DNA of 64,000 nucleotides, from NCBI RefSeq assembly GCF_025345565.1, contig NZ_CP054475.1, forward strand, positions 2,938,006 to 3,002,005, written 5' to 3'. The DNA is from Thalassolituus hydrocarboniclasticus (GTDB lineage: Bacteria; Pseudomonadota; Gammaproteobacteria; Pseudomonadales; Oceanobacteraceae). Below are positions 1 to 64,000 of the stretch, piece after piece. Made by a program: the position numbers and the translations under genes. Every line of letters begins with the position of its first letter. Position 1 is the first letter of the stretch. Under the pieces are notes generated by a model. It saw only the letters and a list, made by a program, of their open reading frames with translations. It had not been told where the DNA came from and did not search any database.

Positions 1-1
1 A

Positions 2-607
2 ATGGCCAGCCTGATCACCGATCAGTGGCGCCAGCGCGCCGTGGATAAACGTTATCTCGCCATCGTCCGTGGCTGGATGCCCGAGTTTATTCATCTTGAT
101 AAACCCATGGCGCCACCGGTCGATAAATACGCCAAACACGAAAGAATCAAACCCGAGCAGGAAGCCATCACCGATTTCCGTTCGCTGGCCCACGCCGAAA
201 TTCCGGTCTTTATCGATAAATACCCACAGTCACGTTATTCACTGGTTGAGTGCATTCCGCACACCGGACGGAAACACCAGCTGCGCCGCCATCTGAAACA
301 CCTCAGCCACCCGATTATCGGCGATGCCCGCTATGGCAAAGGCCGCCACAGCCGCTATTTCCGCGATCAGCTACAGGCACCGCGTTTGCTGCTGCATGCC
401 TCGCAGCTGACGATGAGCCACCCTGTCAGCGGTGAAACGCTGGTGTTCAATGCCCCATTGGATGGCATCTGGCGACGTCTGGTTCAGCACTTTGACTGGT
501 ACGCAGCCCTGCCGGAAGCTCTGCGTTTTAATGAGCAGGATACGCCCCATCCATCGCTGGATTGTTTCCTGAATGTCACGGATGAGGACGACGAAGATGG
601 CATCTGA
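2..607 (+). CDS. truC: tRNA pseudouridine synthase C (5'-truncated by window edge)
   Basis: RluA-family pseudouridine synthase, best matched to TruC, which makes pseudouridine 65 in tRNA. The frame is open at the left edge, so the start and the catalytic RLD-type aspartate motif lie outside the window. About 201 of roughly 260 residues are visible. Family blocks seen are KRYLAIVRG near the start, HTGRKHQLRRHL (residues 87-98), HPIIGDARYG just after it, and a C-terminal LLLHASQLTMSHP block. The C-terminus is acidic (DEDDEDG). TruC rather than RluA/RluC is inferred from the short linker and the motif style. A long gene-free stretch follows. Confidence 0.85.
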   Translation: MASLITDQWRQRAVDKRYLAIVRGWMPEFIHLDKPMAPPVDKYAKHERIKPEQEAITDFRSLAHAEIPVFIDKYPQSRYSLVECIPHTGRKHQLRRHLKHLSHPIIGDARYGKGRHSRYFRDQLQAPRLLLHASQLTMSHPVSGETLVFNAPLDGIWRRLVQHFDWYAALPEALRFNEQDTPHPSLDCFLNVTDEDDEDGI

Positions 608-1537
608 AGGGCCGGAAAAATCATCCACAACGGCGCCGGGTCGCGCCGTTTCTGGCTTGCTTGAGGTTATCAACATTTTCTGTGGATAATTCTGTTGGAA
701 AGTTTCTGATAAGTGCCCGGAATCCAGTACTGATGCGGCTCTGAGTCAGATTGGCTGAAATAACAACAAAAGCCAAATCTTATGTAATTCAATGAGTTAT
801 GCCATCCACCAGAATGTATTTCAGTTTTTTGACTTTTGAATGTCCGTTCAAAAAGCAGATACCACCGATGTGCATAACCCGTTCTCAGTGAGATTTTTAA
901 GTCAAGAGGAAAAGAACGCCATTTAACGAAAAAATGTCCTCTGTGCCACTCCATCAGCGCCGTTTAAATGTCCACAGATTCTGTGCATAACTTTGTGAGT
1001 AAGCTTTTGGAAAGTCCCTGTTTTTCGCATAAACAGCGGCCTCCCGTTAGATTGTTTATTTTTTAACCAATATTAAAATCCCTTTACTTTCAACAACTTA
1101 CAAAAATCAATAGCCCTTTTGCCTATTTTTGAGCCAAATTACCGACAAAAATACCGCAGCAACTCCTGATGTGCATAAGATGCATCATCTGAGTTCATCA
1201 TGCGCCAAAACAGAGCCTGTTTGCGCTCCCTGCTGAAGCCTGCACGACAGCAGTCGGGAAAGGCTCTGCGCGGTAAGTAACCACTTCCTCTGACAATCTG
1301 TGGATATTTCCGGGGATAAAACCAGAGCAGAGCAATACGCTGATCAATATTTTTCTTTCGCCAGGACTGCGCAGTATCCGGCCTGTTCAGATAATTCTTA
1401 TAGAAAACAAACGCTTATAAATTTTAATACAAAGGTACTATTTTTTGGCGGTGCAGCAGTGGCCGTCTGCGCGCAGTGTGCATAACTTTATCTTGCCGGC
1501 TGAATTGCGCTCTTTCGCCGTTCCGGGCATACAGGCA
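608..1537. other. Gene-free region with clustered DnaA boxes
   Basis: No convincing gene is present; the short open frames here lack ribosome-binding sites and family resemblance. Five exact matches to the TTATNCACA DnaA-box consensus occur, all in the same orientation (read TGTGNATAA on the plus strand): 681-689, 869-877, 982-990, 1170-1178 and 1477-1485. Near matches sit at 621-629 (TCATCCACA) and 1299-1307 (TGTGGATAT). The stretch around 1040-1130 is very AT-rich. GATC is nearly absent, with one site near 1342. The region could be an origin-like or DnaA-titrating locus. Confidence 0.6.
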
Positions 1538-1563
1538 TAAAAAAACCTCCCGCAGGAGGTTTT
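1538..1563 (-). terminator. Rho-independent terminator after dsbC
   Basis: AAACCTCC and GGAGGTTT pair around a CGCA loop. Reading the minus strand, the stem is followed by a run of seven T. It lies about 30 nt beyond the dsbC stop codon. Confidence 0.85.
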
Positions 1564-1591
1564 CAGGTACTTCAACAGGCTGATGCTGAAA

Positions 1592-2458
1592 TCACATCAC
1601 GCCGAGGCGACGGGCCAGATCATCCGCCGGCATATAGCCAGGGAACAGACGTCCATCATCGACAATAATGGCAGGAGTACCGGTTACACCCACTTCCTGA
1701 CCAAGATCGTACTGGGCAGCAATTGGTGCACCGCAATCTTTGCTCTTATCCATCATCGCCACAACCTGCCCCTGCAGAGCGCGGTACTGGTCTTCCAGTT
1801 CAGAAGAACCACCGGACTGACGCAGGCGCTGACCCAGAATGCTCATATCACGCTGAGTATTCTTCATGGTGGTCATAGCCGCCTTACGGTCCGCCTGACA
1901 CCAGACATAGTTAATCTTGCGGTAAGAGTCAGTCAGCTCGCCACTGCGCGGATCTTTGATACCGGCACGTGGATAAGCCAGATAACGCACGGTAATACCC
2001 AGTTCGTTCAGGCGCGGGATTTCCTGATGCAGCTTCTGGCAGTAGCCACAATCAATATCGGTAAAGACGTTGATCAGGGCTTTCTGCTCGCCCTTGGCTT
2101 TAAAGACCACGGTCTGTTTATCGGTGACGGCGGCCAGACGCTCAGCACGTTTCGGATTATTACGGTTCTGGGTGATATTCTGCGGACCTTCGGCACTCAG
2201 CTCATACAGCTCATCACGGTAAATAAAGTGGCTCAGATCCGGTGTCATATGCATCACAGACCCATCAATTAATACCACCTCCAGAATCTGGTTGCCTGCC
2301 AGAGGCGCAACTTCACGAACCTGCAGACGCGGACCGAAAGCCTGCACCAGCTTGGCTTCGACCTGCTTGTCGAGCGGCAGCGCTTTGTCAGCGGCGGCGC
2401 CCATTGCCGGTAACGTCAGGCTCAGGCCCAGCGCGGCGGCTAAAAGTGTTTTCTTCAT
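1592..2458 (-). CDS. dsbC: Thiol:disulfide interchange protein DsbC
   Basis: Periplasmic disulfide isomerase that reshuffles wrong disulfides and is kept reduced by DsbD. The start chosen at 2458 gives 288 residues with a classical signal peptide (MKKTLLAAALGLSLTLPAMGA). The open frame runs further upstream but only into the rplS spacer. An N-terminal dimerisation domain (about 25-90) is followed by a thioredoxin fold with the CGYC active site at 137-140 and the cis-proline loop GVTGTPAII near the end. A second cysteine pair (VWC...DCG) matches the structural disulfide of the family. About 30 extra residues lie between the active-site helix region and the DCG motif compared with E. coli DsbC. 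The gene has its own terminator at 1538-1563. Confidence 0.93.
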   Translation of the reverse strand: MKKTLLAAALGLSLTLPAMGAAADKALPLDKQVEAKLVQAFGPRLQVREVAPLAGNQILEVVLIDGSVMHMTPDLSHFIYRDELYELSAEGPQNITQNRNNPKRAERLAAVTDKQTVVFKAKGEQKALINVFTDIDCGYCQKLHQEIPRLNELGITVRYLAYPRAGIKDPRSGELTDSYRKINYVWCQADRKAAMTTMKNTQRDMSILGQRLRQSGGSSELEDQYRALQGQVVAMMDKSKDCGAPIAAQYDLGQEVGVTGTPAIIVDDGRLFPGYMPADDLARRLGVM

Positions 2459-2650
2459 TACTGCAACCTTTACGTCATCATTCAGGCTTGGAGGCCCAGA
2501 GCCCGTGTTTGTTCCGGGCCCTACCCTTTCAAATGCGCCTGTCGGTGTCAAGAAAGTAAGTGTCAAACCAGACAGCAGTATATCAGCCGTACGTGCTTTT
2601 CTGATGACAAACCCAGCACAGATATAACAACAAACATAAAAACGGGCATA

Positions 2651-2676
2651 AAAAAACGGGCCAGAGGCCCGTTTTT
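2651..2676 (-). terminator. Terminator of the rpsP-rimM-trmD-rplS operon
   Basis: ACGGGCC and GGCCCGT pair around an AGA loop, flanked by A- and T-runs, 15 nt past the rplS stop. The symmetry would allow termination in both directions. Confidence 0.9.
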
Positions 2677-2690
2677 CTGCAAGAGAAGGA

Positions 2691-3044
2691 TTAAACCTTT
2701 TCTTTGATACGTGCAGACTTACCGCTACGCTCACGCAGGTAGTACAGTTTCGCCTGACGCACGTCACCGCGACGCTTAACAGCCAGGCTGTCAATCATCG
2801 GGCTGTGAGTCTGGAAAGTACGCTCAACGCCCACACCGTGGGAGATTTTACGTACAGTGAATGCAGAGTTCAGGCCACGGTTACGCTTACCGATAACTAC
2901 GCCTTCGAACGCCTGCAGACGCTCACGGTTACCTTCTTTTACTTTAACCTGCACAACAACGGTATCACCGGTGCTGAATGCAGGGATGTTGTCTTTCAGC
3001 TGCGCATTTTCAATCTGCTGAATGATTGGGTTCTTGTTGCTCAT
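2691..3044 (-). CDS. rplS: 50S ribosomal protein L19
   Basis: Full-length L19 (117 residues), a large-subunit protein at the 30S-50S interface. The sequence aligns across its length with the family: an N-terminal IIQQIE segment, [45 protein letters not shown] and a C-terminal [19 protein letters not shown]. It is the last gene of the rpsP-rimM-trmD-rplS operon, 10 nt downstream of trmD, with a GGAG ribosome-binding site before the ATG. A strong terminator follows. Confidence 0.98.
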
Positions 3045-3054
3045 TGTTCGCTCC

Positions 3055-3810
3055 TTAACAGTCTGCTGAGTTCTGTTCTAGCTCTTGCAGATACTCTGTC
3101 AATAACCTTTGTTGCTCGTTTGTCAGTTCCAGCGCTTCCAGTAAATCCGGTCTGCGCTGCCAGGTTCTGCCCAGTGACTGCTTAAGGCGCCACTGGCGGA
3201 TCTTTTCGTGGTTGCCACTCAGCAACACGTCCGGTACGGCCTGCCCTTCGTAAACTTCCGGGCGGGTGTAATGTGGACAATCCAGCAAGCCTTCCATAAA
3301 GGAGTCCTGCTGTGCCGACTGGTCATGCCCCAGCACGCCGGGTACCAATCGGATCACGGCATCCATCAGCGTCATGGCAGCCAGTTCGCCACCACTGAGA
3401 ACAAAATCGCCAAGAGACCACTCTTCGTCGACTTCGCGCTCAATCAAACGCTCATCAATACCTTCATATCGTCCGGCCACCAGAATCAGTTTGTCGCGCT
3501 GAGCAAGCTCTAACACGCCGGCCTGATCCAGCTTGCGTCCCTGAGGTGATAGATAAATCACCTTAGCGCCTTCCCCTGCTGCCGCTTTGGCTGCGTGGAT
3601 GGCATCCTGCAGAGGCTGAATTTTCATCAGCATACCGGGGCCGCCGCCGTATGGACGATCGTCCACGGTCTGGTAGTTATCGTAGGCGAAATCACGCGGA
3701 TTCCAGCATTCGATACTCACTTTTTCCTGTTTGACTGCCCGCCCGCTGACACCATGGTCGGTGAGTGCGCGGAACATGTCAGGAAAGAGGGAAATAACCC
3801 CAAACCACAT
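3055..3810 (-). CDS. trmD: tRNA (guanine-N1)-methyltransferase TrmD
   Basis: SAM-dependent enzyme that methylates G37 of tRNA next to the anticodon and prevents frameshifting. The start at 3810 gives 251 residues beginning [13 protein letters not shown], as in other TrmD. The longer open frame to 3882 overlaps rimM and has no TrmD homology. Trefoil-knot SAM-binding blocks are clear: [24 protein letters not shown] and [22 protein letters not shown]-type residues. The basic C-terminal domain is intact. The start sits 16 nt past the rimM stop within the conserved ribosomal operon. Confidence 0.97.
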
Positions 3811-3826
3811 AATTACAACACCGGGC

Positions 3827-4366
3827 TTAAAAATCCGGGTCCCAGTCAACCTGGATTTCACCGTTATCCAGATCAACCTCAAGAACGATTGTTTCTGCGT
3901 ATGGAATCAGACGTTCGCGCTTATCAATGCTGCCTTCGCAACCTTTTACGCTCATCACCTGATTACCGCCGCCGGAATCAAACAGTTCTTTCACCTGGCC
4001 CAGCCACACGCCGTCGGTGTTAACCACCTTCAAGCCTTCGAGCTGGAACCAATAATGTTCGTCTTCTTCGAGTTCCGGTAACTCCGAAGTAGGTACACCG
4101 ATTTCAATCTGGGATAACGCCAGAGCGGCATCCCGGTCGGTAATTCCTGCCAGAGCTACAGCCAACCCTTTTGGCTGGAGTTTGCTGTCGGTCACCTTGA
4201 ATTCGCGCCACTGTCCGTTAATACGTAACAGCCAGGTCGGGTAATCCAGGATATTGGTCATGGGATCTGTGTACGAATACACCTTCACCCAGCCTTTAAT
4301 ACCAAATGCGGTGGTTACTTTACCGAGGACGGTGATTTCCTCACCCGCAATCTGGTCGTTCAACAT
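3827..4366 (-). CDS. rimM: Ribosome maturation factor RimM
   Basis: 30S assembly factor that binds S19 and helps 16S rRNA processing. The ATG at 4366 is preferred because CCGGAG lies just upstream and the 179-residue product then matches the usual length. A TTG at 4387, abutting the rpsP stop, would add seven residues. An N-terminal RimM beta-barrel ([19 protein letters not shown]) is followed by a PRC-barrel with [11 protein letters not shown] and [12 protein letters not shown]. It is the second gene of the operon, between rpsP and trmD. Confidence 0.95.
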
Positions 4367-4387
4367 CAGAACTCCGGTCGTCGCCAA

Positions 4388-4639
4388 TTAAGCCTGAGCT
4401 TTCTTGGCTTGCTTCAGTAAGCTAGCTACGCGATCAGTTGGCTGAGCACCTTTGGCCAACCAGTATTCAACGCGTTCCGCATCGATGCGGAAAGCAACTT
4501 CCTGGCCGCGAGCAACAGGGTTAAAGAACCCAACGCGCTCGATAAAGCGACCGTCGCGAGGGCTACGCGCGTCAGCTACGTTAATGTGATAAAAAGGACG
4601 TTTTTTAGAGCCACCACGGGCCAAACGGATTACTACCAT
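4388..4639 (-). CDS. rpsP: 30S ribosomal protein S16
   Basis: Full-length S16 (83 residues), needed for 30S assembly. It starts [19 protein letters not shown] and retains the family blocks [18 protein letters not shown] and [18 protein letters not shown]. It leads the rpsP-rimM-trmD-rplS operon. Upstream lies a leader of about 150 nt and a candidate promoter at 4788-4816. I see no terminator between it and the preceding biosynthetic operon, so read-through is possible. Confidence 0.98.
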
Positions 4640-4787
4640 AGTTTCAGATCACTCCGATCGTTTATCAAGGGACAGGTTTTGGGATCGCCTGCCGTTCATC
4701 AACTCATCTGCCCCAACACCATTACAGCGGCATGTTATGCACGCAAACATGGCATCCAGCCAGACGAGACCTAATAAAAGGGCGCGT

Positions 4788-4816
4788 AGTGTATAAAATC
4801 TGCCCTGTTGCCACAA
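4788..4816 (-). promoter_or_regulatory. Candidate sigma-70 promoter of the rpsP operon
   Basis: On the minus strand TTGTGG (4811-4816) and TACACT (4788-4793) are separated by 17 nt, inside a TTTTATACACT context. It is placed directly after the 4832 gene end and about 150 nt before rpsP. The call rests on motif match only. Confidence 0.45.
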
Positions 4817-4831
4817 GCATTCATTCACGCC

Positions 4832-6028
4832 TCAGACAGCACTGTCTTTGAGCTTATTACGATACAGCCACTGTTTAACCAGCAGCGCGGTCAGCGGGAA
4901 GGTAAGAATGTACAGGCCAACCACCGTCCAGCTCAGATCCAGCCACCAGCCAAGTATCAGCGCAACGCCAACCGCCGAGTCAATCTGGTCGATGGCGATA
5001 AACCAGTAACGCTGATCCTCAGGCACCTGCCCCGGCGCAATGCCCAGCCGACGCTTAAACCAGGAGTTGGGAAACTCCCCCAGAATATAACCAACACCAG
5101 CCATTGCCCCGGCCAGCAGCAGCGAATAGCCACTCCACACGGTCGGCCACTCCAGCGCCTGAAATATCAGTTCCAGTGGCCACAGACAGAGCGCGCCCAG
5201 CGCCGTCAGCAGCGGCACCAATAAAACGCCGCGCCAGGTTTTGTTGGCACCAAAGGCCGATTTCCACACCGGCCGGGCAAAAGAAGGCAGCACATCATTG
5301 CTGACACACCACATATGCGCCACACCGCCAATCACCACCGGCACCTGCAGGTACAGCGCCATCAGCAGCGGATGCAACGGCGCCTGTGCGCCCTTAGCTG
5401 CCAGCGTGGTGGCGCACAGCAGTGAGAAACCACCCAGCGTAATCCACAGCATCTGTGCCAGTGAGGTGAACTTAAAGAACGGCCGGGCGCGCAGCATCTG
5501 TACCGAAAACCACAGCAGCACCAGCGCCAGCAGAGCTTTGATAAAGGCAGTCCAACCCAGCCAATGCTCCAGCAATACCAATGGCGCAATAATCAGCAGG
5601 CTCCAGAATACCGGCATGCCCAGATAGGCAGGACGGGCATTGCCCTTGCTCGCATCCTCAATATTGCCGGTCTGATTGAATACCGACAGACGGATACAGC
5701 CCGCGGCGACCATAGTCACCAGCGCCACGGCATAAGCACCATCAAAACCCCACTGCAATAAAATCAGCGCCGGACTGACCAGATAAATCAGCACGTCCAT
5801 AAAACCATCGAGGTAGCGACCGAACTCACGGGTCAGCCCCCAGCGCCGGGCCAGCAAGCCATCCAGCGCATCGGCGGTCATCGCCAGAAACAGCAACGCC
5901 AGCGCCGTCAGAGTTTCCTGCTGCAGGGTAAAGAACAGCGCCAGCAAGGTCAGCGGAACACTGCTCAGGGTTATCAGATCAACCCGGTTCAGGCGGATAA
6001 TCCAGCCACCGGCCGGTAAACTGTTCAT
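4832..6028 (-). CDS. Fusion of CDP-alcohol phosphatidyltransferase and CarS-like CDP-archaeol synthase domain
   Basis: A 398-residue polytopic membrane protein with two lipid-enzyme modules. The N-terminal half has the complete CDP-alcohol phosphotransferase signature D53-x2-DG-x2-AR-x8-G70-x3-D74-x3-D78. A following RLSVFN...YLGMPV segment resembles type II phosphatidylserine/archaetidylserine synthases. The C-terminal half carries FGANKTWRG (259-267), GEFPNSWFKRRLGI (317-330) and DQID (347-350), the block order of archaeal CDP-archaeol synthase (CarS, DUF46). Together they would activate a lipid phosphate with CTP and swap CMP for an alcohol head group. This role is inferred, and the true lipid is unknown. 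It is the last gene of the seven-gene operon; its ATG overlaps the ligase stop by 4 nt (ATGA). Confidence 0.8.
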   Translation of the reverse strand: MNSLPAGGWIIRLNRVDLITLSSVPLTLLALFFTLQQETLTALALLFLAMTADALDGLLARRWGLTREFGRYLDGFMDVLIYLVSPALILLQWGFDGAYAVALVTMVAAGCIRLSVFNQTGNIEDASKGNARPAYLGMPVFWSLLIIAPLVLLEHWLGWTAFIKALLALVLLWFSVQMLRARPFFKFTSLAQMLWITLGGFSLLCATTLAAKGAQAPLHPLLMALYLQVPVVIGGVAHMWCVSNDVLPSFARPVWKSAFGANKTWRGVLLVPLLTALGALCLWPLELIFQALEWPTVWSGYSLLLAGAMAGVGYILGEFPNSWFKRRLGIAPGQVPEDQRYWFIAIDQIDSAVGVALILGWWLDLSWTVVGLYILTFPLTALLVKQWLYRNKLKDSAV

Positions 6029-7695
6029 AGTGAGGTACTCTCCGTTTTATTCCAGGTAACCACCCTGTCGGTACGGCCTGCAGCCGCCATCTGACGCAGC
6101 AACGGACGGTCAATCTTGCTGTTGTGGCGACCATCCACCGGCATGTACTTCAGCCGGGCAACCTGCCATTCGCCGGCTGGCAGCAAAGCCAGCAACGCAC
6201 TTTTAAGGTTTTCCAGTGGCTCATCACAGCAGACAAATAACCAGCCCTGCTGCTCATGGCCAATCAGCGCGCTGCGCTGTACACCGGCCAGCGCATCCAG
6301 TTGTTGCTCCAGCCAGAGCGGCTGCAAACGGCGCTGGCTGCCAAGCTGCACCGCATCTTTTACCCGGCCGCTGAGCCACAGCCGGCCCCGTTCATCAAGC
6401 CAGCCGGTATCACCGGTACGGTGCCAGACCAGACCATCGGCGCGCGGGATTTTATTTTCCGCATCAGCCTGAGGGTTGTGGTAATAACCACGCAGCACAT
6501 GATTGCCGGCCACCAGAATTTCGCCCTCTTCGCCCACGCCACATCGGCCGTCGAGCAGATCACTTTCATTAACCAGACGTTCATTGTTTGCAGGCAGATT
6601 GCAGATCAGCACATCGGTGTCTTCAGCAATCTCGCCCACCAGCAAACCGGCCACACCGGGCTGTTCACCACTGTGCAGATAATCCTGCAGCAGCAACGAG
6701 GCAATGGGCTCAGCTTCGGTGGAACCATAGGCAATGCGCGCATAGGCATTGGGGAAGACCTGCAGCAGATCGCGCGCCAGCAGCTGGCTGACCGGCGCAC
6801 CACCAATCACCAGACTGGTGATCTGCGGTAAGGTCGTCTTACGCAGCAACAGCTCATCACACAGGGCGCGGAAATAAGCCGGCGCACCACTGATGCGGGT
6901 AACCCCCTGCTGCTGCCAGCGTGTCAGAACCGCAGCTGCATCTACCTGTGCCGGAGCAGCCAGATCCACCTGTGGCAAACAACTGCTCATGCCGCAACTG
7001 AGGTTATGCAGCACCATGACCGGGAAACACGGGCTGTCACGCTCGCCATCGGCATCCGGCCAGTGATGACGGATCGCCGCATGCTGAGCATCCAGGCTGG
7101 CATGAGTGCGGTCAGCGCCTTTCGGCCGGCCGGTACTGCCGGAGGTAAAAGAAATAAGACCGTGATCGCCTGTGGGAGGCTCCGCCAGCTGCGGCCATGT
7201 GCCGCTATCAACAGACGCCAGCTTGCCCTTAAACGCCGTCAGCGCTTTACTCAGCGAACGACTTCCTAACGTTGTCCGGTCGATACTGAAGCGCTTTAAA
7301 GACCAGAGCTCAGGAATCAGCCAGAACCAGCGCAACAGCGCCTGCATACTGACAATTGCCACCGGGCGGGCATCGGCCAGCGCCATACGGATTTTCTTGC
7401 GGCCCATGCCGGTATCGATAAACACCGCCACCAGACCGGAGGCCAGCAAACTCAGCACCACCGCATACAGGTCAACCGACGGCCGGGCGATCACCACCAC
7501 CCGCTCACCGGGCTGCAACCCCTGCTGCTGCCACAATAACTGCAGCGCGCTCACACGCTGCATCAGCTCGCCATAGGTACATTGCTCAGCGCCCAAACAA
7601 CGACGCCCCTGCATCAATGGAATATCCAGCGCCAGCCGCTGCGGATTACGCCGCGCCTCCTCAAGCACATGACGGCAGAAATTCAGCCCGCTCAT
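6025..7695 (-). CDS. AMP-forming acyl ligase, OleC-like (ANL superfamily)
   Basis: A 556-residue adenylating enzyme predicted to activate a carboxylic acid as acyl-AMP. The start at 7695 (MSGLNFCRHVLEEARRNP) is chosen because it lies 1 nt after the preceding stop (TGA-T-ATG). The open frame to 7776 would run into that gene. ANL motifs are the P-loop FTSGSTGRPKG (183-193), YGSTEAEP, the HRTGDTGWLDERGRLW block with SGRVKD, and a terminal NSKID lysine motif. The FTSGSTG and YGSTEA style resembles OleC (beta-lactone synthetase of olefin synthesis), but no oleA, oleB or oleD lies nearby. The substrate is unknown. It sits between a GNAT gene and the CDP-alcohol/CarS fusion. Confidence 0.82.
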   Translation of the reverse strand: MSGLNFCRHVLEEARRNPQRLALDIPLMQGRRCLGAEQCTYGELMQRVSALQLLWQQQGLQPGERVVVIARPSVDLYAVVLSLLASGLVAVFIDTGMGRKKIRMALADARPVAIVSMQALLRWFWLIPELWSLKRFSIDRTTLGSRSLSKALTAFKGKLASVDSGTWPQLAEPPTGDHGLISFTSGSTGRPKGADRTHASLDAQHAAIRHHWPDADGERDSPCFPVMVLHNLSCGMSSCLPQVDLAAPAQVDAAAVLTRWQQQGVTRISGAPAYFRALCDELLLRKTTLPQITSLVIGGAPVSQLLARDLLQVFPNAYARIAYGSTEAEPIASLLLQDYLHSGEQPGVAGLLVGEIAEDTDVLICNLPANNERLVNESDLLDGRCGVGEEGEILVAGNHVLRGYYHNPQADAENKIPRADGLVWHRTGDTGWLDERGRLWLSGRVKDAVQLGSQRRLQPLWLEQQLDALAGVQRSALIGHEQQGWLFVCCDEPLENLKSALLALLPAGEWQVARLKYMPVDGRHNSKIDRPLLRQMAAAGRTDRVVTWNKTESTSL

Positions 7696-7696
7696 A

Positions 7697-8824
7697 TCAG
7701 CCTTCCTGAGCAGCCGCGCGGGCCAGCTTCTTGGTAAACAAACCGTACACCCGCACTTCTTCGCCGTTGTGGGCATAACGCAGTGACGGATTATCTTCGC
7801 GCACCAGAGCCGCAGCCACGCGCTGATAGTGAGGCGCCGCCCAGCAGGTCAGCTGCATCGACATCAGGGTGAACAGACCAGCCTGACGATAATCGGGATG
7901 AATAGCCCCGGTTTTCGCCAGCGCCAGACGCGGCTCAGGCAACAGTGCCGCATGCTGGTCGTAGCGGATATCCGCAGCCTTCATCAATGAGCCAGCAACC
8001 TGCAGCGGACTGTAATCCGGATAGCACAGGAAAAATCCGGCAATAGCACCGCTTTTATGCCGTACCAGTACCGACGACTGCGGGCAGAGCTTGCGCGCAA
8101 AAGGCTCACCACAGGCAGCGGCAAACTGTGCTTCGCTGATCGGGCTGTAAGCAAAGTTCTGGCGGAACATGCGGTCGATTAACGGATACAGCTCCGGCAG
8201 ATTATTCATCCAGGTGTCGCCATCCAGACGGCTGACAATAAATTCACCCTGCAATTGCTGTAACGCCTGTGCCAGTGGTTTTTCCATCTGCTGCGCCAGT
8301 GCCGGTAAATTATTATTAATGCGGGTGTAATAGCGGTAATGAATGTCGTAACCCAGCGTCTGTAATTGCTCGCCATAACTGAGCGGATTATAGGGTTCGC
8401 CGGCAAATACCGGCCCCGGCATACCGCCCTGCTCGTCGGCCAGGCGCAAACGGTACGGGCCGTAGGTATTAAAATTAATCGGCCCGTAAATACGCTCCGC
8501 TCCCTGCTCGGCGGCCCAGCGTTCAAAGCGGGCGAATAAATCCCGCTGCGCATTCAGTACCGCGTCGGTGTCGCCGCTGTTTTCCCAGAAACCGAAATAG
8601 GCAACGGCTTCATCATTAATACGCTGCTCGGGATTAAAAAAACCGGCTAAACGACAACCTTCTGCGGTTTCTGCCCAGGCACGGCCAGTGCGGAAATAAT
8701 CATTTGCCGTACTGAACTGACGGCGCACTGCGGCTTCGTCTTCACCCAGCCAGAAGGCATCGTCGCTGTAACGCTCACGGGCAATGCGGAAAAACTCATC
8801 ACTCAGGTGCGGAATGCTGCTCAT
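7697..8824 (-). CDS. YghO-like GNAT-family acyltransferase
   Basis: A 375-residue soluble protein resembling the YghO/double-GNAT group. The first half has a conserved IYGPINFNTYGPYRLRL block followed by F.GEPYNPLSY, and the second half a SSVLVRHKSGAIAGFFLCYPDY strand-turn-strand typical of GNAT acyl-CoA sites. Related bacterial GNAT proteins include the N-acyltransferase of bacterial ceramide synthesis. An N- or O-acyl transfer step is therefore plausible here but not shown. It overlaps the upstream dikinase-like gene by ATGA and is 1 nt from the downstream ligase, so the three are probably translationally coupled. The assignment is to family level only. Confidence 0.6.
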   Translation of the reverse strand: MSSIPHLSDEFFRIARERYSDDAFWLGEDEAAVRRQFSTANDYFRTGRAWAETAEGCRLAGFFNPEQRINDEAVAYFGFWENSGDTDAVLNAQRDLFARFERWAAEQGAERIYGPINFNTYGPYRLRLADEQGGMPGPVFAGEPYNPLSYGEQLQTLGYDIHYRYYTRINNNLPALAQQMEKPLAQALQQLQGEFIVSRLDGDTWMNNLPELYPLIDRMFRQNFAYSPISEAQFAAACGEPFARKLCPQSSVLVRHKSGAIAGFFLCYPDYSPLQVAGSLMKAADIRYDQHAALLPEPRLALAKTGAIHPDYRQAGLFTLMSMQLTCWAAPHYQRVAAALVREDNPSLRYAHNGEEVRVYGLFTKKLARAAAQEG

Positions 8825-11610
8825 GCCACCGACTCCTCGGCCGCAGCCATCGTATCAGCAGCATTAAATTCCAGCCGTTCTACACGGCCACTGGAACCAT
8901 CCATGCGCACCAGCTCCTGGTCTGCCAGTAATTTGGTTAACCCCGGAATACCCACCACCGCAGGAATTCCCAGCTCACGGGCCACCACCGCCGAGTGGCT
9001 GAGGGTAGAACCACGCTCCACAAGAATACCGCCAGCGGTTGGGAATAACGGTGCCCAGCCCGGATCGGTACGCACGGTACAGAGAATCTGACCATTTAAA
9101 TTCAGCTCATCGTCCGGTGAAAAAATCAGCCGCACTTTCTGCTCAACAATACCCGGATAACAACCAGTGCCCTGCAGACTGCCATCAGCAGCTGCGGTTT
9201 CTTCCTGAGCGTGCGGGTATTCAAAGCGATTATTGCAATACAAAGGTCCGCGGGTGTGGAAATGATGCGGTGGTTCGTCCGCTGCGTAAGACGCAAACTC
9301 CGCACGACGGATTGCCACCAGCGGTTTTAAATCAGCAGTCACCGAGCGGCCATCGGCATAGGCGTAGATTTCTTCCAGAGTCAGATAAAAAATATCCCCG
9401 GCCTGCTCAAGTTGCGAATAAAACACCAGCTGCTCACCGAGCTGACGGAAAATATCGCGGTACAGTCCAAACATCCGGGTACGCGCCAGACGCATATTTT
9501 CGCGGTTGCGGATGGCATCGCGCAGGCGGCTTAAATCACGCTGGAATTTTTTTAAGCCACGGCGACCAAATTGCTTCTGCAACGCCGGCAATACCGCCTG
9601 CTCTGCTTCGGCACGGAAACGGGCTTCGTTTTCGGCCAGCGTTGCCAGGGTCAGATCGTCACGGCTTAAAAAGTTTTTCAGCACCGCAAACATAAAGGAT
9701 GCGTCCTGACGCAACGTTACCGACTCCAGCTTCAGCTCGCCCATGGTGCGGTCGCCGTACAGTTCAATGTACTGCAGACAGCGGCTGTGGAAATCCGGAA
9801 ATTTTAATTGCAGCAGAACCAGAAGCTGATCGTTTGGCTGATCTTTTAAGCACGCCAGCAATTCCGGCTGTGTGCGCGCTTCATCGCATAAACGCAGCAG
9901 GAATTTGGTAGGTTCAGTACTTTCGATGCCTTCTTCACCGGACAGCAGGTTGTTCTGCACCAGTGCCGGATTTTCTACGCCGAGTTTTTCCAGCCAGCGG
10001 TGCACCTTGCCATTCATCATCATTACGTAAAAATCGTTAACGATGGGCGTGGTCCAGTTATTCAGCAGGGTTTTATCCAGGGTACGGCTGAGGCTGATTA
10101 ATGCATCCATGCTCAGGCTGTGCAGTTTATTACGCTCGACCCGGGCATATTCAGCGGCAAAGTGCGCGCGGAATTCGGCAACCAGATCATCCATACGGCG
10201 GAAACGGCTGAGCATGGCAAACAAGGCGCGCAACATCTGCGGCAGGCGTGCCAGTTTTTCGCGGCCACTCAGTTCACGGTCCTGAATCAGATCCACCGGA
10301 TCGGTCAGGCCCATCATGCGTTCCATATCGGCTTTATTGGTACGGAAAGATGGCAGGAATAATAACCCGCGATACCAGTTATTAATGTTGTAATACACCC
10401 GGCCACGAATCAGGCCGAGCATATTTTCCAGCATATCCTGATGCTGCTGTACGACATTTTCACGCACACCCAATAAACGCAGGGTTTGCTCGTAAACGGT
10501 TTTATAAGCGCGGTTAGCAAAGCTGAAGGTCAGCGGTGTGGTTACCCCACAATAGGATTCCTGAATATTGGAATTATCCCAGACCTGCAAACGGTCGGTG
10601 TCGGGGTTCTGTTCCGGTAAACGCGTCACCGGACGTGCCTGCAGAATATAAAACGCACCGTCTTTCAGACACCATTCAATATCCTGCGGTGCGCAATAGG
10701 CTTCCGCAATGCGGCGTCCCAGATCACGCAGGGCAAAAATCTGCGTGTCGGTTAAACAGGCAACCGTACGTTTATCGGCGGCCACTTCGTGTTCGCGGGT
10801 GCCGCCCTGTTCAGCATCCTGCACCAGACACAGGTCTTTATCGTTGACCTGTACGCTGAGTTCATTGCTGTTTAAACGCACACTGATTTCATCGGCATTG
10901 CAATGGCCGGAAACAAGACCTTCACCACAACCCCAGGTAGCCGAAATAAAAGCTTCGCCGCGATCGCCGTTAACCGGATTGGCAGTGAACATCACCCCGG
11001 CCACATCGGCATCAATCATGCGCTGAATAATCACTGCGGCATTAATATCGGTCAGGCCCAGACCTTTCTGGATGCGATAAGCCAGAGCACGGGCATTAAA
11101 GGCACTCTGCATCACGGTAATAATGGCCGCGGCAATCTGCTCTTCACCACGCTGATATAAGCAGCTGTCCATCTGTCCGGCAAAAGACGCACCTTCAGCA
11201 TCTTCACCCACCACCGATGAGCGCACCGCCCACCAGCCATGTGCCAATGCATCGCTGCCAATGGCTGTGCGCACGTCGTCGGTAATGGCAACTAATAAAC
11301 CGCCATCGCGGATTTTCTGCTGAATCCCCTGGGCAACCTGCTCCAGCGCACTGCTTTCGGGTTTATCGCCCAGTGACGCCAGTTCGGTTTCGATCCACTG
11401 CTCAAGATTCAGCGAGCGTAACTGTGCACGGAAAGCCGCAACGGGTACCACCCACCATTGCGGCACCTGAAGACTATTAATGGCCAGAGTCTGGCGGCTT
11501 AAAAATGCCAGGTTAAAGGCTTTGCCACCGATCTGATCAGCACTCAGCGCTGCGGCCTGCAGCGCATCCAGACAATAATTAGCCGGGCTGTTTACAGTGT
11601 CTTTTTTCAC
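8821..11610 (-). CDS. PEP-synthase/rifampin-phosphotransferase-like dikinase
   Basis: A 929-residue three-part phosphotransferase. The N-terminal third is an ATP-grasp/PPDK_N domain (GGKAFNL at 28-34, WWAVRSSVVGEDA, GVMFTANPVNGDRG, DIEWCLKDGAFYILQARPVTR). The middle 400 residues match no catalytic family I recognise, and may bind the acceptor as in rifampin phosphotransferase. The C-terminal swivelling domain has LVERGSTLSHSAVVAREL with the phosphohistidine H872. Such enzymes split ATP via phospho-His and pass one phosphate to a small molecule. The length is nearer rifampin phosphotransferase than PEP synthase, and no PEP/pyruvate TIM barrel is evident. It starts with GTG overlapping the HMG-CoA reductase stop by 4 nt. 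The acceptor is probably an intermediate of this operon's pathway (inference). Confidence 0.78.
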   Translation of the reverse strand: MKKDTVNSPANYCLDALQAAALSADQIGGKAFNLAFLSRQTLAINSLQVPQWWVVPVAAFRAQLRSLNLEQWIETELASLGDKPESSALEQVAQGIQQKIRDGGLLVAITDDVRTAIGSDALAHGWWAVRSSVVGEDAEGASFAGQMDSCLYQRGEEQIAAAIITVMQSAFNARALAYRIQKGLGLTDINAAVIIQRMIDADVAGVMFTANPVNGDRGEAFISATWGCGEGLVSGHCNADEISVRLNSNELSVQVNDKDLCLVQDAEQGGTREHEVAADKRTVACLTDTQIFALRDLGRRIAEAYCAPQDIEWCLKDGAFYILQARPVTRLPEQNPDTDRLQVWDNSNIQESYCGVTTPLTFSFANRAYKTVYEQTLRLLGVRENVVQQHQDMLENMLGLIRGRVYYNINNWYRGLLFLPSFRTNKADMERMMGLTDPVDLIQDRELSGREKLARLPQMLRALFAMLSRFRRMDDLVAEFRAHFAAEYARVERNKLHSLSMDALISLSRTLDKTLLNNWTTPIVNDFYVMMMNGKVHRWLEKLGVENPALVQNNLLSGEEGIESTEPTKFLLRLCDEARTQPELLACLKDQPNDQLLVLLQLKFPDFHSRCLQYIELYGDRTMGELKLESVTLRQDASFMFAVLKNFLSRDDLTLATLAENEARFRAEAEQAVLPALQKQFGRRGLKKFQRDLSRLRDAIRNRENMRLARTRMFGLYRDIFRQLGEQLVFYSQLEQAGDIFYLTLEEIYAYADGRSVTADLKPLVAIRRAEFASYAADEPPHHFHTRGPLYCNNRFEYPHAQEETAAADGSLQGTGCYPGIVEQKVRLIFSPDDELNLNGQILCTVRTDPGWAPLFPTAGGILVERGSTLSHSAVVARELGIPAVVGIPGLTKLLADQELVRMDGSSGRVERLEFNAADTMAAAEESVA

Positions 11611-14381
11611 AGGCTTTGATCTCCGTTTTCCAGACGCTGAATTTCCAGATCCAGAAGACGACGGAAGGTACGCACCACCCGCTCCATAAACGGATAATGA
11701 CGGAAGGTATGTGCCATCACATACATAGGTACACGGTTAACAACCAGATCCCACAGTGTCAGGGTAAAGCCGTAACGCCATTGTGCGGCATCCAGCGTAA
11801 CGCCGGCAGCCTGCTCCAGCTGTACACGGTGACGCTCAATTAAAGTTTCCACCAGCTGCGGATCAAAATCCGGATTCAGGGTAAATACCAGCAATTCAGC
11901 CAGATCGTGTTGCGGTGCCTGAACGGTCGCCAGTTCCCAGTCGTAAGCGCAGAGTGTCAGTTCACTACCCTGACGACGGAAGGCAATATTGCGCGGATTA
12001 AAATCGTTATGGATCAGGGTTTTCGGTAAGGCATCCAGCTGCGGATACCACTGCTCCATGCTGTACACGCGATCGCGGAAGCGCTCCATATCACCAGCAC
12101 TGAACCATTCCGGGAATTCCTGCTGGGCGTGAGCACCAAGCATTTCCCACAGGCGGGTTTTTTCCAGCATATTGGCGGTATTCGGTGCGTCGCAGATCCA
12201 GTCCTGCGTCAGCAGCTCATCTTCGCGGTTCAGCCAGATACTGTGCACCTGAGCAATGCCATCCACGGCGGCATTAAAGTGTTCGGTCGTCCAGCCGGAA
12301 GTGTCGTCAGCGGAATCCATTAATTCCAGACCGTCGAGATATTCCTGCACCAGTACATAGGCTTCGCGTGAGGCATCCGCCCAGGCCATATAGGTGGTCG
12401 GAGCAACGCGGCGGAAACGTTCATCCTGCTGTGCCATCACTTCCAGTTCACGCACATGACAGCCACGGAAACCAACATGCTTGCGGAATTCGTTATAGGC
12501 GTGCGCCAGACGGGCATCACACATCGACGCCATAGAATTCAGCATCAGAATAACTTCGTCATCCAGAGGCTTTACTTTGACCATCACATCCAGCGGCTGA
12601 TCGGCATCGTCCAGCGTCAGGCGGAACGGATAATGGCCAACCAGTTTATTGATTTTATGCGCCGTCAGTTCGGTAATAATACTGCTGCCTTTACCCGACA
12701 GGCTCAGGCTCTGCTGCGCACTGACCTGCACGTTGCGGTTTAACCCCTGAGATAATGCGCGGCTGAAAAACTCCGGATTTAAATCACCCAGCTTTAACCA
12801 TTCTACCGGGCGGTTGCGGCCGAGTTTTTCGTGAGCGCGGGCAAACTGATCGCTGGCAATGGCCGACAGCGTGGATAAATCCAGCGCCAGACAGTAACCG
12901 GCTATCACTTCGGCCAGTTTATGCGCACAGCCGGGGCCCGCGCAGCCAATCATCTGCAGGCATTCTTTCTGCTGCGGCAGACTGGTGCCGCCGCCGACCG
13001 TACCGACTACCAGACTTGGCAGACGCAGCGTGGCATAAATCGCATTATCATCGGTCATTTCCATATGCAGCTGGCCGATGGCCGACTCGTGTACACAGGC
13101 AATGTCCTGACCGGTGGCGGTAAACATCGCACCGATCACGTTGGCGATATTAATATTCAGACCGACCATACCGGCTGCAATACTGCCGCCAACAAAATGG
13201 TTATAGGCGGTAAACAGTTCGCGCGCGCTGACTTTTAATACCTTACGGCAGACGTCATCGCTGAGTACGGCTTCTGCCAATACGCGTACACCACGACCAC
13301 GCAGGAAAGAGTTATAGGTAACTTTTTTATCGTTCGAGAGGTTGGCCTCAACCATAAAGTTTTCGAACTCAATGCCTTCAAAAGCACGCATTTCGGCCAG
13401 AATCCACTGGCACGCCTGCCAGGTGCAGGTGGTGGTCATATTCTGACCCGCAGCATCACCGGTTTCATACACAAACTGTACGTGCACCGTGCGGCCCATT
13501 AATTCAGTATGCACTTCCACCAGATTGGCGTAGTTCGAATATTTACGGGTTTGGGCGGCAATTTCGTGCTGATGGTCTTTTACCCATTCGGCAAAAAATA
13601 ACGCCGAAGATAAATCGCTTAATACGAATACCGGTACGCGCAGCATACGCTGACCCAGAACCCGCACATTCACACCACCGGCACGGGAAATCGCTGTGGC
13701 ACCACGGGTAGCCGAAGCCACCAGAGCACCTTCAGAGGTTGCCATCGGCGCGTAAAATAAACCGTTCGCGTGTTCACCCCGAATATGCAATGGCCCGGCA
13801 ACACCTACCGGTATTTCGACCGTACCGATTAACGCTTCAATATTACTGACCAGCGCTTTCGGATCGAGAGTAATATCCGCTACCCGCTCCATCGCGGCAC
13901 CGGTTTCTGCGCGGACAAAACCCAGACGCTCCTGACGGGCCTCTTCGGTGTATAAACCACGCGCCGGTACTTTCGGCAACGTCAGTTCGTCGTATAAACG
14001 ACCATCATCTTCTGCCGCACGCTGACGCAGGGCATAACTGATCTGCCACAGCTGACGGCTGTTTTCGGCAGCGTTTTCACCATCGGTATCGTTACGCAGT
14101 ACCAGACGCCATAATTTAGAATTCTGCGCGACCTCCAGTTTGCTGATGATTAAATCGCGCAGCACATATTCTTTGTCGGCCAGAACCAGAGTCACCGTGG
14201 TAAAGGCAGCATCCAGCTGCCATTGTTCGCAGGGCTCGGCCAGCACGCATAAATGGCTTTTGGAAACATCCACGGCTTCGGCATTGCGCCAGTTATCACC
14301 GCACTGCAGACTTACGCTGGCGTTCTGTTCAGGGCTGAATTCATAACGGGCTTGAGTAGTATAAACGCGGGCCTTTTTCAT
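11607..14381 (-). CDS. Class I HMG-CoA reductase fused to an APH-like kinase
   Basis: A 924-residue fusion. Residues 1-115 form a small beta-rich domain, possibly PilZ-like. Residues 130-545 are HMG-CoA reductase: EALIGTVEIPVGVAGPL, PMATSEGALVAS with E217, NLSNDKKVTYNSF with K352/K353, ATGQD with D426, VGTVGGGTSLPQQKE and FARAHEKLG with H517. All four expected catalytic residues are present. The NADPH-site motif, usually DAMGMNM, reads DAAGQNM. Residues 600-880 are an aminoglycoside-phosphotransferase-type kinase with HNDFNPRN (H791, D793, N798) and YDWE (D814). The simplest reading is mevalonate formation coupled to phosphorylation of mevalonate or a later product. The gene overlaps both neighbours by 4 nt. 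Confidence 0.85.
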   Translation of the reverse strand: MKKARVYTTQARYEFSPEQNASVSLQCGDNWRNAEAVDVSKSHLCVLAEPCEQWQLDAAFTTVTLVLADKEYVLRDLIISKLEVAQNSKLWRLVLRNDTDGENAAENSRQLWQISYALRQRAAEDDGRLYDELTLPKVPARGLYTEEARQERLGFVRAETGAAMERVADITLDPKALVSNIEALIGTVEIPVGVAGPLHIRGEHANGLFYAPMATSEGALVASATRGATAISRAGGVNVRVLGQRMLRVPVFVLSDLSSALFFAEWVKDHQHEIAAQTRKYSNYANLVEVHTELMGRTVHVQFVYETGDAAGQNMTTTCTWQACQWILAEMRAFEGIEFENFMVEANLSNDKKVTYNSFLRGRGVRVLAEAVLSDDVCRKVLKVSARELFTAYNHFVGGSIAAGMVGLNINIANVIGAMFTATGQDIACVHESAIGQLHMEMTDDNAIYATLRLPSLVVGTVGGGTSLPQQKECLQMIGCAGPGCAHKLAEVIAGYCLALDLSTLSAIASDQFARAHEKLGRNRPVEWLKLGDLNPEFFSRALSQGLNRNVQVSAQQSLSLSGKGSSIITELTAHKINKLVGHYPFRLTLDDADQPLDVMVKVKPLDDEVILMLNSMASMCDARLAHAYNEFRKHVGFRGCHVRELEVMAQQDERFRRVAPTTYMAWADASREAYVLVQEYLDGLELMDSADDTSGWTTEHFNAAVDGIAQVHSIWLNREDELLTQDWICDAPNTANMLEKTRLWEMLGAHAQQEFPEWFSAGDMERFRDRVYSMEQWYPQLDALPKTLIHNDFNPRNIAFRRQGSELTLCAYDWELATVQAPQHDLAELLVFTLNPDFDPQLVETLIERHRVQLEQAAGVTLDAAQWRYGFTLTLWDLVVNRVPMYVMAHTFRHYPFMERVVRTFRRLLDLEIQRLENGDQSL

Positions 14382-15340
14382 ACGGCAGCTCCCAGCAGGT
14401 GAATGTTTAATGCAGCGGCGATAATCACCACCAGATAGCCCAGCAACATCGTCAGGGCGACGGCTTTCTCGTTATTTTCACGGCCGCTTTCATGGGGGGA
14501 TTGTTTGAATTTGAAAACAGCTTTAAGAGCCAGTACCAGAACCAGTACCAGCAATACGGCATAAACCACTAATACTGCGACATCCAGCAGCCACAGTAAT
14601 ACCAGCTGGTTCACCACCATGGCGCAGACCAGCGCAATGACCAGATTAGCGGCACCCTGCACGCCAAGGATGCGCGAGTAAGAATCGACCGTTTCGCGCT
14701 CTTCTTCCGGGCCACGGGTTTTACGGGTAATTTCAAAACAGAAGCCGCTGATAAACGCCAGGCTCATCATCGCCATTAAAGGTGCAGAATTCAGTAGCTG
14801 CATTACCGGCAGTTGTGGTTGTGCCATCGCCGCCAGCCAGAGCACGATCAGCGGCATAATCGCCATATGGCTCAGGGCATACAACAGCAAACGTTTTTCC
14901 AGCCAGGCGCCACAAAAAAATTCGGCGCCCATTAAACACAGGTAAACAAACATTACGGCCCAGACGATCAGGGTATCGGTACCCAGAAACAGGCTCCACA
15001 GCAGCTGGGCAATTACCGCAATAATGCCCAGACCTTTCAGGTGCGTCAGAGTAATGCGGCCACTCTGCAGTACGCGTTGCGGGTGATTTTTAACATCCAG
15101 CTCGTAATCTTTATGTTCATCAAAAATACGGATGGTTAAAAACAACGACCAGGTAACCAGACAGGCAACAATATCACTCCAGTTAAAAAACCATTCGCCC
15201 TGACTGGCGCGAACAACACTGGCAGTGACCAGATAAAGAATAAAAAACAGCAAGGCATTGGCGAACGGAAAACGTTCGTCCATCCAGGCGCGGATACGGC
15301 GCAGCAACGGCTCGCCGGCGATAACAGCAGAGTTAGTCAT
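14378..15340 (-). CDS. UbiA-family prenyltransferase
   Basis: A 320-residue integral membrane protein with about eight to nine predicted transmembrane segments. The first aspartate-rich motif is IRIFDEHKDYELD followed by HPQRVLQSGRI, and the second is the charged loop RGPEEERETVDSYS. Both are in the right place for UbiA enzymes that move prenyl groups from prenyl diphosphates to an acceptor. The family includes archaeal DGGGP synthase, UbiA, MenA and heme O synthase. The motifs do not tell me which acceptor is used. Its stop overlaps the HMG-CoA reductase ATG (ATGA). The exporter gene ends 35 nt upstream. Confidence 0.8.
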   Translation of the reverse strand: MTNSAVIAGEPLLRRIRAWMDERFPFANALLFFILYLVTASVVRASQGEWFFNWSDIVACLVTWSLFLTIRIFDEHKDYELDVKNHPQRVLQSGRITLTHLKGLGIIAVIAQLLWSLFLGTDTLIVWAVMFVYLCLMGAEFFCGAWLEKRLLLYALSHMAIMPLIVLWLAAMAQPQLPVMQLLNSAPLMAMMSLAFISGFCFEITRKTRGPEEERETVDSYSRILGVQGAANLVIALVCAMVVNQLVLLWLLDVAVLVVYAVLLVLVLVLALKAVFKFKQSPHESGRENNEKAVALTMLLGYLVVIIAAALNIHLLGAAV

Positions 15341-15375
15341 AGAGAGGTCTCATTAATTGAATAAATCAGAAAAAT

Positions 15376-17673
15376 TCAGTCGCGATCCAACAGCATCAGC
15401 AACAAAGGTAAAAGAATAAGATCGGCCAGTAAGGCGACAATAACCGTCAGAGCCATCAGCCCACCCATGCCCCAGGTCGGCGAAAAAGGTGACAACAGCA
15501 ACAGTGCAAAACCGGCGGCCAGTACCAGGCTGGTAATAATCATGGCCACGCCAACGGTAGAAAATGCGTATTCGATGGCCGCTTCGGTGCTTTCACCTCT
15601 GGCCCTGGCGCTGCGGTACTTGGCAAGAAAATGCACGGTGTCATCAACCACCAGACCAAGACTCATACAGGCAACAATACTCAGCCCCAGATCAACATGG
15701 CCGCTGATATAACCCCAGATACCGTAAGCCAGCAGTGCCGGCAGTAAATTCGGCACCAGGCTGATCAACCCGAGACGTACCGAACGCAGTACCAGCATCA
15801 TGACCGCCGAAATTAATACCAGCGCCAGTAATGTGCCCTGAAACAGGCTGATGCTGTTACGGTCAGAAATCTGGGCGAACACCATATCCAGACCACTGCC
15901 CGGAGCAATACTCAGCGCCGGAGTATGTTCTGCCGCCCAGTCGAGCAGAGCCTGATCAAAGGCCACTAATTCACGTGAGGTACGCTTGAATAAATGCACG
16001 GTAAAACGGCTGGCGGTCTGATCAATAGTAAGACGCTCATTCAGACCCATACCAAAAGGCAGCGACATTTCGTACAACAGCATTGCCTGAGCGACCTGCT
16101 CATCGGAAGCGGGAATGCGGTAGTAATCTTTATCACCATCATGCAGCGCCTGATTCAGTGTCAGTAATGGCTGATGCAGACTGTCAACAAAACCGACTTC
16201 AGCAAAGGTTTCCAGATGCTCAGCCAGTTGCTGCAACTGTTGCATAGGCTCGGTACGGTACAGCGAGCCACCATCCTGTGCCGCAATGCGGTACTGAATA
16301 AAATTAACGCCGTTAAGTTTATCGTTCTGCAGATCCAGTGCCTGGCGAACCGCAAAGGATTCATCGTAATACTGATGCCACTGCTCATTGAATTTCAGCT
16401 GACTGACACCGGCTGCCAGTATCGCTGACACAATGACCGCCCCCAGCAGTAACGCCCGCGGATGCGGCTGCAATACCCGCTGCCAGAATGTGAGCAATAA
16501 GCCACTGAGCCATTGTCCGGGATGCGCCAGCGTCCGGCCCGGCTGTATTTTTGGCTGTGGTAAAACACGCAGTGCGGCAATAAACAGAGTCAGACTCAGC
16601 ACCGCAGCTAACAGTGCGGCAAAAGCGACTAAATTGCCCAGGTCGCGATATGGCGGAGACTCGCTGAAATTCAGGCACAACAAACCAAGCGCAGTAGTAA
16701 TCGAAGTAATCCACACCGGGCGGATATTGGATTTAACCGCTTCCGCCAGTGCAGGTACTTTGCTCATACCGGCACGCAGCCCATGCTGATAGGTCGCCAG
16801 AATATGCAGGCAGTCAGCAATTACGATAATCATAATCATCGATGGCACCACACCCACCACCGGAGTCAGGCGTGCCGTGGTCAGTCCCAGCGCACCGGCC
16901 CACCCCAGAGCACCAAAGGTCGCCATTACACTCAGCAACGTCAGGGTTAATGCCAGAAAAGTACCGGCGAGAGAGCGGGTCAGAAAAAAGATACCAGCGA
17001 AAATCAGCAGATAACTGGCCGGAATCAAGGCTTCCATATCGCGCTCTACGGCTTCAGCCAGCGCCAGATTAATAATCGCCGAACCAAACAACTGTACATT
17101 CAGATGTTGCAGGTCAGTTTCAGCGAGTAATTTACGGGTATAGGCGACCAGTTCGGCGGTTGCTTTTTCGTCACCGTCCGGCAATGAAAGGCTGACAATA
17201 ATTAATGCCAGATCGCCGTCTTTATTGACCAGACGATTCAGCAGATCGGGTTGAGTCCGGATATATTCCAACTCCCCCGAAATATCCCAAGCAGACGCTT
17301 GCTCAGGCCGATAAAAATCATCGATATTAATATTATCATCAGCAGACTGAATACGCTGATAATTGGTAAGGGAATCCACCCGGCGGGCGTAGGGAATTTC
17401 CCAGGCGACCTGGGTAAGTTGTGCAATTTCATTTAACGCACGGGGATCAAGCACAGTGGCCGACGATGATGGCTGCAACAGAAAGGTCAGCGTATCCTGT
17501 TTATTAAAATCCTTTTCAAGCTGCTCAAAGCTCAGCAGCTGCGGATTATCAGCACTGAAATAAACCCGGAAGTCTGATACAAATGACAGCTTTGTCGCCC
17601 CTGCTGTCAAACTTATTATTAGTATTATGGCGGCAACAATAACCAGCCACGGATAACGCAGTGAGAATGACAC
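15376..17673 (-). CDS. RND/MMPL-family exporter (HpnN-like)
   Basis: A 765-residue membrane transporter with two repeats of one N-terminal helix, a large periplasmic loop and five to six helices. This is the layout of MMPL/HpnN-type RND proteins that move lipids or hydrophobic products. The N-terminus reads YPWLVIVAAIILIISLTAG followed by FRVYFSADNP. The second half carries SIVACMSLGLVVDDTVHFLAKYR, the helix-4 acidic motif of the family. The GTG start at 17673 is preceded by AAGGA. It is the first gene of the seven-gene operon, and I infer that it exports or flips the end product. Confidence 0.85.
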   Translation of the reverse strand: MSFSLRYPWLVIVAAIILIISLTAGATKLSFVSDFRVYFSADNPQLLSFEQLEKDFNKQDTLTFLLQPSSSATVLDPRALNEIAQLTQVAWEIPYARRVDSLTNYQRIQSADDNINIDDFYRPEQASAWDISGELEYIRTQPDLLNRLVNKDGDLALIIVSLSLPDGDEKATAELVAYTRKLLAETDLQHLNVQLFGSAIINLALAEAVERDMEALIPASYLLIFAGIFFLTRSLAGTFLALTLTLLSVMATFGALGWAGALGLTTARLTPVVGVVPSMIMIIVIADCLHILATYQHGLRAGMSKVPALAEAVKSNIRPVWITSITTALGLLCLNFSESPPYRDLGNLVAFAALLAAVLSLTLFIAALRVLPQPKIQPGRTLAHPGQWLSGLLLTFWQRVLQPHPRALLLGAVIVSAILAAGVSQLKFNEQWHQYYDESFAVRQALDLQNDKLNGVNFIQYRIAAQDGGSLYRTEPMQQLQQLAEHLETFAEVGFVDSLHQPLLTLNQALHDGDKDYYRIPASDEQVAQAMLLYEMSLPFGMGLNERLTIDQTASRFTVHLFKRTSRELVAFDQALLDWAAEHTPALSIAPGSGLDMVFAQISDRNSISLFQGTLLALVLISAVMMLVLRSVRLGLISLVPNLLPALLAYGIWGYISGHVDLGLSIVACMSLGLVVDDTVHFLAKYRSARARGESTEAAIEYAFSTVGVAMIITSLVLAAGFALLLLSPFSPTWGMGGLMALTVIVALLADLILLPLLLMLLDRD

Positions 17674-18066
17674 GATAAAATCCTTTTAGCCTTGCTAAAA
17701 AAAACTGGCACATCGTTTGCCATCAGCGGCTTTAGAATAATCGTTGTAACAATGCCCGGAACGGCCGCGGATATTACCCAGAGCATTCCCTTAAGGCCAG
17801 AGACAAGAACAGAAAAAATAAGAATTAATGCAACTTATCCGACAATTTTTCCCTGAGGACAAAGAGCATCCGGAATGCAATCACGCATCCGGACAATATT
17901 GCTCACCAATCAGGACAACTGCGCAATACTCCAGACCTTGTTAACAAATATATAAATATAATAATAAAGAATTATATAAACAGATCCGGGATAGATAATT
18001 GCAGCAAAACGGGCCGCAGGAAACTTTTGGATAAATTCAGGTTTACCGGCCAGTTGCAGAACCGGT
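17674..18066. promoter_or_regulatory. Leader/promoter region of the seven-gene operon
   Basis: No gene is visible. An AT-rich tract at about 17941-17990 could hold the minus-strand promoter. A direct repeat GCATCCGGA occurs at 17866-17874 and 17885-17893, a 19-bp period or about two helical turns. It is about 190-220 nt upstream of the exporter start and looks like a tandem operator. CCGGAATGC within the first unit also forms an imperfect inverted repeat with GCATCCGG of the second. Confidence 0.45.
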
Positions 18067-18106
18067 AAAAAAAAGCCGCAGCCGGAAAATTCCGCCTGCG
18101 GCTTTA
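18067..18106 (-). terminator. Terminator after the emrAB-like operon
   Basis: AAAGCCGCAG and CTGCGGCTTT pair with an inner imperfect stem, followed on the minus strand by a run of eight T. It is 16 nt past the DHA2 transporter stop. Confidence 0.88.
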
Positions 18107-18122
18107 ATAATAACCGGCAGTA

Positions 18123-19664
18123 TCAGTGAACAGCGGCTTCAGCAGCAGAAGCCTGCTTATCCGCCGGACGAATGCCAAGCGAGGCAAGGGCAGCAACCAT
18201 CAGTGCCAGACCAAGTACAAAGAAGGCTTCGTTATAGGACATAACCATGGCCTGTTGCGTCACTTCCTGCATCAACAGGCCATAACTCTGCTCAGCAGCA
18301 CCACCGCCACTTTCCAGCGCACCACCGAGCAGGCGCATATACTCAATGACGTTCTGACTGCCACTGACCAGCGTCTGTTTAAGCTCAGCCAGATGGTAAT
18401 CGGTGCGCTCTGACAGCAGGGTTGCCAGCAAAGCAATGCCCACAGCACCACCCAGGTTACGCATGACGTTAAACAGGGTCGAGGCTGACGGTGCATCTTT
18501 GGGATCGAGATTCTGCGACGACATTATCGACAGTGGCACCATAATAAAAGGCTGCCCCAAAGCACGGACCAACAGTGCCGGAATAAGATACGAGCCATTA
18601 AAGTCGATACTCATATGCATATTCATCCACATACTGCCGCCGACCACAAAGAAGCCGAACGCTACCAGATATTTGGCGTCAATAAATTTCAGCAAACGGG
18701 GAATCAGCGGAAAGAAAGGCAACTGTGGAAAACCGACCCACATTAATACCAGACCAATATCCAGCGCCGTATAGTCATGTACCGATGCCAGATATAACGG
18801 CACCAGATACACCGAGCCGAATAAACCCGCCCCCAGAACAAAGTACGCCACACAGGCGAGGGAAAAATCCAGGCTGCGGAACAGGCGCAGATCCACCAGC
18901 GGATGCTCCGTAGTCAGCTGCTTACGCACAAACAGCAACAGACTCAGCCCCGACACCAGTGCCAGCCAGCGGATATATTCGGCGTCAAACCAATCGTCGC
19001 GCGCGCCTTCTTCCAGCATGATCTCCAGACAGCCAAGACCAAGCGCCATGGTCACCATGCCGAACAGATCGATTCTTTTAAGCTGTTCCGGGTCGCCTTC
19101 TTCTTTATCCAGACCCGCTGCCAGCAACATTAATACAGCAATACCGGGAATAACGTTCAGATAGAAGATGTAGTGCCAGCTGAAGGCTTCCGTCAGCCAG
19201 CCCCCCAGCGTCGGACCAATGGTTGGTGCGAAGGTCGCGGTAACACCAAACAACGCCATACCCACAGGGCGCTTATCCAGCGGCAGCAGGGTAATAATCA
19301 GGGTAAAGGCCATCGGAATCAGCGCGCCGCCACTGAATCCCTGCACGGCACGGAAGACAATCATCGACTCCAGATTCCAGGCAAAGGAACAGGCCAGCGA
19401 GGCAACAATAAAGATGGCACCATTCCACAGCAGATAACGGCGCGGCGATAACCAGGCAGCAAAGAAACCACAGAGCGGAATAGCGATCATTTCGGCGACC
19501 AGATACGAGGTCGCAATCCAGGAAGATTCTTCCAGCGTCGCGCCCAGCGCCGCCTGAATATCTTTCAGCGATGAGTTGGTAATCTGGATATCGAGAATGG
19601 CCATAAAGGCGCCCAGCAGAGCGCCACTGATGGCCAGCCAGTGCTTGGGAAAGCGCTCGCTCAT
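18123..19664 (-). CDS. DHA2-family MFS multidrug transporter (EmrB-like)
   Basis: A 513-residue drug:proton antiporter with 14 predicted membrane segments. The LDIQITNSSLKDIQAAL stretch in helix 1 and the SSWIATSYLVAEMIAIPLCG block are typical of the EmrB/QacA (DHA2) group, as is FGVTATFAPTIGPTLGGWL (motif C). Its ATG overlaps the stop of the preceding HlyD-type adaptor by 4 nt. The pair should form a tripartite efflux pump with an outer-membrane channel encoded elsewhere. Confidence 0.92.
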   Translation of the reverse strand: MSERFPKHWLAISGALLGAFMAILDIQITNSSLKDIQAALGATLEESSWIATSYLVAEMIAIPLCGFFAAWLSPRRYLLWNGAIFIVASLACSFAWNLESMIVFRAVQGFSGGALIPMAFTLIITLLPLDKRPVGMALFGVTATFAPTIGPTLGGWLTEAFSWHYIFYLNVIPGIAVLMLLAAGLDKEEGDPEQLKRIDLFGMVTMALGLGCLEIMLEEGARDDWFDAEYIRWLALVSGLSLLLFVRKQLTTEHPLVDLRLFRSLDFSLACVAYFVLGAGLFGSVYLVPLYLASVHDYTALDIGLVLMWVGFPQLPFFPLIPRLLKFIDAKYLVAFGFFVVGGSMWMNMHMSIDFNGSYLIPALLVRALGQPFIMVPLSIMSSQNLDPKDAPSASTLFNVMRNLGGAVGIALLATLLSERTDYHLAELKQTLVSGSQNVIEYMRLLGGALESGGGAAEQSYGLLMQEVTQQAMVMSYNEAFFVLGLALMVAALASLGIRPADKQASAAEAAVH

Positions 19665-20665
19665 TCAGTAAAAACCGTCACTTCCAGCGACATGCCCGGA
19701 CGTACCGCGCTCAGATCCTGATCGTCATCAAACAGAATTTTTACCGGTAAACGCTGAATCACCTTGGTGAAATTGCCGGTGGCATTTTGTGGCGGCAGCA
19801 ACGCAAATTCAGAGCCGGTGGCGGCAAAGAAGCTGTCGATATGGCCTTTCAGTACTTTGCCACCCAACGCATCCACGTGAATATCAACGGCCTGACCCAC
19901 CGCCATAGCGGCAACCTGGGTTTCTTTAAAATTGGCGTAAACCCAGATCGGTTCAGTCACCAGACTGAGGAGGCGCACACCCGGCTCAACACTCTGCCCC
20001 ACCTGCACCTGACGGCTGGTTACAACCCCCGCACGCGGCGCACGTATAGTGGTGTAGTCCAGCTCCAGCTGCGCGCGCTGTACCGCCGCCGCAGCCTTGG
20101 CCACATCAGCAGCCAGCTGTGGCTTCTCACCACTCAGTGTCACCAGATTGGCCTGCTGTGCCGCCAGCTGAGCCTTGGCCTGATTTAATCGTGCCTGCGC
20201 GGCGGCTTTGTTCAGCTCTGCGGCATCCAAATCATCCTGCGACACATATTGTTTGCCCATTAACTGCAACAAACGATCAGCCTGCTGCACCGTACGGCGC
20301 CATTCGGCATCGGCGGCAGCCACGCTGGCACGGGCGGCGACAATCTGTGACTGCTGGGCGTTTTCACGGTCGGCCAGATGCACCAGACGCGCTTCTGCCT
20401 CGGCCTGCACCGCCTCAGCCTCAGCCAGTTTCGCCTGATACAACGCCGGGTCCAGCTGCAACAGCACATCACCTTCGGCTACCAGACGGTTGGCCGGTGC
20501 GGGGGTCGCTGTTACCGTCCCCGGAATACGGCTCATAACCGGCACAATATCGGCCTTCACATAAGCATTATCGGTATCTTCACGGCCCTGATGCCACCAC
20601 CACCAATAACCACCGGCCAGCAACAAAGCTACGACCAGAATGCTGATTTTCTGTTGTTTGGACAT
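19661..20665 (-). CDS. HlyD-family efflux adaptor (EmrA-like)
   Basis: Periplasmic membrane-fusion protein of 334 residues. The ATG at 20665 is chosen: it gives a short cytoplasmic N-terminus (MSKQQK) followed by one membrane anchor (ISILVVALLLAGGYWWWW). Extending to 20746 adds a tail without homology. A biotinyl-lipoyl half-motif (TDNAYVKADIVPVMSRIPGTV), a long alanine/glutamine-rich coiled coil (about 80-190) and a C-terminal beta-barrel with YTTIRAPRAGVVTSRQVQVGQ are in family order. It probably docks the DHA2 transporter next to it onto a TolC-type channel. No local regulator gene is seen. Confidence 0.92.
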   Translation of the reverse strand: MSKQQKISILVVALLLAGGYWWWWHQGREDTDNAYVKADIVPVMSRIPGTVTATPAPANRLVAEGDVLLQLDPALYQAKLAEAEAVQAEAEARLVHLADRENAQQSQIVAARASVAAADAEWRRTVQQADRLLQLMGKQYVSQDDLDAAELNKAAAQARLNQAKAQLAAQQANLVTLSGEKPQLAADVAKAAAAVQRAQLELDYTTIRAPRAGVVTSRQVQVGQSVEPGVRLLSLVTEPIWVYANFKETQVAAMAVGQAVDIHVDALGGKVLKGHIDSFFAATGSEFALLPPQNATGNFTKVIQRLPVKILFDDDQDLSAVRPGMSLEVTVFTE

Positions 20666-20979
20666 AAAAAACCTGAAAAATGGGCTACGAAAATCGTACC
20701 AGTCTAACGGTAATGTGTTCAGTGTAAACAGAGGTTTTGTAGCCAAACTGTTCCATTATCAGAACAGATTCTGGCCGATTAGACACCTTCAGAGGTTAAA
20801 TGAGACATAGCATGACCTGCACCAGCCAGATAAGCGCCAGGCCGAAGCCAGAGCATACAAAGACAATATGGCGGCAACCCCGAATATATACCGCTCACAG
20901 TCTCCCACGATTGATCAGACTAAAGAGCACGATATCGCAACCACGGCCTGCATCGGTTCTATAGCATTCCGGTCGGCGG
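20666..20979. other. Intergenic region upstream of the emrA-like gene
   Basis: About 310 bp without a supportable gene. It must contain the minus-strand promoter of the efflux pair. I see no clear operator, RNA gene or terminator. Confidence 0.5.
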
Positions 20980-21999
20980 CTAAAACAAATACTCCAAACC
21001 GGCCATCAACACATCCACCGGATTGCGCTGGCCATTTTCCTGATAAAAAGACAGATAAGCAGACAACCGATAAGTAAGATAGGTGCCGCCCTGCAAAGCA
21101 ACGCCCTGATTAACGCCACGGGAATATTCAGCCTTCAGGTAGGAATAACGATTGGGATACCAGGTTGCATAGTAACGCCAGAGCTCTTCGTCAGAGGATC
21201 GCTTTACAGAGGTTTTTGCATTCAGAAGGCCCGGAAAGTCATCGGAGGCAGGGTCAATCAGACCATTGAAATAATTAAGGTCTGAGATCTCTTCACTAAC
21301 ATCAGCAGTGGCCCAAGCCATACCCGCCGATAAATATGAGCCATCCGGCATGCGGTCGGTATACATCATTGCTAATTCATCTGACGTTCGGCCTGCGACA
21401 GACTGAAGATAATAGTGATTACCGACTGTCGGAAACTTATATGGCATAGACAAGCTTTCAGCGTATTTGTACCGCACCGTTGAATCATTATCTGTACGGC
21501 TGAAACGCACAAAAAACTCATCGATATATACCCCCAGAGACTTAATATCTATCGACTGATCCGCCATCGCATCCTGACGGCCAGAGAAGTTTACCGCCAC
21601 ATCCACATCGGCATCCTGCATCTCTGATTTGGACCAGCTGAATACAAGGGGGCTTTGCGCTGAGGCCAGTGTCAGTCCTTTACCGAGATAATGACTGCTG
21701 ACATCAATTCCTGATGCCTGAGTAACCGCGGTACGGCTCAGATATACCGAACTGCTGCGGTTAAAATACTCCTGCAGTCCCATAGGGTAATCGTTACGGG
21801 CATTCACTGGCGAAAAGAATATTTGCCCTCTCAGCATCCGGCTATCGGTCTCCATGCTGTCTGAGTCGGAAGAACGGATCTCATAACCAACCCGGGCACG
21901 GTATTCAGATAACCCATCGGCAATAGCAAAAGGAGCAACAAAAGGCGTAAAAACAAGACTGCCCAGCAGGGCAAAACGAAAAGCACAACGAAAATCCAT
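20980..21999 (-). CDS. Predicted outer-membrane beta-barrel protein
   Basis: 339 residues with a signal peptide (FALLGSLVFTPFVAPFAIADG). The mature part is rich in alternating strands (YRARVGYEIR, SVYLSRTAVTQ, LSAYLSFYQ) and ends in phenylalanine (LMAGLEYLF), the usual BAM recognition signature of outer-membrane barrels. I do not recognise a named family; a porin-like or surface barrel of about 12-16 strands would fit. It stands alone between the efflux pair and a SHOCT protein, with no obvious operon partner. Confidence 0.55.
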   Translation of the reverse strand: MDFRCAFRFALLGSLVFTPFVAPFAIADGLSEYRARVGYEIRSSDSDSMETDSRMLRGQIFFSPVNARNDYPMGLQEYFNRSSSVYLSRTAVTQASGIDVSSHYLGKGLTLASAQSPLVFSWSKSEMQDADVDVAVNFSGRQDAMADQSIDIKSLGVYIDEFFVRFSRTDNDSTVRYKYAESLSMPYKFPTVGNHYYLQSVAGRTSDELAMMYTDRMPDGSYLSAGMAWATADVSEEISDLNYFNGLIDPASDDFPGLLNAKTSVKRSSDEELWRYYATWYPNRYSYLKAEYSRGVNQGVALQGGTYLTYRLSAYLSFYQENGQRNPVDVLMAGLEYLF

Positions 22000-22109
22000 T
22001 AGCGTACAGCGTTCCTGATTCCTTCAAGTCTGCGCGCATTCTATAGACAATTGATGTGGAAAAACAGCAGCAGCCTGTCGGGCTTTCAGCCGTGCTGCCG
22101 CAATATGCT

Positions 22110-22571
22110 TTATAAATCCTTCAGAATATCCTGACGCTTCGCCTGATATTCTTCTGCACTGATCAGACCTTTGGCTTTCAGCGATTCCAACACCAGCAAA
22201 CGCTTCTCTACGGTACTCCAGCCTTCAGCACCTTTTACTACTGTTTCCGCAGTGGCAGCCGCTGCAGCACAACGGTAATAATCCGCCGACACTTTGGTGG
22301 CAACTACGGTTTTCATCCCGGTCAGCGAAGGTTTTTTACGCCGGCTTTCTTCGCTGTCACCCATCAGCAGCGCATCCGCTCCGGCAGCAACCGCCTGGGT
22401 CTGGTGCCAGTTCAGACACTCTTCCGCCGCCAGTCTTGCTTCCGTAGAGCATTGTTCCTGCGCCAGCCATGTACAACCAGTTTCCTCACCAGCGGACAGC
22501 ACCCTGATGTTATCCGCTGCGCTGGCAAAGCATGGCAGCAGAACCAGCATAAGCATTCCTGTTCTGATCAT
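22110..22571 (-). CDS. Secreted SHOCT-domain protein
   Basis: 153 residues: a signal peptide (MLMLVLLPCFASAA), a central domain with three cysteines resembling DUF4156-type periplasmic proteins (GCTWLAQEQC, AAGADALLMGD), and a C-terminal SHOCT helix pair (LLVLESLKAKGLISAEEYQAKR near 125-148). SHOCT segments are oligomerisation modules with no catalytic role. The function is unknown. It is divergent from the lipoprotein gene at 22747, sharing about 175 bp of upstream DNA. Confidence 0.65.
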   Translation of the reverse strand: MIRTGMLMLVLLPCFASAADNIRVLSAGEETGCTWLAQEQCSTEARLAAEECLNWHQTQAVAAGADALLMGDSEESRRKKPSLTGMKTVVATKVSADYYRCAAAAATAETVVKGAEGWSTVEKRLLVLESLKAKGLISAEEYQAKRQDILKDL

Positions 22572-22746
22572 TTTTGTTTCCCCACAGTATTCACAGCAAC
22601 TTTATCACAGCTTTACCGCTACCTTAGCAACTGCATTGAAGAGCTGGCAGCATATAAATACAATGCCGCCAATGAGGCACAGCCTGACTCCACAATGGTC
22701 TGACATCACCTCATATACTTATTATTTCAAGGACGTTTTATTCTCA

Positions 22747-23322
22747 ATGAAAACACTGTTAGCACTCCCACTGCTGTTACTCCTTACCGCCTGTACTCAC
22801 TATTCAGTATCCAACGTCAGCCTGCTGCACAATGAACCTGTTGCCCAGCCTGCACAGACCCAGCCATTCCTGCTGAATATTGACGCTGATAAAAACTGCT
22901 ACAGCAGCCGGGTGGGACAAAGCATCCGTACAACCTGCTCTAACAAAGGCCGCATTCAAACCATTGTTGCGGCATTCAAAGAACAGGGATTAGCGGCCAG
23001 ACCGCCGCAGGAAAATCAGCCTGCGCCGACCATCAGCGTCAAAGTTGACAGCATCAACAGCTTCGTTGAATACACCACCGGTTTCTTCAATATCATTACC
23101 CTTGGTCTGTCACCGCTGTATCACTACGATGATTATATCGTGACCTATAAAGATGCCGAAAACGGCGTCGAAATTACCGACAGCGTACGGGTGTCATCCT
23201 ACTCAGGCTGGTTCTCATTATTTATGTCGAATCCGGAAGATCTCGGACGCGGCGAAATCAAACTGCGTGCAGAAAAAAATCTGATCCGCTCCGTTGTCAG
23301 CGAAATCAAAACTGCCGAGTAA
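22747..23322 (+). CDS. Predicted lipoprotein of unknown function
   Basis: 191 residues with a lipoprotein signal and lipobox LLTAC (MKTLLALPLLLLLTAC). The ATG at 22747 is chosen because it opens the signal peptide. The mature part has DADKNCYSSRVGQSIRTTC with two cysteines, an ISVKVDSINSFVEYTTGFFN segment and the tail EIKLRAEKNLIRSVVSEI. It resembles small outer-membrane lipoproteins with an SHS2/YajG-like fold, though I cannot name the family. A GC-rich hairpin follows at 23364-23388. Confidence 0.7.
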   Translation: MKTLLALPLLLLLTACTHYSVSNVSLLHNEPVAQPAQTQPFLLNIDADKNCYSSRVGQSIRTTCSNKGRIQTIVAAFKEQGLAARPPQENQPAPTISVKVDSINSFVEYTTGFFNIITLGLSPLYHYDDYIVTYKDAENGVEITDSVRVSSYSGWFSLFMSNPEDLGRGEIKLRAEKNLIRSVVSEIKTAE

Positions 23323-23363
23323 CAACCACAAACTAACAACCGCAGAGCCATTTATTTCTGCAG

Positions 23364-23388
23364 GGCCGCCAGCCATAAGCTGGCGGCC
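23364..23388 (+). terminator. Hairpin after the 22747 lipoprotein gene
   Basis: GGCCGCCAGC pairs perfectly with GCTGGCGGCC across a CATAA loop, 41 nt past the stop. The T-tail is weak, so termination may be inefficient. Confidence 0.55.
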
Positions 23389-23828
23389 TTGCTATGGAAT
23401 AGCTGATATCCTGCAGCGCAGAATACGGCCGGATGAATATTATCAACATTCCGGCCAAACAGATTCTGATAAGAACTCCCCCGTCTCTCCTCAGCCTAGA
23501 ATGCAGCAGAAGAACAATTCCGGATCAGCCAAAAGGCTGCATGCACAGGATTACAGAGCAAACAATCTGTAACCAAACTCAACGCTTCGCTCAACATTTG
23601 ACCTGAAGATATATACAAACCAATACATTTGTGGCAACAAAACTGACAGAGCATCGCGTAAGGATGATCCGTCGCCTTACTTACAACGTAATTCTGTGAG
23701 CGAAGCCTCAATAATAAGCAGGTAGGTATCCGGCCAAACTGTTACTATTTTTCATACCGATTGTCCCTGTATCCCGGCACAATAAAAATCACGAATAAGA
23801 TACAAAGCATTACTTATAAGGAGTCTTC
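23389..23828. other. Intergenic region upstream of pilU
   Basis: About 440 bp with no supportable gene; a 71-codon open frame on the minus strand lacks homology or a good start. The 3' end holds the pilU ribosome-binding site (AAGGAG, just before ATG at 23829) and presumably its promoter. Confidence 0.5.
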
Positions 23829-25004
23829 ATGAGCATCGAAAACTGGCTTCACCTTCTGGCAAAACACGATGGCTCTGATCTTTATCTGAGTAAAGGTGCC
23901 CCACCATGCGCAAAATTTCAGGGACAGTTAAAACCAATAAGTCGCGATGTTCTTGGTCCTGGTGATATTGAAAAAATTGCCTATTCCATTATGTCAGAAG
24001 CACAACGCAAAGAATTTGAAGATGAAATGGAACTGAATATGGCCATGTCTAATTCTTCCGGCCGCTTCCGTATTAATATTTTCAAACAGCAGCACGAAGT
24101 GTCGATGGTGGCACGTAATATCAATACCGAAATTCCCGATATCGCCCAGCTGAATCTGCCACCGGTACTGAAAGAAGTGATTACTGCCAAACGTGGTTTA
24201 ATTCTGTTTGTTGGCGGTACAGGCTCCGGAAAATCCACTTCGCTGGCCGCGCTGATTGACCACCGTAACGCCACTACCTACGGCCATATTATTACCATCG
24301 AAGACCCGATTGAATTTGTGCACAAGCACAAGAAAAGCGTGATTAACCAACGTGAAGTCGGTACCGATACCAAAAGCTATGCCGCAGCGTTAAAAAACAC
24401 CCTGCGTCAGGCACCAGACGTGATTCTGATTGGTGAGATCCGTGATGCCGAAACCATGGAACATGCCCTCGCCTTCGCCGAAACCGGCCATCTGGCCATT
24501 TCCACTCTGCATGCCAACAATGCCAACCAGGCCTTTGAACGTATTGTGAATATGTTCCCGGAAGAGCGCCGCAATCAGATTCTGCTTGGTCTTGGCCAGA
24601 ATGTGCGCGCCATTATTTCCCAGCGCCTGATTCCTACCATCGATGGTAAACGTGCAGCTGCCGTTGAAGTGCTGCTGGGCAATAAAACCGTAGAAGATCT
24701 GATTATTCGCGGTGACTTCCCATCCATTAAAGAAATTATGAACAAGTCCGAAAACCTCGGCATGCAGACTTTCGACGGTGCACTCTACCATCTGTACAAA
24801 CAGGGCAAGATCACTCTGGAACAGGCACTGAAGAACGCCGACTCTGAAAACAACCTGCGTCTGCGCATTAAACTGGGTGATAACAAACCGGAAGCAGCTA
24901 AGCCTGCGGCGGCAAAACCAGCGGCCCCTAAAGCCGCTCCCGCCACATCCGGACTGGAACTCAGCCTGATGGATGACAGCAGTAAAGAAGAGGCTTATGC
25001 CTGA
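23829..25004 (+). CDS. pilU: Type IV pilus retraction ATPase PilU
   Basis: PilT/PilU-type hexameric ATPase at the base of type IV pili, an accessory retraction motor for twitching. 391 residues, with an N-terminal PAS-like domain (1-110), Walker A GGTGSGKST (129-137), an Asp box (IITIEDPIEFVH), Walker B-like VILIGEIRDAETM and a His box (HLAISTLHANNA). PilU rather than PilT is inferred from HDGSDLYLSKGAPPCAKFQG and the longer C-terminus, which ends in an Ala/Pro/Lys linker plus an acidic tail. Unlike many genomes, pilT is not adjacent in this window. A terminator follows at 25029. Confidence 0.92.
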   Translation: MSIENWLHLLAKHDGSDLYLSKGAPPCAKFQGQLKPISRDVLGPGDIEKIAYSIMSEAQRKEFEDEMELNMAMSNSSGRFRINIFKQQHEVSMVARNINTEIPDIAQLNLPPVLKEVITAKRGLILFVGGTGSGKSTSLAALIDHRNATTYGHIITIEDPIEFVHKHKKSVINQREVGTDTKSYAAALKNTLRQAPDVILIGEIRDAETMEHALAFAETGHLAISTLHANNANQAFERIVNMFPEERRNQILLGLGQNVRAIISQRLIPTIDGKRAAAVEVLLGNKTVEDLIIRGDFPSIKEIMNKSENLGMQTFDGALYHLYKQGKITLEQALKNADSENNLRLRIKLGDNKPEAAKPAAAKPAAPKAAPATSGLELSLMDDSSKEEAYA

Positions 25005-25028
25005 TTAACGGCATACAGTCAGATAATA

Positions 25029-25055
25029 AAAGCGGGTCTGATGGCCCGTTTTTAT
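25029..25055 (+). terminator. Terminator after pilU
   Basis: An eight-pair stem including G-U wobbles (AGCGGGTC with GGCCCGTT, loop TGAT) followed by a T-run, 25 nt past the stop. Confidence 0.75.
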
Positions 25056-25160
25056 TGTTCGTTATTCCGACTGGAGAATCAGCCAGGTTCCGGTAAACAT
25101 TGCAGCCAAAAGAAGAAAAATACGATATTCTCGGCTCCCATATATTTACAGGAGTTTACT

Positions 25161-25556
25161 ATGCAAAGGATTCTGCTTCTTCTGCTCGCCGCAGGCGCTG
25201 CTTACTACGTGTTCAACCCTTCATCTTCCGCAACAACGCCATCAGCGGCGTCCGGCAGGGTGTATATCGAGCCCGGAGCCTATCGCAATGTTCAGGTTGA
25301 GCTGTACGCCACCGACTGGTGCCCTTACTGCAAGCAAGCGCGGGCCTTTATGGATAAAGAAGGTATCTCCTACATTGAGTACAATATCGAGCAGGACCCG
25401 GCGGCACTGAAGCGGCAGAAAGCATTACTTGGTGACAAGTACAACCCGAGCAAAGCCAACGTTCCCTTTTTTGTCGCCAATGGCCACACCAAAAAAGGCT
25501 ATAGCGAAGCCCGCTTTATTAAATTTCTGCAAATAGCTGCCGCGGCGCCGAAATAA
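25161..25556 (+). CDS. Membrane-anchored glutaredoxin-like protein
   Basis: 131 residues. The ATG at 25161 follows an AGGAG site. An N-terminal hydrophobic segment (ILLLLLAAGAAYYVF) anchors or exports the protein. The rest is a glutaredoxin fold with the active site DWCPYCKQAR and a cis-proline strand (ANVPFFVANG). Probably a periplasm-facing thiol-disulfide protein. The partner is unknown, and no Dsb gene is adjacent. Confidence 0.85.
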   Translation: MQRILLLLLAAGAAYYVFNPSSSATTPSAASGRVYIEPGAYRNVQVELYATDWCPYCKQARAFMDKEGISYIEYNIEQDPAALKRQKALLGDKYNPSKANVPFFVANGHTKKGYSEARFIKFLQIAAAAPK

Positions 25557-25591
25557 GCGCACACGACAAAAAACAGCGGAAGGGATTAACG

Positions 25592-26629
25592 TTAAAAGAC
25601 CGTCACAGATTCCAGCCGGTCAATGGATTCGCCCATAGTAAAACTGAATGGGCGACCCATTCTCTCAGCTGCCATAAAGCGGCATTTCTCTTTCAGGTTT
25701 TGCATCGAAAAATAATTCACCTGCCTGCTCTGATGCTGGACAGTACCCATGGTGCCAAGCTGAAATTCCACCGCACCGATCTCTTTACGGTACAGCGCAA
25801 CACTCTCGCTGTTGATAAAGGTGGTGGATAAAAGCACCTCTTTGTTGTCGAGCTTAGCCTGCATCGCCGGAGTTGTATCACCCAGAGTGACAGTGATATC
25901 CACCGGAATGTTATAGCGGCTGTGGGAGCTCTCCGGGCGGCGTACCAGCACAATACCTTGCGGTATAGGCGACGCCTTGTCGGCGGTATTGTCTGCTGAT
26001 GCAGTCGACTCTCCGATCGCTTCTGCTGGTCGATAAATCACATCGACATCGGTAAAAGGCAGTGCCGGTGACATATTGACGGCAACAGAACAAAAAGCCT
26101 CGCCTTCGCTCTCGCGTGAGCCTTTTAAAGCCGCTGCATACATATCCCCCAGGCTATACGACAAGCCAATAATCGCATCATCTATGCTCAGCTGCGTGCG
26201 ATACTCTGTCGCCAGGGTTTTAACGTCTTCGCGGTAATCCTCAGCGTCTGACTTGATCTGTTCAGGGCGCAGGGTAAGGTTCAGATAAAAGTCATCGTCG
26301 CGGGCTTTAATAATACTTTCCAGCGCGTCACGCAGAGCATTTTCCTGCGCTGCGGATAAACCAGCAAACAGCGGCATATTGAGCACCATGGTTCTGCCGC
26401 TGTAGTCGTCCTTATCGTAGCTGATACGCACGGTATCCGGATCAATACCGGCCTCTGTCAGCAATGCGATAACGCCTTCACGATATACGGGTTTAATACG
26501 GCTGCCGGTATTGTAATCCACCCGCTCTGCCACAACCGAAGTCGCAAATTTCAGTTCGGCAATATCGCTGCGACAACCTGCTGACAGTGCAGCCAATACC
26601 AGTACAAACAGAGAGACCACGCGCTTCAT
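25592..26629 (-). CDS. Predicted lipoprotein of unknown function
   Basis: 345 residues from the ATG at 26629, which opens a lipoprotein signal (MKRVVSLFVLVLAALSAGC, lipobox LSAGC). The mature protein has TGSRIKPVYREGVIALLTEAG, a region near residue 90 rich in charged helices, and strands such as GRTMVLNMPLF. The middle is punctuated by a low-complexity spacer (ESTASADNTADKAS). I do not recognise the family. It stands alone, convergent with the glutaredoxin-like gene, and marks the left border of the accessory island. Confidence 0.6.
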   Translation of the reverse strand: MKRVVSLFVLVLAALSAGCRSDIAELKFATSVVAERVDYNTGSRIKPVYREGVIALLTEAGIDPDTVRISYDKDDYSGRTMVLNMPLFAGLSAAQENALRDALESIIKARDDDFYLNLTLRPEQIKSDAEDYREDVKTLATEYRTQLSIDDAIIGLSYSLGDMYAAALKGSRESEGEAFCSVAVNMSPALPFTDVDVIYRPAEAIGESTASADNTADKASPIPQGIVLVRRPESSHSRYNIPVDITVTLGDTTPAMQAKLDNKEVLLSTTFINSESVALYRKEIGAVEFQLGTMGTVQHQSRQVNYFSMQNLKEKCRFMAAERMGRPFSFTMGESIDRLESVTVF

Positions 26630-27045
26630 GCAAAATCCTGTGCGTTTGAATAAGCCCGGCAGTGTAATCGCGCGCACCAAAGCGGGTAAAGGCAGAGAGC
26701 CGGAAAAGCATCTGTTACTGACCAACTTAATTATAGATTTGGGACAGGAGCCGCAATCTGCCAGCTTCAGCCTGTGTTTAGCCTCTGCCAGACCCGCACC
26801 TGCCGTCGCTGGCCTGGTCAGTCGTCACGGTCACTGCAAGGCAGCAGGATGAGAGAAGAAAGCAGAGAAGAAAGCAGAGAAGAAAGCAGAGTGGAGGGGC
26901 TGCCCGTAAAAACCAGACACCCATTGCGATACTAAATTCTTACAACCGGTGTCTGTTAGTGTTAGAGAGTCTTAGAGTGGGTGTCTTATTAGTATCGAAT
27001 ACTGGTTTACAATACATCATAAATAGGTGCCCATCGATAGACTAC
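26630..27045. repeat. Island-boundary spacer with tandem and inverted repeats
   Basis: No gene is visible. A 12-bp unit AGAGAAGAAAGC is repeated 3.3 times at 26852-26891. Exact inverted-repeat arms then follow: AACCAG (26911-26916) with CTGGTT (27002-27007), AGACACCCA (26915-26923) with TGGGTGTCT (26978-26986), and CGATACTAA (26927-26935) with TTAGTATCG (26989-26997). The last two pairs interlock rather than nest. The set lies just beyond the 3' end of the STAND gene. Confidence 0.6.
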
Positions 27046-30000
27046 TTATGGCCTTTCCGCTGCCTCAAGCCATGTTTGAATCTCACTAACACCAACAGAC
27101 AATAAAGCATCCTGAAGAGTGACAACTCGTTTCAGAAAATCTCCATCATCGGACTCTTCCAGCTCTTCGGCGTAGGCAAATAGTTGGTTCATTAGTTGAA
27201 CAAGATTATTATTGTGGTCATATAAGTGGGGCTTCCATTTTTGCAGCTTTGAGATATATCTCTCAGCGCACTTTAAAGCTTTAGCTGGGTCGGATTGGGC
27301 TATGAGATTTAGCCATTCGTTAATTTCTTGAAAATGATCTCTATTGTTGTCTTGGTTCCGCCTTATCTCCAACGAGCTAATAAAGCTATTAAATACCGAC
27401 TCGCTGAAGTTAATAGCGGGTTCGTTATCACCTAGCAGCCCTGCAAAATCATCACTGGCTAGTATTTGTATGTTGTCGTTTTGAGAAAAGGCGGCAATTA
27501 TCCCTTTCAGGCATATTTCTGGATGAAGGTTGAAGTTTTCTCGATGGGACCATACATCCAGCGCACCTTCCCAGGCACTGGTACTGTTGAGTTCTATAAG
27601 TTTCTTAATAAATTCTTCAGATTGAATAAATCCGCTTAACCCTGAAAGAGCAGATATGCGCCCCCATGTAGCCCGCGATTCCGCATCTGAGCTAGACTTT
27701 ATTTTTGCTAAATAAGGTTCAACTTTCACGAATTCATTGTGGTAGCTGTAGTATAGGAATGATTCGGCATAAGGCCATAATTCGGGGCAGTGTTGCATAG
27801 TACGTTCAAATATTTCCCATGCCAGTTCCGGTGCATCATTCTTCAGGTAAGGCAAGCGGCGAAGAATCATTGCCTTTACAGCAGAAGATTCTGATTGCGC
27901 AAACAATTTCAATGCAGAAATTGTCAGCTCAGAGTTATCACGTCCTGATTCAGAAATTTCGGTCGCAAGAACCATAATCGCATCGGCTACAGTGCCAGAT
28001 TTCATATTAATTCCGTCATGAATTAATCCCAATCTGGAGTCATTCGAGTGGAACCGGTCTTCGGAGATATAAGCAAACTCCAGCATTTGAAATACAAGCT
28101 TATCTACAAGGTGTGCATCCTTGATCACATATGCGCAGGCTTCCAGTGCCTTGGCTTTGCTTCTTGTCCGGTACCAGTGACTTGGATGCCTTTCCAATTC
28201 TTCAATTACCTGTTCAGCAAGCCAGTGTTTATCAGGCTGTTCGAGGGCCTCCCAATTTTGGCCTGGTCTAAGATTGCCGTAGAGGTATCTCAGATGGCTG
28301 GAGAGTCCATCAAGGATGGATTTTCGGAACGCTGAGGCTAAGCAGTGCCAGTATCTAATCAGATAGTTGATAAACCTGATGGGTTGCCTGGAAGAAGCTT
28401 CTTCTAATTGGCGCTGAACTTCCTCTTCTCCGCCGACCAGAAAATCATCAAATCGACCTGCATAGCCTGAGTAGTGTGCCAGAATTTTTAGTAATGCCCC
28501 ATCTGAAGTATCAATGATCAACTCATAAGAAAATGGTGCTCTAACAAAACCACCTCTGCAGTAAATATCTGGTTCGCGAATGTAATTCCCATTGAATTTC
28601 TCATACGCATCAAGAGTTTTCTGATTCGAGTCGGTACGAAGGAAGTTAGGCAGAGCTGAGATATAGGAAATCTTTTCTTTCGATATCCATGTAATATTGC
28701 TGTCCGGATGGACTTCATCTTCATAGAGTGATTCAATCACCTGGTTAAAGCTAGTTATGGCCTTCTCATTAAGGTGGATGGATGATATGTTTATCAGAGT
28801 TCCTATTTCAAAAGATATTCTGGATCTAAGTATTTTTTCATTAAGAATAATTCGCTGGGTAATATCTATGTTTTTTTCTGGGGCTGCGGAAAGAGCTTTT
28901 ACCAAAAAATAAGTTATGGCTAAGTCGTTGCTTTCAGATAATGGAAGTCGATTTTCTTGCCACCATCGCGTGTGATTTTCGGCATTCACGGTGATCCCAT
29001 ATTCAATGGCATCAAACAGTACGTTTACATCATCGTATGGACTCGTTCCTCTCTCGGAGTGAGTCTTTTCATAGGAAGTGTAGTCGAGAAAATATCTGAA
29101 CAGTCGAGGCCTTTCGTACTTGTACTCATTTAATAGTATATGGGCCCAATTATTGATTGTCTTTATGGCCAAAGTGAGTAGCGTCGTTGACTTGGCCATT
29201 CGATTTTTCAAGAAATCTATATTTTTGTTGCCAAACTGGTGCGGTCGGCAATTCAATGTTTTTTCAAGTCGGTAATGGAGTAAATTCTCAGGTTTCACTG
29301 CTCCAGTGATGTATCCCCACAGCTCCTGATCCGTCAAAACTTCCGCTTCTACGCATTGAGCTATGGTTTCCCCAAGAAAATCTCGATCACTATTCAGGTT
29401 TTTAAGTAGCTTCAACACCAGTGGTTTGGCTAAATGTAAGTGTTCAGCCCTGAGATCTTGCAAGCAGAAAGAGACCTGCCTCGCCAGGTTATTAGTTTCT
29501 ATCCAGCTGCAATCCATTGCTTCTGTCCAAAGAGGAACAATGGCTTCAGTAGCCTCATTCAGCCATTGGCTGATTCGATAGAGATATCCTTCCAACCCTT
29601 CTTGATCTTTCGCTTGTTTCAAGTTTGGTAAAAGGTTCTGCTGCCACATATGGAACCAACTGATGTGTGCGCTATGGGTATAAATAACCTGAAAGACATC
29701 CTTGTGCTGGTTCCGCAAATCCCGTAACAACGGCCAATCACTTTGATCAACTGGCTGCTGTGCGAAGGTTTCAGCGACCAAGCGACGAAGATGAAAAGGA
29801 AAGTGTCCGGTTAATACCGCACGAAGTTGTCCCCTGAACGCCTTCTTCTCTCCTAATGCGAGTTGGTTAACAAAACTGCGAATACTGGGTCTGACAAAAG
29901 GAACCGGTGGTAACCCGGTAATAAATTCCTTCAGAGAAACATCTTCACGAATCGCATTACTGATAACCAAAACATCCAGCAGGGTTTGATGACCAAAGGT

Positions 30001-31623
30001 CAGTCCGTTGTCATGAGTTTTCTGGAACAGGCCGAGGCTCAGTAGCCGCCTTAAAACGGCTTCTGATCCTGAGAATTGCTGATAAGGAATAGATAGCGCT
30101 CTGGCTTCCAGCATTCGGCGAGCCGCATTCTCCACGTTGACCATGGCTTCGTCGCCAAGAGCAGTATCACTCTGTACAAAAACAGTGAGATATTTTTGGG
30201 CCAAATCCTGACTGGTGATCACGTTGAAGCTGCCAGACTGCTTCGCTAGTTCTACGTAAAGATCCAGCTCTCTGGGGTTGGTAACAAGCGTTTGGGTTGT
30301 TTGATCAATCGTTGAAGTATCAATATCCAGATCGGTGAGAAAAGGTTGGACCTGCTTCTCCCAATCCAGCGGTGGTATTTTCAGTTCCTTGTCCCAGACC
30401 TTTTCGCTGATGCGTCGATCATATTGGCGGTCAAAGTCCCTACAAGCGGTGATGACTGTAAGATTGGGAATATTTTTCAGACGATCTATTTGCGCCAGAA
30501 AATAGGACAACACATTGTGCTCGCGAGCTATCGAGAGCACGTCCAGAGAATCGATAATGACGACCACTCTGGAGAACTCAGCTTGACGAGCCGCTTGTTC
30601 AACCCACTGGCTTGATAACCCTTGATGATGTCTCTCCTCCGTGTTTGTCGCTTCGGAAAATTCTCTGGACTGAATAAACAGAGAAATAAAACCGTTCTGG
30701 GATTTGGCTCTTTCTTCCAGTGCTGCCTGTAGCTGAAGCATCAAACAGGTTTTACCTGAACCTGGCTGACCAGTGATCAAGATGGATGAGGCGTTGGCCT
30801 CTATGGCCTCAAGTACACCATGCAGTGTCGGGTTATCAAGACGCTTCCCGGCGATATCGGTTTTCCAGCTTCTGCCAATCAGGGAAGTTTGTTGAAAGGA
30901 GTTTCGAACCTCCTGCTCTGAAATAGGTGGCACCAGCATTGCGCCTGATTGATTCAGCACTGCTAATAGATCATTGCGGGTTAGCCGATGTTTACTGGTT
31001 GCGACTCCACCAGTCGGTACTCGACCACCGAGTTTTTCTAGTGTTAGCCAGAGCGATTCGTAAGCAATTTTTGAATTTGAGGCCAGTCTTTCCAGTCGCT
31101 CGATTTGAAGCTGCTCATGGCGTTCAAAGTCAGCAGGTGTCGTTTCAAAAGTCGTTCGCTCTAGTAGTTCAAATGGCGTTAGGGATACCTTGGCTGCTGC
31201 GATGATCTTTTGAACTGCTGCATAACTTTTTTGGTGGCCTTTTGTCAGGTTTTGGATGAGTTGCAGGTCATCTTCGTAGTTGGTTGCGAATTCCTGGAGC
31301 TTGGCTATATCTCCGAATGCGCTTCGGGAATAGAAAATGAGAGTAGTGGTCGGTGAGTCAGCCAATTCTTTGGCTGCTTTCTCAAGCTCGTCACCCAGAT
31401 CTGCGATAGACCATGTATTAAAATTTTTCTGGTTTTTCTTGCACTGGCAGCAGATGAGAGGGCCATCCGTTTTTTTGATAACGATATCGTCGACTTGATG
31501 ATAAACAGAGTCGACTTCCAGTGATTCAATATCATTGCTAGCCAAGGCATCCAGCACCCAATCAAGAGCAATCAGCTTTTGATAATAATCTCCACGGGTA
31601 GATCTTGTTCCGGCGAGGCTCAT
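27046..31623 (-). CDS. Nuclease-STAND NTPase, Avs/NLR-like antiphage protein
   Basis: A 1525-residue protein with the Avs (AVAST) architecture. Residues 1-140 look like a DUF4297/Cap4-type PD-(D/E)xK nuclease (GTRSTRGDYYQKLIALDWVL, VDDIVI with D45/D46, CQCKK with K62). Residues 250-600 are a STAND/NACHT ATPase with Walker A GQPGSGKT (285-292) and Walker B VVVIIDSLDVLS (353-364). The remaining 900 residues are helical-repeat-like, as in phage-protein sensors. Known Avs proteins detect a conserved phage protein, oligomerise and degrade DNA. Base composition is visibly more AT-rich than the neighbours. It is flanked by repeat structures and IS/toxin-antitoxin remnants, which suggests transfer. 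Which Avs class it belongs to cannot be settled by eye. Confidence 0.8.
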   Translation of the reverse strand: MSLAGTRSTRGDYYQKLIALDWVLDALASNDIESLEVDSVYHQVDDIVIKKTDGPLICCQCKKNQKNFNTWSIADLGDELEKAAKELADSPTTTLIFYSRSAFGDIAKLQEFATNYEDDLQLIQNLTKGHQKSYAAVQKIIAAAKVSLTPFELLERTTFETTPADFERHEQLQIERLERLASNSKIAYESLWLTLEKLGGRVPTGGVATSKHRLTRNDLLAVLNQSGAMLVPPISEQEVRNSFQQTSLIGRSWKTDIAGKRLDNPTLHGVLEAIEANASSILITGQPGSGKTCLMLQLQAALEERAKSQNGFISLFIQSREFSEATNTEERHHQGLSSQWVEQAARQAEFSRVVVIIDSLDVLSIAREHNVLSYFLAQIDRLKNIPNLTVITACRDFDRQYDRRISEKVWDKELKIPPLDWEKQVQPFLTDLDIDTSTIDQTTQTLVTNPRELDLYVELAKQSGSFNVITSQDLAQKYLTVFVQSDTALGDEAMVNVENAARRMLEARALSIPYQQFSGSEAVLRRLLSLGLFQKTHDNGLTFGHQTLLDVLVISNAIREDVSLKEFITGLPPVPFVRPSIRSFVNQLALGEKKAFRGQLRAVLTGHFPFHLRRLVAETFAQQPVDQSDWPLLRDLRNQHKDVFQVIYTHSAHISWFHMWQQNLLPNLKQAKDQEGLEGYLYRISQWLNEATEAIVPLWTEAMDCSWIETNNLARQVSFCLQDLRAEHLHLAKPLVLKLLKNLNSDRDFLGETIAQCVEAEVLTDQELWGYITGAVKPENLLHYRLEKTLNCRPHQFGNKNIDFLKNRMAKSTTLLTLAIKTINNWAHILLNEYKYERPRLFRYFLDYTSYEKTHSERGTSPYDDVNVLFDAIEYGITVNAENHTRWWQENRLPLSESNDLAITYFLVKALSAAPEKNIDITQRIILNEKILRSRISFEIGTLINISSIHLNEKAITSFNQVIESLYEDEVHPDSNITWISKEKISYISALPNFLRTDSNQKTLDAYEKFNGNYIREPDIYCRGGFVRAPFSYELIIDTSDGALLKILAHYSGYAGRFDDFLVGGEEEVQRQLEEASSRQPIRFINYLIRYWHCLASAFRKSILDGLSSHLRYLYGNLRPGQNWEALEQPDKHWLAEQVIEELERHPSHWYRTRSKAKALEACAYVIKDAHLVDKLVFQMLEFAYISEDRFHSNDSRLGLIHDGINMKSGTVADAIMVLATEISESGRDNSELTISALKLFAQSESSAVKAMILRRLPYLKNDAPELAWEIFERTMQHCPELWPYAESFLYYSYHNEFVKVEPYLAKIKSSSDAESRATWGRISALSGLSGFIQSEEFIKKLIELNSTSAWEGALDVWSHRENFNLHPEICLKGIIAAFSQNDNIQILASDDFAGLLGDNEPAINFSESVFNSFISSLEIRRNQDNNRDHFQEINEWLNLIAQSDPAKALKCAERYISKLQKWKPHLYDHNNNLVQLMNQLFAYAEELEESDDGDFLKRVVTLQDALLSVGVSEIQTWLEAAERP

Positions 31624-31727
31624 GGCATTCCTTGTCGTTCGATTGATCTCGATAAGTAAAGTCAGGTGATTTTTCAGTTCTGACTACTCGTCTTGACTGA
31701 TGTTCCAGACCGCTTCTTAAAAAGCAG

Positions 31728-31886
31728 ACCCGTAACCCCCAAAAAACTGGGCTATTCATAACTGGAAATTTCCCGGCATAATCAATATTTACAGGAGATT
31801 TTCCTATGCGTAAATCCTGTTTTAGCGAAAAACGAATCATCAAAATTTTAAAGGCAGTTGAAGCTGGTCGAACAACCAGAGAAACT
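31728..31886 (+). mobile_element. IS3-family left-end remnant with orfA stub
   Basis: A CCCCCAAAAAACTGG-type end (about 31735-31750) typical of IS3-group insertion sequences precedes an orfA start at 31806 (MRKSCFSEKRIIKILKAVEAGRTTRET), which matches the N-terminus of IS3 OrfA. Homology stops after about 27 residues. The rest of orfA, orfB and the right end are missing. The break falls 27 bp before the decayed parE gene. Confidence 0.65.
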
Positions 31887-31912
31887 ATCAAGCCACCCTG
31901 CTCATCTGTTAC

Positions 31913-32214
31913 TCACCACTCCTGCCTTCCAATCACCGCCATTACCTCCACACCTTCATCTGTCACCCGAGAATAAATACTTCTTTTCCTGTAACACACC
32001 GTCGGTATCCTGGCCGGATTTCATCGACAAGCGGGTATTGCAAAGGGCTATTTGCGATCTGGTCGAAGGAATGGAAGATATTTGATATATATTGATCGGC
32101 GGCTTCCATGCCCCAGTTATTCAATCCATATAGCCATATCAGATAGAGGTCATCTTCGGCCTGCGGTGAGAGTTTATAACTTGCTATCTCCGCCCGTCCG
32201 CTCCCTGAACCTGT
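31913..32214 (-). pseudogene. Decayed ParE-type toxin gene
   Basis: Read on the minus strand, the frame from 32214 encodes a clear ParE/RelE-fold protein: YKLSPQAEDDLYLIWLYG, NNWGMEAADQYI, then ANSPLQYPLVDEIRPGYRR. There is no in-frame ATG, GTG or TTG after the upstream stop. At an A-run (plus-strand T-run 31984-31987) one base is missing. The first frame then stops, while the next frame continues with RSIYSRVTDEGVEVMAVIGR to a stop at 31913. So both the start and the reading frame are damaged. The partner antitoxin gene is directly upstream. Confidence 0.75.
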
Positions 32215-32221
32215 TCAGCAT

Positions 32222-32428
32222 CTATTCCTGAGATGTTGTTACCCAGCCTTTTTCAGCGACTGACATTTCTGCTGCAATTAACCGGGCACGAATGTCTTCA
32301 ACCTCCCGCGCTTTACGGATCAGGTCGTTGATCACTTCACTGCGACTGGTGAATTCTTTGCTGTCGATTTGAGCCTGAATCCAGCGTTCATTCGGCTCAG
32401 TCAGTGACAGACTTGCTCTGGTTGCCAT
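32222..32428 (-). CDS. ParD-type antitoxin
   Basis: 68 residues with the ribbon-helix-helix pattern of ParD antitoxins: MATRASLSLTEPNERWIQAQ, then SRSEVINDLIRKARE, and a charged toxin-binding tail. A GGAGG site lies before the ATG. The cognate ParE at 31913-32214 is frameshifted and startless, so this looks like an orphan antitoxin, which may still bind its own promoter or neutralise a related toxin. Confidence 0.8.
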   Translation of the reverse strand: MATRASLSLTEPNERWIQAQIDSKEFTSRSEVINDLIRKAREVEDIRARLIAAEMSVAEKGWVTTSQE

Positions 32429-32498
32429 AGCCTGCTCCTCCGTACAAATCTGATGCGCTATCGATGTAATAATGCATCACTACGCTCAGCACAGCCAT

Positions 32499-32538
32499 AA
32501 AAAAGCCGCTGCTCATTGCTGAGCCGCGGCTTTCTTTT
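32499..32538 (-). terminator. Bidirectional hairpin, likely purL terminator
   Basis: AAAAGCCGC (32501-32509) pairs with GCGGCTTT (32526-32533). There is an A-run on the left and a T-run on the right, so it can work in either direction. On the minus strand it would end a long purL 3' leader of about 220 nt. Confidence 0.7.
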
Positions 32539-32548
32539 CATTCCATGT

Positions 32549-32744
32549 GGTGGGCAGTGCCCACCCTACAATGCAAAGCACTCACCTGAAAACGTTAACT
32601 AGTTAGTTTTCAGGAAAGGAGCACTGCCAAAGCGTCGGCGGCGATGAGCTGGCTAGGCAAATGTGACCGAAAAAGCGCAGTTTACAAGTCGTAAATGAGC
32701 ATTTTGAGGTCACATTTAACAACGCCAGATCGAGTGAGCCAGCT
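32549..32744. repeat. Cluster of palindromes downstream of purL
   Basis: Three structures follow each other. (1) GGTGGGCA-G-TGCCCACC at 32549-32565, similar to palindromes common in dispersed repeats. (2) A near-perfect 30-bp palindrome at 32585-32614, arms CCTGAAAAC/GTTTTCAGG with a TAACTAGTTA core. (3) A 59-bp imperfect palindrome at 32659-32717 with arms AAATGTGACC/GGTCACATTT and an inner GTTTAC/GTAAAT stem, itself enclosed by AGCTGGCT (32647-32654) and AGCCAGCT (32737-32744). They lie in the 3' untranslated region of purL and could be a structured RNA or a dispersed element. Confidence 0.65.
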
Positions 32745-32756
32745 TTGGCTTACTCC

Positions 32757-35700
32757 TTAGTTCTCTTCACACCACACCCGCGCATTGCGGAACATCCGCA
32801 TCCAGGCACCGTCTTCATCCCACTCACCCGGAATGTATGAGTTCTGGATGGCGCGGAATACCCGCTCAGGGTGCGGCATCATAATGGTCACACGGCCATC
32901 ATTGGCGGTCAGGCCGGTAATGCCCTGTGGTGAACCGTTCGGGTTGGCCGGGTATTGCTCGGTAACGTTGCCGTAGTTGTCGACGTAACGCAGGGCGATC
33001 TGGCCAGCCAGTTCGTCAATGGCACTGTCGTCGGCAAATTCGGCGCGGCCTTCGCCGTGGGCAATGGCAATCGGCATACGTGATCCGGCCATACCAGCAA
33101 GGAATACCGAGTCGGATTCCTGCACTTCGACCATGGCAACACGGGCTTCAAACTGCTCGCTCATGTTACGCACAAAGTGCGGCCAGTGTTCGGCACCCGG
33201 AATCAGTTCGTGCAGGTTTGACAGCATCTGACAGCCGTTACACACACCGAGGGCGAAGGTGTCTTCACGCTTGAAGAAGGCTTCAAACTGGCTGCGCGCC
33301 TGGTCGTTAAACAGGATGGACTTGGCCCAGCCTTCACCGGCACCCAGTACGTCACCGTAGGAGAAACCACCACAGGCAACCAAGCCGCGGAAGCCTTCCA
33401 GGGTTACGCTGCCCGACAGAATGTCGCTCATGTGCACGTCAACCGAAGTGAAACCGGCGCGGTCAAAGGCGGCGGCCATTTCGATCTGACCGTTCACACC
33501 CTGCTCACGCAGAATTGCGACTTTCGGGCTGTTTTCAGAACCGGAAGCCGGTAAATCTGCAGTGATATCGTCATTAATATCGAAGGTCAGCTCAGCGTGC
33601 AGGCCCGGGTTTTCAGTGTCCAGCAGGGTGTCGAATTCCTGCTTGGCGCAGTCGGCGTTGTCACGCAGCGCCTGCATTTCGTAGCTGGTCTGGCTCCACA
33701 GACGCTGCCAGTTCACACGGCTTTCGCTGAGGAATTCTTCGTCCTGGAAGCTGAAGGTAATCTGGTCGTCGAAGTTCGGCTTACCGATGACGGCAGTGCA
33801 ATCGCCCAGACCGGCGGCTTCAAACTGGGCCAGCACTTCTTCCAGATCGTCGCGGCGAACCTGCAGCACCGCACCCAGTTCTTCAGCGAACAGGGCAGCG
33901 GCCAGACCGGCTTCGTCATCGGCCAGCAGATCCATGGAGATATCCACACCGCAATGTGCCGCAAAGGCCATTTCGGTCAGGGTGGCGAACAGACCACCGT
34001 CGGCACGGTCATGGTAAGCCAGCAGTTTATTGTCGCTGTTTAAGCCCTGCACCACGGCAAAGAAGGCTTTCAGGTCTTCGGCGTCGTCGAGGTCAGCCGG
34101 TACATCAGCCACTTTGCCGAATACCTGGGCAAAACAGGAAGCACCAATACGGTTCTGGCCACGGCCAAGGTCAACCAGAATTAAATCGGTTTCGCCCTGA
34201 TCCAGTTTCAGCTGCGGCGTCAGTACACCACGGGCATCGGTTACCGGAGCAAAGCCGGTAATAATCAGCGACATCGGTGAGGTAACAGCTTTATCGGTAC
34301 CGGCATCGTTCCAGCGGGTTTTCATCGACATCGAGTCTTTACCTACCGGAATGGTCACCTGCAGCTCAGGGCAGAGTTCCATACCCACGGCTTTTACCGT
34401 GGCGTAGAGTTTTTCGTCTTCACCGTCGTGGCCTGCCGCACACATCCAGTTAGCCGACAGTTTAATGTCAGCCAGTTTGGCAATCGGCGCCGCCGCCAGG
34501 TTGGTGATGGCTTCGGCTACCGCCAGACGACCGGAAGCCGGCGCATCCAGCAGCGCGACCGGCGTACGCTCACCCATCGCCATGGCTTCGCCGGCGTAGG
34601 TGTCATAAGAAGAGGTGGTTACGGCAACGTCAGCCACCGGCACCTGCCATGGGCCAACAAACTGATCACGTGCCACGGTACCGGTAATAGAACGGTCGCC
34701 GATGGTGATCAGGAAAGATTTGCTCGCTACGGTTGGCAGCTTAAGTACGCGCGCGGCAGCATCGGCCAGATCAACACCGGTACCATTAAAGGCATCGCCG
34801 GCGGCGTTGCGGCGGCTGGCTTCACGGTGCATGCGTGGTGGCTTGCCGAGCAGAACCTGCAATGGCAGATCAACCGGCTTATTGTCGAAGTGGCTGTCAG
34901 TCACGGTTAAATGCGGCTCTTCGGTGGCATAACCCACTACCGCATAAGGCGCGCGCTCGCGGGCACAGATGGCATCAAAGGCCGCCATATCTTCCTGCGC
35001 CACCGCCAGTACATAACGTTCCTGGGATTCGTTTGACCAGATCGCCAGCGGGCTCATGCCCGGCTCGTCGTTCGGTACGTTGCGCAGTTCAAACTTACCG
35101 CCACGGCCACCGTCGTTCACCAGCTCCGGGAAGGCGTTGGAAATACCGCCCGCGCCGACGTCGTGAATAAAGGCAATCGGGTTGTTATCGCCCAGCTGCC
35201 AGCAGCGGTCGATCACTTCCTGGCAGCGGCGTTCCATTTCCGGGTTTTCACGCTGTACAGAAGCAAAGTCGAGGTCGGCATTCGACTGGCCAGAGGCCAT
35301 AGAAGACGCCGCACCACCACCCAGACCAATCTGCATCGCCGGGCCACCCAGAACGATCAGGCTGGCGCCCACCGGGATTTCGCCCTTCTGTACGTGTTCG
35401 CCACGGATGTTGCCGTAACCACCGGCAATCATGATTGGCTTGTGGTAACCGCGGACTTCACCGTCGTGCTGCAGTTCGAACGTACGGAAGTAACCGCACA
35501 GGTTCGGACGGCCGAATTCGTTGTTAAAAGCAGCGCCGCCCAGCGGGCCGTCGATCATGATGTCGAGGGCCGACACGATGCGGTCTGGCTTGCCGTACTG
35601 GCTTTCCCATGGCTGTTCGAAGCCCGGAATTTTAAGGTCGGATACGGTAAAACCGGTTAAGCCGGCTTTTGGCTTGGAACCACGGCCGGTTGCGCCTTCG

Positions 35701-36644
35701 TCACGGATCTCACCACCAGAACCGGTCGCCGCACCGGAGTGTGGAGCAATGGCGGTCGGGTGGTTGTGGGTTTCGACCTTCATCAGGATGTGCATATCTT
35801 CCTGATGATAGGTGTATGCACGGCTGTCAGGGTTCGGGAAGAAACGACCGGCTTTATGGCCAACAATCACCGAGGCGTTGTCTTTATAAGCCGACAGAAT
35901 ATTTTCGTTGTAACACTCGTAGGTGTTTTTGATCATCTGGAACAGGGACTTGTCCTGATCCTCGCCATCCAGCGTCCAGGTGGCGTTAAAGATTTTGTGG
36001 CGGCAATGCTCGGAGTTCGCCTGAGCGAACATCATCAGCTCTACGTCGGTCGGGTTACGGCCCAGAATGTTGTAGTTCTCAACCAGGTAATCCACTTCGT
36101 CGTCGGCCAGTGCCAGACCCAGATTCTTATCGGCTTCGATCAGCGCATCACGACCACCGCCCAGAATATCGACGGTGCTCAGTGGCGCAGGTTCGGCGTG
36201 GGAGAACAGGTCAGCCGCAGCCGAGCTGTTATCCAGCACCACTTCGACCATGCGATCATGCAGCACGGCCGCAGCCGCAGCGCGCTCAGCTACACTGATA
36301 CCTTCTACATAGTACGCAATACCACGTTCCAGACGCTGAACCTTATTCAGGCCACAGTTGTGCGCAATATCGGTAGCCTTGGAAGACCACGGCGAGATAG
36401 TGCCGAAACGCGGCACCACCAGGAAAAACTCACCCTTACCCTCTTTGACTTCGGCTTTCGGGCCGTAGCGCAGGATACGTTGCAGCACCGCCAGCTCGTT
36501 ATCGGCCAGAGCTTCGTGCAGCTCGGCAAAGTGCATAAATTCGGCATACACGCCGCTGACCTGTGGCAGCACTTGCTGCAGTTTGTTCAGGACTTTGTTC
36601 TGACGGAATTCGGAAAGCGCCGGTGCGCCACGCAGCTCGAGCAT
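32757..36644 (-). CDS. purL: Phosphoribosylformylglycinamidine synthase
   Basis: Large single-chain PurL (1295 residues), fourth step of purine synthesis: FGAR + Gln + ATP to FGAM. Domain order is as in E. coli: an N-terminal PurS-like part, a linker with [10 protein letters not shown], two AIR-synthase-like halves ([28 protein letters not shown] pattern near residue 300; [11 protein letters not shown] in the second half) and a C-terminal class I glutamine amidotransferase with GVNGQIEMA, the nucleophile motif GVCNGCQML and a late MPHPERVFR. The length is normal and no domain is broken. It is monocistronic, and diverges from mltF as in many gammaproteobacteria. The 3' flank is unusually structured. 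Confidence 0.97.
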
Positions 36645-37050
36645 CGGGGGAAAACTCCAACGTAAGGAGGTGGGTCAAAATGAGCGCGAATGATACCGGA
36701 GAGTGCCTGCTCACACCAGATTTGAACGGCCGACAGGCCAGAGCGTTGCAACAGGCACGGCCGCTGGGCCGTTGCTGGTTAAACGGGTTGCTGTAAACAT
36801 CCAAGCGGCCGTGAAAAAACCATCATCGTTGCAATATCAGCAACAGTGCGTTGCTGACCCGCCCGGATGCCTGAGGCCTACAGAAAAAACAGAAGTGTTT
36901 CAACGGGTTAGGTCACTATAACGACACGAAATAGTCATCATTTTGCAAACCTGGTCTGCTGATCGGTTGTTTTTTAAGCGAATCGCACGCTACAATGACC
37001 TCAGATTTCATAAAATGCACCATAAAGGTGCAGCTTTACGGAAAATTTGC
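36645..37050. other. Divergent purL-mltF intergenic region
   Basis: About 400 bp holding promoters for both genes. I see no supportable gene. The mltF-side promoter candidate is listed separately. A PurR-type operator was looked for but no convincing palindrome was found. Confidence 0.5.
36967..36996 (+). promoter_or_regulatory. Candidate mltF promoter
   Basis: TTGTTT (36967-36972) and TACAAT (36991-36996) are spaced by 18 nt, about 55 nt before the chosen mltF start. The -10 element is good and the -35 weak. Motif evidence only. Confidence 0.4.
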
Positions 37051-38490
37051 ATGCAATCTGGCATAAAGCGTCTATTCTATACCATCACAATGGCGGCCCT
37101 GTGTTTAACAGCGCTGACCGGCAGCGTGCGTCCGAACAACCTCGAGCAGGTGCGGATGCATGGCGAAATTGTCATGGTCACACGCAACAGCCCGACCAGC
37201 TTTTATGAAGACCGTACAGGCCCTGCCGGTTACGAATTTGAACTGGCCCGCGCCTTTGCCGACCATCTGGGCGTTAACCTGCATGTGATGGTGGCCGACA
37301 ACCTGAATGACATTTTCAGCACCCTAGAGACAGGAAAGGCGGCTTTTGCAGCCGCTGGTCTCACCCATACCGCCGAGCGTGAACGCTGGTTCCGCTTTGC
37401 CCAGCCTTATATGCAGGTGACCGAGCAGGTAATCTACCGCCGTGGTGCCCTGCGCCCGCTGCAGGTAAATGATCTGGCCAAAGGTCAGTTAGTGGTTGCT
37501 TCCGGCTCCAGCCATGCCGAGCATCTGCGCCTGCTGCAACACGGTCAGATTCCTGAACTGACCTGGAGCGAAACATCCGACCTGGAAGTCGCCGATATGC
37601 TGCAGATGGTAGCCAGTGGCAATATCGACTTTACCGTGGTCGATTCCAACGAATTTGATGTACTGCAGGCTTACTTCCCCAACCTGGCCATTGCCTTCGA
37701 TTTAAGCACGCAACGGAATATCGCCTGGGCGTTCAGCCACAGCCGCGATGACAGCCTGTATCGGGCCGCCAATGAATTTTTCCAGCGCAAAGAAAATGCC
37801 GCCCTGCTGGCTGGTCTGCAAGAGCGTTACTACGGCCATCTGGATAAGCTTGATTATGTGGGTGCCAAGCGTTTCCTGCGCCAGACCAGCAATAAGCTCG
37901 ACACCTACAAGCCACATTTTGAAAAAGCCGCCACCGATCACGGTTTTGACTGGCGTCTGCTGGCCGCCGTCGGTTACCAGGAAAGCCACTGGAACCCGAC
38001 AGCCAAGAGCTTTACCGGTGTACGTGGCCTGATGATGCTGACCCGTAACACCGCTCGCGAGCTGGGTGTAAAAAACCGCCTCGACCCTAAGCAGAGTATT
38101 TTTGGCGGCAGCCGTTATCTGGCCAAACTGCGTGAGCGTCTGGGCGATGATGTACAGGAACCGGACCGCACCTGGCTGGCGCTGGCCGCTTATAACGTGG
38201 GTTTTGGTCACCTGACCGATGCACGTAAAATTACCGCTCAGATGGGCGGCAACCCGAATCTTTGGCTGGACGTTAAAGAAGCCCTGCCACTGCTGAGCCA
38301 GAAACGTTACTACCGCCATACCCGCCACGGTTATGCCCGTGGTCAGGAGCCGGTGGATTATGTACAGAATATCCGCCGTTACTACGACGTGCTGGTCTGG
38401 AACGAAGAGCAGAATCAAACATTCAGCGATGACGAAAATGCTCTGATGCTGTCATCATCACTGATTACCGTTATTCCTCCACTCCTATAG
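37051..38490 (+). CDS. mltF: Membrane-bound lytic murein transglycosylase F
   Basis: Peptidoglycan-cleaving enzyme with a sensor-like N-terminal domain. The ATG at 37051 is chosen because it opens a signal segment (IKRLFYTITMAALCLTALTGS); upstream starts add an unrelated tail. 479 residues: an SBP_bac_3-like domain (about 40-270, with TRNSPTSFYEDRTGPAGYEFELARAFADHLG) followed by a soluble lytic transglycosylase domain with the catalytic Glu in LLAAVGYQESHWNPTA and the later LAAYNVGFGHLTDA. The purL/mltF divergent arrangement is conserved among relatives. A clean terminator follows at 38505. Confidence 0.93.
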   Translation: MQSGIKRLFYTITMAALCLTALTGSVRPNNLEQVRMHGEIVMVTRNSPTSFYEDRTGPAGYEFELARAFADHLGVNLHVMVADNLNDIFSTLETGKAAFAAAGLTHTAERERWFRFAQPYMQVTEQVIYRRGALRPLQVNDLAKGQLVVASGSSHAEHLRLLQHGQIPELTWSETSDLEVADMLQMVASGNIDFTVVDSNEFDVLQAYFPNLAIAFDLSTQRNIAWAFSHSRDDSLYRAANEFFQRKENAALLAGLQERYYGHLDKLDYVGAKRFLRQTSNKLDTYKPHFEKAATDHGFDWRLLAAVGYQESHWNPTAKSFTGVRGLMMLTRNTARELGVKNRLDPKQSIFGGSRYLAKLRERLGDDVQEPDRTWLALAAYNVGFGHLTDARKITAQMGGNPNLWLDVKEALPLLSQKRYYRHTRHGYARGQEPVDYVQNIRRYYDVLVWNEEQNQTFSDDENALMLSSSLITVIPPLL

Positions 38491-38504
38491 CAATAGTGAG
38501 TTTC

Positions 38505-38530
38505 GCGGATAGATTTATCCGCTTTTTTTA
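38505..38530 (+). terminator. Terminator after mltF
   Basis: GCGGATA pairs with TATCCGC over a GATT loop, followed by seven T. It is 15 nt past the stop. Confidence 0.88.
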
Positions 38531-39523
38531 TTCCCCGTTCTGAGCCGTCTGCGACGGTTGCAGGAGTTGCTGCTGAGGCGGCAATTCCTGCAGAAATGTG
38601 CGCACCACTTCTGCACTGTCATCCGGCACTTCCAGCATCGGCGCATGGCCGACATTGGCAAAAATATGGCTCTGGCTGTGTGCCAGATGCTGCTCAAACA
38701 CGCCCACCGAACTGACATCCAGCACACGGTCCTGCTCACCCCAGAGGATCAGTACCGGTTGCTGAATCTGCTCCAGCAGACGCAGGTTATCGTCGTTGTG
38801 GCGTGCGGCTTCGGCCACCGCATGAATATCGGCAAAGATGTCGGTATTAATCGTATTGCGTGCCATCGCCCGGCGCGCCAGCACATCCGGCGCCGGCCAC
38901 GGCAGGAACGGCTGCTGCACCATGGCAAAGTTGCGCAGCGCGTCGTAGTCATCCATGTTTTCGACCACCAATGGATTGCGCCCGCCGTTATCAATAATCT
39001 GCTGGAATTCACTCAGCTGCGGCGGGTACACACCAGCGGCATCAATCAGCGTAATGGAAGCCACCTGCTGCGGATGCGCCGCGCTGTACAGCAGGGCAAT
39101 GCCACCGCCCATAGAATTCCCCAGTACATGTACAGGCTGAGTGAGCCTGAGCGCGTCAACAAACTCCGCCAACCAGCCGGCCTGAGCAGCGAAATCGTAG
39201 GTCAGTTGCGGGTTGTAAGAGCTTTCACCGTGGCCGGGTAAATCCGGCGCGATCACCCGGTAATCTTTAAAATGGCGGGCAAAACGCAGCCAGTTGTCTT
39301 TATCGACGGCAAAGCCATGCAGCATCAGCAGCACCGGCACATCGGCGGTTTCTGAATCGAGATACACCCAGTGATGACCCGCCACATCCAGCTCATGGCG
39401 GTTAAGCGCCGACAGCGCGCGCTCGGCTTTCAGGCCGGTTTCAAAGAGGGTGTCCTGCACTTTGGCGCAGGCGAGTAATTGCAGTGACAGCAGCGCCAGA
39501 AGCACTGAACGTAAAACAGGCAT
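38528..39523 (-). CDS. Alpha/beta-hydrolase lipoprotein
   Basis: 331 residues with a lipobox (LLSLQLLAC), so probably anchored in the envelope. The alpha/beta-hydrolase core has the oxyanion segment MLHGFAVDKDNW, the nucleophile elbow GNSMGGG, the acidic residue in WGEQDRVLD and the catalytic His in NVGHAPMLE. It resembles MhpC/lipase-type esterases; the substrate cannot be told. The C-terminus is glutamine-rich. It converges on mltF and has no operon partner. Confidence 0.82.
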   Translation of the reverse strand: MPVLRSVLLALLSLQLLACAKVQDTLFETGLKAERALSALNRHELDVAGHHWVYLDSETADVPVLLMLHGFAVDKDNWLRFARHFKDYRVIAPDLPGHGESSYNPQLTYDFAAQAGWLAEFVDALRLTQPVHVLGNSMGGGIALLYSAAHPQQVASITLIDAAGVYPPQLSEFQQIIDNGGRNPLVVENMDDYDALRNFAMVQQPFLPWPAPDVLARRAMARNTINTDIFADIHAVAEAARHNDDNLRLLEQIQQPVLILWGEQDRVLDVSSVGVFEQHLAHSQSHIFANVGHAPMLEVPDDSAEVVRTFLQELPPQQQLLQPSQTAQNGE

Positions 39524-39668
39524 AAACGTATTCCCGGTAAGCGTTTTAATTATTTTTTTGTTTGTTATTGTTGTTTCTTACTATTGGTACGGGTCGTCGT
39601 GATCAGGAATGGTTGGTCGTTTTTTTATTATTTTTGTTCTTACTTTTTATTATTTTTTGCGCGGATGA
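39524..39668. other. T-rich spacer between tadA and the hydrolase gene
   Basis: Low-complexity plus-strand T/A-rich stretch (39549-39660) with several T-runs of 6-7 around a short ordinary core. No gene or clear hairpin is seen. Confidence 0.5.
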
Positions 39669-40184
39669 TTAATCTGCCGCCGGAGGTACCGCCTGTTTCA
39701 GACGCTTTTTCGCTTCGCGGCGCATTGCAAAGAAGGATGACATCATAGCGGAGCATTGCTCAGCAAGCACCCCGCCCTCAATTTTCATCACATGATTATA
39801 AAAAGGCTGTGCCGGTAACTGCAGCGCACTTTCTATCGCCCCGGCTTTCGGTTCGGTCGCGCCATAAACCAGCCGTGCAATGCGGCTGTGAATTAATAAC
39901 CCGGTACACATGGTACAGGGCTCCACGGTGACATACAGCGTAGCGCCCGGCAGGCGGTAATTACCGATATTTCTGGCGGCATCACGCACGGCAACCATCT
40001 CAGCATGAGCACTCGGATCAAGGCTGGTAATAGGCTGATTAAAACCACGGCCGATCACTTTGCCATCCAGCACCACCACTGCGCCCACCGGCACTTCACC
40101 GGCATCGTAGGCGCGCTGCGCTTCGGCCAGTGCCAGCTGCATGCCCTGTTCGTCGTTACTGATGTGCGTGGCGGAATCTGGCAA
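39669..40184 (-). CDS. tadA: tRNA-specific adenosine deaminase TadA
   Basis: Zinc deaminase making inosine 34 in tRNA-Arg. 171 residues from a TTG start at 40184, supported by a GAGG site just upstream; the next in-frame ATG, at residue 15, would be a tight fit to the family. Zinc ligands and catalytic Glu are in SAHAEM and VEPCTMCTGLL. REVPVGAV-type residues appear as AGEVPVGAVVV. The C-terminal basic tail is somewhat longer than in E. coli. Neighbourhood with purL and mltF is conserved. Confidence 0.93.
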   Translation of the reverse strand: MPDSATHISNDEQGMQLALAEAQRAYDAGEVPVGAVVVLDGKVIGRGFNQPITSLDPSAHAEMVAVRDAARNIGNYRLPGATLYVTVEPCTMCTGLLIHSRIARLVYGATEPKAGAIESALQLPAQPFYNHVMKIEGGVLAEQCSAMMSSFFAMRREAKKRLKQAVPPAAD

Positions 40185-40332
40185 AGTGGCCTCGTTTATC
40201 TGACTGAAATCGTGAATGGATGGCTCCCGGCGCCGGGCATTTTATACTCTTTGCCATTGTATACTCATTGCCAATGCCGCTGACAGATTCAGCAGGTACA
40301 ATCAGTGACCTACTAATAACAGGAATAATATT

Positions 40333-40728
40333 ATGTGGACGCACCACCTGAGCCCGCGCTTTGTGGAAACCGATGCCCTGGGTCATATCAACAACACCGT
40401 TTTACCGGTCTGGTTTGAAGATGCCCGCACGCCGCTGTTCCGGTTGTTTACCCCGGATCTGGATATCAACAACTGGCATCTGATCATCGCCAAAATCGAA
40501 GTCGAATTTGTTGGTGAACTGTTTTACGGCAAAGATGTGGAGATCCGCACTTACCTCACCAAGCTGGGCAACAGCTCTATGGTGATTGCCCACGAAGCCT
40601 GGCAGGAAGGCCGAATGGGGGCCCGCGGCTCGGCGGTGATGGTGCATTTTGATCACGACGCCAAGCAATCGGTGACGATTCCGGAGCCTATCCGTGCCCA
40701 GCTGAGCGAGCACTTACAGGCGCTGTAA
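40333..40728 (+). CDS. Acyl-CoA thioesterase, 4HBT hotdog family
   Basis: 131 residues with the 4-hydroxybenzoyl-CoA thioesterase pattern: FVETDALGHINNTVLPVWFEDAR, with the catalytic Asp in ETDALGH, and later strands IAKIEVEFVGELFYGKDVEI and GNSSMVIAHEAWQ. These enzymes hydrolyse acyl-CoA; the chain preference is not predictable. AGGA lies upstream of the ATG. It diverges from tadA. Confidence 0.88.
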   Translation: MWTHHLSPRFVETDALGHINNTVLPVWFEDARTPLFRLFTPDLDINNWHLIIAKIEVEFVGELFYGKDVEIRTYLTKLGNSSMVIAHEAWQEGRMGARGSAVMVHFDHDAKQSVTIPEPIRAQLSEHLQAL

Positions 40729-40772
40729 GCGCCTGTTCTGTCGACTCATTCAGACAGCGCCTGAGATACCAG

Positions 40773-42608
40773 CTAGTCCCGGTCCCAGGCCTGATCGCCG
40801 CTTTCGGCATCGACCTTCTGGTCGTTTTTCAGTACCTGCTCCAGATCGACGGCATGCTGGCGCGCGCGGTTAATAAAGGCTGATTCGTCGTCCAGCACTT
40901 CACCCAGCGAGCGTACATTCAGTTCATCATGGTGGCGGAACAGTTCCGCCGCACGCTGCGCCTGATAGGCGCGGAAGCCAAGCGAACGCAATGCTTCACG
41001 GCCCAATGCCAATGCCGAGTTAAAGGTTTCTCGCTCCACATGATCAGCTCCGGCACGCAGCATTTCGGCCGCCTGACGGCGACCGCGGGCACGGGCAATA
41101 ATGCGCAGCTGCGGGTAATGGCGGCGCACTACTTCGACGATCTGCAGACAGCGTTCATGATCGTCGATGGCGACGACCAGCAGCTCGGCGTCGGCCAGTC
41201 CGGCGGCTTCGAGCAAATCGAGGCGTGCGGCATCACCGTAAAACACTTTATGGCCAAAACGCCGTACGGTATCGACCTGAGTCGCATCGTGCTCCAGAAC
41301 CGTAATGGCAAAGCCGTTCATTCGCAGCAGACGGCCAACAATCTGGCCGAAACGACCAAAGCCGACAACGATGGCCCGCGCCTCTTCCGATTCGATCTGA
41401 TCGTGCGGGCGCGTGCTGTTATTACCCGACAGCCGCGGCAGAATCAGGCGCTCGTTAAGGATAATCAGCAGCGGTGTCGCGGCCATGCTCAGCGCGACCA
41501 CCAGCACCAGCGGCTCAATCATCGTCGCTGGCAGAATCTGGTTATTACCGGCAAAGGTGAACAGTACAAAGGCAAACTCACCGCCCTGAGCGAGGGCAAA
41601 GGTAAAGATACCGTTGCTCTGCGCCGACAGACCAAACAGCCGCGCCAGCACAATCAGCACCAGCATTTTGATAATGATCAGCCCCAGCACCAGTTCCAGC
41701 ACCAGCCAGGGTTTGGCCGCCAGCAAGGCGAAGTCGATGCTGGCACCAACGGAAATAAAGAACAGCGCCAGCAGCAAACCTTTAAACGGCTCAATCTCCG
41801 CTTCCAGCTCGTGGCGGTATTCACTGTTGGCTAATACCACGCCGGCAACGAAGGTGCCCAGTGCCGGTGACAAGCCGACCAACTCCATCAGCAACGCAAT
41901 ACCGACCACCAGCGCCAGTGCGGTAGCGGTAAAGGTTTCGCGCATACGGGTGTTGGCAATAATGCGGAACAGATGGCGGCTGACCCAGCGACCAACAATC
42001 ACAATGGAGGCCACCACCGCCAGTACCAGCAGGGTTTTCTGCCAGCCGGACAAACCGGTGTGCGAAGCCGCAGCCACCAGCGAGCTGTCCAGTGCCAGCA
42101 GCGGCAGAATGGCCAGCATCGGAATCACGGCAATATCCTGAAACAGCAGCACAGCAAAGGCCGATTGCCCGGCTTCGGTTTTCAGCAGTGATTTTTCATT
42201 CAGGGTCTGCAGCACGATGGCGGTCGATGACATTGCCAGAATCATGCCCACCGCCAGACTCTGCTGCCAGGGAAAGCCCAGCTGCACACCGACCAGCAGA
42301 ATCAGCACACTGGTGACCACCACCTGCAGGCCGCCGAGCCCTAAAATAGGCACGCGCATACGCCATAACAGCGACGGGTCAAGTTCGAGGCCGACCAGAA
42401 ACAGCATCATCACTACGCCGAATTCGGCAAAGGCCATCACGCCTTCAACGTCGTTACCGATCAAGCCCAGCGCAAAGGGGCCGATTACCGCACCGGCACA
42501 GAGATACCCCAGTACCGAGCCAAGTCCAAGACGCTTGGCCACGGGCACCGCCACCACCGCCGACAGCAGAAAGACAAAAGCCTGCTGCATTAAGCCGCTG
42601 TCATGCAT
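40773..42608 (-). CDS. Glutathione-regulated K+/H+ antiporter, KefB/KefC family
   Basis: CPA2-type potassium efflux system with 611 residues from the ATG at 42608. About 12-13 membrane segments (LGSVLGYLCAGAVIGPFALG start; AMSSTAIVLQTLNEK signature) precede a cytoplasmic RCK/TrkA-N domain with the Rossmann motif VVGFGRFGQIVGRLL and a charged tail. Kef systems acidify the cytoplasm for protection from electrophiles when glutathione adducts bind. The ATG overlaps the end of the kefF/kefG-like gene by 8 nt, consistent with a Kef pair. Confidence 0.9.
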   Translation of the reverse strand: MHDSGLMQQAFVFLLSAVVAVPVAKRLGLGSVLGYLCAGAVIGPFALGLIGNDVEGVMAFAEFGVVMMLFLVGLELDPSLLWRMRVPILGLGGLQVVVTSVLILLVGVQLGFPWQQSLAVGMILAMSSTAIVLQTLNEKSLLKTEAGQSAFAVLLFQDIAVIPMLAILPLLALDSSLVAAASHTGLSGWQKTLLVLAVVASIVIVGRWVSRHLFRIIANTRMRETFTATALALVVGIALLMELVGLSPALGTFVAGVVLANSEYRHELEAEIEPFKGLLLALFFISVGASIDFALLAAKPWLVLELVLGLIIIKMLVLIVLARLFGLSAQSNGIFTFALAQGGEFAFVLFTFAGNNQILPATMIEPLVLVVALSMAATPLLIILNERLILPRLSGNNSTRPHDQIESEEARAIVVGFGRFGQIVGRLLRMNGFAITVLEHDATQVDTVRRFGHKVFYGDAARLDLLEAAGLADAELLVVAIDDHERCLQIVEVVRRHYPQLRIIARARGRRQAAEMLRAGADHVERETFNSALALGREALRSLGFRAYQAQRAAELFRHHDELNVRSLGEVLDDESAFINRARQHAVDLEQVLKNDQKVDAESGDQAWDRD

Positions 42609-43230
42609 CGGCGTTCTCCTGAGGTTTTCTGAGGTCACGCAGATGCTGCAGCAGCGCGGCACGGTATTCTTCGGCGCGTTCCTGCAGATAAGGTTTGGTC
42701 AGCTTGCGGATGCGGTACACGGCAAACGGCTCCAGATAACGCATATCACAGAGCGCGGCACTCTGCTCAAAGGGCAGCAGATAGTCGCTCAGCGGACGGC
42801 GGCTGATGCCTTCTTCGCGGAAGGAATTCACCGGCCCACCGGCAGTGACCGCCAGCCACAGCGCCTTACCCGCCAGCGCCTGAGATTGCTGTTCCTGCTG
42901 CACGTTCTGGCCATAGGCAAAGCCAAAGTCGAACACCCGGTCCTGCCATTCTTTTAACAATGCCGGGGCGCTGTACCAGTACAGCGGAAACTGAAAAATA
43001 ATCAGATCGTGGGACAGCAGCAGCGCCTGCTCGCGCGCCACGTCGATATGAAAATCGGGATACTCTTCATACAGGTCATGCACAGTGACCTGCTCCAGCC
43101 CCTGCACGGCCGCCAGTAATTCGCGGTTGCCGTAGGAATGCTGATGCTGGGGATGGGCGTAAACGATCAGCGCACGCGGTGGCGGTAAATCGGTCTGAGT
43201 GCCAGCAGAGGCTGCCTGCATCTCAGCCAC
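42601..43230 (-). CDS. KefF/KefG-like NAD(P)H quinone reductase
   Basis: 209-residue flavodoxin-fold ancillary subunit of Kef antiporters. Features: ALIVYAHPQHQHSYGNREL at the FMN site, LSHDLIIFQFPLYWYSAPALLKEWQDRVF and the VTAGGP turn, all typical of KefF/KefG/MdaB-type proteins. It overlaps kefC at its 3' end and the SUI1 gene at its 5' end by 8 nt each, so the three are one transcript. F versus G cannot be separated by eye. Confidence 0.88.
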   Translation of the reverse strand: MAEMQAASAGTQTDLPPPRALIVYAHPQHQHSYGNRELLAAVQGLEQVTVHDLYEEYPDFHIDVAREQALLLSHDLIIFQFPLYWYSAPALLKEWQDRVFDFGFAYGQNVQQEQQSQALAGKALWLAVTAGGPVNSFREEGISRRPLSDYLLPFEQSAALCDMRYLEPFAVYRIRKLTKPYLQERAEEYRAALLQHLRDLRKPQENADA

Positions 43231-43582
43231 CTGCTTTTTTAACAGTAAAACCGCGCTTGCTCAGCTCGCTGACCAGCAGGTCACGCTGATCGCCCTGAAT
43301 TTCAATCAGTCCGTCTTTTAACGCACCGCCCACGCCGCATTTCTGCTTCAGTTCTTTCGCCAGCGTCTTCAGCTCGGCGCCTGCCAAAGGCACACCGCTG
43401 ACAATGGTCACCACTTTGCCGCCACGGCCTTTGCTCTCGCGACTGACGCGCACAATACCGTCTCCGGCGGGTACTTCTGGTTCGCCGCAACGGCACTGAT
43501 CCTGAGGTTCGCGACACTCAGGACAGGCACGGCCAAACTCGGTTGAATACACCAGACCACCGGAAGAAGATTTTTTTGCCAT
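43223..43582 (-). CDS. SUI1/YciH-family translation factor
   Basis: 119 residues from the ATG at 43582 (MAKKSSSGGLVYSTEFG). The SUI1 core includes RGGKVVTIVSGVPL and LAKELKQKCGVGGALKDGLIEIQGDQR, as in bacterial YciH and eIF1. The N-terminal part has four cysteines (CPECREPQDQCRC). YciH influences start-codon choice in vitro. It heads the transcript with kefF- and kefC-like genes; I see no functional reason for the link. Confidence 0.92.
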   Translation of the reverse strand: MAKKSSSGGLVYSTEFGRACPECREPQDQCRCGEPEVPAGDGIVRVSRESKGRGGKVVTIVSGVPLAGAELKTLAKELKQKCGVGGALKDGLIEIQGDQRDLLVSELSKRGFTVKKAGG

Positions 43583-43678
43583 GGGAACACTCACACTGCT
43601 ATGCGACAGAACTGGCCAATAATGACCGTAAAGAAGCGGCAAACTAAACCATCCACCGCCCTGACGCAATCACGGATT

Positions 43679-44377
43679 TCAGCTCGCCGGAGCGGATTCC
43701 GCCGTGCTTTTCTGCCTGCCGGTTGCTGCTTTCAGCAGAGGTGAATCCACCGCCAGCAACAGGCCATACCCCAGTAGTAACTGGGCGCTGATATAGATGC
43801 TGACGATCACCGGTGTGGAGTGCTCAAACGGCAGCCAGAAGCGGTTTACGCCGATCAGGCTGTCGGCCAGCATAAACAGCACACCGCCGGCGGCAATCCA
43901 GCGGTTGCCGCTGCGTAACGCCAGTACTGCCATACCCCATAAACACAGCACATAAATCAGCACCGGCCACCACAGCGCGCCGGTATTGGGGTAAAACTGC
44001 CACAGCAGAAAGACCGCAAACAACGCCGGCAAGCCGGCCCGCAGCGCATCCCCACGGCGGCTCTGACGCAATGGCCACAGCAGCGCGATATAACTCAGCT
44101 GCGCCAGCAAAAACGCCGCCAGCGCCTGCTTTAAATACAGGCTGCGGTCGAAGTCGAGAAACACATCCCCGGCGGCTGAGGTCAGCATCGCCAGCGCGTA
44201 CAACCAGGCTGCCCGTAAACTGATTTCAGCGTTCCTGTACTGCAGCCAGGCAACAACCGCCAGCAGCAATACCGGACTGGCTTTCAGGGCATAACTGAGC
44301 GGGTACGGATGCAGCGGCCACAGCAGGATATAGAGCGCGCCGAGAATCACGGCCAGGCTAAACAGTGTGTGTTTCAT
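43679..44377 (-). CDS. YhhN-family lysoplasmalogenase
   Basis: 232-residue membrane protein of about eight helices in the YhhN/TMEM86 family. Conserved blocks are LKASPVLLLAVVAW, AMLTSAAGDVFLDF (acidic site residues) and GGVLFMLADSLIGVNRF. TMEM86B and YhhN members hydrolyse the vinyl-ether bond of lysoplasmalogens. Its ATG overlaps the stop of the fatty-acid-hydroxylase gene by 4 nt, so the two probably act together. A role in ether-lipid turnover is inferred from the family. Confidence 0.85.
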   Translation of the reverse strand: MKHTLFSLAVILGALYILLWPLHPYPLSYALKASPVLLLAVVAWLQYRNAEISLRAAWLYALAMLTSAAGDVFLDFDRSLYLKQALAAFLLAQLSYIALLWPLRQSRRGDALRAGLPALFAVFLLWQFYPNTGALWWPVLIYVLCLWGMAVLALRSGNRWIAAGGVLFMLADSLIGVNRFWLPFEHSTPVIVSIYISAQLLLGYGLLLAVDSPLLKAATGRQKSTAESAPAS

Positions 44378-45063
44378 CGGTTTTTCTCCCCGGATGTCGC
44401 CCGATTGCCCGGTGTGCGCCAGTACAGCGTGCCCAGTAACCAGTCAAATAACGGCAGGGTGATATTGAAATTGCACTGCGCCATACGCTCGCGTTCATGG
44501 TGTAGCTGGTGCAGATGCCGCAACCGCCACCAAATGGGCGTGCGCTCAACAAAGCTGCCCGCCGGCAGGTGATAACTGAAGTGCATCACCTCATAAAACA
44601 GATAACCGCACAGCGCCGCAGCGGCATAAATCCAGCCGGCGTTATCCGACCACAGCCATTGCAGCAGCAAAGTACCGGGAATAATCAGGAATACTAAAAA
44701 CACATAAATCAGCCAGGCCGGAAACAGCACCACACGCCAGTCGCGCACGCTTTCAAAGGGCATCGCCGATTCAATAAAAAAGCTGTGGTGATCGCCGGTA
44801 TGGCGCGAATAGAACAGCCGGCCAATACGGGTTTTACGGTGCCCGAGCCAGCGATGAGTGGCGTATTCGCCGAAATTCACCAGCACCATGGTCAGCGGCA
44901 ATAACAGCCACTCGGCGACAGTGCCCTGTTCCACCTGACTGAAGCTGTAAATGATGACAGCCAGCCCGGTAGCCGCGACCACCAGCGCATGCAGACCGCC
45001 GGAATAAAAGCTGGCAATAGAGGCACGGTATCGGGCGCGGAAGGCCAGATGATCAAAGGCCAT
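44374..45063 (-). CDS. Fatty-acid-hydroxylase/sterol-desaturase family di-iron enzyme
   Basis: 229 residues from the ATG at 45063, chosen because AGGAG is 6 nt upstream of it; an ATG two codons earlier abuts the same site. Four membrane helices carry the histidine boxes HRWLGH, HTGDHH, HFSYH and HQLHH that bind the di-iron centre. The family includes sterol desaturases, carotenoid hydroxylases and alkylglycerol monooxygenase. Coupling to a YhhN gene makes a lipid substrate likely. Divergent from the LysR gene, with a LysR-type operator between. Confidence 0.82.
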   Translation of the reverse strand: MAFDHLAFRARYRASIASFYSGGLHALVVAATGLAVIIYSFSQVEQGTVAEWLLLPLTMVLVNFGEYATHRWLGHRKTRIGRLFYSRHTGDHHSFFIESAMPFESVRDWRVVLFPAWLIYVFLVFLIIPGTLLLQWLWSDNAGWIYAAAALCGYLFYEVMHFSYHLPAGSFVERTPIWWRLRHLHQLHHERERMAQCNFNITLPLFDWLLGTLYWRTPGNRATSGEKNR

Positions 45064-45157
45064 AAGCATCTCCTGTCATTATTGCTGTTGTTATTATTTT
45101 TAAGTTGTCTCCACTCTATCGCCGGCGGCTAAATAAAGGCCAATCAATAATTAAAAA

Positions 45158-45186
45158 ATGTATTATCACCATTATGAATAATACAT
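45158..45186. promoter_or_regulatory. LysR-type operator (perfect inverted repeat)
   Basis: ATGTATTAT and ATAATACAT form perfect 9-bp arms separated by 11 nt, the T-N11-A layout of LysR-family sites. It ends 9 nt before the lysR ATG and lies about 95 nt upstream of the divergent hydroxylase gene. Confidence 0.75.
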
Positions 45187-45195
45187 GAGAAAGCC

Positions 45196-46107
45196 ATGAG
45201 CCTGCGTTCCCTTGATCTGAATCTGCTGCCGCTGTTTGCCGCCTTAATGGAAGAACAGCACCTGACCCGTGCCGCCACACGTCTGCATCTCAGTCAGCCA
45301 GCGGTCAGTAACGCCCTGAAACGCCTGCGCCTGCAGCTGGGTGATGATCTGTTTGTGCGCACCGCCAGCGGCCTGAAACCGACCCCGCGGGCGCTGCAGC
45401 TGTATGCCAAAGTCCGTGACGGGCTGGAACTGATTGAACAGGGCTGGGCCGATCAGCAAAGCTTCGATGCCGCCACCAGCCGCCGGCATTTCCGTCTGTG
45501 TGCCAATGGTGCAGTGGAATATCTGGCTGCGCCCTGGCTGATGCAGCAGTTGCGTCAGCGCGCGCCGGGTGTCGCCCTGCAGATAGAAACCGACCAAAGC
45601 CCGGATATTGTGCAGCGCCTGCAGGATGGCCGCCTCGATCTGGCCATCGATTATGTCGACCAGCCGCAGCCGGGGCTGTGCCATGCGCCGCTGCTGCAGG
45701 AATCATTGGTGGTGATTGCTGCGCGTAACCATCCGCAGTTCCGCCCCGATCTCAGCTACGACGAGTTTATCCGCCTGCAACATGTCAGCCTGTCGCCACG
45801 TAACCGTCAGGGCACGCCGATTGAGCAGTTGCTGGGACATAAAGACCTGCCACGCCAGGTGCAGCTCTGGGTCAGCAGTTTTGTATCAATTCCGCCGGTG
45901 GTCGCCAGTACCGACCTGATTGCCGTGGTACCGCAACAGCTGGTCAGCCACAGTCTCTGGCAGCAGTTACTGCAGACCGCCCCCCTGCCCTTTGCCTGCC
46001 CACCGGTTGAACTGCAGCTGATCTGGCATCAGAGCCGCGAGCGCGATCAGGCACACCGCTGGTTACGGGAATTATTGAAGGAATTGGTGAATCTGACGGG
46101 AGCATAA
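45196..46107 (+). CDS. LysR-family transcriptional regulator
   Basis: 303 residues. N-terminal winged helix with SLDLNLLPLFAALMEEQHLTRAATRLHLSQPAVSNALKRLR (recognition helix about 30-50), then the effector domain of two alpha/beta lobes (RRHFRLCANGAVEYL, VASTDLIAVVPQQLV). The DLNLL...EEQHLTRAA style is that of the NodD/LeuO-like subgroup. It probably regulates itself and the divergent hydroxylase-yhhN pair through the inverted repeat at 45158-45186. Effector unknown. Confidence 0.9.
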   Translation: MSLRSLDLNLLPLFAALMEEQHLTRAATRLHLSQPAVSNALKRLRLQLGDDLFVRTASGLKPTPRALQLYAKVRDGLELIEQGWADQQSFDAATSRRHFRLCANGAVEYLAAPWLMQQLRQRAPGVALQIETDQSPDIVQRLQDGRLDLAIDYVDQPQPGLCHAPLLQESLVVIAARNHPQFRPDLSYDEFIRLQHVSLSPRNRQGTPIEQLLGHKDLPRQVQLWVSSFVSIPPVVASTDLIAVVPQQLVSHSLWQQLLQTAPLPFACPPVELQLIWHQSRERDQAHRWLRELLKELVNLTGA

Positions 46108-46137
46108 AGCCCCGTAAAGAAAGGATGACAGGCTCTG

Positions 46138-47760
46138 TCAGCTGCGCGGAAAACGCAGGGTAACGACCGTGCCCTTACCCGGAGAGCTGTCGATCAGCAG
46201 CTCACCGCCATGATTAACCATCACGTTGTAAGCCACGGTCAGGCCAAGGCCGGTGCCCTGACCAATTTCCTTGCGGGTAAAGAAGGGGTTAACCGCACAG
46301 CTCAGGTCTTCTGCACTCATACCGGTGCCGGAATCTTTGACCATGACCGCTACCCAGTCATCCTGCAGATCGCCGGCAATTTCGATAGTACCGCCACCGG
46401 GCATCGCATCGGCAGCGTTATGCAGAATATTGTTAAACACCAGCCGCACCTGCTCAGGGATGCACGACACCAGCGGCAGCTGCTGCAGATGACTGTAAAC
46501 CCGTAAATCGTTACGCGCACTGAGGTTTTGTTCGGCCAGCGCCTGCTGCATCAGCTCGTCCAGCGCCGTGGTTTCTTTGCGCTGATGTTCGCTGATGGCG
46601 AAGGTGCGCAGCTCGCTGACAATATTGCGTACCCGCTCCAGGCTCTGCTTGGAAGTACGCACCAGATCCGGGGCGTCGTCACGTACAAAGTCCAGATCAA
46701 TCGCAGCACGCATCTGCACCAGCGCCTGTGTCAGGGCCTGATCGGCAATGCTGTGCTCAGCGGCCTGATACTGATCGGCCAGACCAATCAGCTCGGTCAG
46801 GTACTCACTCAGCGTGGCGATATTGGAATACACCACCGCAATAGGGTTGTTGATTTCATGGGCCATACCCGCCGCCAGATGCCCCAGCGATGCCATCCGC
46901 TGCGCCTGCAGCAGCAGATCCTGGGTGCGCTGCAGTTCATCCAGACTGCTCTGCAACTGATGGTTGCTGTCGTGCAGGGCCTTGGTACGGGCTTTTACCT
47001 TCTCTTCGAGCTGTTCATTCAGCTGGCGCACGCGGTTCTCGGCCTGCTGACGCTGGCTGATCTCACCTTCCATGGCGCGCAGCACATCGTTCATTTTATG
47101 CGCCAGATCGTCCAGTTCACTGTGGCGCAGCGAGCCCTCCACCACCAGCGGTGCGGTTATCGGCTGACGCGGGTCGATGGCCATCAGACGTTCCATCAGA
47201 CGCTTCAGCGGGCTGGTCAGACGCGCGCGGAACACCAGAATCAGCACCACCGCCAGCGCGATATTACGCAGCACATCCAGCAATAACGTAATACCGGCGC
47301 GGCGCTCAAAGCCCTGGCGGGTCAGGCGCTCATCCGACCAGACCGTCAGATGACCGATCACGCGGGGATTTTTAGAGTAGATCGCCGGCTCCAGCAGTTC
47401 GACATCGTGGGCACGGTAATAAAAGGAATTAGCGGTATCGCTCAGCTCGCGTTTGCTCAGACCGGCGCGCTTCTCAAAGCCGGTATCGTTTTCCACAATC
47501 ACGCTGGCCACCACCGCCGGGTTCATCAGCAGACTGTCGAGGATGCTCTGCATGGAGCTGTTGTCGTAGTTATACAGGGTCAGGGCCGCCGGACCGCTCT
47601 GGCGCTCCAGCAGCTGGGCGGTAAGCTCATGGTAGCGGCGACTCTCGGCGGTATAGTCAAAGCCGATTTGCGCGGCACTGAACAGCACCCCCAGAAAGAT
47701 GCTGAAGCTAAGGACATAAAAAGTCAGCTTACTTTCTATCGATGACAGACGACTGCTCAA
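46138..47760 (-). CDS. Sensor histidine kinase
   Basis: 540 residues with a TTG start at 47760, backed by an AGGGGA site. Layout: helix 1 (LTFYVLSFSIFLGVLFSAA), periplasmic sensor region (about 35-165), helix 2 (VLRNIALAVVLILVF), HAMP, a long coiled coil (230-285), dimerisation domain with phosphoacceptor His in LGHLAAGMAHEINNPIAV, and HATPase blocks NNILHNAADAMPGGG, DSGTGM and GTGLGLTVAYN. No response regulator is adjacent, so the partner is elsewhere. Confidence 0.93.
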   Translation of the reverse strand: MSSRLSSIESKLTFYVLSFSIFLGVLFSAAQIGFDYTAESRRYHELTAQLLERQSGPAALTLYNYDNSSMQSILDSLLMNPAVVASVIVENDTGFEKRAGLSKRELSDTANSFYYRAHDVELLEPAIYSKNPRVIGHLTVWSDERLTRQGFERRAGITLLLDVLRNIALAVVLILVFRARLTSPLKRLMERLMAIDPRQPITAPLVVEGSLRHSELDDLAHKMNDVLRAMEGEISQRQQAENRVRQLNEQLEEKVKARTKALHDSNHQLQSSLDELQRTQDLLLQAQRMASLGHLAAGMAHEINNPIAVVYSNIATLSEYLTELIGLADQYQAAEHSIADQALTQALVQMRAAIDLDFVRDDAPDLVRTSKQSLERVRNIVSELRTFAISEHQRKETTALDELMQQALAEQNLSARNDLRVYSHLQQLPLVSCIPEQVRLVFNNILHNAADAMPGGGTIEIAGDLQDDWVAVMVKDSGTGMSAEDLSCAVNPFFTRKEIGQGTGLGLTVAYNVMVNHGGELLIDSSPGKGTVVTLRFPRS

Positions 47761-47816
47761 AATTGTCCCCTAATTATTATTCAGCGATCCGGCTGTGGTA
47801 AGACAGGCACGGGTCA

Positions 47817-48713
47817 TTATAGCGAAGATCCGTTCAGTGGCACCCGCACTGCAGATGACGAGCGCAGGACATTACGGCCAATCAGCAACAACGCCGGCAG
47901 ATTCATCAGGATACCGTAAAACAACGCGACCAGCGCCAGGTCCGGCCGCTGCAGGATGGTCGCGCTGATCAGCATCGCCGTACCGGCATTCTGGATACCC
48001 ACCTCAATCATCAGCGTCAGCGTATGCCGTTCGCTCAGGCGCAGTAAACGGCTGAGCAAAGCGGTCGCCGCCATCGCCAGCACACACAGCCCCAGACACA
48101 CCAGTGTCGCCTGCGACCATAGTTGCGGCAGGCGTTCGCTGTTGGCCACGGCCATGGCGATGACCAGCACGGCAAAGAGCAAACCAGACAACCGGTTAAA
48201 CCAGGGTAAAGCACGCTCTAACCATTGCGGATAACGGGCCGTCAGCACCATCCCCAACCCCATGCCCACTAACAGCGGTAACACCGTTACCAGCAATAAA
48301 GGCATTAATGTCGGCAGCCAGGGCAGATACAGTTCAAGCTGATCAAGGTTCAGCCACTGCAGCTGGGTATTTACCCACAGCGGTAACGTCAAAGGTGCCA
48401 GCAAGGTAATAAGAGCCGTCAGGGTGACCGACAGCGACGCATCGCCACCACTTAAATGGCTGATAATATTTGAGGTGGCACCACCGGGGCAGGCCGCCAG
48501 AATAATCAGGCCAATGGCCAGTGTGGCCGGCAGTGAGAGCACCATCACCAGCATCAGCGCCAATGCCGGTAACAAAAATAATTGCAGCGCCAGACCGAGC
48601 AGAATCAGCTTCGGCTCACGCGCCACCGCGACAAAATGCGCCGGGCGCAGGCTCAGCCCCATCACCAGCATCATCATGGCCAGAGCCAGTGGTAAAGCAA
48701 CCTGGGTTAACAC
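47817..48713 (-). CDS. Bile acid:sodium symporter (BASS) family transporter
   Basis: 298 residues, about ten helices. Family signatures are LAACPGGATSNIISHLSGGDASLSVTLTALITLLAPLTLP and, late, MIEVGIQNAGTAMLISATIL, which hold the two sodium sites of BASS proteins. Substrates of bacterial members are organic anions, here unknown. It follows the divergently read leu region and lies 28 nt downstream of the Lrp-type regulator, probably in the same transcript. Confidence 0.88.
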   Translation of the reverse strand: MLTQVALPLALAMMMLVMGLSLRPAHFVAVAREPKLILLGLALQLFLLPALALMLVMVLSLPATLAIGLIILAACPGGATSNIISHLSGGDASLSVTLTALITLLAPLTLPLWVNTQLQWLNLDQLELYLPWLPTLMPLLLVTVLPLLVGMGLGMVLTARYPQWLERALPWFNRLSGLLFAVLVIAMAVANSERLPQLWSQATLVCLGLCVLAMAATALLSRLLRLSERHTLTLMIEVGIQNAGTAMLISATILQRPDLALVALFYGILMNLPALLLIGRNVLRSSSAVRVPLNGSSL

Positions 48714-48741
48714 ATCGTCTCCTTACAGAAAAATCATCCTA

Positions 48742-49239
48742 TCAGCGTGCTGCTAATGGCAGCGCCGTGCGGTCGATGACTTTACGCATTACAAAGCTGG
48801 AATGCACTCCGCTGACGCCCTCAATACGGGTCAGGGTGCCAAGCAGAAACTGCTGGTAGGCATTCATATCACGCACGATCACTTTTAATACATAGTCGGC
48901 CGACTGGCCGGTAATCAGGTAGCACTCCAGCACTTCCGGACAGGCCGCGACCTGTGACTCGAAGTTATCAAAACGCTCCGGCGTATGGCGATCCATGCTG
49001 ATCGAAATCAGCGCCAGCAGATCCAGCCCCAGACGCCGGGCATCCAGATGGGCACGGTAGCCCTGAATCATACCGCTTTCTTCCAGCGCTTTTACCCGGC
49101 GCGAGCAGGGCGAGGGTGACAGGCCGACTTTATCGGCCAGCTCCAGATTGCTGAGACTGCCATCCTGCTGCAGTAATTCGAGAATGCGCTGGTCAATACG
49201 ATCCAGCCGGGCCATACCATCAGGCATATCTGAGTTCAT
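48742..49239 (-). CDS. Lrp/AsnC-family transcriptional regulator
   Basis: 165 residues. N-terminal HTH with LDRIDQRILELLQQDGSLSNLELADKVGLSPSPCSRRVKALEESG and a C-terminal RAM/effector domain (LECYLITGQSADYVLKVIVRDMNAYQQFL). It is close to the Lrp/BkdR subgroup, which respond to amino acids. It sits between a BASS transporter and, divergently, leuA, so control of one or both is plausible. A perfect 16-bp palindrome lies about 95 bp upstream. Confidence 0.93.
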   Translation of the reverse strand: MNSDMPDGMARLDRIDQRILELLQQDGSLSNLELADKVGLSPSPCSRRVKALEESGMIQGYRAHLDARRLGLDLLALISISMDRHTPERFDNFESQVAACPEVLECYLITGQSADYVLKVIVRDMNAYQQFLLGTLTRIEGVSGVHSSFVMRKVIDRTALPLAAR

Positions 49240-49331
49240 AAAACGACCTTCTGTTGAGCTGATACAAGTCGCTGCCGGTCAGGGCAATCCGTGCCACGAA
49301 CAGACACTGGCACAAATCGCCAAAGACAATA

Positions 49332-49347
49332 AATATTGCGCAATATT
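49332..49347. promoter_or_regulatory. Palindromic operator candidate upstream of the Lrp-type gene
   Basis: AATATTGCGCAATATT is a perfect 16-bp palindrome in the 390-bp lrp-leuA intergenic region. Its position and AT-rich arms suit an Lrp/AsnC-family site. Which gene it controls is not clear. Confidence 0.5.
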
Positions 49348-49630
49348 GTATCAAAATTAAGGGTTATCAATAGCAACTTTGCAATCATAAATGCCAGCAT
49401 GCCGCATATACTGTGCACATACTGTTAACCAGATCTCTTCCTTACCGGAAGGCATCTGAACGCGCTGTTCACAAGACAACGCGTCCGCCCAGCCGCCAGA
49501 AGTGGTCAGGGCCAGAGAGGACTCACAAGGTCTGAGCAAAGACAGTCAGAAAGGAAACACGAACAAGCTCAAAAGGCTTAAAACACGCAATCAATGACCA
49601 GTTTTTATAAAATCTGAGCAAGGACCGGAT
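49348..49630. promoter_or_regulatory. leuA upstream region
   Basis: About 280 bp before leuA. A leucine-rich leader peptide or attenuator was sought and not seen. An AAGGA-type ribosome-binding element lies near 49620, with ATG at 49631. Confidence 0.45.
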
Positions 49631-51316
49631 ATGAATACCCCGACCACCGCCCGCTTTAACCATCGTAAGTACCGCCCTGCAACCGTTATCGCCAAAACCG
49701 ATCGCCGCTGGCCGGACCAGACTCTGACCACCGCACCGCTGTGGTGTTCAGTTGATCTGCGTGATGGTAACCAGGCGCTGATCGAACCTATGTCCGTTGC
49801 GCAGAAACAGCAGATGTGGGCGTTGTTGGTCAACATGGGCTTCAAGGAGATTGAAGTCGGTTTCCCTGCCGCCTCACAACCGGATTTTGACTTTGTACGC
49901 TGGCTGATCGAAGCCAACCAGATTCCTGAGGATGTCACCATTCAGGTATTGGTGCAGGCGCGTGATGAATTAATCGAACGCACCTACGAAGCTCTTGCCG
50001 GTGTACGCCGCGCGGTGGTGCATGTGTATAACTCCACCTCGCCGGTACAGCGTCAGCGTGTGTTTAATCTCGACAAACAGGGCATTGTCGACATCGCTGT
50101 CAGAGGCGCACGTAAGGTCGCCAGCGAAGCCAAACGCTATCCGCAGACCGAGTGGGTATTTCAGTACTCACCGGAAAGCTTCTCGACCACCGAAGTCGAT
50201 TTTGCCGTTGAAGTCTGTAACGCCGTGATTAATGTCTGGCAGCCGACGGTCGACAAAAAAGCCATTATCAATTTACCGGCCACCGTCGAGAGCAGCATGC
50301 CCAACGTGTTTGCCGACCAGATTGAGTGGTTCTGCGACCATGTGAACAAGCGCGACAGCCTGATCATCAGCATTCATACCCACAACGACCGTGGTTGTGG
50401 AGTAGCCGCCGCCGAGCTGGCAATGCTCGCCGGTGCAGACCGTATCGAAGGCACCCTGCTTGGCAATGGCGAGCGCACCGGCAATATGGACATCGTCACT
50501 ATGGCGATGAACCTGTACAGCCAGGGCATTGATCCTGAGCTGGATATCAGCATGGCCGATGACATCATCGCCACCGTAGAAGCCTGTACCAACATCAAGA
50601 CCCATCCGCGCCACCCGTGGGTCGGTGAACTGGTGTACACCGCCTTCTCCGGCAGCCATCAGGATGCTATCCGTAAATGCCTGAGCAAGCAGCAGGACGA
50701 CGAGCCATGGGATGTGGCTTACCTGCCGATCGACCCGCGCGACCTTGGCCGCAATTACCAGTCGGTGATCCGCGTTAACAGCCAGTCGGGTAAAGGTGGG
50801 GCTGCGTACCTGATTGAACAGCAGATCGGCGCTACCTTACCGCGCTGGATGCAGATCGAACTCGCACAGCCGATTCAGCGCCGCGCCGAAATGCAGGAAG
50901 GCGAACTCAGCCCGGAGCAGATTCTGAGCGTATTCCGTACCGAGTTTATGAACAGCGATGGCCGTTACTCACTGGCCGGTTACCAGATCGACAAACAGGG
51001 CAGCCAGTATCATGTGCAGGCATCTATTAATGACGGCAGCCAGTTAATGCTGATTCATGGTCATGGCAACGGTGCCATCAGCGCCTTTGCTGACGCCATG
51101 CACAAAGCCACCGGCGTGGACGTGCAGATTGTCCAGTTTGACGAGCAGGCCATCAGTGAAGGTTCCGATGCCACCGCCATGGCCTTTGTGCAGGCCAGCA
51201 TCCGCGGCAGCCGTTATACCGCGGTCGCTCAGGACGGTGACACCCTCTCGGCCAGCCTCAATGCCATCCTGTTTACTATTAACAAGGCAATCATTGACAG
51301 CCGGGCCGTCGCCTGA
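49631..51316 (+). CDS. leuA: 2-isopropylmalate synthase
   Basis: First committed step of leucine synthesis: acetyl-CoA + 2-oxoisovalerate. 561 residues, the long LeuA type 2 form. The TIM barrel (about 30-320) has WCSVDLRDGNQAL, the metal-site IHTHNDRGCGVAAAELA and LGNGERTGNMDIV. The C-terminal regulatory domain (about 440-555) begins near EFMNSDGRYSL and ends before the AQDGDTLSASLNAI strand. No other leu genes are adjacent. It is divergent from the Lrp-type regulator. Confidence 0.96.
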   Translation: MNTPTTARFNHRKYRPATVIAKTDRRWPDQTLTTAPLWCSVDLRDGNQALIEPMSVAQKQQMWALLVNMGFKEIEVGFPAASQPDFDFVRWLIEANQIPEDVTIQVLVQARDELIERTYEALAGVRRAVVHVYNSTSPVQRQRVFNLDKQGIVDIAVRGARKVASEAKRYPQTEWVFQYSPESFSTTEVDFAVEVCNAVINVWQPTVDKKAIINLPATVESSMPNVFADQIEWFCDHVNKRDSLIISIHTHNDRGCGVAAAELAMLAGADRIEGTLLGNGERTGNMDIVTMAMNLYSQGIDPELDISMADDIIATVEACTNIKTHPRHPWVGELVYTAFSGSHQDAIRKCLSKQQDDEPWDVAYLPIDPRDLGRNYQSVIRVNSQSGKGGAAYLIEQQIGATLPRWMQIELAQPIQRRAEMQEGELSPEQILSVFRTEFMNSDGRYSLAGYQIDKQGSQYHVQASINDGSQLMLIHGHGNGAISAFADAMHKATGVDVQIVQFDEQAISEGSDATAMAFVQASIRGSRYTAVAQDGDTLSASLNAILFTINKAIIDSRAVA

Positions 51317-51375
51317 GAACCAAGAAAATCAGCGCGGCAAAAAAACCGCTCTGCTAGTCTGAAAGTAATCCGATG

Positions 51376-51426
51376 CAACGGAACTGCACCGCCGGCAACT
51401 TGCCGGCGGATGCATTTATGCCGTTG
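51376..51426 (+). promoter_or_regulatory. Nested inverted repeats between leuA and the cyclophilin-like gene
   Basis: CCGCCGGCAA and TTGCCGGCGG (51389-51409) are perfect 10-bp arms around one base. They extend through TGCA/TGCA and are enclosed by CAACGG (51376-51381) and CCGTTG (51421-51426). No T-run follows. This could be a leuA terminator without a U-tail, a DNA-binding site, or a leader structure of the next gene. Confidence 0.5.
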
Positions 51427-51455
51427 TCTTTACTGACACGACGGGGGAATTTCTT

Positions 51456-51860
51456 ATGACGTTACTGGCTATGCGTTTTGAAAACCACGAAATCCGTATT
51501 GCACTGCGCCGCACCCCAACTGCTCAGGCCATTCTTAAGGCGGTGCCTTTTACCGCCACGGTACAAACCTGGGGGCAGGAAGTTATTTTCGACTGCCCGG
51601 TACGGGTAAGCTATGAAGATAATGCGGTAAATATTGTGCAACCCGGCGATATTGCCTTCTGGGCCGATGGCAGCAGCATTGTCATTGGTTTCGGACCAAC
51701 GCCTATTTCCCGCCACGGTGAAATCCGCCTGTCCAATGCCTGTCATATCTGGGGCGACGCCCTTGATGAAGTCAGCGCGCTGGCCGATGTAAAAGCCGGT
51801 ACCGTGGTTGAAGTGGATATTGCCGAACCACTGGATCTGAAAAAAGCCAGCGGGCAATAA
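51456..51860 (+). CDS. Cyclophilin-like domain protein (DUF369 type)
   Basis: 134 residues forming a compact beta-barrel of the 'cyclophilin-like' family known from archaeal and Thermotoga proteins. Visible blocks are VPFTATVQTWGQEVIFDCPV, NIVQPGDIAFWADGSSIVIGFGPTPIS and the tail VEVDIAEP. These lack the catalytic Arg of true cyclophilins, and the biochemical role is unknown. GGGG precedes the ATG. A strong bidirectional terminator separates it from slyD. Confidence 0.8.
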   Translation: MTLLAMRFENHEIRIALRRTPTAQAILKAVPFTATVQTWGQEVIFDCPVRVSYEDNAVNIVQPGDIAFWADGSSIVIGFGPTPISRHGEIRLSNACHIWGDALDEVSALADVKAGTVVEVDIAEPLDLKKASGQ

Positions 51861-51918
51861 CCAGCCGTTATTTTTTAAGCAGAAATAAATAACTGCAAAA
51901 ATAAATTTAAAATGCATA

Positions 51919-51947
51919 AAAAAAGCCGGCTGTTTGCCGGCTTTTTA
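51919..51947. terminator. Bidirectional terminator between 51456 gene and slyD
   Basis: AAAGCCGGC and GCCGGCTTT pair over a TGTTT loop with A- and T-runs on both sides. It serves the two convergent genes. Confidence 0.9.
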
Positions 51948-51973
51948 TTAAGTATTTTCCCTTGGACAAATAC

Positions 51974-52459
51974 TCAGTGGTGGTGACCGCCTTCACCGTG
52001 AACATGGCCATGAGCCAGTTCTTCTTCGCTGGCGTCACGGATAGATTCAACTTTAACGCTGAAGCTCAGAGACTTACCGGCCAGAGGGTGGTTGGCATCA
52101 ACTGTAACGATGGCTTCATCAACTTCGGTCACGATCAGGTTGATCGGGCCGTGTTCAGTCTGAGCGGTAAAGGCCATACCAGGCTCAACTTTTTCGACGC
52201 CTTCGAACGCTTCCATTGGTACCTTCTGTACGCGCTCTTCGCTGTACTCGCCGTACGCATCGGCAGGAGCAACAGTAACTTCAAATTCATCACCAACCTG
52301 CTTGCCTTCCAGAGCCTGTTCCAGACCCGGAATAATGTTCTGCGCGCCATGCAGGTAAGTCATTGGCTGACCACCTTCAGATGAATCGATAACTTCGCCG
52401 CTGGCAACATCAACAACTTTGTAGTGAATGGTTACGATTTTGTGTTGTGCAATGGTCAT
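51974..52459 (-). CDS. slyD: FKBP-type peptidyl-prolyl isomerase SlyD
   Basis: 161-residue folding helper and metallochaperone. FKBP strands MTIAQHKIVTIHYKVVDVASGEVIDSSEGG and YLHGAQNIIPGLEQALEGKQVGDE flank the inserted chaperone flap (AYGEYSEERVQKVPMEAFEGVE). The C-terminal tail is histidine-rich (HGHVHGEGGHHH), the nickel-binding feature of SlyD, though shorter than in E. coli. A single-gene unit. Confidence 0.95.
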   Translation of the reverse strand: MTIAQHKIVTIHYKVVDVASGEVIDSSEGGQPMTYLHGAQNIIPGLEQALEGKQVGDEFEVTVAPADAYGEYSEERVQKVPMEAFEGVEKVEPGMAFTAQTEHGPINLIVTEVDEAIVTVDANHPLAGKSLSFSVKVESIRDASEEELAHGHVHGEGGHHH

Positions 52460-52643
52460 AAGGTGTTGTCCTTGTTGGGCCCGGCATCACCGGACTGAAA
52501 TATAACCGCCTTGTCTGAACAAGGCGTTGTGGCGTTACGCAAAGGCGACCCGGATAAACCTGTACGACCGATCTCTACGAAAGCGCTCAGTATAACAACT
52601 GGCTATCTGAGTACCACCCCCTGCCGCGCACCGGATCCTGTCA

Positions 52644-53879
52644 TCAGTAATAGTGCGTGCTGAAATGCCCGTCCTGTAACCAGCGGGCGTAGCGCCCGTT
52701 TACCGCCGCCAGCCCGCCGGGGTAGGCCTGATTAAAGAATTGTGACGGTATAAAGGGCGCACAGGGATGCTGCGCATAATGGCCCAGCGTCTGCCGCAAC
52801 CAGCGCTTGCCATCGTCATGATCAATCAGAAAAAATACCATCGCTGCCGCACGGGCGTAATTCTCATCCTGCGCCATGCCGTTAAATTCCGCATGGCTGC
52901 GCCCGGCCAGCTCGCTGAAACCGGTCAGCCCCTGCGCGCTCAGCCGGTTAAAACCGGCGGCATCGGCTTTTATCTGGCCGACATTCATCTGCCACTGCAG
53001 ACCTTCAAGGTATTGTGCCATGCCCTCGCTGAGCCAGATCGGTGTTGTGCCCAGCATGCCGGTCATCATCGCGTGGGTCATTTCATGGCGGGCAATACGC
53101 AGTGTCCATTCGTCACGCTGCTGGCGGGCCAGATACGCCTGATTATGGCCGCCACTGTAATACGCCATCCAGCCACTGTTTGCCCCCTGCTGCTGACGGA
53201 ATTCATCAAAGGCGCTCTGACTGGCAAACAGCACCAGATTCAGATTGATCTGACGCCAGGCCTTCTGCGGGATAAAGCGCGTTAACACGCGGTAGAGTAA
53301 ATCGGCTTCACGGCGCAGCTGAAATTCGAGCTGAGCATCACCGGCCCAGCCCGGATATTCCATCACCAGACGCACGCCCTGAGTTGCCGCGGCGTATTTT
53401 TTACTGAGATCTTCCGCGCCGTTCTGTTGTGGCCGATCACCAAAGTGAACCTTGCCTTCGCTGTCGGTCCAGCGATAGACCGCACCGCGTTCAACATCAC
53501 GGATATCCTGCGTTGGCGGACGAACACATCCCGCGCCACCATGATTGCGGTAACCTGTTGGCATGCTGTCCGCCAAAGCTTTGGCCGGCGCGGTACCGGG
53601 TGAGGAAGCCGCAGGGGCTGTATCAGACCAAAACTTATCGCTGCCCGGAGCATGTTCGGAAGCAACACCCGGCCTCGTCGTCACAGAAGCCGTTGTATGT
53701 GCACTGAATAATTGCGGTAACAGCCAGCCGTTGGGTTTAATCGCCAGAGGCTGCGGACTTAAGCTCAGCCAGTGCTGACGCTGCTCAGGCGTGCTGTTCA
53801 GCCAGAACAGTTCCAGCGCGAGCGCTGCTATAAAGGTAACAAACAGCGTGGTCAGCATAATGCGCAGCAATGACTTCAT
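52644..53879 (-). CDS. DUF4124 and gluzincin-like metallopeptidase protein
   Basis: 411 residues with an N-terminal membrane helix (LRIMLTTLFVTFIAALALELFW), a Ser/Pro/Ala-rich linker, a DUF4124 segment (VYRWTDSEGKVHFGDRPQQ, about 133-151) and a C-terminal domain with HEMTHAMM (zinc motif HExxH) and LSEGMAQYLEGL, which offers the third ligand Glu. A peptidase acting in the periplasm is predicted. DUF4124 fused to such a domain is unusual in my experience. No clear operon partner. Confidence 0.72.
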   Translation of the reverse strand: MKSLLRIMLTTLFVTFIAALALELFWLNSTPEQRQHWLSLSPQPLAIKPNGWLLPQLFSAHTTASVTTRPGVASEHAPGSDKFWSDTAPAASSPGTAPAKALADSMPTGYRNHGGAGCVRPPTQDIRDVERGAVYRWTDSEGKVHFGDRPQQNGAEDLSKKYAAATQGVRLVMEYPGWAGDAQLEFQLRREADLLYRVLTRFIPQKAWRQINLNLVLFASQSAFDEFRQQQGANSGWMAYYSGGHNQAYLARQQRDEWTLRIARHEMTHAMMTGMLGTTPIWLSEGMAQYLEGLQWQMNVGQIKADAAGFNRLSAQGLTGFSELAGRSHAEFNGMAQDENYARAAAMVFFLIDHDDGKRWLRQTLGHYAQHPCAPFIPSQFFNQAYPGGLAAVNGRYARWLQDGHFSTHYY

Positions 53880-53938
53880 GTCTCTTTTCTCCTGCGGCTT
53901 GTCAGCGTCTGTTAGGCGTTATAAACAGATCAGGCCGG

Positions 53939-56326
53939 TTATTCATTTTCCATAAAAGCACTGGCAGTTTTTTTATCCAGCGTACGCGCCTGAGCTTCGC
54001 CATCGAAACGGATTTTAATATAGCGCTCATCTTCCGCCAGTACGACCCCTGCCCCGAGTGTGTCATGGCGGATACGGCGCTGTTCTTCTGCGGCCGAATA
54101 TTTGCGCTCGATAATATAATCCGCCGGCGCTTTGGGATAACCCGGTGCCGCCCGCCGTGCTGTACGCTCTGCCGAAGCAGGGGCAGAAGTATCCAGAGTA
54201 AAGTTCAGATGAATATCCAGCTGACGGCAATAATCCTGCAACCAGGATGCCGGGCTGCCATGGGGTATTTTTAACGCAACAGAATCCGATTTCGCTTCGA
54301 TAGCGCGTGCAATATCAACGCTGCGTTCAACCATTAATTCCTGCTGAAAGCGGCTGCTCCAGTCGCGGGCGGAAGTTTGCCCGCCGCCGCGTTTCTGATC
54401 TTTAAACGGATCTGGCGCAATTAAATGCAGTTGCTGCTTGGCGCGGGTCATCGCCACATAGAGCAAACGCCGTTCGCTTTCTTCGCTGGCCGGGGTAGTG
54501 AATTCACCTTCGGGGGTATAAGGATAATAATGGGCATTTAAACCGGGAATAATCACCACCGGCCATTCCAGACCTTTGCTCTTATGTATCGAGGTTAAAT
54601 GCACACCGCCTTTTTTCTCGCGGCTTTGCTGCAGACGCTGCGCTTTTAATTGCTGCAGATAGTCCAGCGCGTTGCGGCTGTTCTGTTCCGACTCACGCAT
54701 AAAATGCACAAAGGCTTTAATGGTTTGCAGCCGGTCTTCAATCTGCTGCGCCGAAAATGCGCTGTCGGCAATACCATCTTCCAGACCCGACTGATCAATA
54801 TACTGCTGTAATAACCGGTGCGCCGGCATCGCCACATGCTCAGCACTGGCCAGCACTTCAGCCCGGGCATCCAGCTGCTGGCGCTGCCATTTACTCATAT
54901 CGTCCGGCACCGCCGCCTGCAATGCCTCGCCAAAATCGGCATCGGCCTGCGCCATGGTGCGGGCAATCTGTTCCAGTGTTGAGCGTTTAATCTTCGGGTA
55001 TGGCGTAGTCAGTAACTGCAGCCAGGCATCGGTACGCTGCTCGGTATTACGCGCAGCAAAACGCCCGGCCGAGATTTCCAGTAAGATCCAGAAAATCTGC
55101 AACTCCCAGCGATCCAGTACCGACTGCGAATTATGCAGCTGATACGGAATGCCGGCCTGCAAAAGCCCCAGCTCAATCGGCGCGCATAGCGCCCATAAGC
55201 GGTTAATAACGGCGATGTTTTCCAGCGGCTGCTTTTCTGCCTCGCTTTTAATCAGGGTTAAAATCAGCGCCGGTTCATAACGGGCAAAATGCAGTTTGGC
55301 TTTGGTCTGTGGTGTGGACGGATGCGACAGGCACAGCACCGGCTCACGCTCTTTATTATGGGTAATCAGATGATTGGCCAGCAGCGATAACGCATGACCA
55401 TAGCGAAAGGTGTGCGGTAATTGGTAAGTGCTGACCTGCTGCATCTGCTGATCAAACTTCTGCACAATAAATTCCGGCTTTGATCCACGGAATTCATAAA
55501 TCGTCTGATCCGGATCACCGATTACCATCACCGAACCGCGACCACCGTACAGCACTTCCAGCAGGTGCTGCTGAATGGCATTAATATCCTGATATTCATC
55601 CACCAGAATCCACTGCATATGGCCGCCAAACTGTGCGGCGATTTCCGGCTGATAAATAAAGGCCATCACCGGATCGTACAGCATATCGGCATAACTGATG
55701 CGCCGTTGCTGACGGCGCCAGTCTTCAAACAGATCAAACAGGTCGATAAAGATTTTGCAGCTGTCGGGCAGTTCCAGCGCTTCAAACACCTCAGCCGGCG
55801 GCTGCAGGCCAGACTTCACCAGATCAATAAAGGCCAGTGCCGGTTCGACCCATTTTTTCCGCTGTGACAGAATTTCCTGACGGGTATCGTCATCCGCCAG
55901 CTGCTGCAGTAAACGCCAGACAATGGGCTCCATTTCGCCATCGGATAACGGCTTGCCCTGAAACGGCGGCAAGACACCCTGAGCAATTAAGCGCTGATAA
56001 ATACGCAAGCCCAGCGAGTGAAAGGTACGTACCTCGGGCAACGCCTGACGAGGCAACAAGCGGCTTAACTTGGCCTCAAAATCCTCCCGTGCGGCGCGGT
56101 TGTACATCAGCACCAGTAATCGCCGCGGGCTTACCCCCTCACTCAGACGGGCAGCAATAAAGTGCGTCAGCGTGGTGGTTTTACCGGCACCCGCCACCGC
56201 CACCACTTTGGCATGACCCTGCTGATGCGCAATCACCTGTGCCTGCTGCGGTGTCAGCTGGGTTCGGCCGGACTGACCGTCGGGCGTATACACGGAGGAT
56301 GTTGGAGTATGGGTCAAAGCGGGCAC
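53939..56326 (-). CDS. UvrD/Rep-family superfamily 1 DNA helicase
   Basis: 795 residues from a GTG start at 56326 with a GAGG just before it. Helicase motifs: Q motif LTPQQAQVIAHQQGHAKVVA, Walker A AGAGKTTTL, motif II ILVDEYQDIN, motif III VIGDPDQTIYEFRGS, motif V GVHLTSIHKSKGLEWPVVI and VI LLYVAMTRAKQQLHLI. The C-terminal 130 residues contain a beta-rich tail (GAGVVLAEDERYIKIRF), like PcrA/UvrD-type C-tails. It is shorter than RecB or AddA. The specific repair role is not determinable. Confidence 0.9.
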   Translation of the reverse strand: MPALTHTPTSSVYTPDGQSGRTQLTPQQAQVIAHQQGHAKVVAVAGAGKTTTLTHFIAARLSEGVSPRRLLVLMYNRAAREDFEAKLSRLLPRQALPEVRTFHSLGLRIYQRLIAQGVLPPFQGKPLSDGEMEPIVWRLLQQLADDDTRQEILSQRKKWVEPALAFIDLVKSGLQPPAEVFEALELPDSCKIFIDLFDLFEDWRRQQRRISYADMLYDPVMAFIYQPEIAAQFGGHMQWILVDEYQDINAIQQHLLEVLYGGRGSVMVIGDPDQTIYEFRGSKPEFIVQKFDQQMQQVSTYQLPHTFRYGHALSLLANHLITHNKEREPVLCLSHPSTPQTKAKLHFARYEPALILTLIKSEAEKQPLENIAVINRLWALCAPIELGLLQAGIPYQLHNSQSVLDRWELQIFWILLEISAGRFAARNTEQRTDAWLQLLTTPYPKIKRSTLEQIARTMAQADADFGEALQAAVPDDMSKWQRQQLDARAEVLASAEHVAMPAHRLLQQYIDQSGLEDGIADSAFSAQQIEDRLQTIKAFVHFMRESEQNSRNALDYLQQLKAQRLQQSREKKGGVHLTSIHKSKGLEWPVVIIPGLNAHYYPYTPEGEFTTPASEESERRLLYVAMTRAKQQLHLIAPDPFKDQKRGGGQTSARDWSSRFQQELMVERSVDIARAIEAKSDSVALKIPHGSPASWLQDYCRQLDIHLNFTLDTSAPASAERTARRAAPGYPKAPADYIIERKYSAAEEQRRIRHDTLGAGVVLAEDERYIKIRFDGEAQARTLDKKTASAFMENE

Positions 56327-56888
56327 GGGCCTCTGGAGTTCAGTGACTGAATTCTAACAGATTGATGCTGACAGTGCCGTTCCGGGGAATAGCCCTTAAA
56401 CCATCATGCAACACCCGATATGATAACAAACACCACACGGCATGAGCTGGCCATGCCCGCAGGACAAGGGAAGCGGCTTTCAGCCGCGATAACAGCGCAA
56501 CGCCACCACCGTCATTACAGGAAGGAACTACAAACCAGATTCTGGTCGTTATTTGCCACTTGTAACCCTTTCTATCAATTATTGAACACGGCCCCGAACT
56601 TCAGTACTCTCAAGTCACAGCAGGGATGCCGCCAGACCGTTAATACAACAGTGTCAGAACGACCGACAATAACTCCCCTCCCCGCTTAGCACTCCGGATA
56701 TAACACCACGCGACTCCTGCCCTGCGTATATAAGGACGGGCGGCAGCGTGTCTGAAAAAACAACACGATGAAGAAGCTGACCGGTCTATAACAAATAACC
56801 GAAACTTATGAAGCACAAAGCTTTTGGCCTGAAGCTTTACAAGACAGCCGTACTCTTACACCCGAAAGCACCTGAGGAATACTGGTAA
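56327..56888. other. Intergenic region upstream of the 56889 lipoprotein
   Basis: About 560 bp without a supportable gene. Only a small hairpin (CGGCATG with CATGCCCG, about 56438-56460) stands out. A GAGGA ribosome-binding element precedes the next ATG. Confidence 0.5.
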
Positions 56889-57350
56889 ATGAAGAAAATG
56901 ATTCTCCTGTTGGCATTGACGCTCAGCGGATGTTCGTTCGGATATAACAGTTATGTCAGCGCAACAATGATAACAAACGACACATATCCACCATCAACGA
57001 ACAACACAGAAGTCATATTCGAGGATAAACCCATTCATCGCGAGTACGATCAGATCGCATACCTTGAGGCAATCGGCCATGAGTCCTCACGTCTGCCAGA
57101 GTTGCTGTCATTACTGAAAGACAAAGCAAAATCCATAGGAGCTGACGCTGTTATTTTTATAAAAAAGAGACGCCAAACCAGATCTTCTGGTGACCTGATC
57201 ATTGATACCATGAGCTTGGCCGCCGGAGAGAGGATTGATAACGATGAGTACGAAGCTCCGGTATTAACCGGTATCGCTATCAGATATAAAAACGAACCGG
57301 AAACGGTCAACAACGCTATTCGTTCAGGAGCAGGCACAGGTAGCCAATGA
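56889..57350 (+). CDS. Small predicted lipoprotein
   Basis: 153 residues with a lipobox (LLLALTLSGC). The mature part starts SFGYNSYVSATMITND and includes LLSLLKDKAKSIGADAVIFIKKRRQ, a pattern seen in small envelope proteins of the DUF4156/YbjQ-like type in which a 'GADAV' strand is conserved. The function is unknown. Two further small genes lie downstream on the same strand. Confidence 0.7.
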   Translation: MKKMILLLALTLSGCSFGYNSYVSATMITNDTYPPSTNNTEVIFEDKPIHREYDQIAYLEAIGHESSRLPELLSLLKDKAKSIGADAVIFIKKRRQTRSSGDLIIDTMSLAAGERIDNDEYEAPVLTGIAIRYKNEPETVNNAIRSGAGTGSQ

Positions 57351-57422
57351 AAAAGACCAGCGATATAGAAAGACGATGAGTGTGATCACTTCGAAAACAA
57401 TAAAATAGCGACTGGAGTATCA

Positions 57423-57662
57423 GTGGCAGTCATTATCCTCTTTCTTGCGCACCCTTTTCTGGCAGCCGGGCTCAGGTTTGAGATAAATAACCGCTGGATA
57501 AGCCGGGCCTATGAGAACACCGCACAACCCATTATTGATAGCATTCCAGACAATGGATTTTATAAGCACAACTACACTGGCTATCTGGTGTGGCTATGCG
57601 GGCAATATTCTGAAAAATGCACCGTTACCCCAGCCCCTGACATGCACCTCAATATTGACTGA
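57423..57662 (+). CDS. Small hypothetical protein
   Basis: 79 residues from a GTG at 57423 preceded by GGAG at 5 nt. An N-terminal hydrophobic segment (VIILFLAHPFLAAGL) could be a signal or anchor. The rest holds two cysteines (WLCGQYSEKC). No family recognised. Codon use looks ordinary, but the short length keeps confidence low. Confidence 0.4.
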   Translation: MAVIILFLAHPFLAAGLRFEINNRWISRAYENTAQPIIDSIPDNGFYKHNYTGYLVWLCGQYSEKCTVTPAPDMHLNID

Positions 57663-57806
57663 GAACTTACCGCGATTCACTATAAGCGCTTAAGCTGACG
57701 ATTGGCATCCAATGAGACTTTCGACAGAAGATTGCAGAGTGATCAAGGCTGCCGGATAAGCAGCCTGAATTTTTAAGAAATAAACACCATAAAACACGGA
57801 GTGAAA

Positions 57807-58265
57807 ATGAAATTACCTTATCTGATACTGTTGTTTTCTCTTACAGTCCCATCCCTGGTTTCAGCTGATCCGGCCTCTGAAAAGGAAGCCACAAAGCTAC
57901 TGGACTCCATGAAAATGGACAGCATGCTTGAACAATCAATGTCCCAGATGCTTAATCTTCAGATTCAGCAGAACCCTGCTCTCGGGCCGTACAAAGCGGT
58001 TATGCTGGAATTCCTCGGAAAACATATGAGCTATGAGAGTCTGAAAGACGATCTGGTAAAAATGTATGCAGAAGCCTTTACTGCTGCTGAGCTGATAAAA
58101 ATCAATGAATTCTACTCTACCGATGTGGGTCAGAAGGCAATTGAAAAAATGCCGGAACTGATGACCAAGGGTGGAATGATCGGTGCTTCCCGGGTTCAGG
58201 AAAACCTTGGCGAGCTGCAGGATATGATTAAAGCTGAGGCCGAGCGACTGCAAGCACAGAAGTAA
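57807..58265 (+). CDS. DUF2059-family secreted protein
   Basis: 152 residues from the ATG at 57807, which has GGAG 5 nt upstream; a GTG at 57801 is the alternative. A signal peptide (LPYLILLFSLTVPSLVSA) precedes a helical domain with MLEFLGKHMSYESLKDDLVKMYAEAFTAAELIKINEFY, the DUF2059 core. Members are periplasmic proteins of unknown role. It ends before a bidirectional terminator shared with rhlE. Confidence 0.85.
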   Translation: MKLPYLILLFSLTVPSLVSADPASEKEATKLLDSMKMDSMLEQSMSQMLNLQIQQNPALGPYKAVMLEFLGKHMSYESLKDDLVKMYAEAFTAAELIKINEFYSTDVGQKAIEKMPELMTKGGMIGASRVQENLGELQDMIKAEAERLQAQK

Positions 58266-58385
58266 GCATGCAGGCTGTTACTCCCATAAAGCATTCTGAA
58301 CCGGAAGGATTGCAGACAACCCGCCAACGGATCTGATCCGTTAAGTCTTAATAAGAAACGGGGAATTTTGTCTCAATTCCGGAAT

Positions 58386-58417
58386 AAAAAAACGGGCCTC
58401 ATCTGAGGCCCGTTTTT
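58386..58417. terminator. Bidirectional terminator between DUF2059 gene and rhlE
   Basis: AAACGGGCCTC and GAGGCCCGTTT pair over ATCT with A- and T-runs on both sides. It lies between two convergent genes. Confidence 0.9.
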
Positions 58418-58458
58418 GTTTCAGGCGGCGTTAACAGCAGCCGCTGTTGGCACAGGTT

Positions 58459-59913
58459 TTATCCCTGTGCCGGGCGGCGTGAGCGGCGCGGTGCGTTGCC
58501 TGCCGGACGGCTGTTACCGCCATTGCTATTGCCAGTGTTATTACCGCTGCTGCCGGATGAACGGCGCTGTTCACCCTGCTTTTGCTCACCCTGTTTCTGA
58601 GCTGAGCCAGAACGACCAGAACCGGAACGGCTGGCGTTGCCGCCATTTCCATTTGAACGACCGCTACCGGCCGGACGCGGAGCGCGTGGCTCGCGGTCAA
58701 AGGTGTCTTTAAAGCCTTTCGGCTGTTTGGCTTTTTTCGGTTTACGCGGGGCTTTCGGGCGCGATACCGGCAGTGGGGTATTGGGTTCAAAACCTTCCTG
58801 CACACGGCGTTCAATGCTTTTGCCGATTAAGCCTTCAATACCTTCGAGGTCTTCCAGTTCTTCAGCACACACCAGGGCAATAGCTTCACCACTGGCACCG
58901 GCACGTCCGGTACGGCCAATACGGTGTACGTAGTCGGCGGCAACGTTAGGCAACTCGAAGTTAATAACGTGCGGTAATTGTTCGATATCCAGACCACGGG
59001 CGGCAATATCGGTCGCCACTAATACGGCAATATCACCGCTTTTAAATTCGGCCAGTGCACGGGTACGGGCACCCTGACTTTTATTGCCGTGAATGGCAGC
59101 GGCAGTAATACCACGATCCTGCAGGTGCGTGGTTAAACGGTTAGCGCCGTGTTTGGTGCGGGTAAATACCAGTACCTGTTTCCAGCCGTGTTGTTTCAGC
59201 AGGTGGCTGAGCACTTCCGGTTTGCGTTTTTTATCGACCGGAATCAGCCACTGCTCAACGGTGTGGGCGGTGCTGTTACGCGGGCTGACGTCAATTTCTA
59301 CCGGATCGTTTACCAGGCCTTTGGCCAGGGTGCGGATCTCGTTAGAGAAGGTGGCCGAGAACATCAGGTTCTGGCGGTTTTTCGGCAGCAGCGCGAGGAT
59401 TTTTTTGATGTCGTGAATAAAGCCCATATCGAGCATACGGTCGGCTTCGTCCAGCACCAGAAATTCTACTTCGTCAAAACGAATGGCTTTCTGCTGATAA
59501 AGGTCGAGTAAACGACCCGGACAAGCCACCAGCACGTCCACGCCACGGCGCAGGGCAATCATTTGCGGATTAATACTGACCCCGCCGAATACAACGGCAG
59601 AGCGGATATTCAGGTATTTGCTGTAATCAGCAACGTTTTCACCTACCTGAGCAGCCAGCTCACGGGTGGGTGTTAATACCAGCGCGCGGCAGCGGTTGGC
59701 GCCGGCGCGTTCGCCCTGCTGCAGTTTGTGCAGCATTGGCAGGGTAAAACCGGCGGTTTTACCCGTGCCGGTCTGGGCGGCGGCCATTACATCGCGGCCA
59801 GCCAGTACGGCAGGAATAGCCTGGGCCTGTACCGGAGATGGCGTGGTGTAACCCTGATCAGCAACAGCTTTCAGGATGGCATCGGCTAAGCCGAGTTCGG
59901 AAAATTGGGTCAT
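58459..59913 (-). CDS. rhlE: DEAD-box RNA helicase, RhlE-type
   Basis: 484 residues from the ATG at 59913 ([29 protein letters not shown]), where RhlE homology begins. All DEAD-box motifs are present: [47 protein letters not shown] and [10 protein letters not shown]. The C-terminal 110 residues are basic and low-complexity, rich in Gly, Asn, Ser, Arg and Gln, a likely RNA-binding tail. Members remodel ribosomal or mRNA structures. Monocistronic, with its own terminator at 58386. Confidence 0.93.
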
Positions 59914-60118
59914 GAGTGCGTGATCTGCTCTGAGAGCTGACATTGCAAGGAGAAATGGCGCGGTGTCAGCAGCCGCGTCCATCCGGGCGGTCGCCCGGCA
60001 AGGCAGGTAACAGGTGCATATCCTGCCTTTGAGAGGGGGCGGACTGTACTGGAATTAACAGAGTGAGTCCAGAACAGCCCCGTATAGAAATGTAGCGCTG
60101 CGTAATATCCGCCGTCTG

Positions 60119-62008
60119 TCAGTCATGGTTATCCGCCGCGACAGCGCTATGGAAATTCCGTAACGGGCGGAACACAAAAAACAGCAGAATCAGAGGCATC
60201 GATAACAACCAGACGGCGGCGATGATTAAGACCGACCACCATATTTCGCGACTGCTGGCGGCAAACAAGCGTTCTTCTGAAATAACAAAAGCAAGATGTT
60301 CACGCGGACTTTGAAAATGGTCAAAAGAGGAAGCGAAAATATAGTGTTCGCGGCCATTAATATGGGTTTTTTCCAGCCGGTTCTGCGACGTACTGTTATG
60401 CGCCATGGTAATCAGCTGCTCATAAGGGACAACAGCGGGCATAATTTTGCGCTCATTTTCGTCAGCCGCCAGCCATTTCTCCTGTAAAAACGCCCGTGCC
60501 TCAGGTGTGATTGAGGCGAGCACCTGATCCAGTATCGCGGCCAGAGGGGCAAGTTCGTCCTGTAATAACAGTTTCAGTCCCTGCGGTAAAAGCCCGGTAC
60601 CGGTAACCTGCTTACTGAAACGCAGATCGCCGATAAAATACTGATCAGCGGTATTACGCAGAATCAGTTCCATATCCAGCGCGGCATCTGCCCTGCCCTG
60701 TTTTACCGCTTCCAGTGCTTCCCGCGTGTTGGTAGTACTCAGCAGGGTTATCTGCGGATAATTACTGCGGATTACCTGGGCGACGCTCCAGCCGGCAGGA
60801 ATGGCCAGTATTTTGCCGTTTAACTGTTGCAGGTCCTGAATTGCCGCATCCTGTGCACGCTGGGCCAGAGCATAGGGTAATTGCAGAAATGCCTGGGTCA
60901 TAACACCGGGCAACGCTTGACGGCTTAATACCGGTTGCAGAATATCCAGCTCTTTGCGACGGAATAACTCCATTAATTCAGGCCAGGCATAACCGTTTAC
61001 AAACTCAATATTCAGGCCGGTCATTTGCGCAATAAGACGTAATAAATCAATGCTGTAACCGCGCGGCTCAGCTGATACAGCAAAATCAATCGGCGGCCAG
61101 TCGGTTTCATTGGAAATCCGTAAACGGCCAAGACTTTTTATGTAGTTTTCCTGTGCTTCACTGAGTGCAAAAGGCCCGGTGTCCGGTAAGCGGTCTTCAT
61201 TCCATACACTGGAATTACTGGCAATAATTTCACCGCTTTGCTGATAAAGATAAATTTCTCCATCCAGGCTCAGAGGCTGACTGCGCAGATGAGCGGCGAG
61301 TGTCGAAAAAGCAATATCAACAGCCAGTACCGCTTTTCCTCCGGCTACACGTATGCTGTAGCTTTGCCCCGGCGCCTGCAGGTGCTGAAATAAATAAGGC
61401 TGTGTTTTGTGGACTGTGCCACTTTGCGCACTGGTGAACCACAGCCGCTGACTGGCGTTGTAATCGCTGATTTCTTCCCGGGCAAAGGTCTGTTGCATCT
61501 GCCCGTCATAAAACTCAAAACGGCGGCGCCGCTGATCTCCCTTACCTCTAACGCTGATCACCACCCAGCGGTCGGCCGGAGCGGCTTTCAGATGACGGCG
61601 TACAGCCTCGCTGCTGTTAAGGTTCACCAGCTCAAATACATCGCCATTGTTAAAACCGATATATACGGCATACATCACCGGATTATTGCGCATCACTTCA
61701 GCAAATAATGGCAAGGTCGCCGGATTTACCCAGTCCCCTGCCACCAACTGGGGATACTGGGCCAGCACGCGGGCAGTCTGAGCCGCATTGTTATCGAGGT
61801 TTTTGAGGTAATCGCGGGTAGCGCTTGCGGTCTGCTGGTAGCGCGCCATGGCCGAATCAAGCGCCATGGCGCGGCTGAAATAATAATGCAGGCCCAGAGC
61901 AACGGCAGCAGTGACCAGTGTGACCAGTATCACCGCCACCACAAGGCGGAACTGCAGTGACGCTTCCGTCTCTGGCAAAGGGGTATCCGTTTTATCCTGC
62001 TGCGTCAT
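60119..62008 (-). CDS. Periplasmic dCache plus SBP_bac_3 sensor lacking an output domain
   Basis: 629 residues. Helix 1 (VVAVILVTLVTAAVALGL) is followed by a dCache-like region (about 50-275), an SBP_bac_3 domain (about 295-510, SNETDWPPIDF and GYSIDLLRLIAQMTGLNIEFVNGY), then further sequence and a final helix (WWSVLIIAAVWLLSMPLILLFFVF), ending 17 residues later. Related proteins usually continue into HAMP plus kinase, GGDEF or cyclase. None is seen here, nor in the downstream DNA in any frame. A strong SD (GGGAGG) precedes the ATG. Confidence 0.8.
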   Translation of the reverse strand: MTQQDKTDTPLPETEASLQFRLVVAVILVTLVTAAVALGLHYYFSRAMALDSAMARYQQTASATRDYLKNLDNNAAQTARVLAQYPQLVAGDWVNPATLPLFAEVMRNNPVMYAVYIGFNNGDVFELVNLNSSEAVRRHLKAAPADRWVVISVRGKGDQRRRRFEFYDGQMQQTFAREEISDYNASQRLWFTSAQSGTVHKTQPYLFQHLQAPGQSYSIRVAGGKAVLAVDIAFSTLAAHLRSQPLSLDGEIYLYQQSGEIIASNSSVWNEDRLPDTGPFALSEAQENYIKSLGRLRISNETDWPPIDFAVSAEPRGYSIDLLRLIAQMTGLNIEFVNGYAWPELMELFRRKELDILQPVLSRQALPGVMTQAFLQLPYALAQRAQDAAIQDLQQLNGKILAIPAGWSVAQVIRSNYPQITLLSTTNTREALEAVKQGRADAALDMELILRNTADQYFIGDLRFSKQVTGTGLLPQGLKLLLQDELAPLAAILDQVLASITPEARAFLQEKWLAADENERKIMPAVVPYEQLITMAHNSTSQNRLEKTHINGREHYIFASSFDHFQSPREHLAFVISEERLFAASSREIWWSVLIIAAVWLLSMPLILLFFVFRPLRNFHSAVAADNHD

Positions 62009-62082
62009 CTGTGCCTCCCTGCGCTGCCGCTGAGCATCGGTTATGTGTTATTCAGCATAAACCAATCATACATTTCTGCCGC

Positions 62083-63912
62083 TCAGATCAGCTCGCTGTC
62101 GAGTTCCCGTGTCAGGACAGCCTTTACTTTCTCCCTTAACACCTCGGCGGCTTCACGTCCTTCAATGCCTTCGGCCAGTTTGATTTTTTTACCATCGGCC
62201 TCAACCGACAAAGAAAAATACTCGGTTTTAGCACCGTTCTGGTTCGTCGAAGACATGCCCATATCCAGAGTCAGCGGGCTGGCAGCACTCACTGCAGCGC
62301 TACGCTGATACAGGGCGACACCAAACAATCGCCGTACGATACGAACCCGGCCAGGCTCAATATCGGTTTCCAGCGCCCGCCCTAACCAGAATACGCCAAA
62401 CCAGGTAACCAGCAGGCCAACCAGTAAAAAGACAGGTCCCATCAGCCACAGCATCAGCTCTCCCTGCATCGCCATATACAGCAGAAAGACGCCAACCCCG
62501 TCAAACACCAGGCCAAACAGCAAAAGTCCCAGCGCCATACCGGTATGCCGTCCGGCAGCACTTTCCAGATGCATGCCACTGCCTGCGGCTGTCATGGCAA
62601 TCTGTGCAGCAGCGCTGGCACTTGCTTCTTCACGCTGCTGCTGATGCCAGGCTTCCTGCTCTTCTGCCGGCATCTGAAATGACGATGTCTGCTGACCCTT
62701 TTCTACCGGAATGCTCCAGCTGCGTTCAAACTCAACCTGCAAACGGTTGCTGTCGCGCATCGCCCGGCTGTTATCCACCCGCGGATTACGTGCCGCGGCA
62801 ACCGGCACACTGACAATACCCTCGCAATGCAGATTCCACTGAATACGCCCCCGGTAACCGGACGCTGAGCCACTGCCCGGTAAATCAGCCGGCACATCAA
62901 ACAGGGCATGCACATTACAGCCGCCGTTATTCGTCTCACAGTGCGCACGGCCTTTGCTCTGCCATATAACATCGTGATGGGTCTTACTCTCTTTGCCACT
63001 GCCGGTGCTGTAGATATGCACACAGGTTAACCGCACCTGTGGCGACCCGACCCACTCACCGCTGGCCAGATGAAAATATCCACCCACCTGTCCGCCGGCA
63101 TGTCCGGGTAAAGGATCCGGATAAAAAAGTGTCTGACCAATCTGCAGATAGCGCTTGCGCATACGCAGTGCGGCATAAATGGCACCACTTCCCACCAACG
63201 GGAAAATAAGCCCGAGCAAAACTTCCGGTTCACCATCCTGCAGAGCATCCACAATAACGAACAACAGCGGCGCAGATATCAGAACAAACAGACAGCCAAT
63301 AAACAGCAGAATTTTATAACTGCCCCGCTGATCACTGGGAATTCCGGCGCGCGCACTATCCAACTGCTCACTGCTATTACTGCTGCGGCCGCCCATAAAC
63401 ATAATGCCGCCGCCCACTGCCATAAATACCGCGCCGAAAATACCGCCAAACACCAGCAGTCCGGTACGCAGGGTACGGTCGAGATAGGCTTCCTGTGGCT
63501 CAGCAGGATTCACATAAGCCTTAACCTGATTGCGCTGCTGCTCCGATTTAAGACGCGAATAAAGCTCTTGCCAGAAATCCCCGATATTGTCCGAACCGCC
63601 GGTTAAAGCCACACGGTCGCTGTGATAAGTACGGCCATTAAACTGGTATTGATAGCGTGCATCGACACTCCAGGTCACGCTGTCATCACCATGATGCGTG
63701 CGTAAATCCAGACTGGTAATCGTCGCCGGAACCTGTGCCCAGTCGGCAGTTTCGTAATAACGCAGCAGATTACTGCCCATGGTAAAAGCCGCAACGGCAA
63801 AGCCCGCGGCAAAAAAGATAAAGCCGAACAGCATCATACCGACGCTTTTCCCGGATTTACTTTTCTCGGTGGATTCTCCGCCTTTACTGCGGATGTTCGA
63901 TGAAGTCGGCAT
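62083..63912 (-). CDS. DUF3592-domain membrane protein
   Basis: 609 residues. A membrane helix near residue 30 is followed by the DUF3592 pattern (WAQVPATITSLDLRTHHGDDS, YQYQFNGRTYHSDRV, VKAYVNPAEPQEAYLD) and several further helix pairs (around 150-170, 200-240, 460-500). A second, similar beta-rich stretch lies in the middle (YFHLASGEWVGSPQVRL). The function is unknown; DUF3592 proteins are common envelope components. Transcribed independently near the right end of the window. Confidence 0.78.
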   Translation of the reverse strand: MPTSSNIRSKGGESTEKSKSGKSVGMMLFGFIFFAAGFAVAAFTMGSNLLRYYETADWAQVPATITSLDLRTHHGDDSVTWSVDARYQYQFNGRTYHSDRVALTGGSDNIGDFWQELYSRLKSEQQRNQVKAYVNPAEPQEAYLDRTLRTGLLVFGGIFGAVFMAVGGGIMFMGGRSSNSSEQLDSARAGIPSDQRGSYKILLFIGCLFVLISAPLLFVIVDALQDGEPEVLLGLIFPLVGSGAIYAALRMRKRYLQIGQTLFYPDPLPGHAGGQVGGYFHLASGEWVGSPQVRLTCVHIYSTGSGKESKTHHDVIWQSKGRAHCETNNGGCNVHALFDVPADLPGSGSASGYRGRIQWNLHCEGIVSVPVAAARNPRVDNSRAMRDSNRLQVEFERSWSIPVEKGQQTSSFQMPAEEQEAWHQQQREEASASAAAQIAMTAAGSGMHLESAAGRHTGMALGLLLFGLVFDGVGVFLLYMAMQGELMLWLMGPVFLLVGLLVTWFGVFWLGRALETDIEPGRVRIVRRLFGVALYQRSAAVSAASPLTLDMGMSSTNQNGAKTEYFSLSVEADGKKIKLAEGIEGREAAEVLREKVKAVLTRELDSELI

Positions 63913-64000
63913 AGGTATTCCCTGACTCTATAATTAAATGCCCGGTATGATGAGACAGTCAGCAACAAGCTGCAACGCAGAATCTGCTTTTCTTATCATC

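Follow-up and report, generated by a model that had tools for sequence, protein, structure and literature searches.

A CDP-alcohol phosphotransferase fused to a CarS-like domain in Thalassolituus hydrocarboniclasticus ends a conserved operon with a putative role in lipid synthesis

The window analysed here is a stretch of 64,000 nucleotides from the genome of Thalassolituus hydrocarboniclasticus (contig NZ_CP054475.1, positions 2,938,006 to 3,002,005). On its minus strand, an open frame of 398 codons with an ATG start (4832..6028) encodes a fusion of a CDP-alcohol phosphotransferase (CDP-OH-PT, residues ~7–207) and a CarS-like CTP transferase (residues ~219–387), as identified by Pfam and NCBIfam searches, an AlphaFold2 (AF2) model and fold matches. 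The exact DxxDGxxAR-x8-GxxxDxxxD signature that the original prediction had placed in the first half is found at residues 53–78 (DALDGLLAR-RWGLTREF-GRYLDGFMD), and its fixed residues do not vary across 9 aligned sequences, the window's among them. The Pfam search identified CDP-OH_P_transf (PF01066) at residues 17–163 (52.5 bits, cut-off 22, E 9.7e-14) and CarS-like (PF01864) at residues 259–395 (26.2 bits, cut-off 22, E 9.3e-6), while CTP_transf_1 (PF01148), the CdsA family, scored 15 bits, under its cut-off of 24. Fifteen NCBIfam families, including PssA, archaetidylserine synthase and CarS models, matched the fusion and none reached its curated score: the best match of the first half was TIGR00473 pssA (64.1 bits, curated score 107), NF038087 archaetidylserine synthase scored 55.8 bits (cut-off 240) and NF003114 archaeal CDP-archaeol synthase 35.2 bits (curated score 148). 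Because the scores lie far under both the PssA and the CarS equivalog cut-offs, the substrates of the fusion may differ from those of PssA and CarS.

The second half was expected to follow the block order of CarS, and comparison with the CarS of A. pernix (5guf in the PDB) bears this out: GANKTWRG, WFKRRLGI and DQID in the window protein are equivalent to GDGKTIEG, FVKRRLGI and DQLD, with Glu in 27/27 cluster CarS rows at a position where 5guf has Asp. In the AF2 model, built from a 58-row alignment (pLDDT 92.9, pTM 0.85), the closest solved fold to the first half is phosphatidylserine synthase 7b1k (Z 19.4, rmsd 2.1, 177 residues aligned, model 7–207). The second half superimposes on 5guf (model 219–387, rmsd 2.6, 143 of 158 residues aligned) with a Z of 13.3, to be read with the caveat that for helical bundles values under ~13 may reflect arrangement alone; as there was no CdsA chain among the rows of this comparison, it excludes nothing about the CdsA fold. 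The profile of 27 CarS halves retrieved 5guf as the sole sequence match in the PDB at E up to 10 (E 0.0019), and matched a profile of 9 bacterial stand-alone CarS (E 1.9e-21, 118 columns) better than one of 10 CdsA (E 8.5e-9, 88 columns). These 27 cluster halves, 9 bacterial CarS and 10 CdsA, together with 5guf, copied from the PDB alignment, gave a tree of 47 rows; the L060 CarS row, which contains a stop codon, was excluded from the alignments. The cluster CarS halves form a single clade (support 99/98), which joins the bacterial stand-alone CarS at 90/78, the CdsA rows separate at 100/99, and 5guf, the sole archaeal row, lies outside the bacterial rows on a long branch. The HMM scores, the profile–profile E-values and the 5guf fold support the classification of the second half as CarS-like rather than CdsA-like.

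The fusion gene is preceded on the same strand by six further genes. The first of the block encodes an MMPL/RND family transporter (15376..17673, PF03176, E 1.8e-34), which was not found in every cluster. It is followed by a UbiA-family intramembrane prenyltransferase (14378..15340; PF01040, E 2.1e-12; PRK05951, 209 bits, cut-off 239), whose sole sequence match in the PDB at E up to 10 is the archaeal DGGGP synthase 6m31 (E 3.3e-4). The next gene (11607..14381) encodes a class-I HMGR homologue with an FcrA-type pocket (residues 149–522; PF00368, E 4.1e-113) fused to an APH/EcKL kinase domain (residues ~624–856; APH, E 8.1e-9; EcKL, E 2.5e-7). The protein encoded at 8821..11610 is a PEP-synthase-like phosphotransferase (PF01326, PF00391; NF004883, 1254 bits, cut-off 1063) with a PPDK ATP-binding domain and a swivelling His domain; the domain search gave no match to the pyruvate/PEP barrel in it. 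By sequence, its closest PDB entries are 5fbs/5hv1, which are deposited as phosphoenolpyruvate synthase and which we take to be rifampin phosphotransferases; the protein may act as an alcohol phosphotransferase. The frame at 7697..8824 had no Pfam family above cut-off; its AF2 model (pLDDT 92.1) and the best Foldseek match, the tandem GNAT 7q3a (E 2.4e-10), point to a tandem GNAT-fold acyltransferase; it may resemble bacterial ceramide synthase. An AMP-forming acyl ligase of the fatty acid CoA ligase/OleC-like type (6025..7776; AMP-binding, E 1.4e-39; PRK09274, 450 bits, cut-off 478) directly precedes the fusion, and its true start is probably near 7692, to judge from where the alignment of its orthologues begins. 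Adjacent frames share 4 bases at 6025–6028, 8821–8824, 11607–11610 and 14378–14381, which argues that the fusion gene is the last of an operon rather than an isolated gene. Elsewhere in the window, a low-GC stretch (0.43 at 28–30 kb) harbours a minus-strand gene (27046–31623) for a 1525-aa STAND/NACHT-type protein that weakly matches the defence proteins LmuA and PtuA and has a sub-threshold Cap4 nuclease match, a candidate anti-phage gene.

Some CDP-OH-PT match was found in 55/55 relatives, and a long match (E below 1e-50) in 10/55, all among the 34 relatives that belong to the same family. The neighbourhoods of the nine other long-match genomes contain the whole seven-gene block in seven; in an eighth (L026) the block is also there, with MMPL cut off where the retrieved stretch stops, and the ninth (L025) is a short contig with the ligase and the fusion only. 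Scanning 84,980 species genomes with patterns revealed at least 53 loci, a lower bound, among which the nearest named relative by the fusion gene is Thalassolituus alkanivorans (97% identical). They include Oleispira, Bermanella, Endozoicomonas, Marinobacter, Moraxellaceae, Zooshikella, Atopomonas, gamma proteobacterium HdN1, 13 Photorhabdus loci, Limnobaculum, Kosakonia, two Spirochaetes MAGs, a Beijerinckiaceae MAG and three Fibrobacteres MAGs. The set of eight core domains is complete in 38/53 loci, including 13/13 Photorhabdus loci, and MMPL is present in at least 18 of these 38, many loci stopping close to its place. Eight of the 15 incomplete loci are shorter than 17 kb (L033, L036, L038, L046, L047, L049, L060 and L076), and the remaining ones (L037, L039, L051, L078 and L079–L081; 17.8–21.1 kb) lack members for other reasons. 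In L051 (7857–15586), P450-like and alpha/beta hydrolase-like genes, recognized by eye, adjoin the cluster, as does a gene for a condensation/alcohol acetyltransferase-type protein. A search of 72,556 plasmid records for plasmid carriage gave no match. The titles and abstract openings among the open-licence PMC matches listed (preprints outside the scope) do not describe this gene combination; the part of PMC12419801 available to us mentions other HMGR or GNAT–ligase neighbourhoods, not this gene set. As far as this literature survey reaches, the operon is apparently widespread and undescribed. The CDP-OH-PT/CarS fusion varies known enzymes in a new way; of greater interest is the operon that contains it.

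The genes of the operon are joined differently in different lineages. CDP-OH-PT and CarS form one open frame in 14/53 loci, which excludes chance as an explanation of the two-half architecture; they lie in different frames in 33/53, and six loci (L051, L076 and L078–L081) were not scored for this junction. The 33 include the frameshift-like L032, a MAG close to the window species, in which a frame change near 10522–10621 (about residue 175) breaks the fusion. In L051, CarS shares a frame with the acyl ligase, and in L042 the ligase, CDP-OH-PT and CarS are a single frame. HMGR and the kinase are in one frame in 41/41 loci scored for both. From these changing partners we argue that the steps are successive. 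The proposal that the fusion unites consecutive activities in one chain is therefore reasonable, but the covalent link itself is dispensable, given the 33 loci with separate frames. The phosphatidylserine synthase-like fold of the first half and its best NCBIfam match, pssA, would also agree with a spare phosphatidylserine-type synthase that uses ordinary CDP-diacylglycerol and belongs to an operon that is merely a loose collection of genes. However, the window genome (4.07 Mb, single contig) encodes a separate CdsA and has two further CDP-OH-PT matches, so that the fusion with its CarS half is not the genome's sole CDP-lipid set, and the gene block has remained intact across distant lineages with fusions in three combinations; we regard the spare-synthase explanation as quite unlikely.

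The HMGR homologue deserves separate consideration. FcrA is described, in the accessible part of its paper (PMC11948995), as a homologue of HMGR whose substrate for reduction is fatty acyl-CoA, not HMG-CoA, and that differs from HMGR by a Glu in place of Ser684, the loss of a conserved Lys (printed as Lys795) and a bulky residue in place of Leu862. Equivalents of the catalytic E559, K691, D767 and H866 are retained in 42/42 HMGR–kinase rows, in which the equivalent of S684 is Glu in 25 and Asp in 17, that of L862 is Phe in 42/42, and the K735 column, whose placement may be off by one or two positions since the Lys of 6hr7 itself falls outside it, reads H in 16, N in 13, Q in 12 and L in 1. The HMGR domain of the operon thus has the catalytic residues, and replacements at the three pocket positions that distinguish FcrA, with some uncertainty in the K735 column. 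All three Fibrobacteres rows have K in that column, and five of another six rows have R; among the six HMGR rows grouped under DUF3419, the contig of L125 is too short to show DUF3419. Our residue table omits L121 (same genome as L153, with rows like L039), L122 (the window), L129 (partial) and L123, L124, L127, L132, L138 and L140 (class-II-like or poorly aligned), and L128, L130, L133, L135 and L136 yielded no HMGR row. The HMGR homologue of the operon is probably not an HMG-CoA reductase. In seven other gammaproteobacterial HMGR-like rows (L112–L117 and L119) position 684 is Ser, position 862 is Trp and the 735 column lacks Lys; these possibly constitute another FcrA-like subgroup. HMGR-family genes occur in 72/369 genomes of the class, 8 of the 14 HMGR regions retrieved have no UbiA or PEP-synthase-like partner, and fewer genomes (11/369) have a close match to the PEP-synthase-like protein (E up to 1e-60).

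Since the HMMs name the HMGR and APH families, one might suppose that the HMGR and its fused kinase make phosphomevalonate and that the operon makes an isoprenoid. Pathway partners were searched for in 20 cluster genomes (a sample outside which L063 and L075 lie). HMG-CoA lyase was found above cut-off in 12 of them, including the window's, so that leucine breakdown can supply HMG-CoA there; against this, the other eight genomes, among them all four Photorhabdus genomes searched, have no HMG-CoA lyase above cut-off. Mevalonate kinase was above cut-off in 0/20 (sub-threshold in 6) and HMG-CoA synthase in 1/20, with no match to either in the window genome. In these searches the HMGR homologue thus lacks the mevalonate-pathway partners expected of it. 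The sole HMG-CoA synthase match above cut-off among the 20 (71.5 bits) is in a Photorhabdus luminescens genome (L105), and, as E. coli is among the control genomes with a match, a weak match proves little. The residues of the HMG pocket are moreover replaced, including K735, which in HMGR forms a salt bridge with the HMG carboxylate according to the available portion of PMC9500038. The phosphomevalonate explanation is in our opinion very unlikely. Mevalonate as the main reading was rejected on the searches for HMG-CoA synthase, mevalonate kinase and HMG-CoA lyase, although the lyase matches in 12/20 genomes still count for it.

The combination of a CarS-like half, a first half with some similarity to archaetidylserine synthase (NF038087) and a UbiA protein whose only PDB match is the DGGGP synthase recalls archaeal ether-lipid synthesis, of which the operon could be a bacterial version, with the fusion channelling CDP-archaeol to head-group exchange. 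The GGGP synthase (PcrB, PF01884) is above cut-off in 4/20 cluster genomes, three of them Photorhabdus. However, a PcrB search of the window genome gave no match, and the CarS halves are a clade of their own joined to bacterial CarS, in a tree with one archaeal row; a grouping with archaeal CarS gets no support from this sparse archaeal sampling. An archaetidic-acid substrate, which the original prediction names for the archaeal steps, accordingly finds no support, and we consider the archaeal explanation highly improbable. The domain call of the original prediction is correct, its pathway reading partly so.

Some clusters replace the whole head-group module. In the three Fibrobacteres MAG loci (L079–L081, 3/3) APH and CarS are absent and HMGR stands alone; between CDP-OH-PT and HMGR lie a CdsA-type enzyme (PF01148; E 2.6e-33, 6.2e-32 and 4.8e-31) and a DAGK/YegS-type kinase (PF00781 in L080, copies about 56% identical in L079 and L081). 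Among the 53 loci and the window, the DAGK query matches L079–L081 only, and the CdsA query matches these and, trivially, CarS in L042. In five gammaproteobacterial genomes (L166, L168, L169, L170 and L174), a DUF3419 protein and a membrane protein come after HMGR, UbiA and the PEP-synthase-like protein; Pfam identified DUF3419 in two of the five genomes (E 4.4e-72 and 3.7e-61), and the others have copies 50–63% identical. In one genome the PEP-synthase-like protein and DUF3419 are one chain, and in a sixth (L167) the stretch retrieved contains these two only. Queries with the DUF3419 protein and with the adjacent 440-aa membrane protein had no match in the 53 loci or the window, and NCBIfam has no name for either. 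The motifs of the membrane protein suggest that it may be CTP-kinase-like (VTE5/SEC59), a label without HMM support. BtaA belongs to DUF3419. In the accessible part of PMC10685587, BtaA acts on diacylglycerol with S-adenosylmethionine, and a locus annotated as DUF3419 is treated as a betaine-lipid synthase. The three head-group modules share one denominator, a lipid with a free hydroxyl or phosphate.

Other clusters have no HMGR. A Spirochaetes locus (L037, 19.9 kb) encodes the PEP-synthase-like protein, GNAT, ligase, CDP-OH-PT–CarS and UbiA, without HMGR and kinase; L171 (genome G394, 1067–12916) contains a class-III aminotransferase, two PEP-synthase-like proteins, CDP-OH-PT, CarS, GNAT and UbiA. 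L171 also has an ICMT/PEMT-type methyltransferase, and this variant may reveal the chemistry of the backbone. The Skermanella locus (L078) has only CarS, CDP-OH-PT and UbiA, and in L036 and L039 other members are missing. Clusters without HMGR imply that the lipid alcohol may come from different sources, or that HMGR as a core step is too narrow a reading.

Could the operon instead make a secreted natural product through a CDP-activated intermediate, and not a membrane lipid? The OleC-like ligase, a PigC/RedH-like match of the PEP-synthase-like protein and the MMPL exporter would fit, and large NRPS-like genes, recognized by eye, lie beside the Kosakonia cowanii cluster (L075, 11172–21100). 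Such genes were seen, however, at that locus only, of the ten with frames inspected, and the variant head-group modules belong to membrane-lipid enzyme families (CarS, CdsA, lipid kinase, CDP-OH-PT, DUF3419); the natural-product explanation seems unlikely to us.

Taken together, the domain and fold calls, the operon, the fusions and the module swaps make the fusion most likely a CDP-lipid synthase joined to a head-group transferase. From these and the pocket residues we infer, with moderate confidence, that it catalyses the final two steps, CTP-dependent activation and transfer of the head group, in a pathway for a phospholipid derived from fatty alcohol. The ligase would supply acyl-CoA, which the FcrA-like HMGR homologue would reduce to an alcohol, and the fused APH-type kinase would phosphorylate this fatty alcohol or else the completed lipid alcohol. 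Further chains may be added or activated by UbiA, the PEP-synthase-like phosphotransferase and the tandem GNAT, the roles of UbiA and the PEP-synthase-like protein being guesses. The CarS-like half would then convert the lipid phosphate and CTP to a CDP-lipid, the CDP-OH-PT half would combine this with a polar alcohol to give the head-group lipid, releasing CMP, and MMPL would export the product. A bolder version, which is possible yet doubtful, is that the operon constitutes an independent bacterial route to alkyl-ether phospholipids, which applies archaeal logic to fatty alcohols and uses plug-in head-group modules, so that the product would be a phospholipid or a betaine-type lipid depending on the lineage. 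Here the FcrA–kinase fusion would convert acyl-CoA to alkyl (perhaps allylic) phosphates, the PEP-synthase-like enzyme would turn them into diphosphates, the DGGGPS-like UbiA would form the ether bond and the CarS/CDP-OH-PT fusion would add the head group. If the fatty-alcohol phospholipid reading is right, a class of membrane lipids would have been missed in cultured bacteria such as Photorhabdus, Marinobacter and Kosakonia. The variant clusters suggest evolutionary exchange of entire head-group modules (CarS; CdsA and a lipid kinase; DUF3419) around a core that stays constant, and lipid building in bacteria with archaeal-type enzymes becomes a testable question. The automatic labels 'CDP-archaeol synthase', 'HMG-CoA reductase' and 'phosphoenolpyruvate synthase' are probably misleading for these genes.

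Among known systems, the CDP-alcohol phosphotransferases of the PssA and archaetidylserine synthase type (PF01066; 7b1k) share the exact signature and the fold with the first half, which scores under both curated cut-offs. CarS, the CDP-archaeol synthase (PF01864; A. pernix 5guf), shares the fold and the order KTxxG – KRRxGI – DQxD with the second half; in contrast to it, the window protein is fused to CDP-OH-PT, has Glu for an Asp and belongs to a clade of its own. A comparable arrangement is IPCT-DIPPS (4mnd), a CDP-OH-PT with a nucleotidyltransferase, in which, by the deposited name, one chain makes and uses the CDP substrate; its cytidylyltransferase is presumably a soluble sugar-type domain, not CarS. 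At the level of the pathway, the archaeal DGGGPS – CarS – archaetidylserine synthase route resembles the operon in bringing together homologues of UbiA, CarS and CDP-OH-PT, whereas the operon adds the HMGR–kinase, ligase, GNAT and PEP-synthase-like proteins, and, as in the comparison with CarS alone, the window genome differs by having no GGGP synthase match. The word 'kinase' has 0 occurrences in the main text of the FcrA paper (PMC11948995). FcrA, as far as the available part of that paper describes it, is like the operon HMGR in retaining the catalytic residues and in the changes at three substrate-pocket positions; the bulky residue is Trp in the N. pharaonis FcrA and Phe in the operon HMGR, which, unlike FcrA, is fused to a kinase and is part of a phospholipid-type operon.
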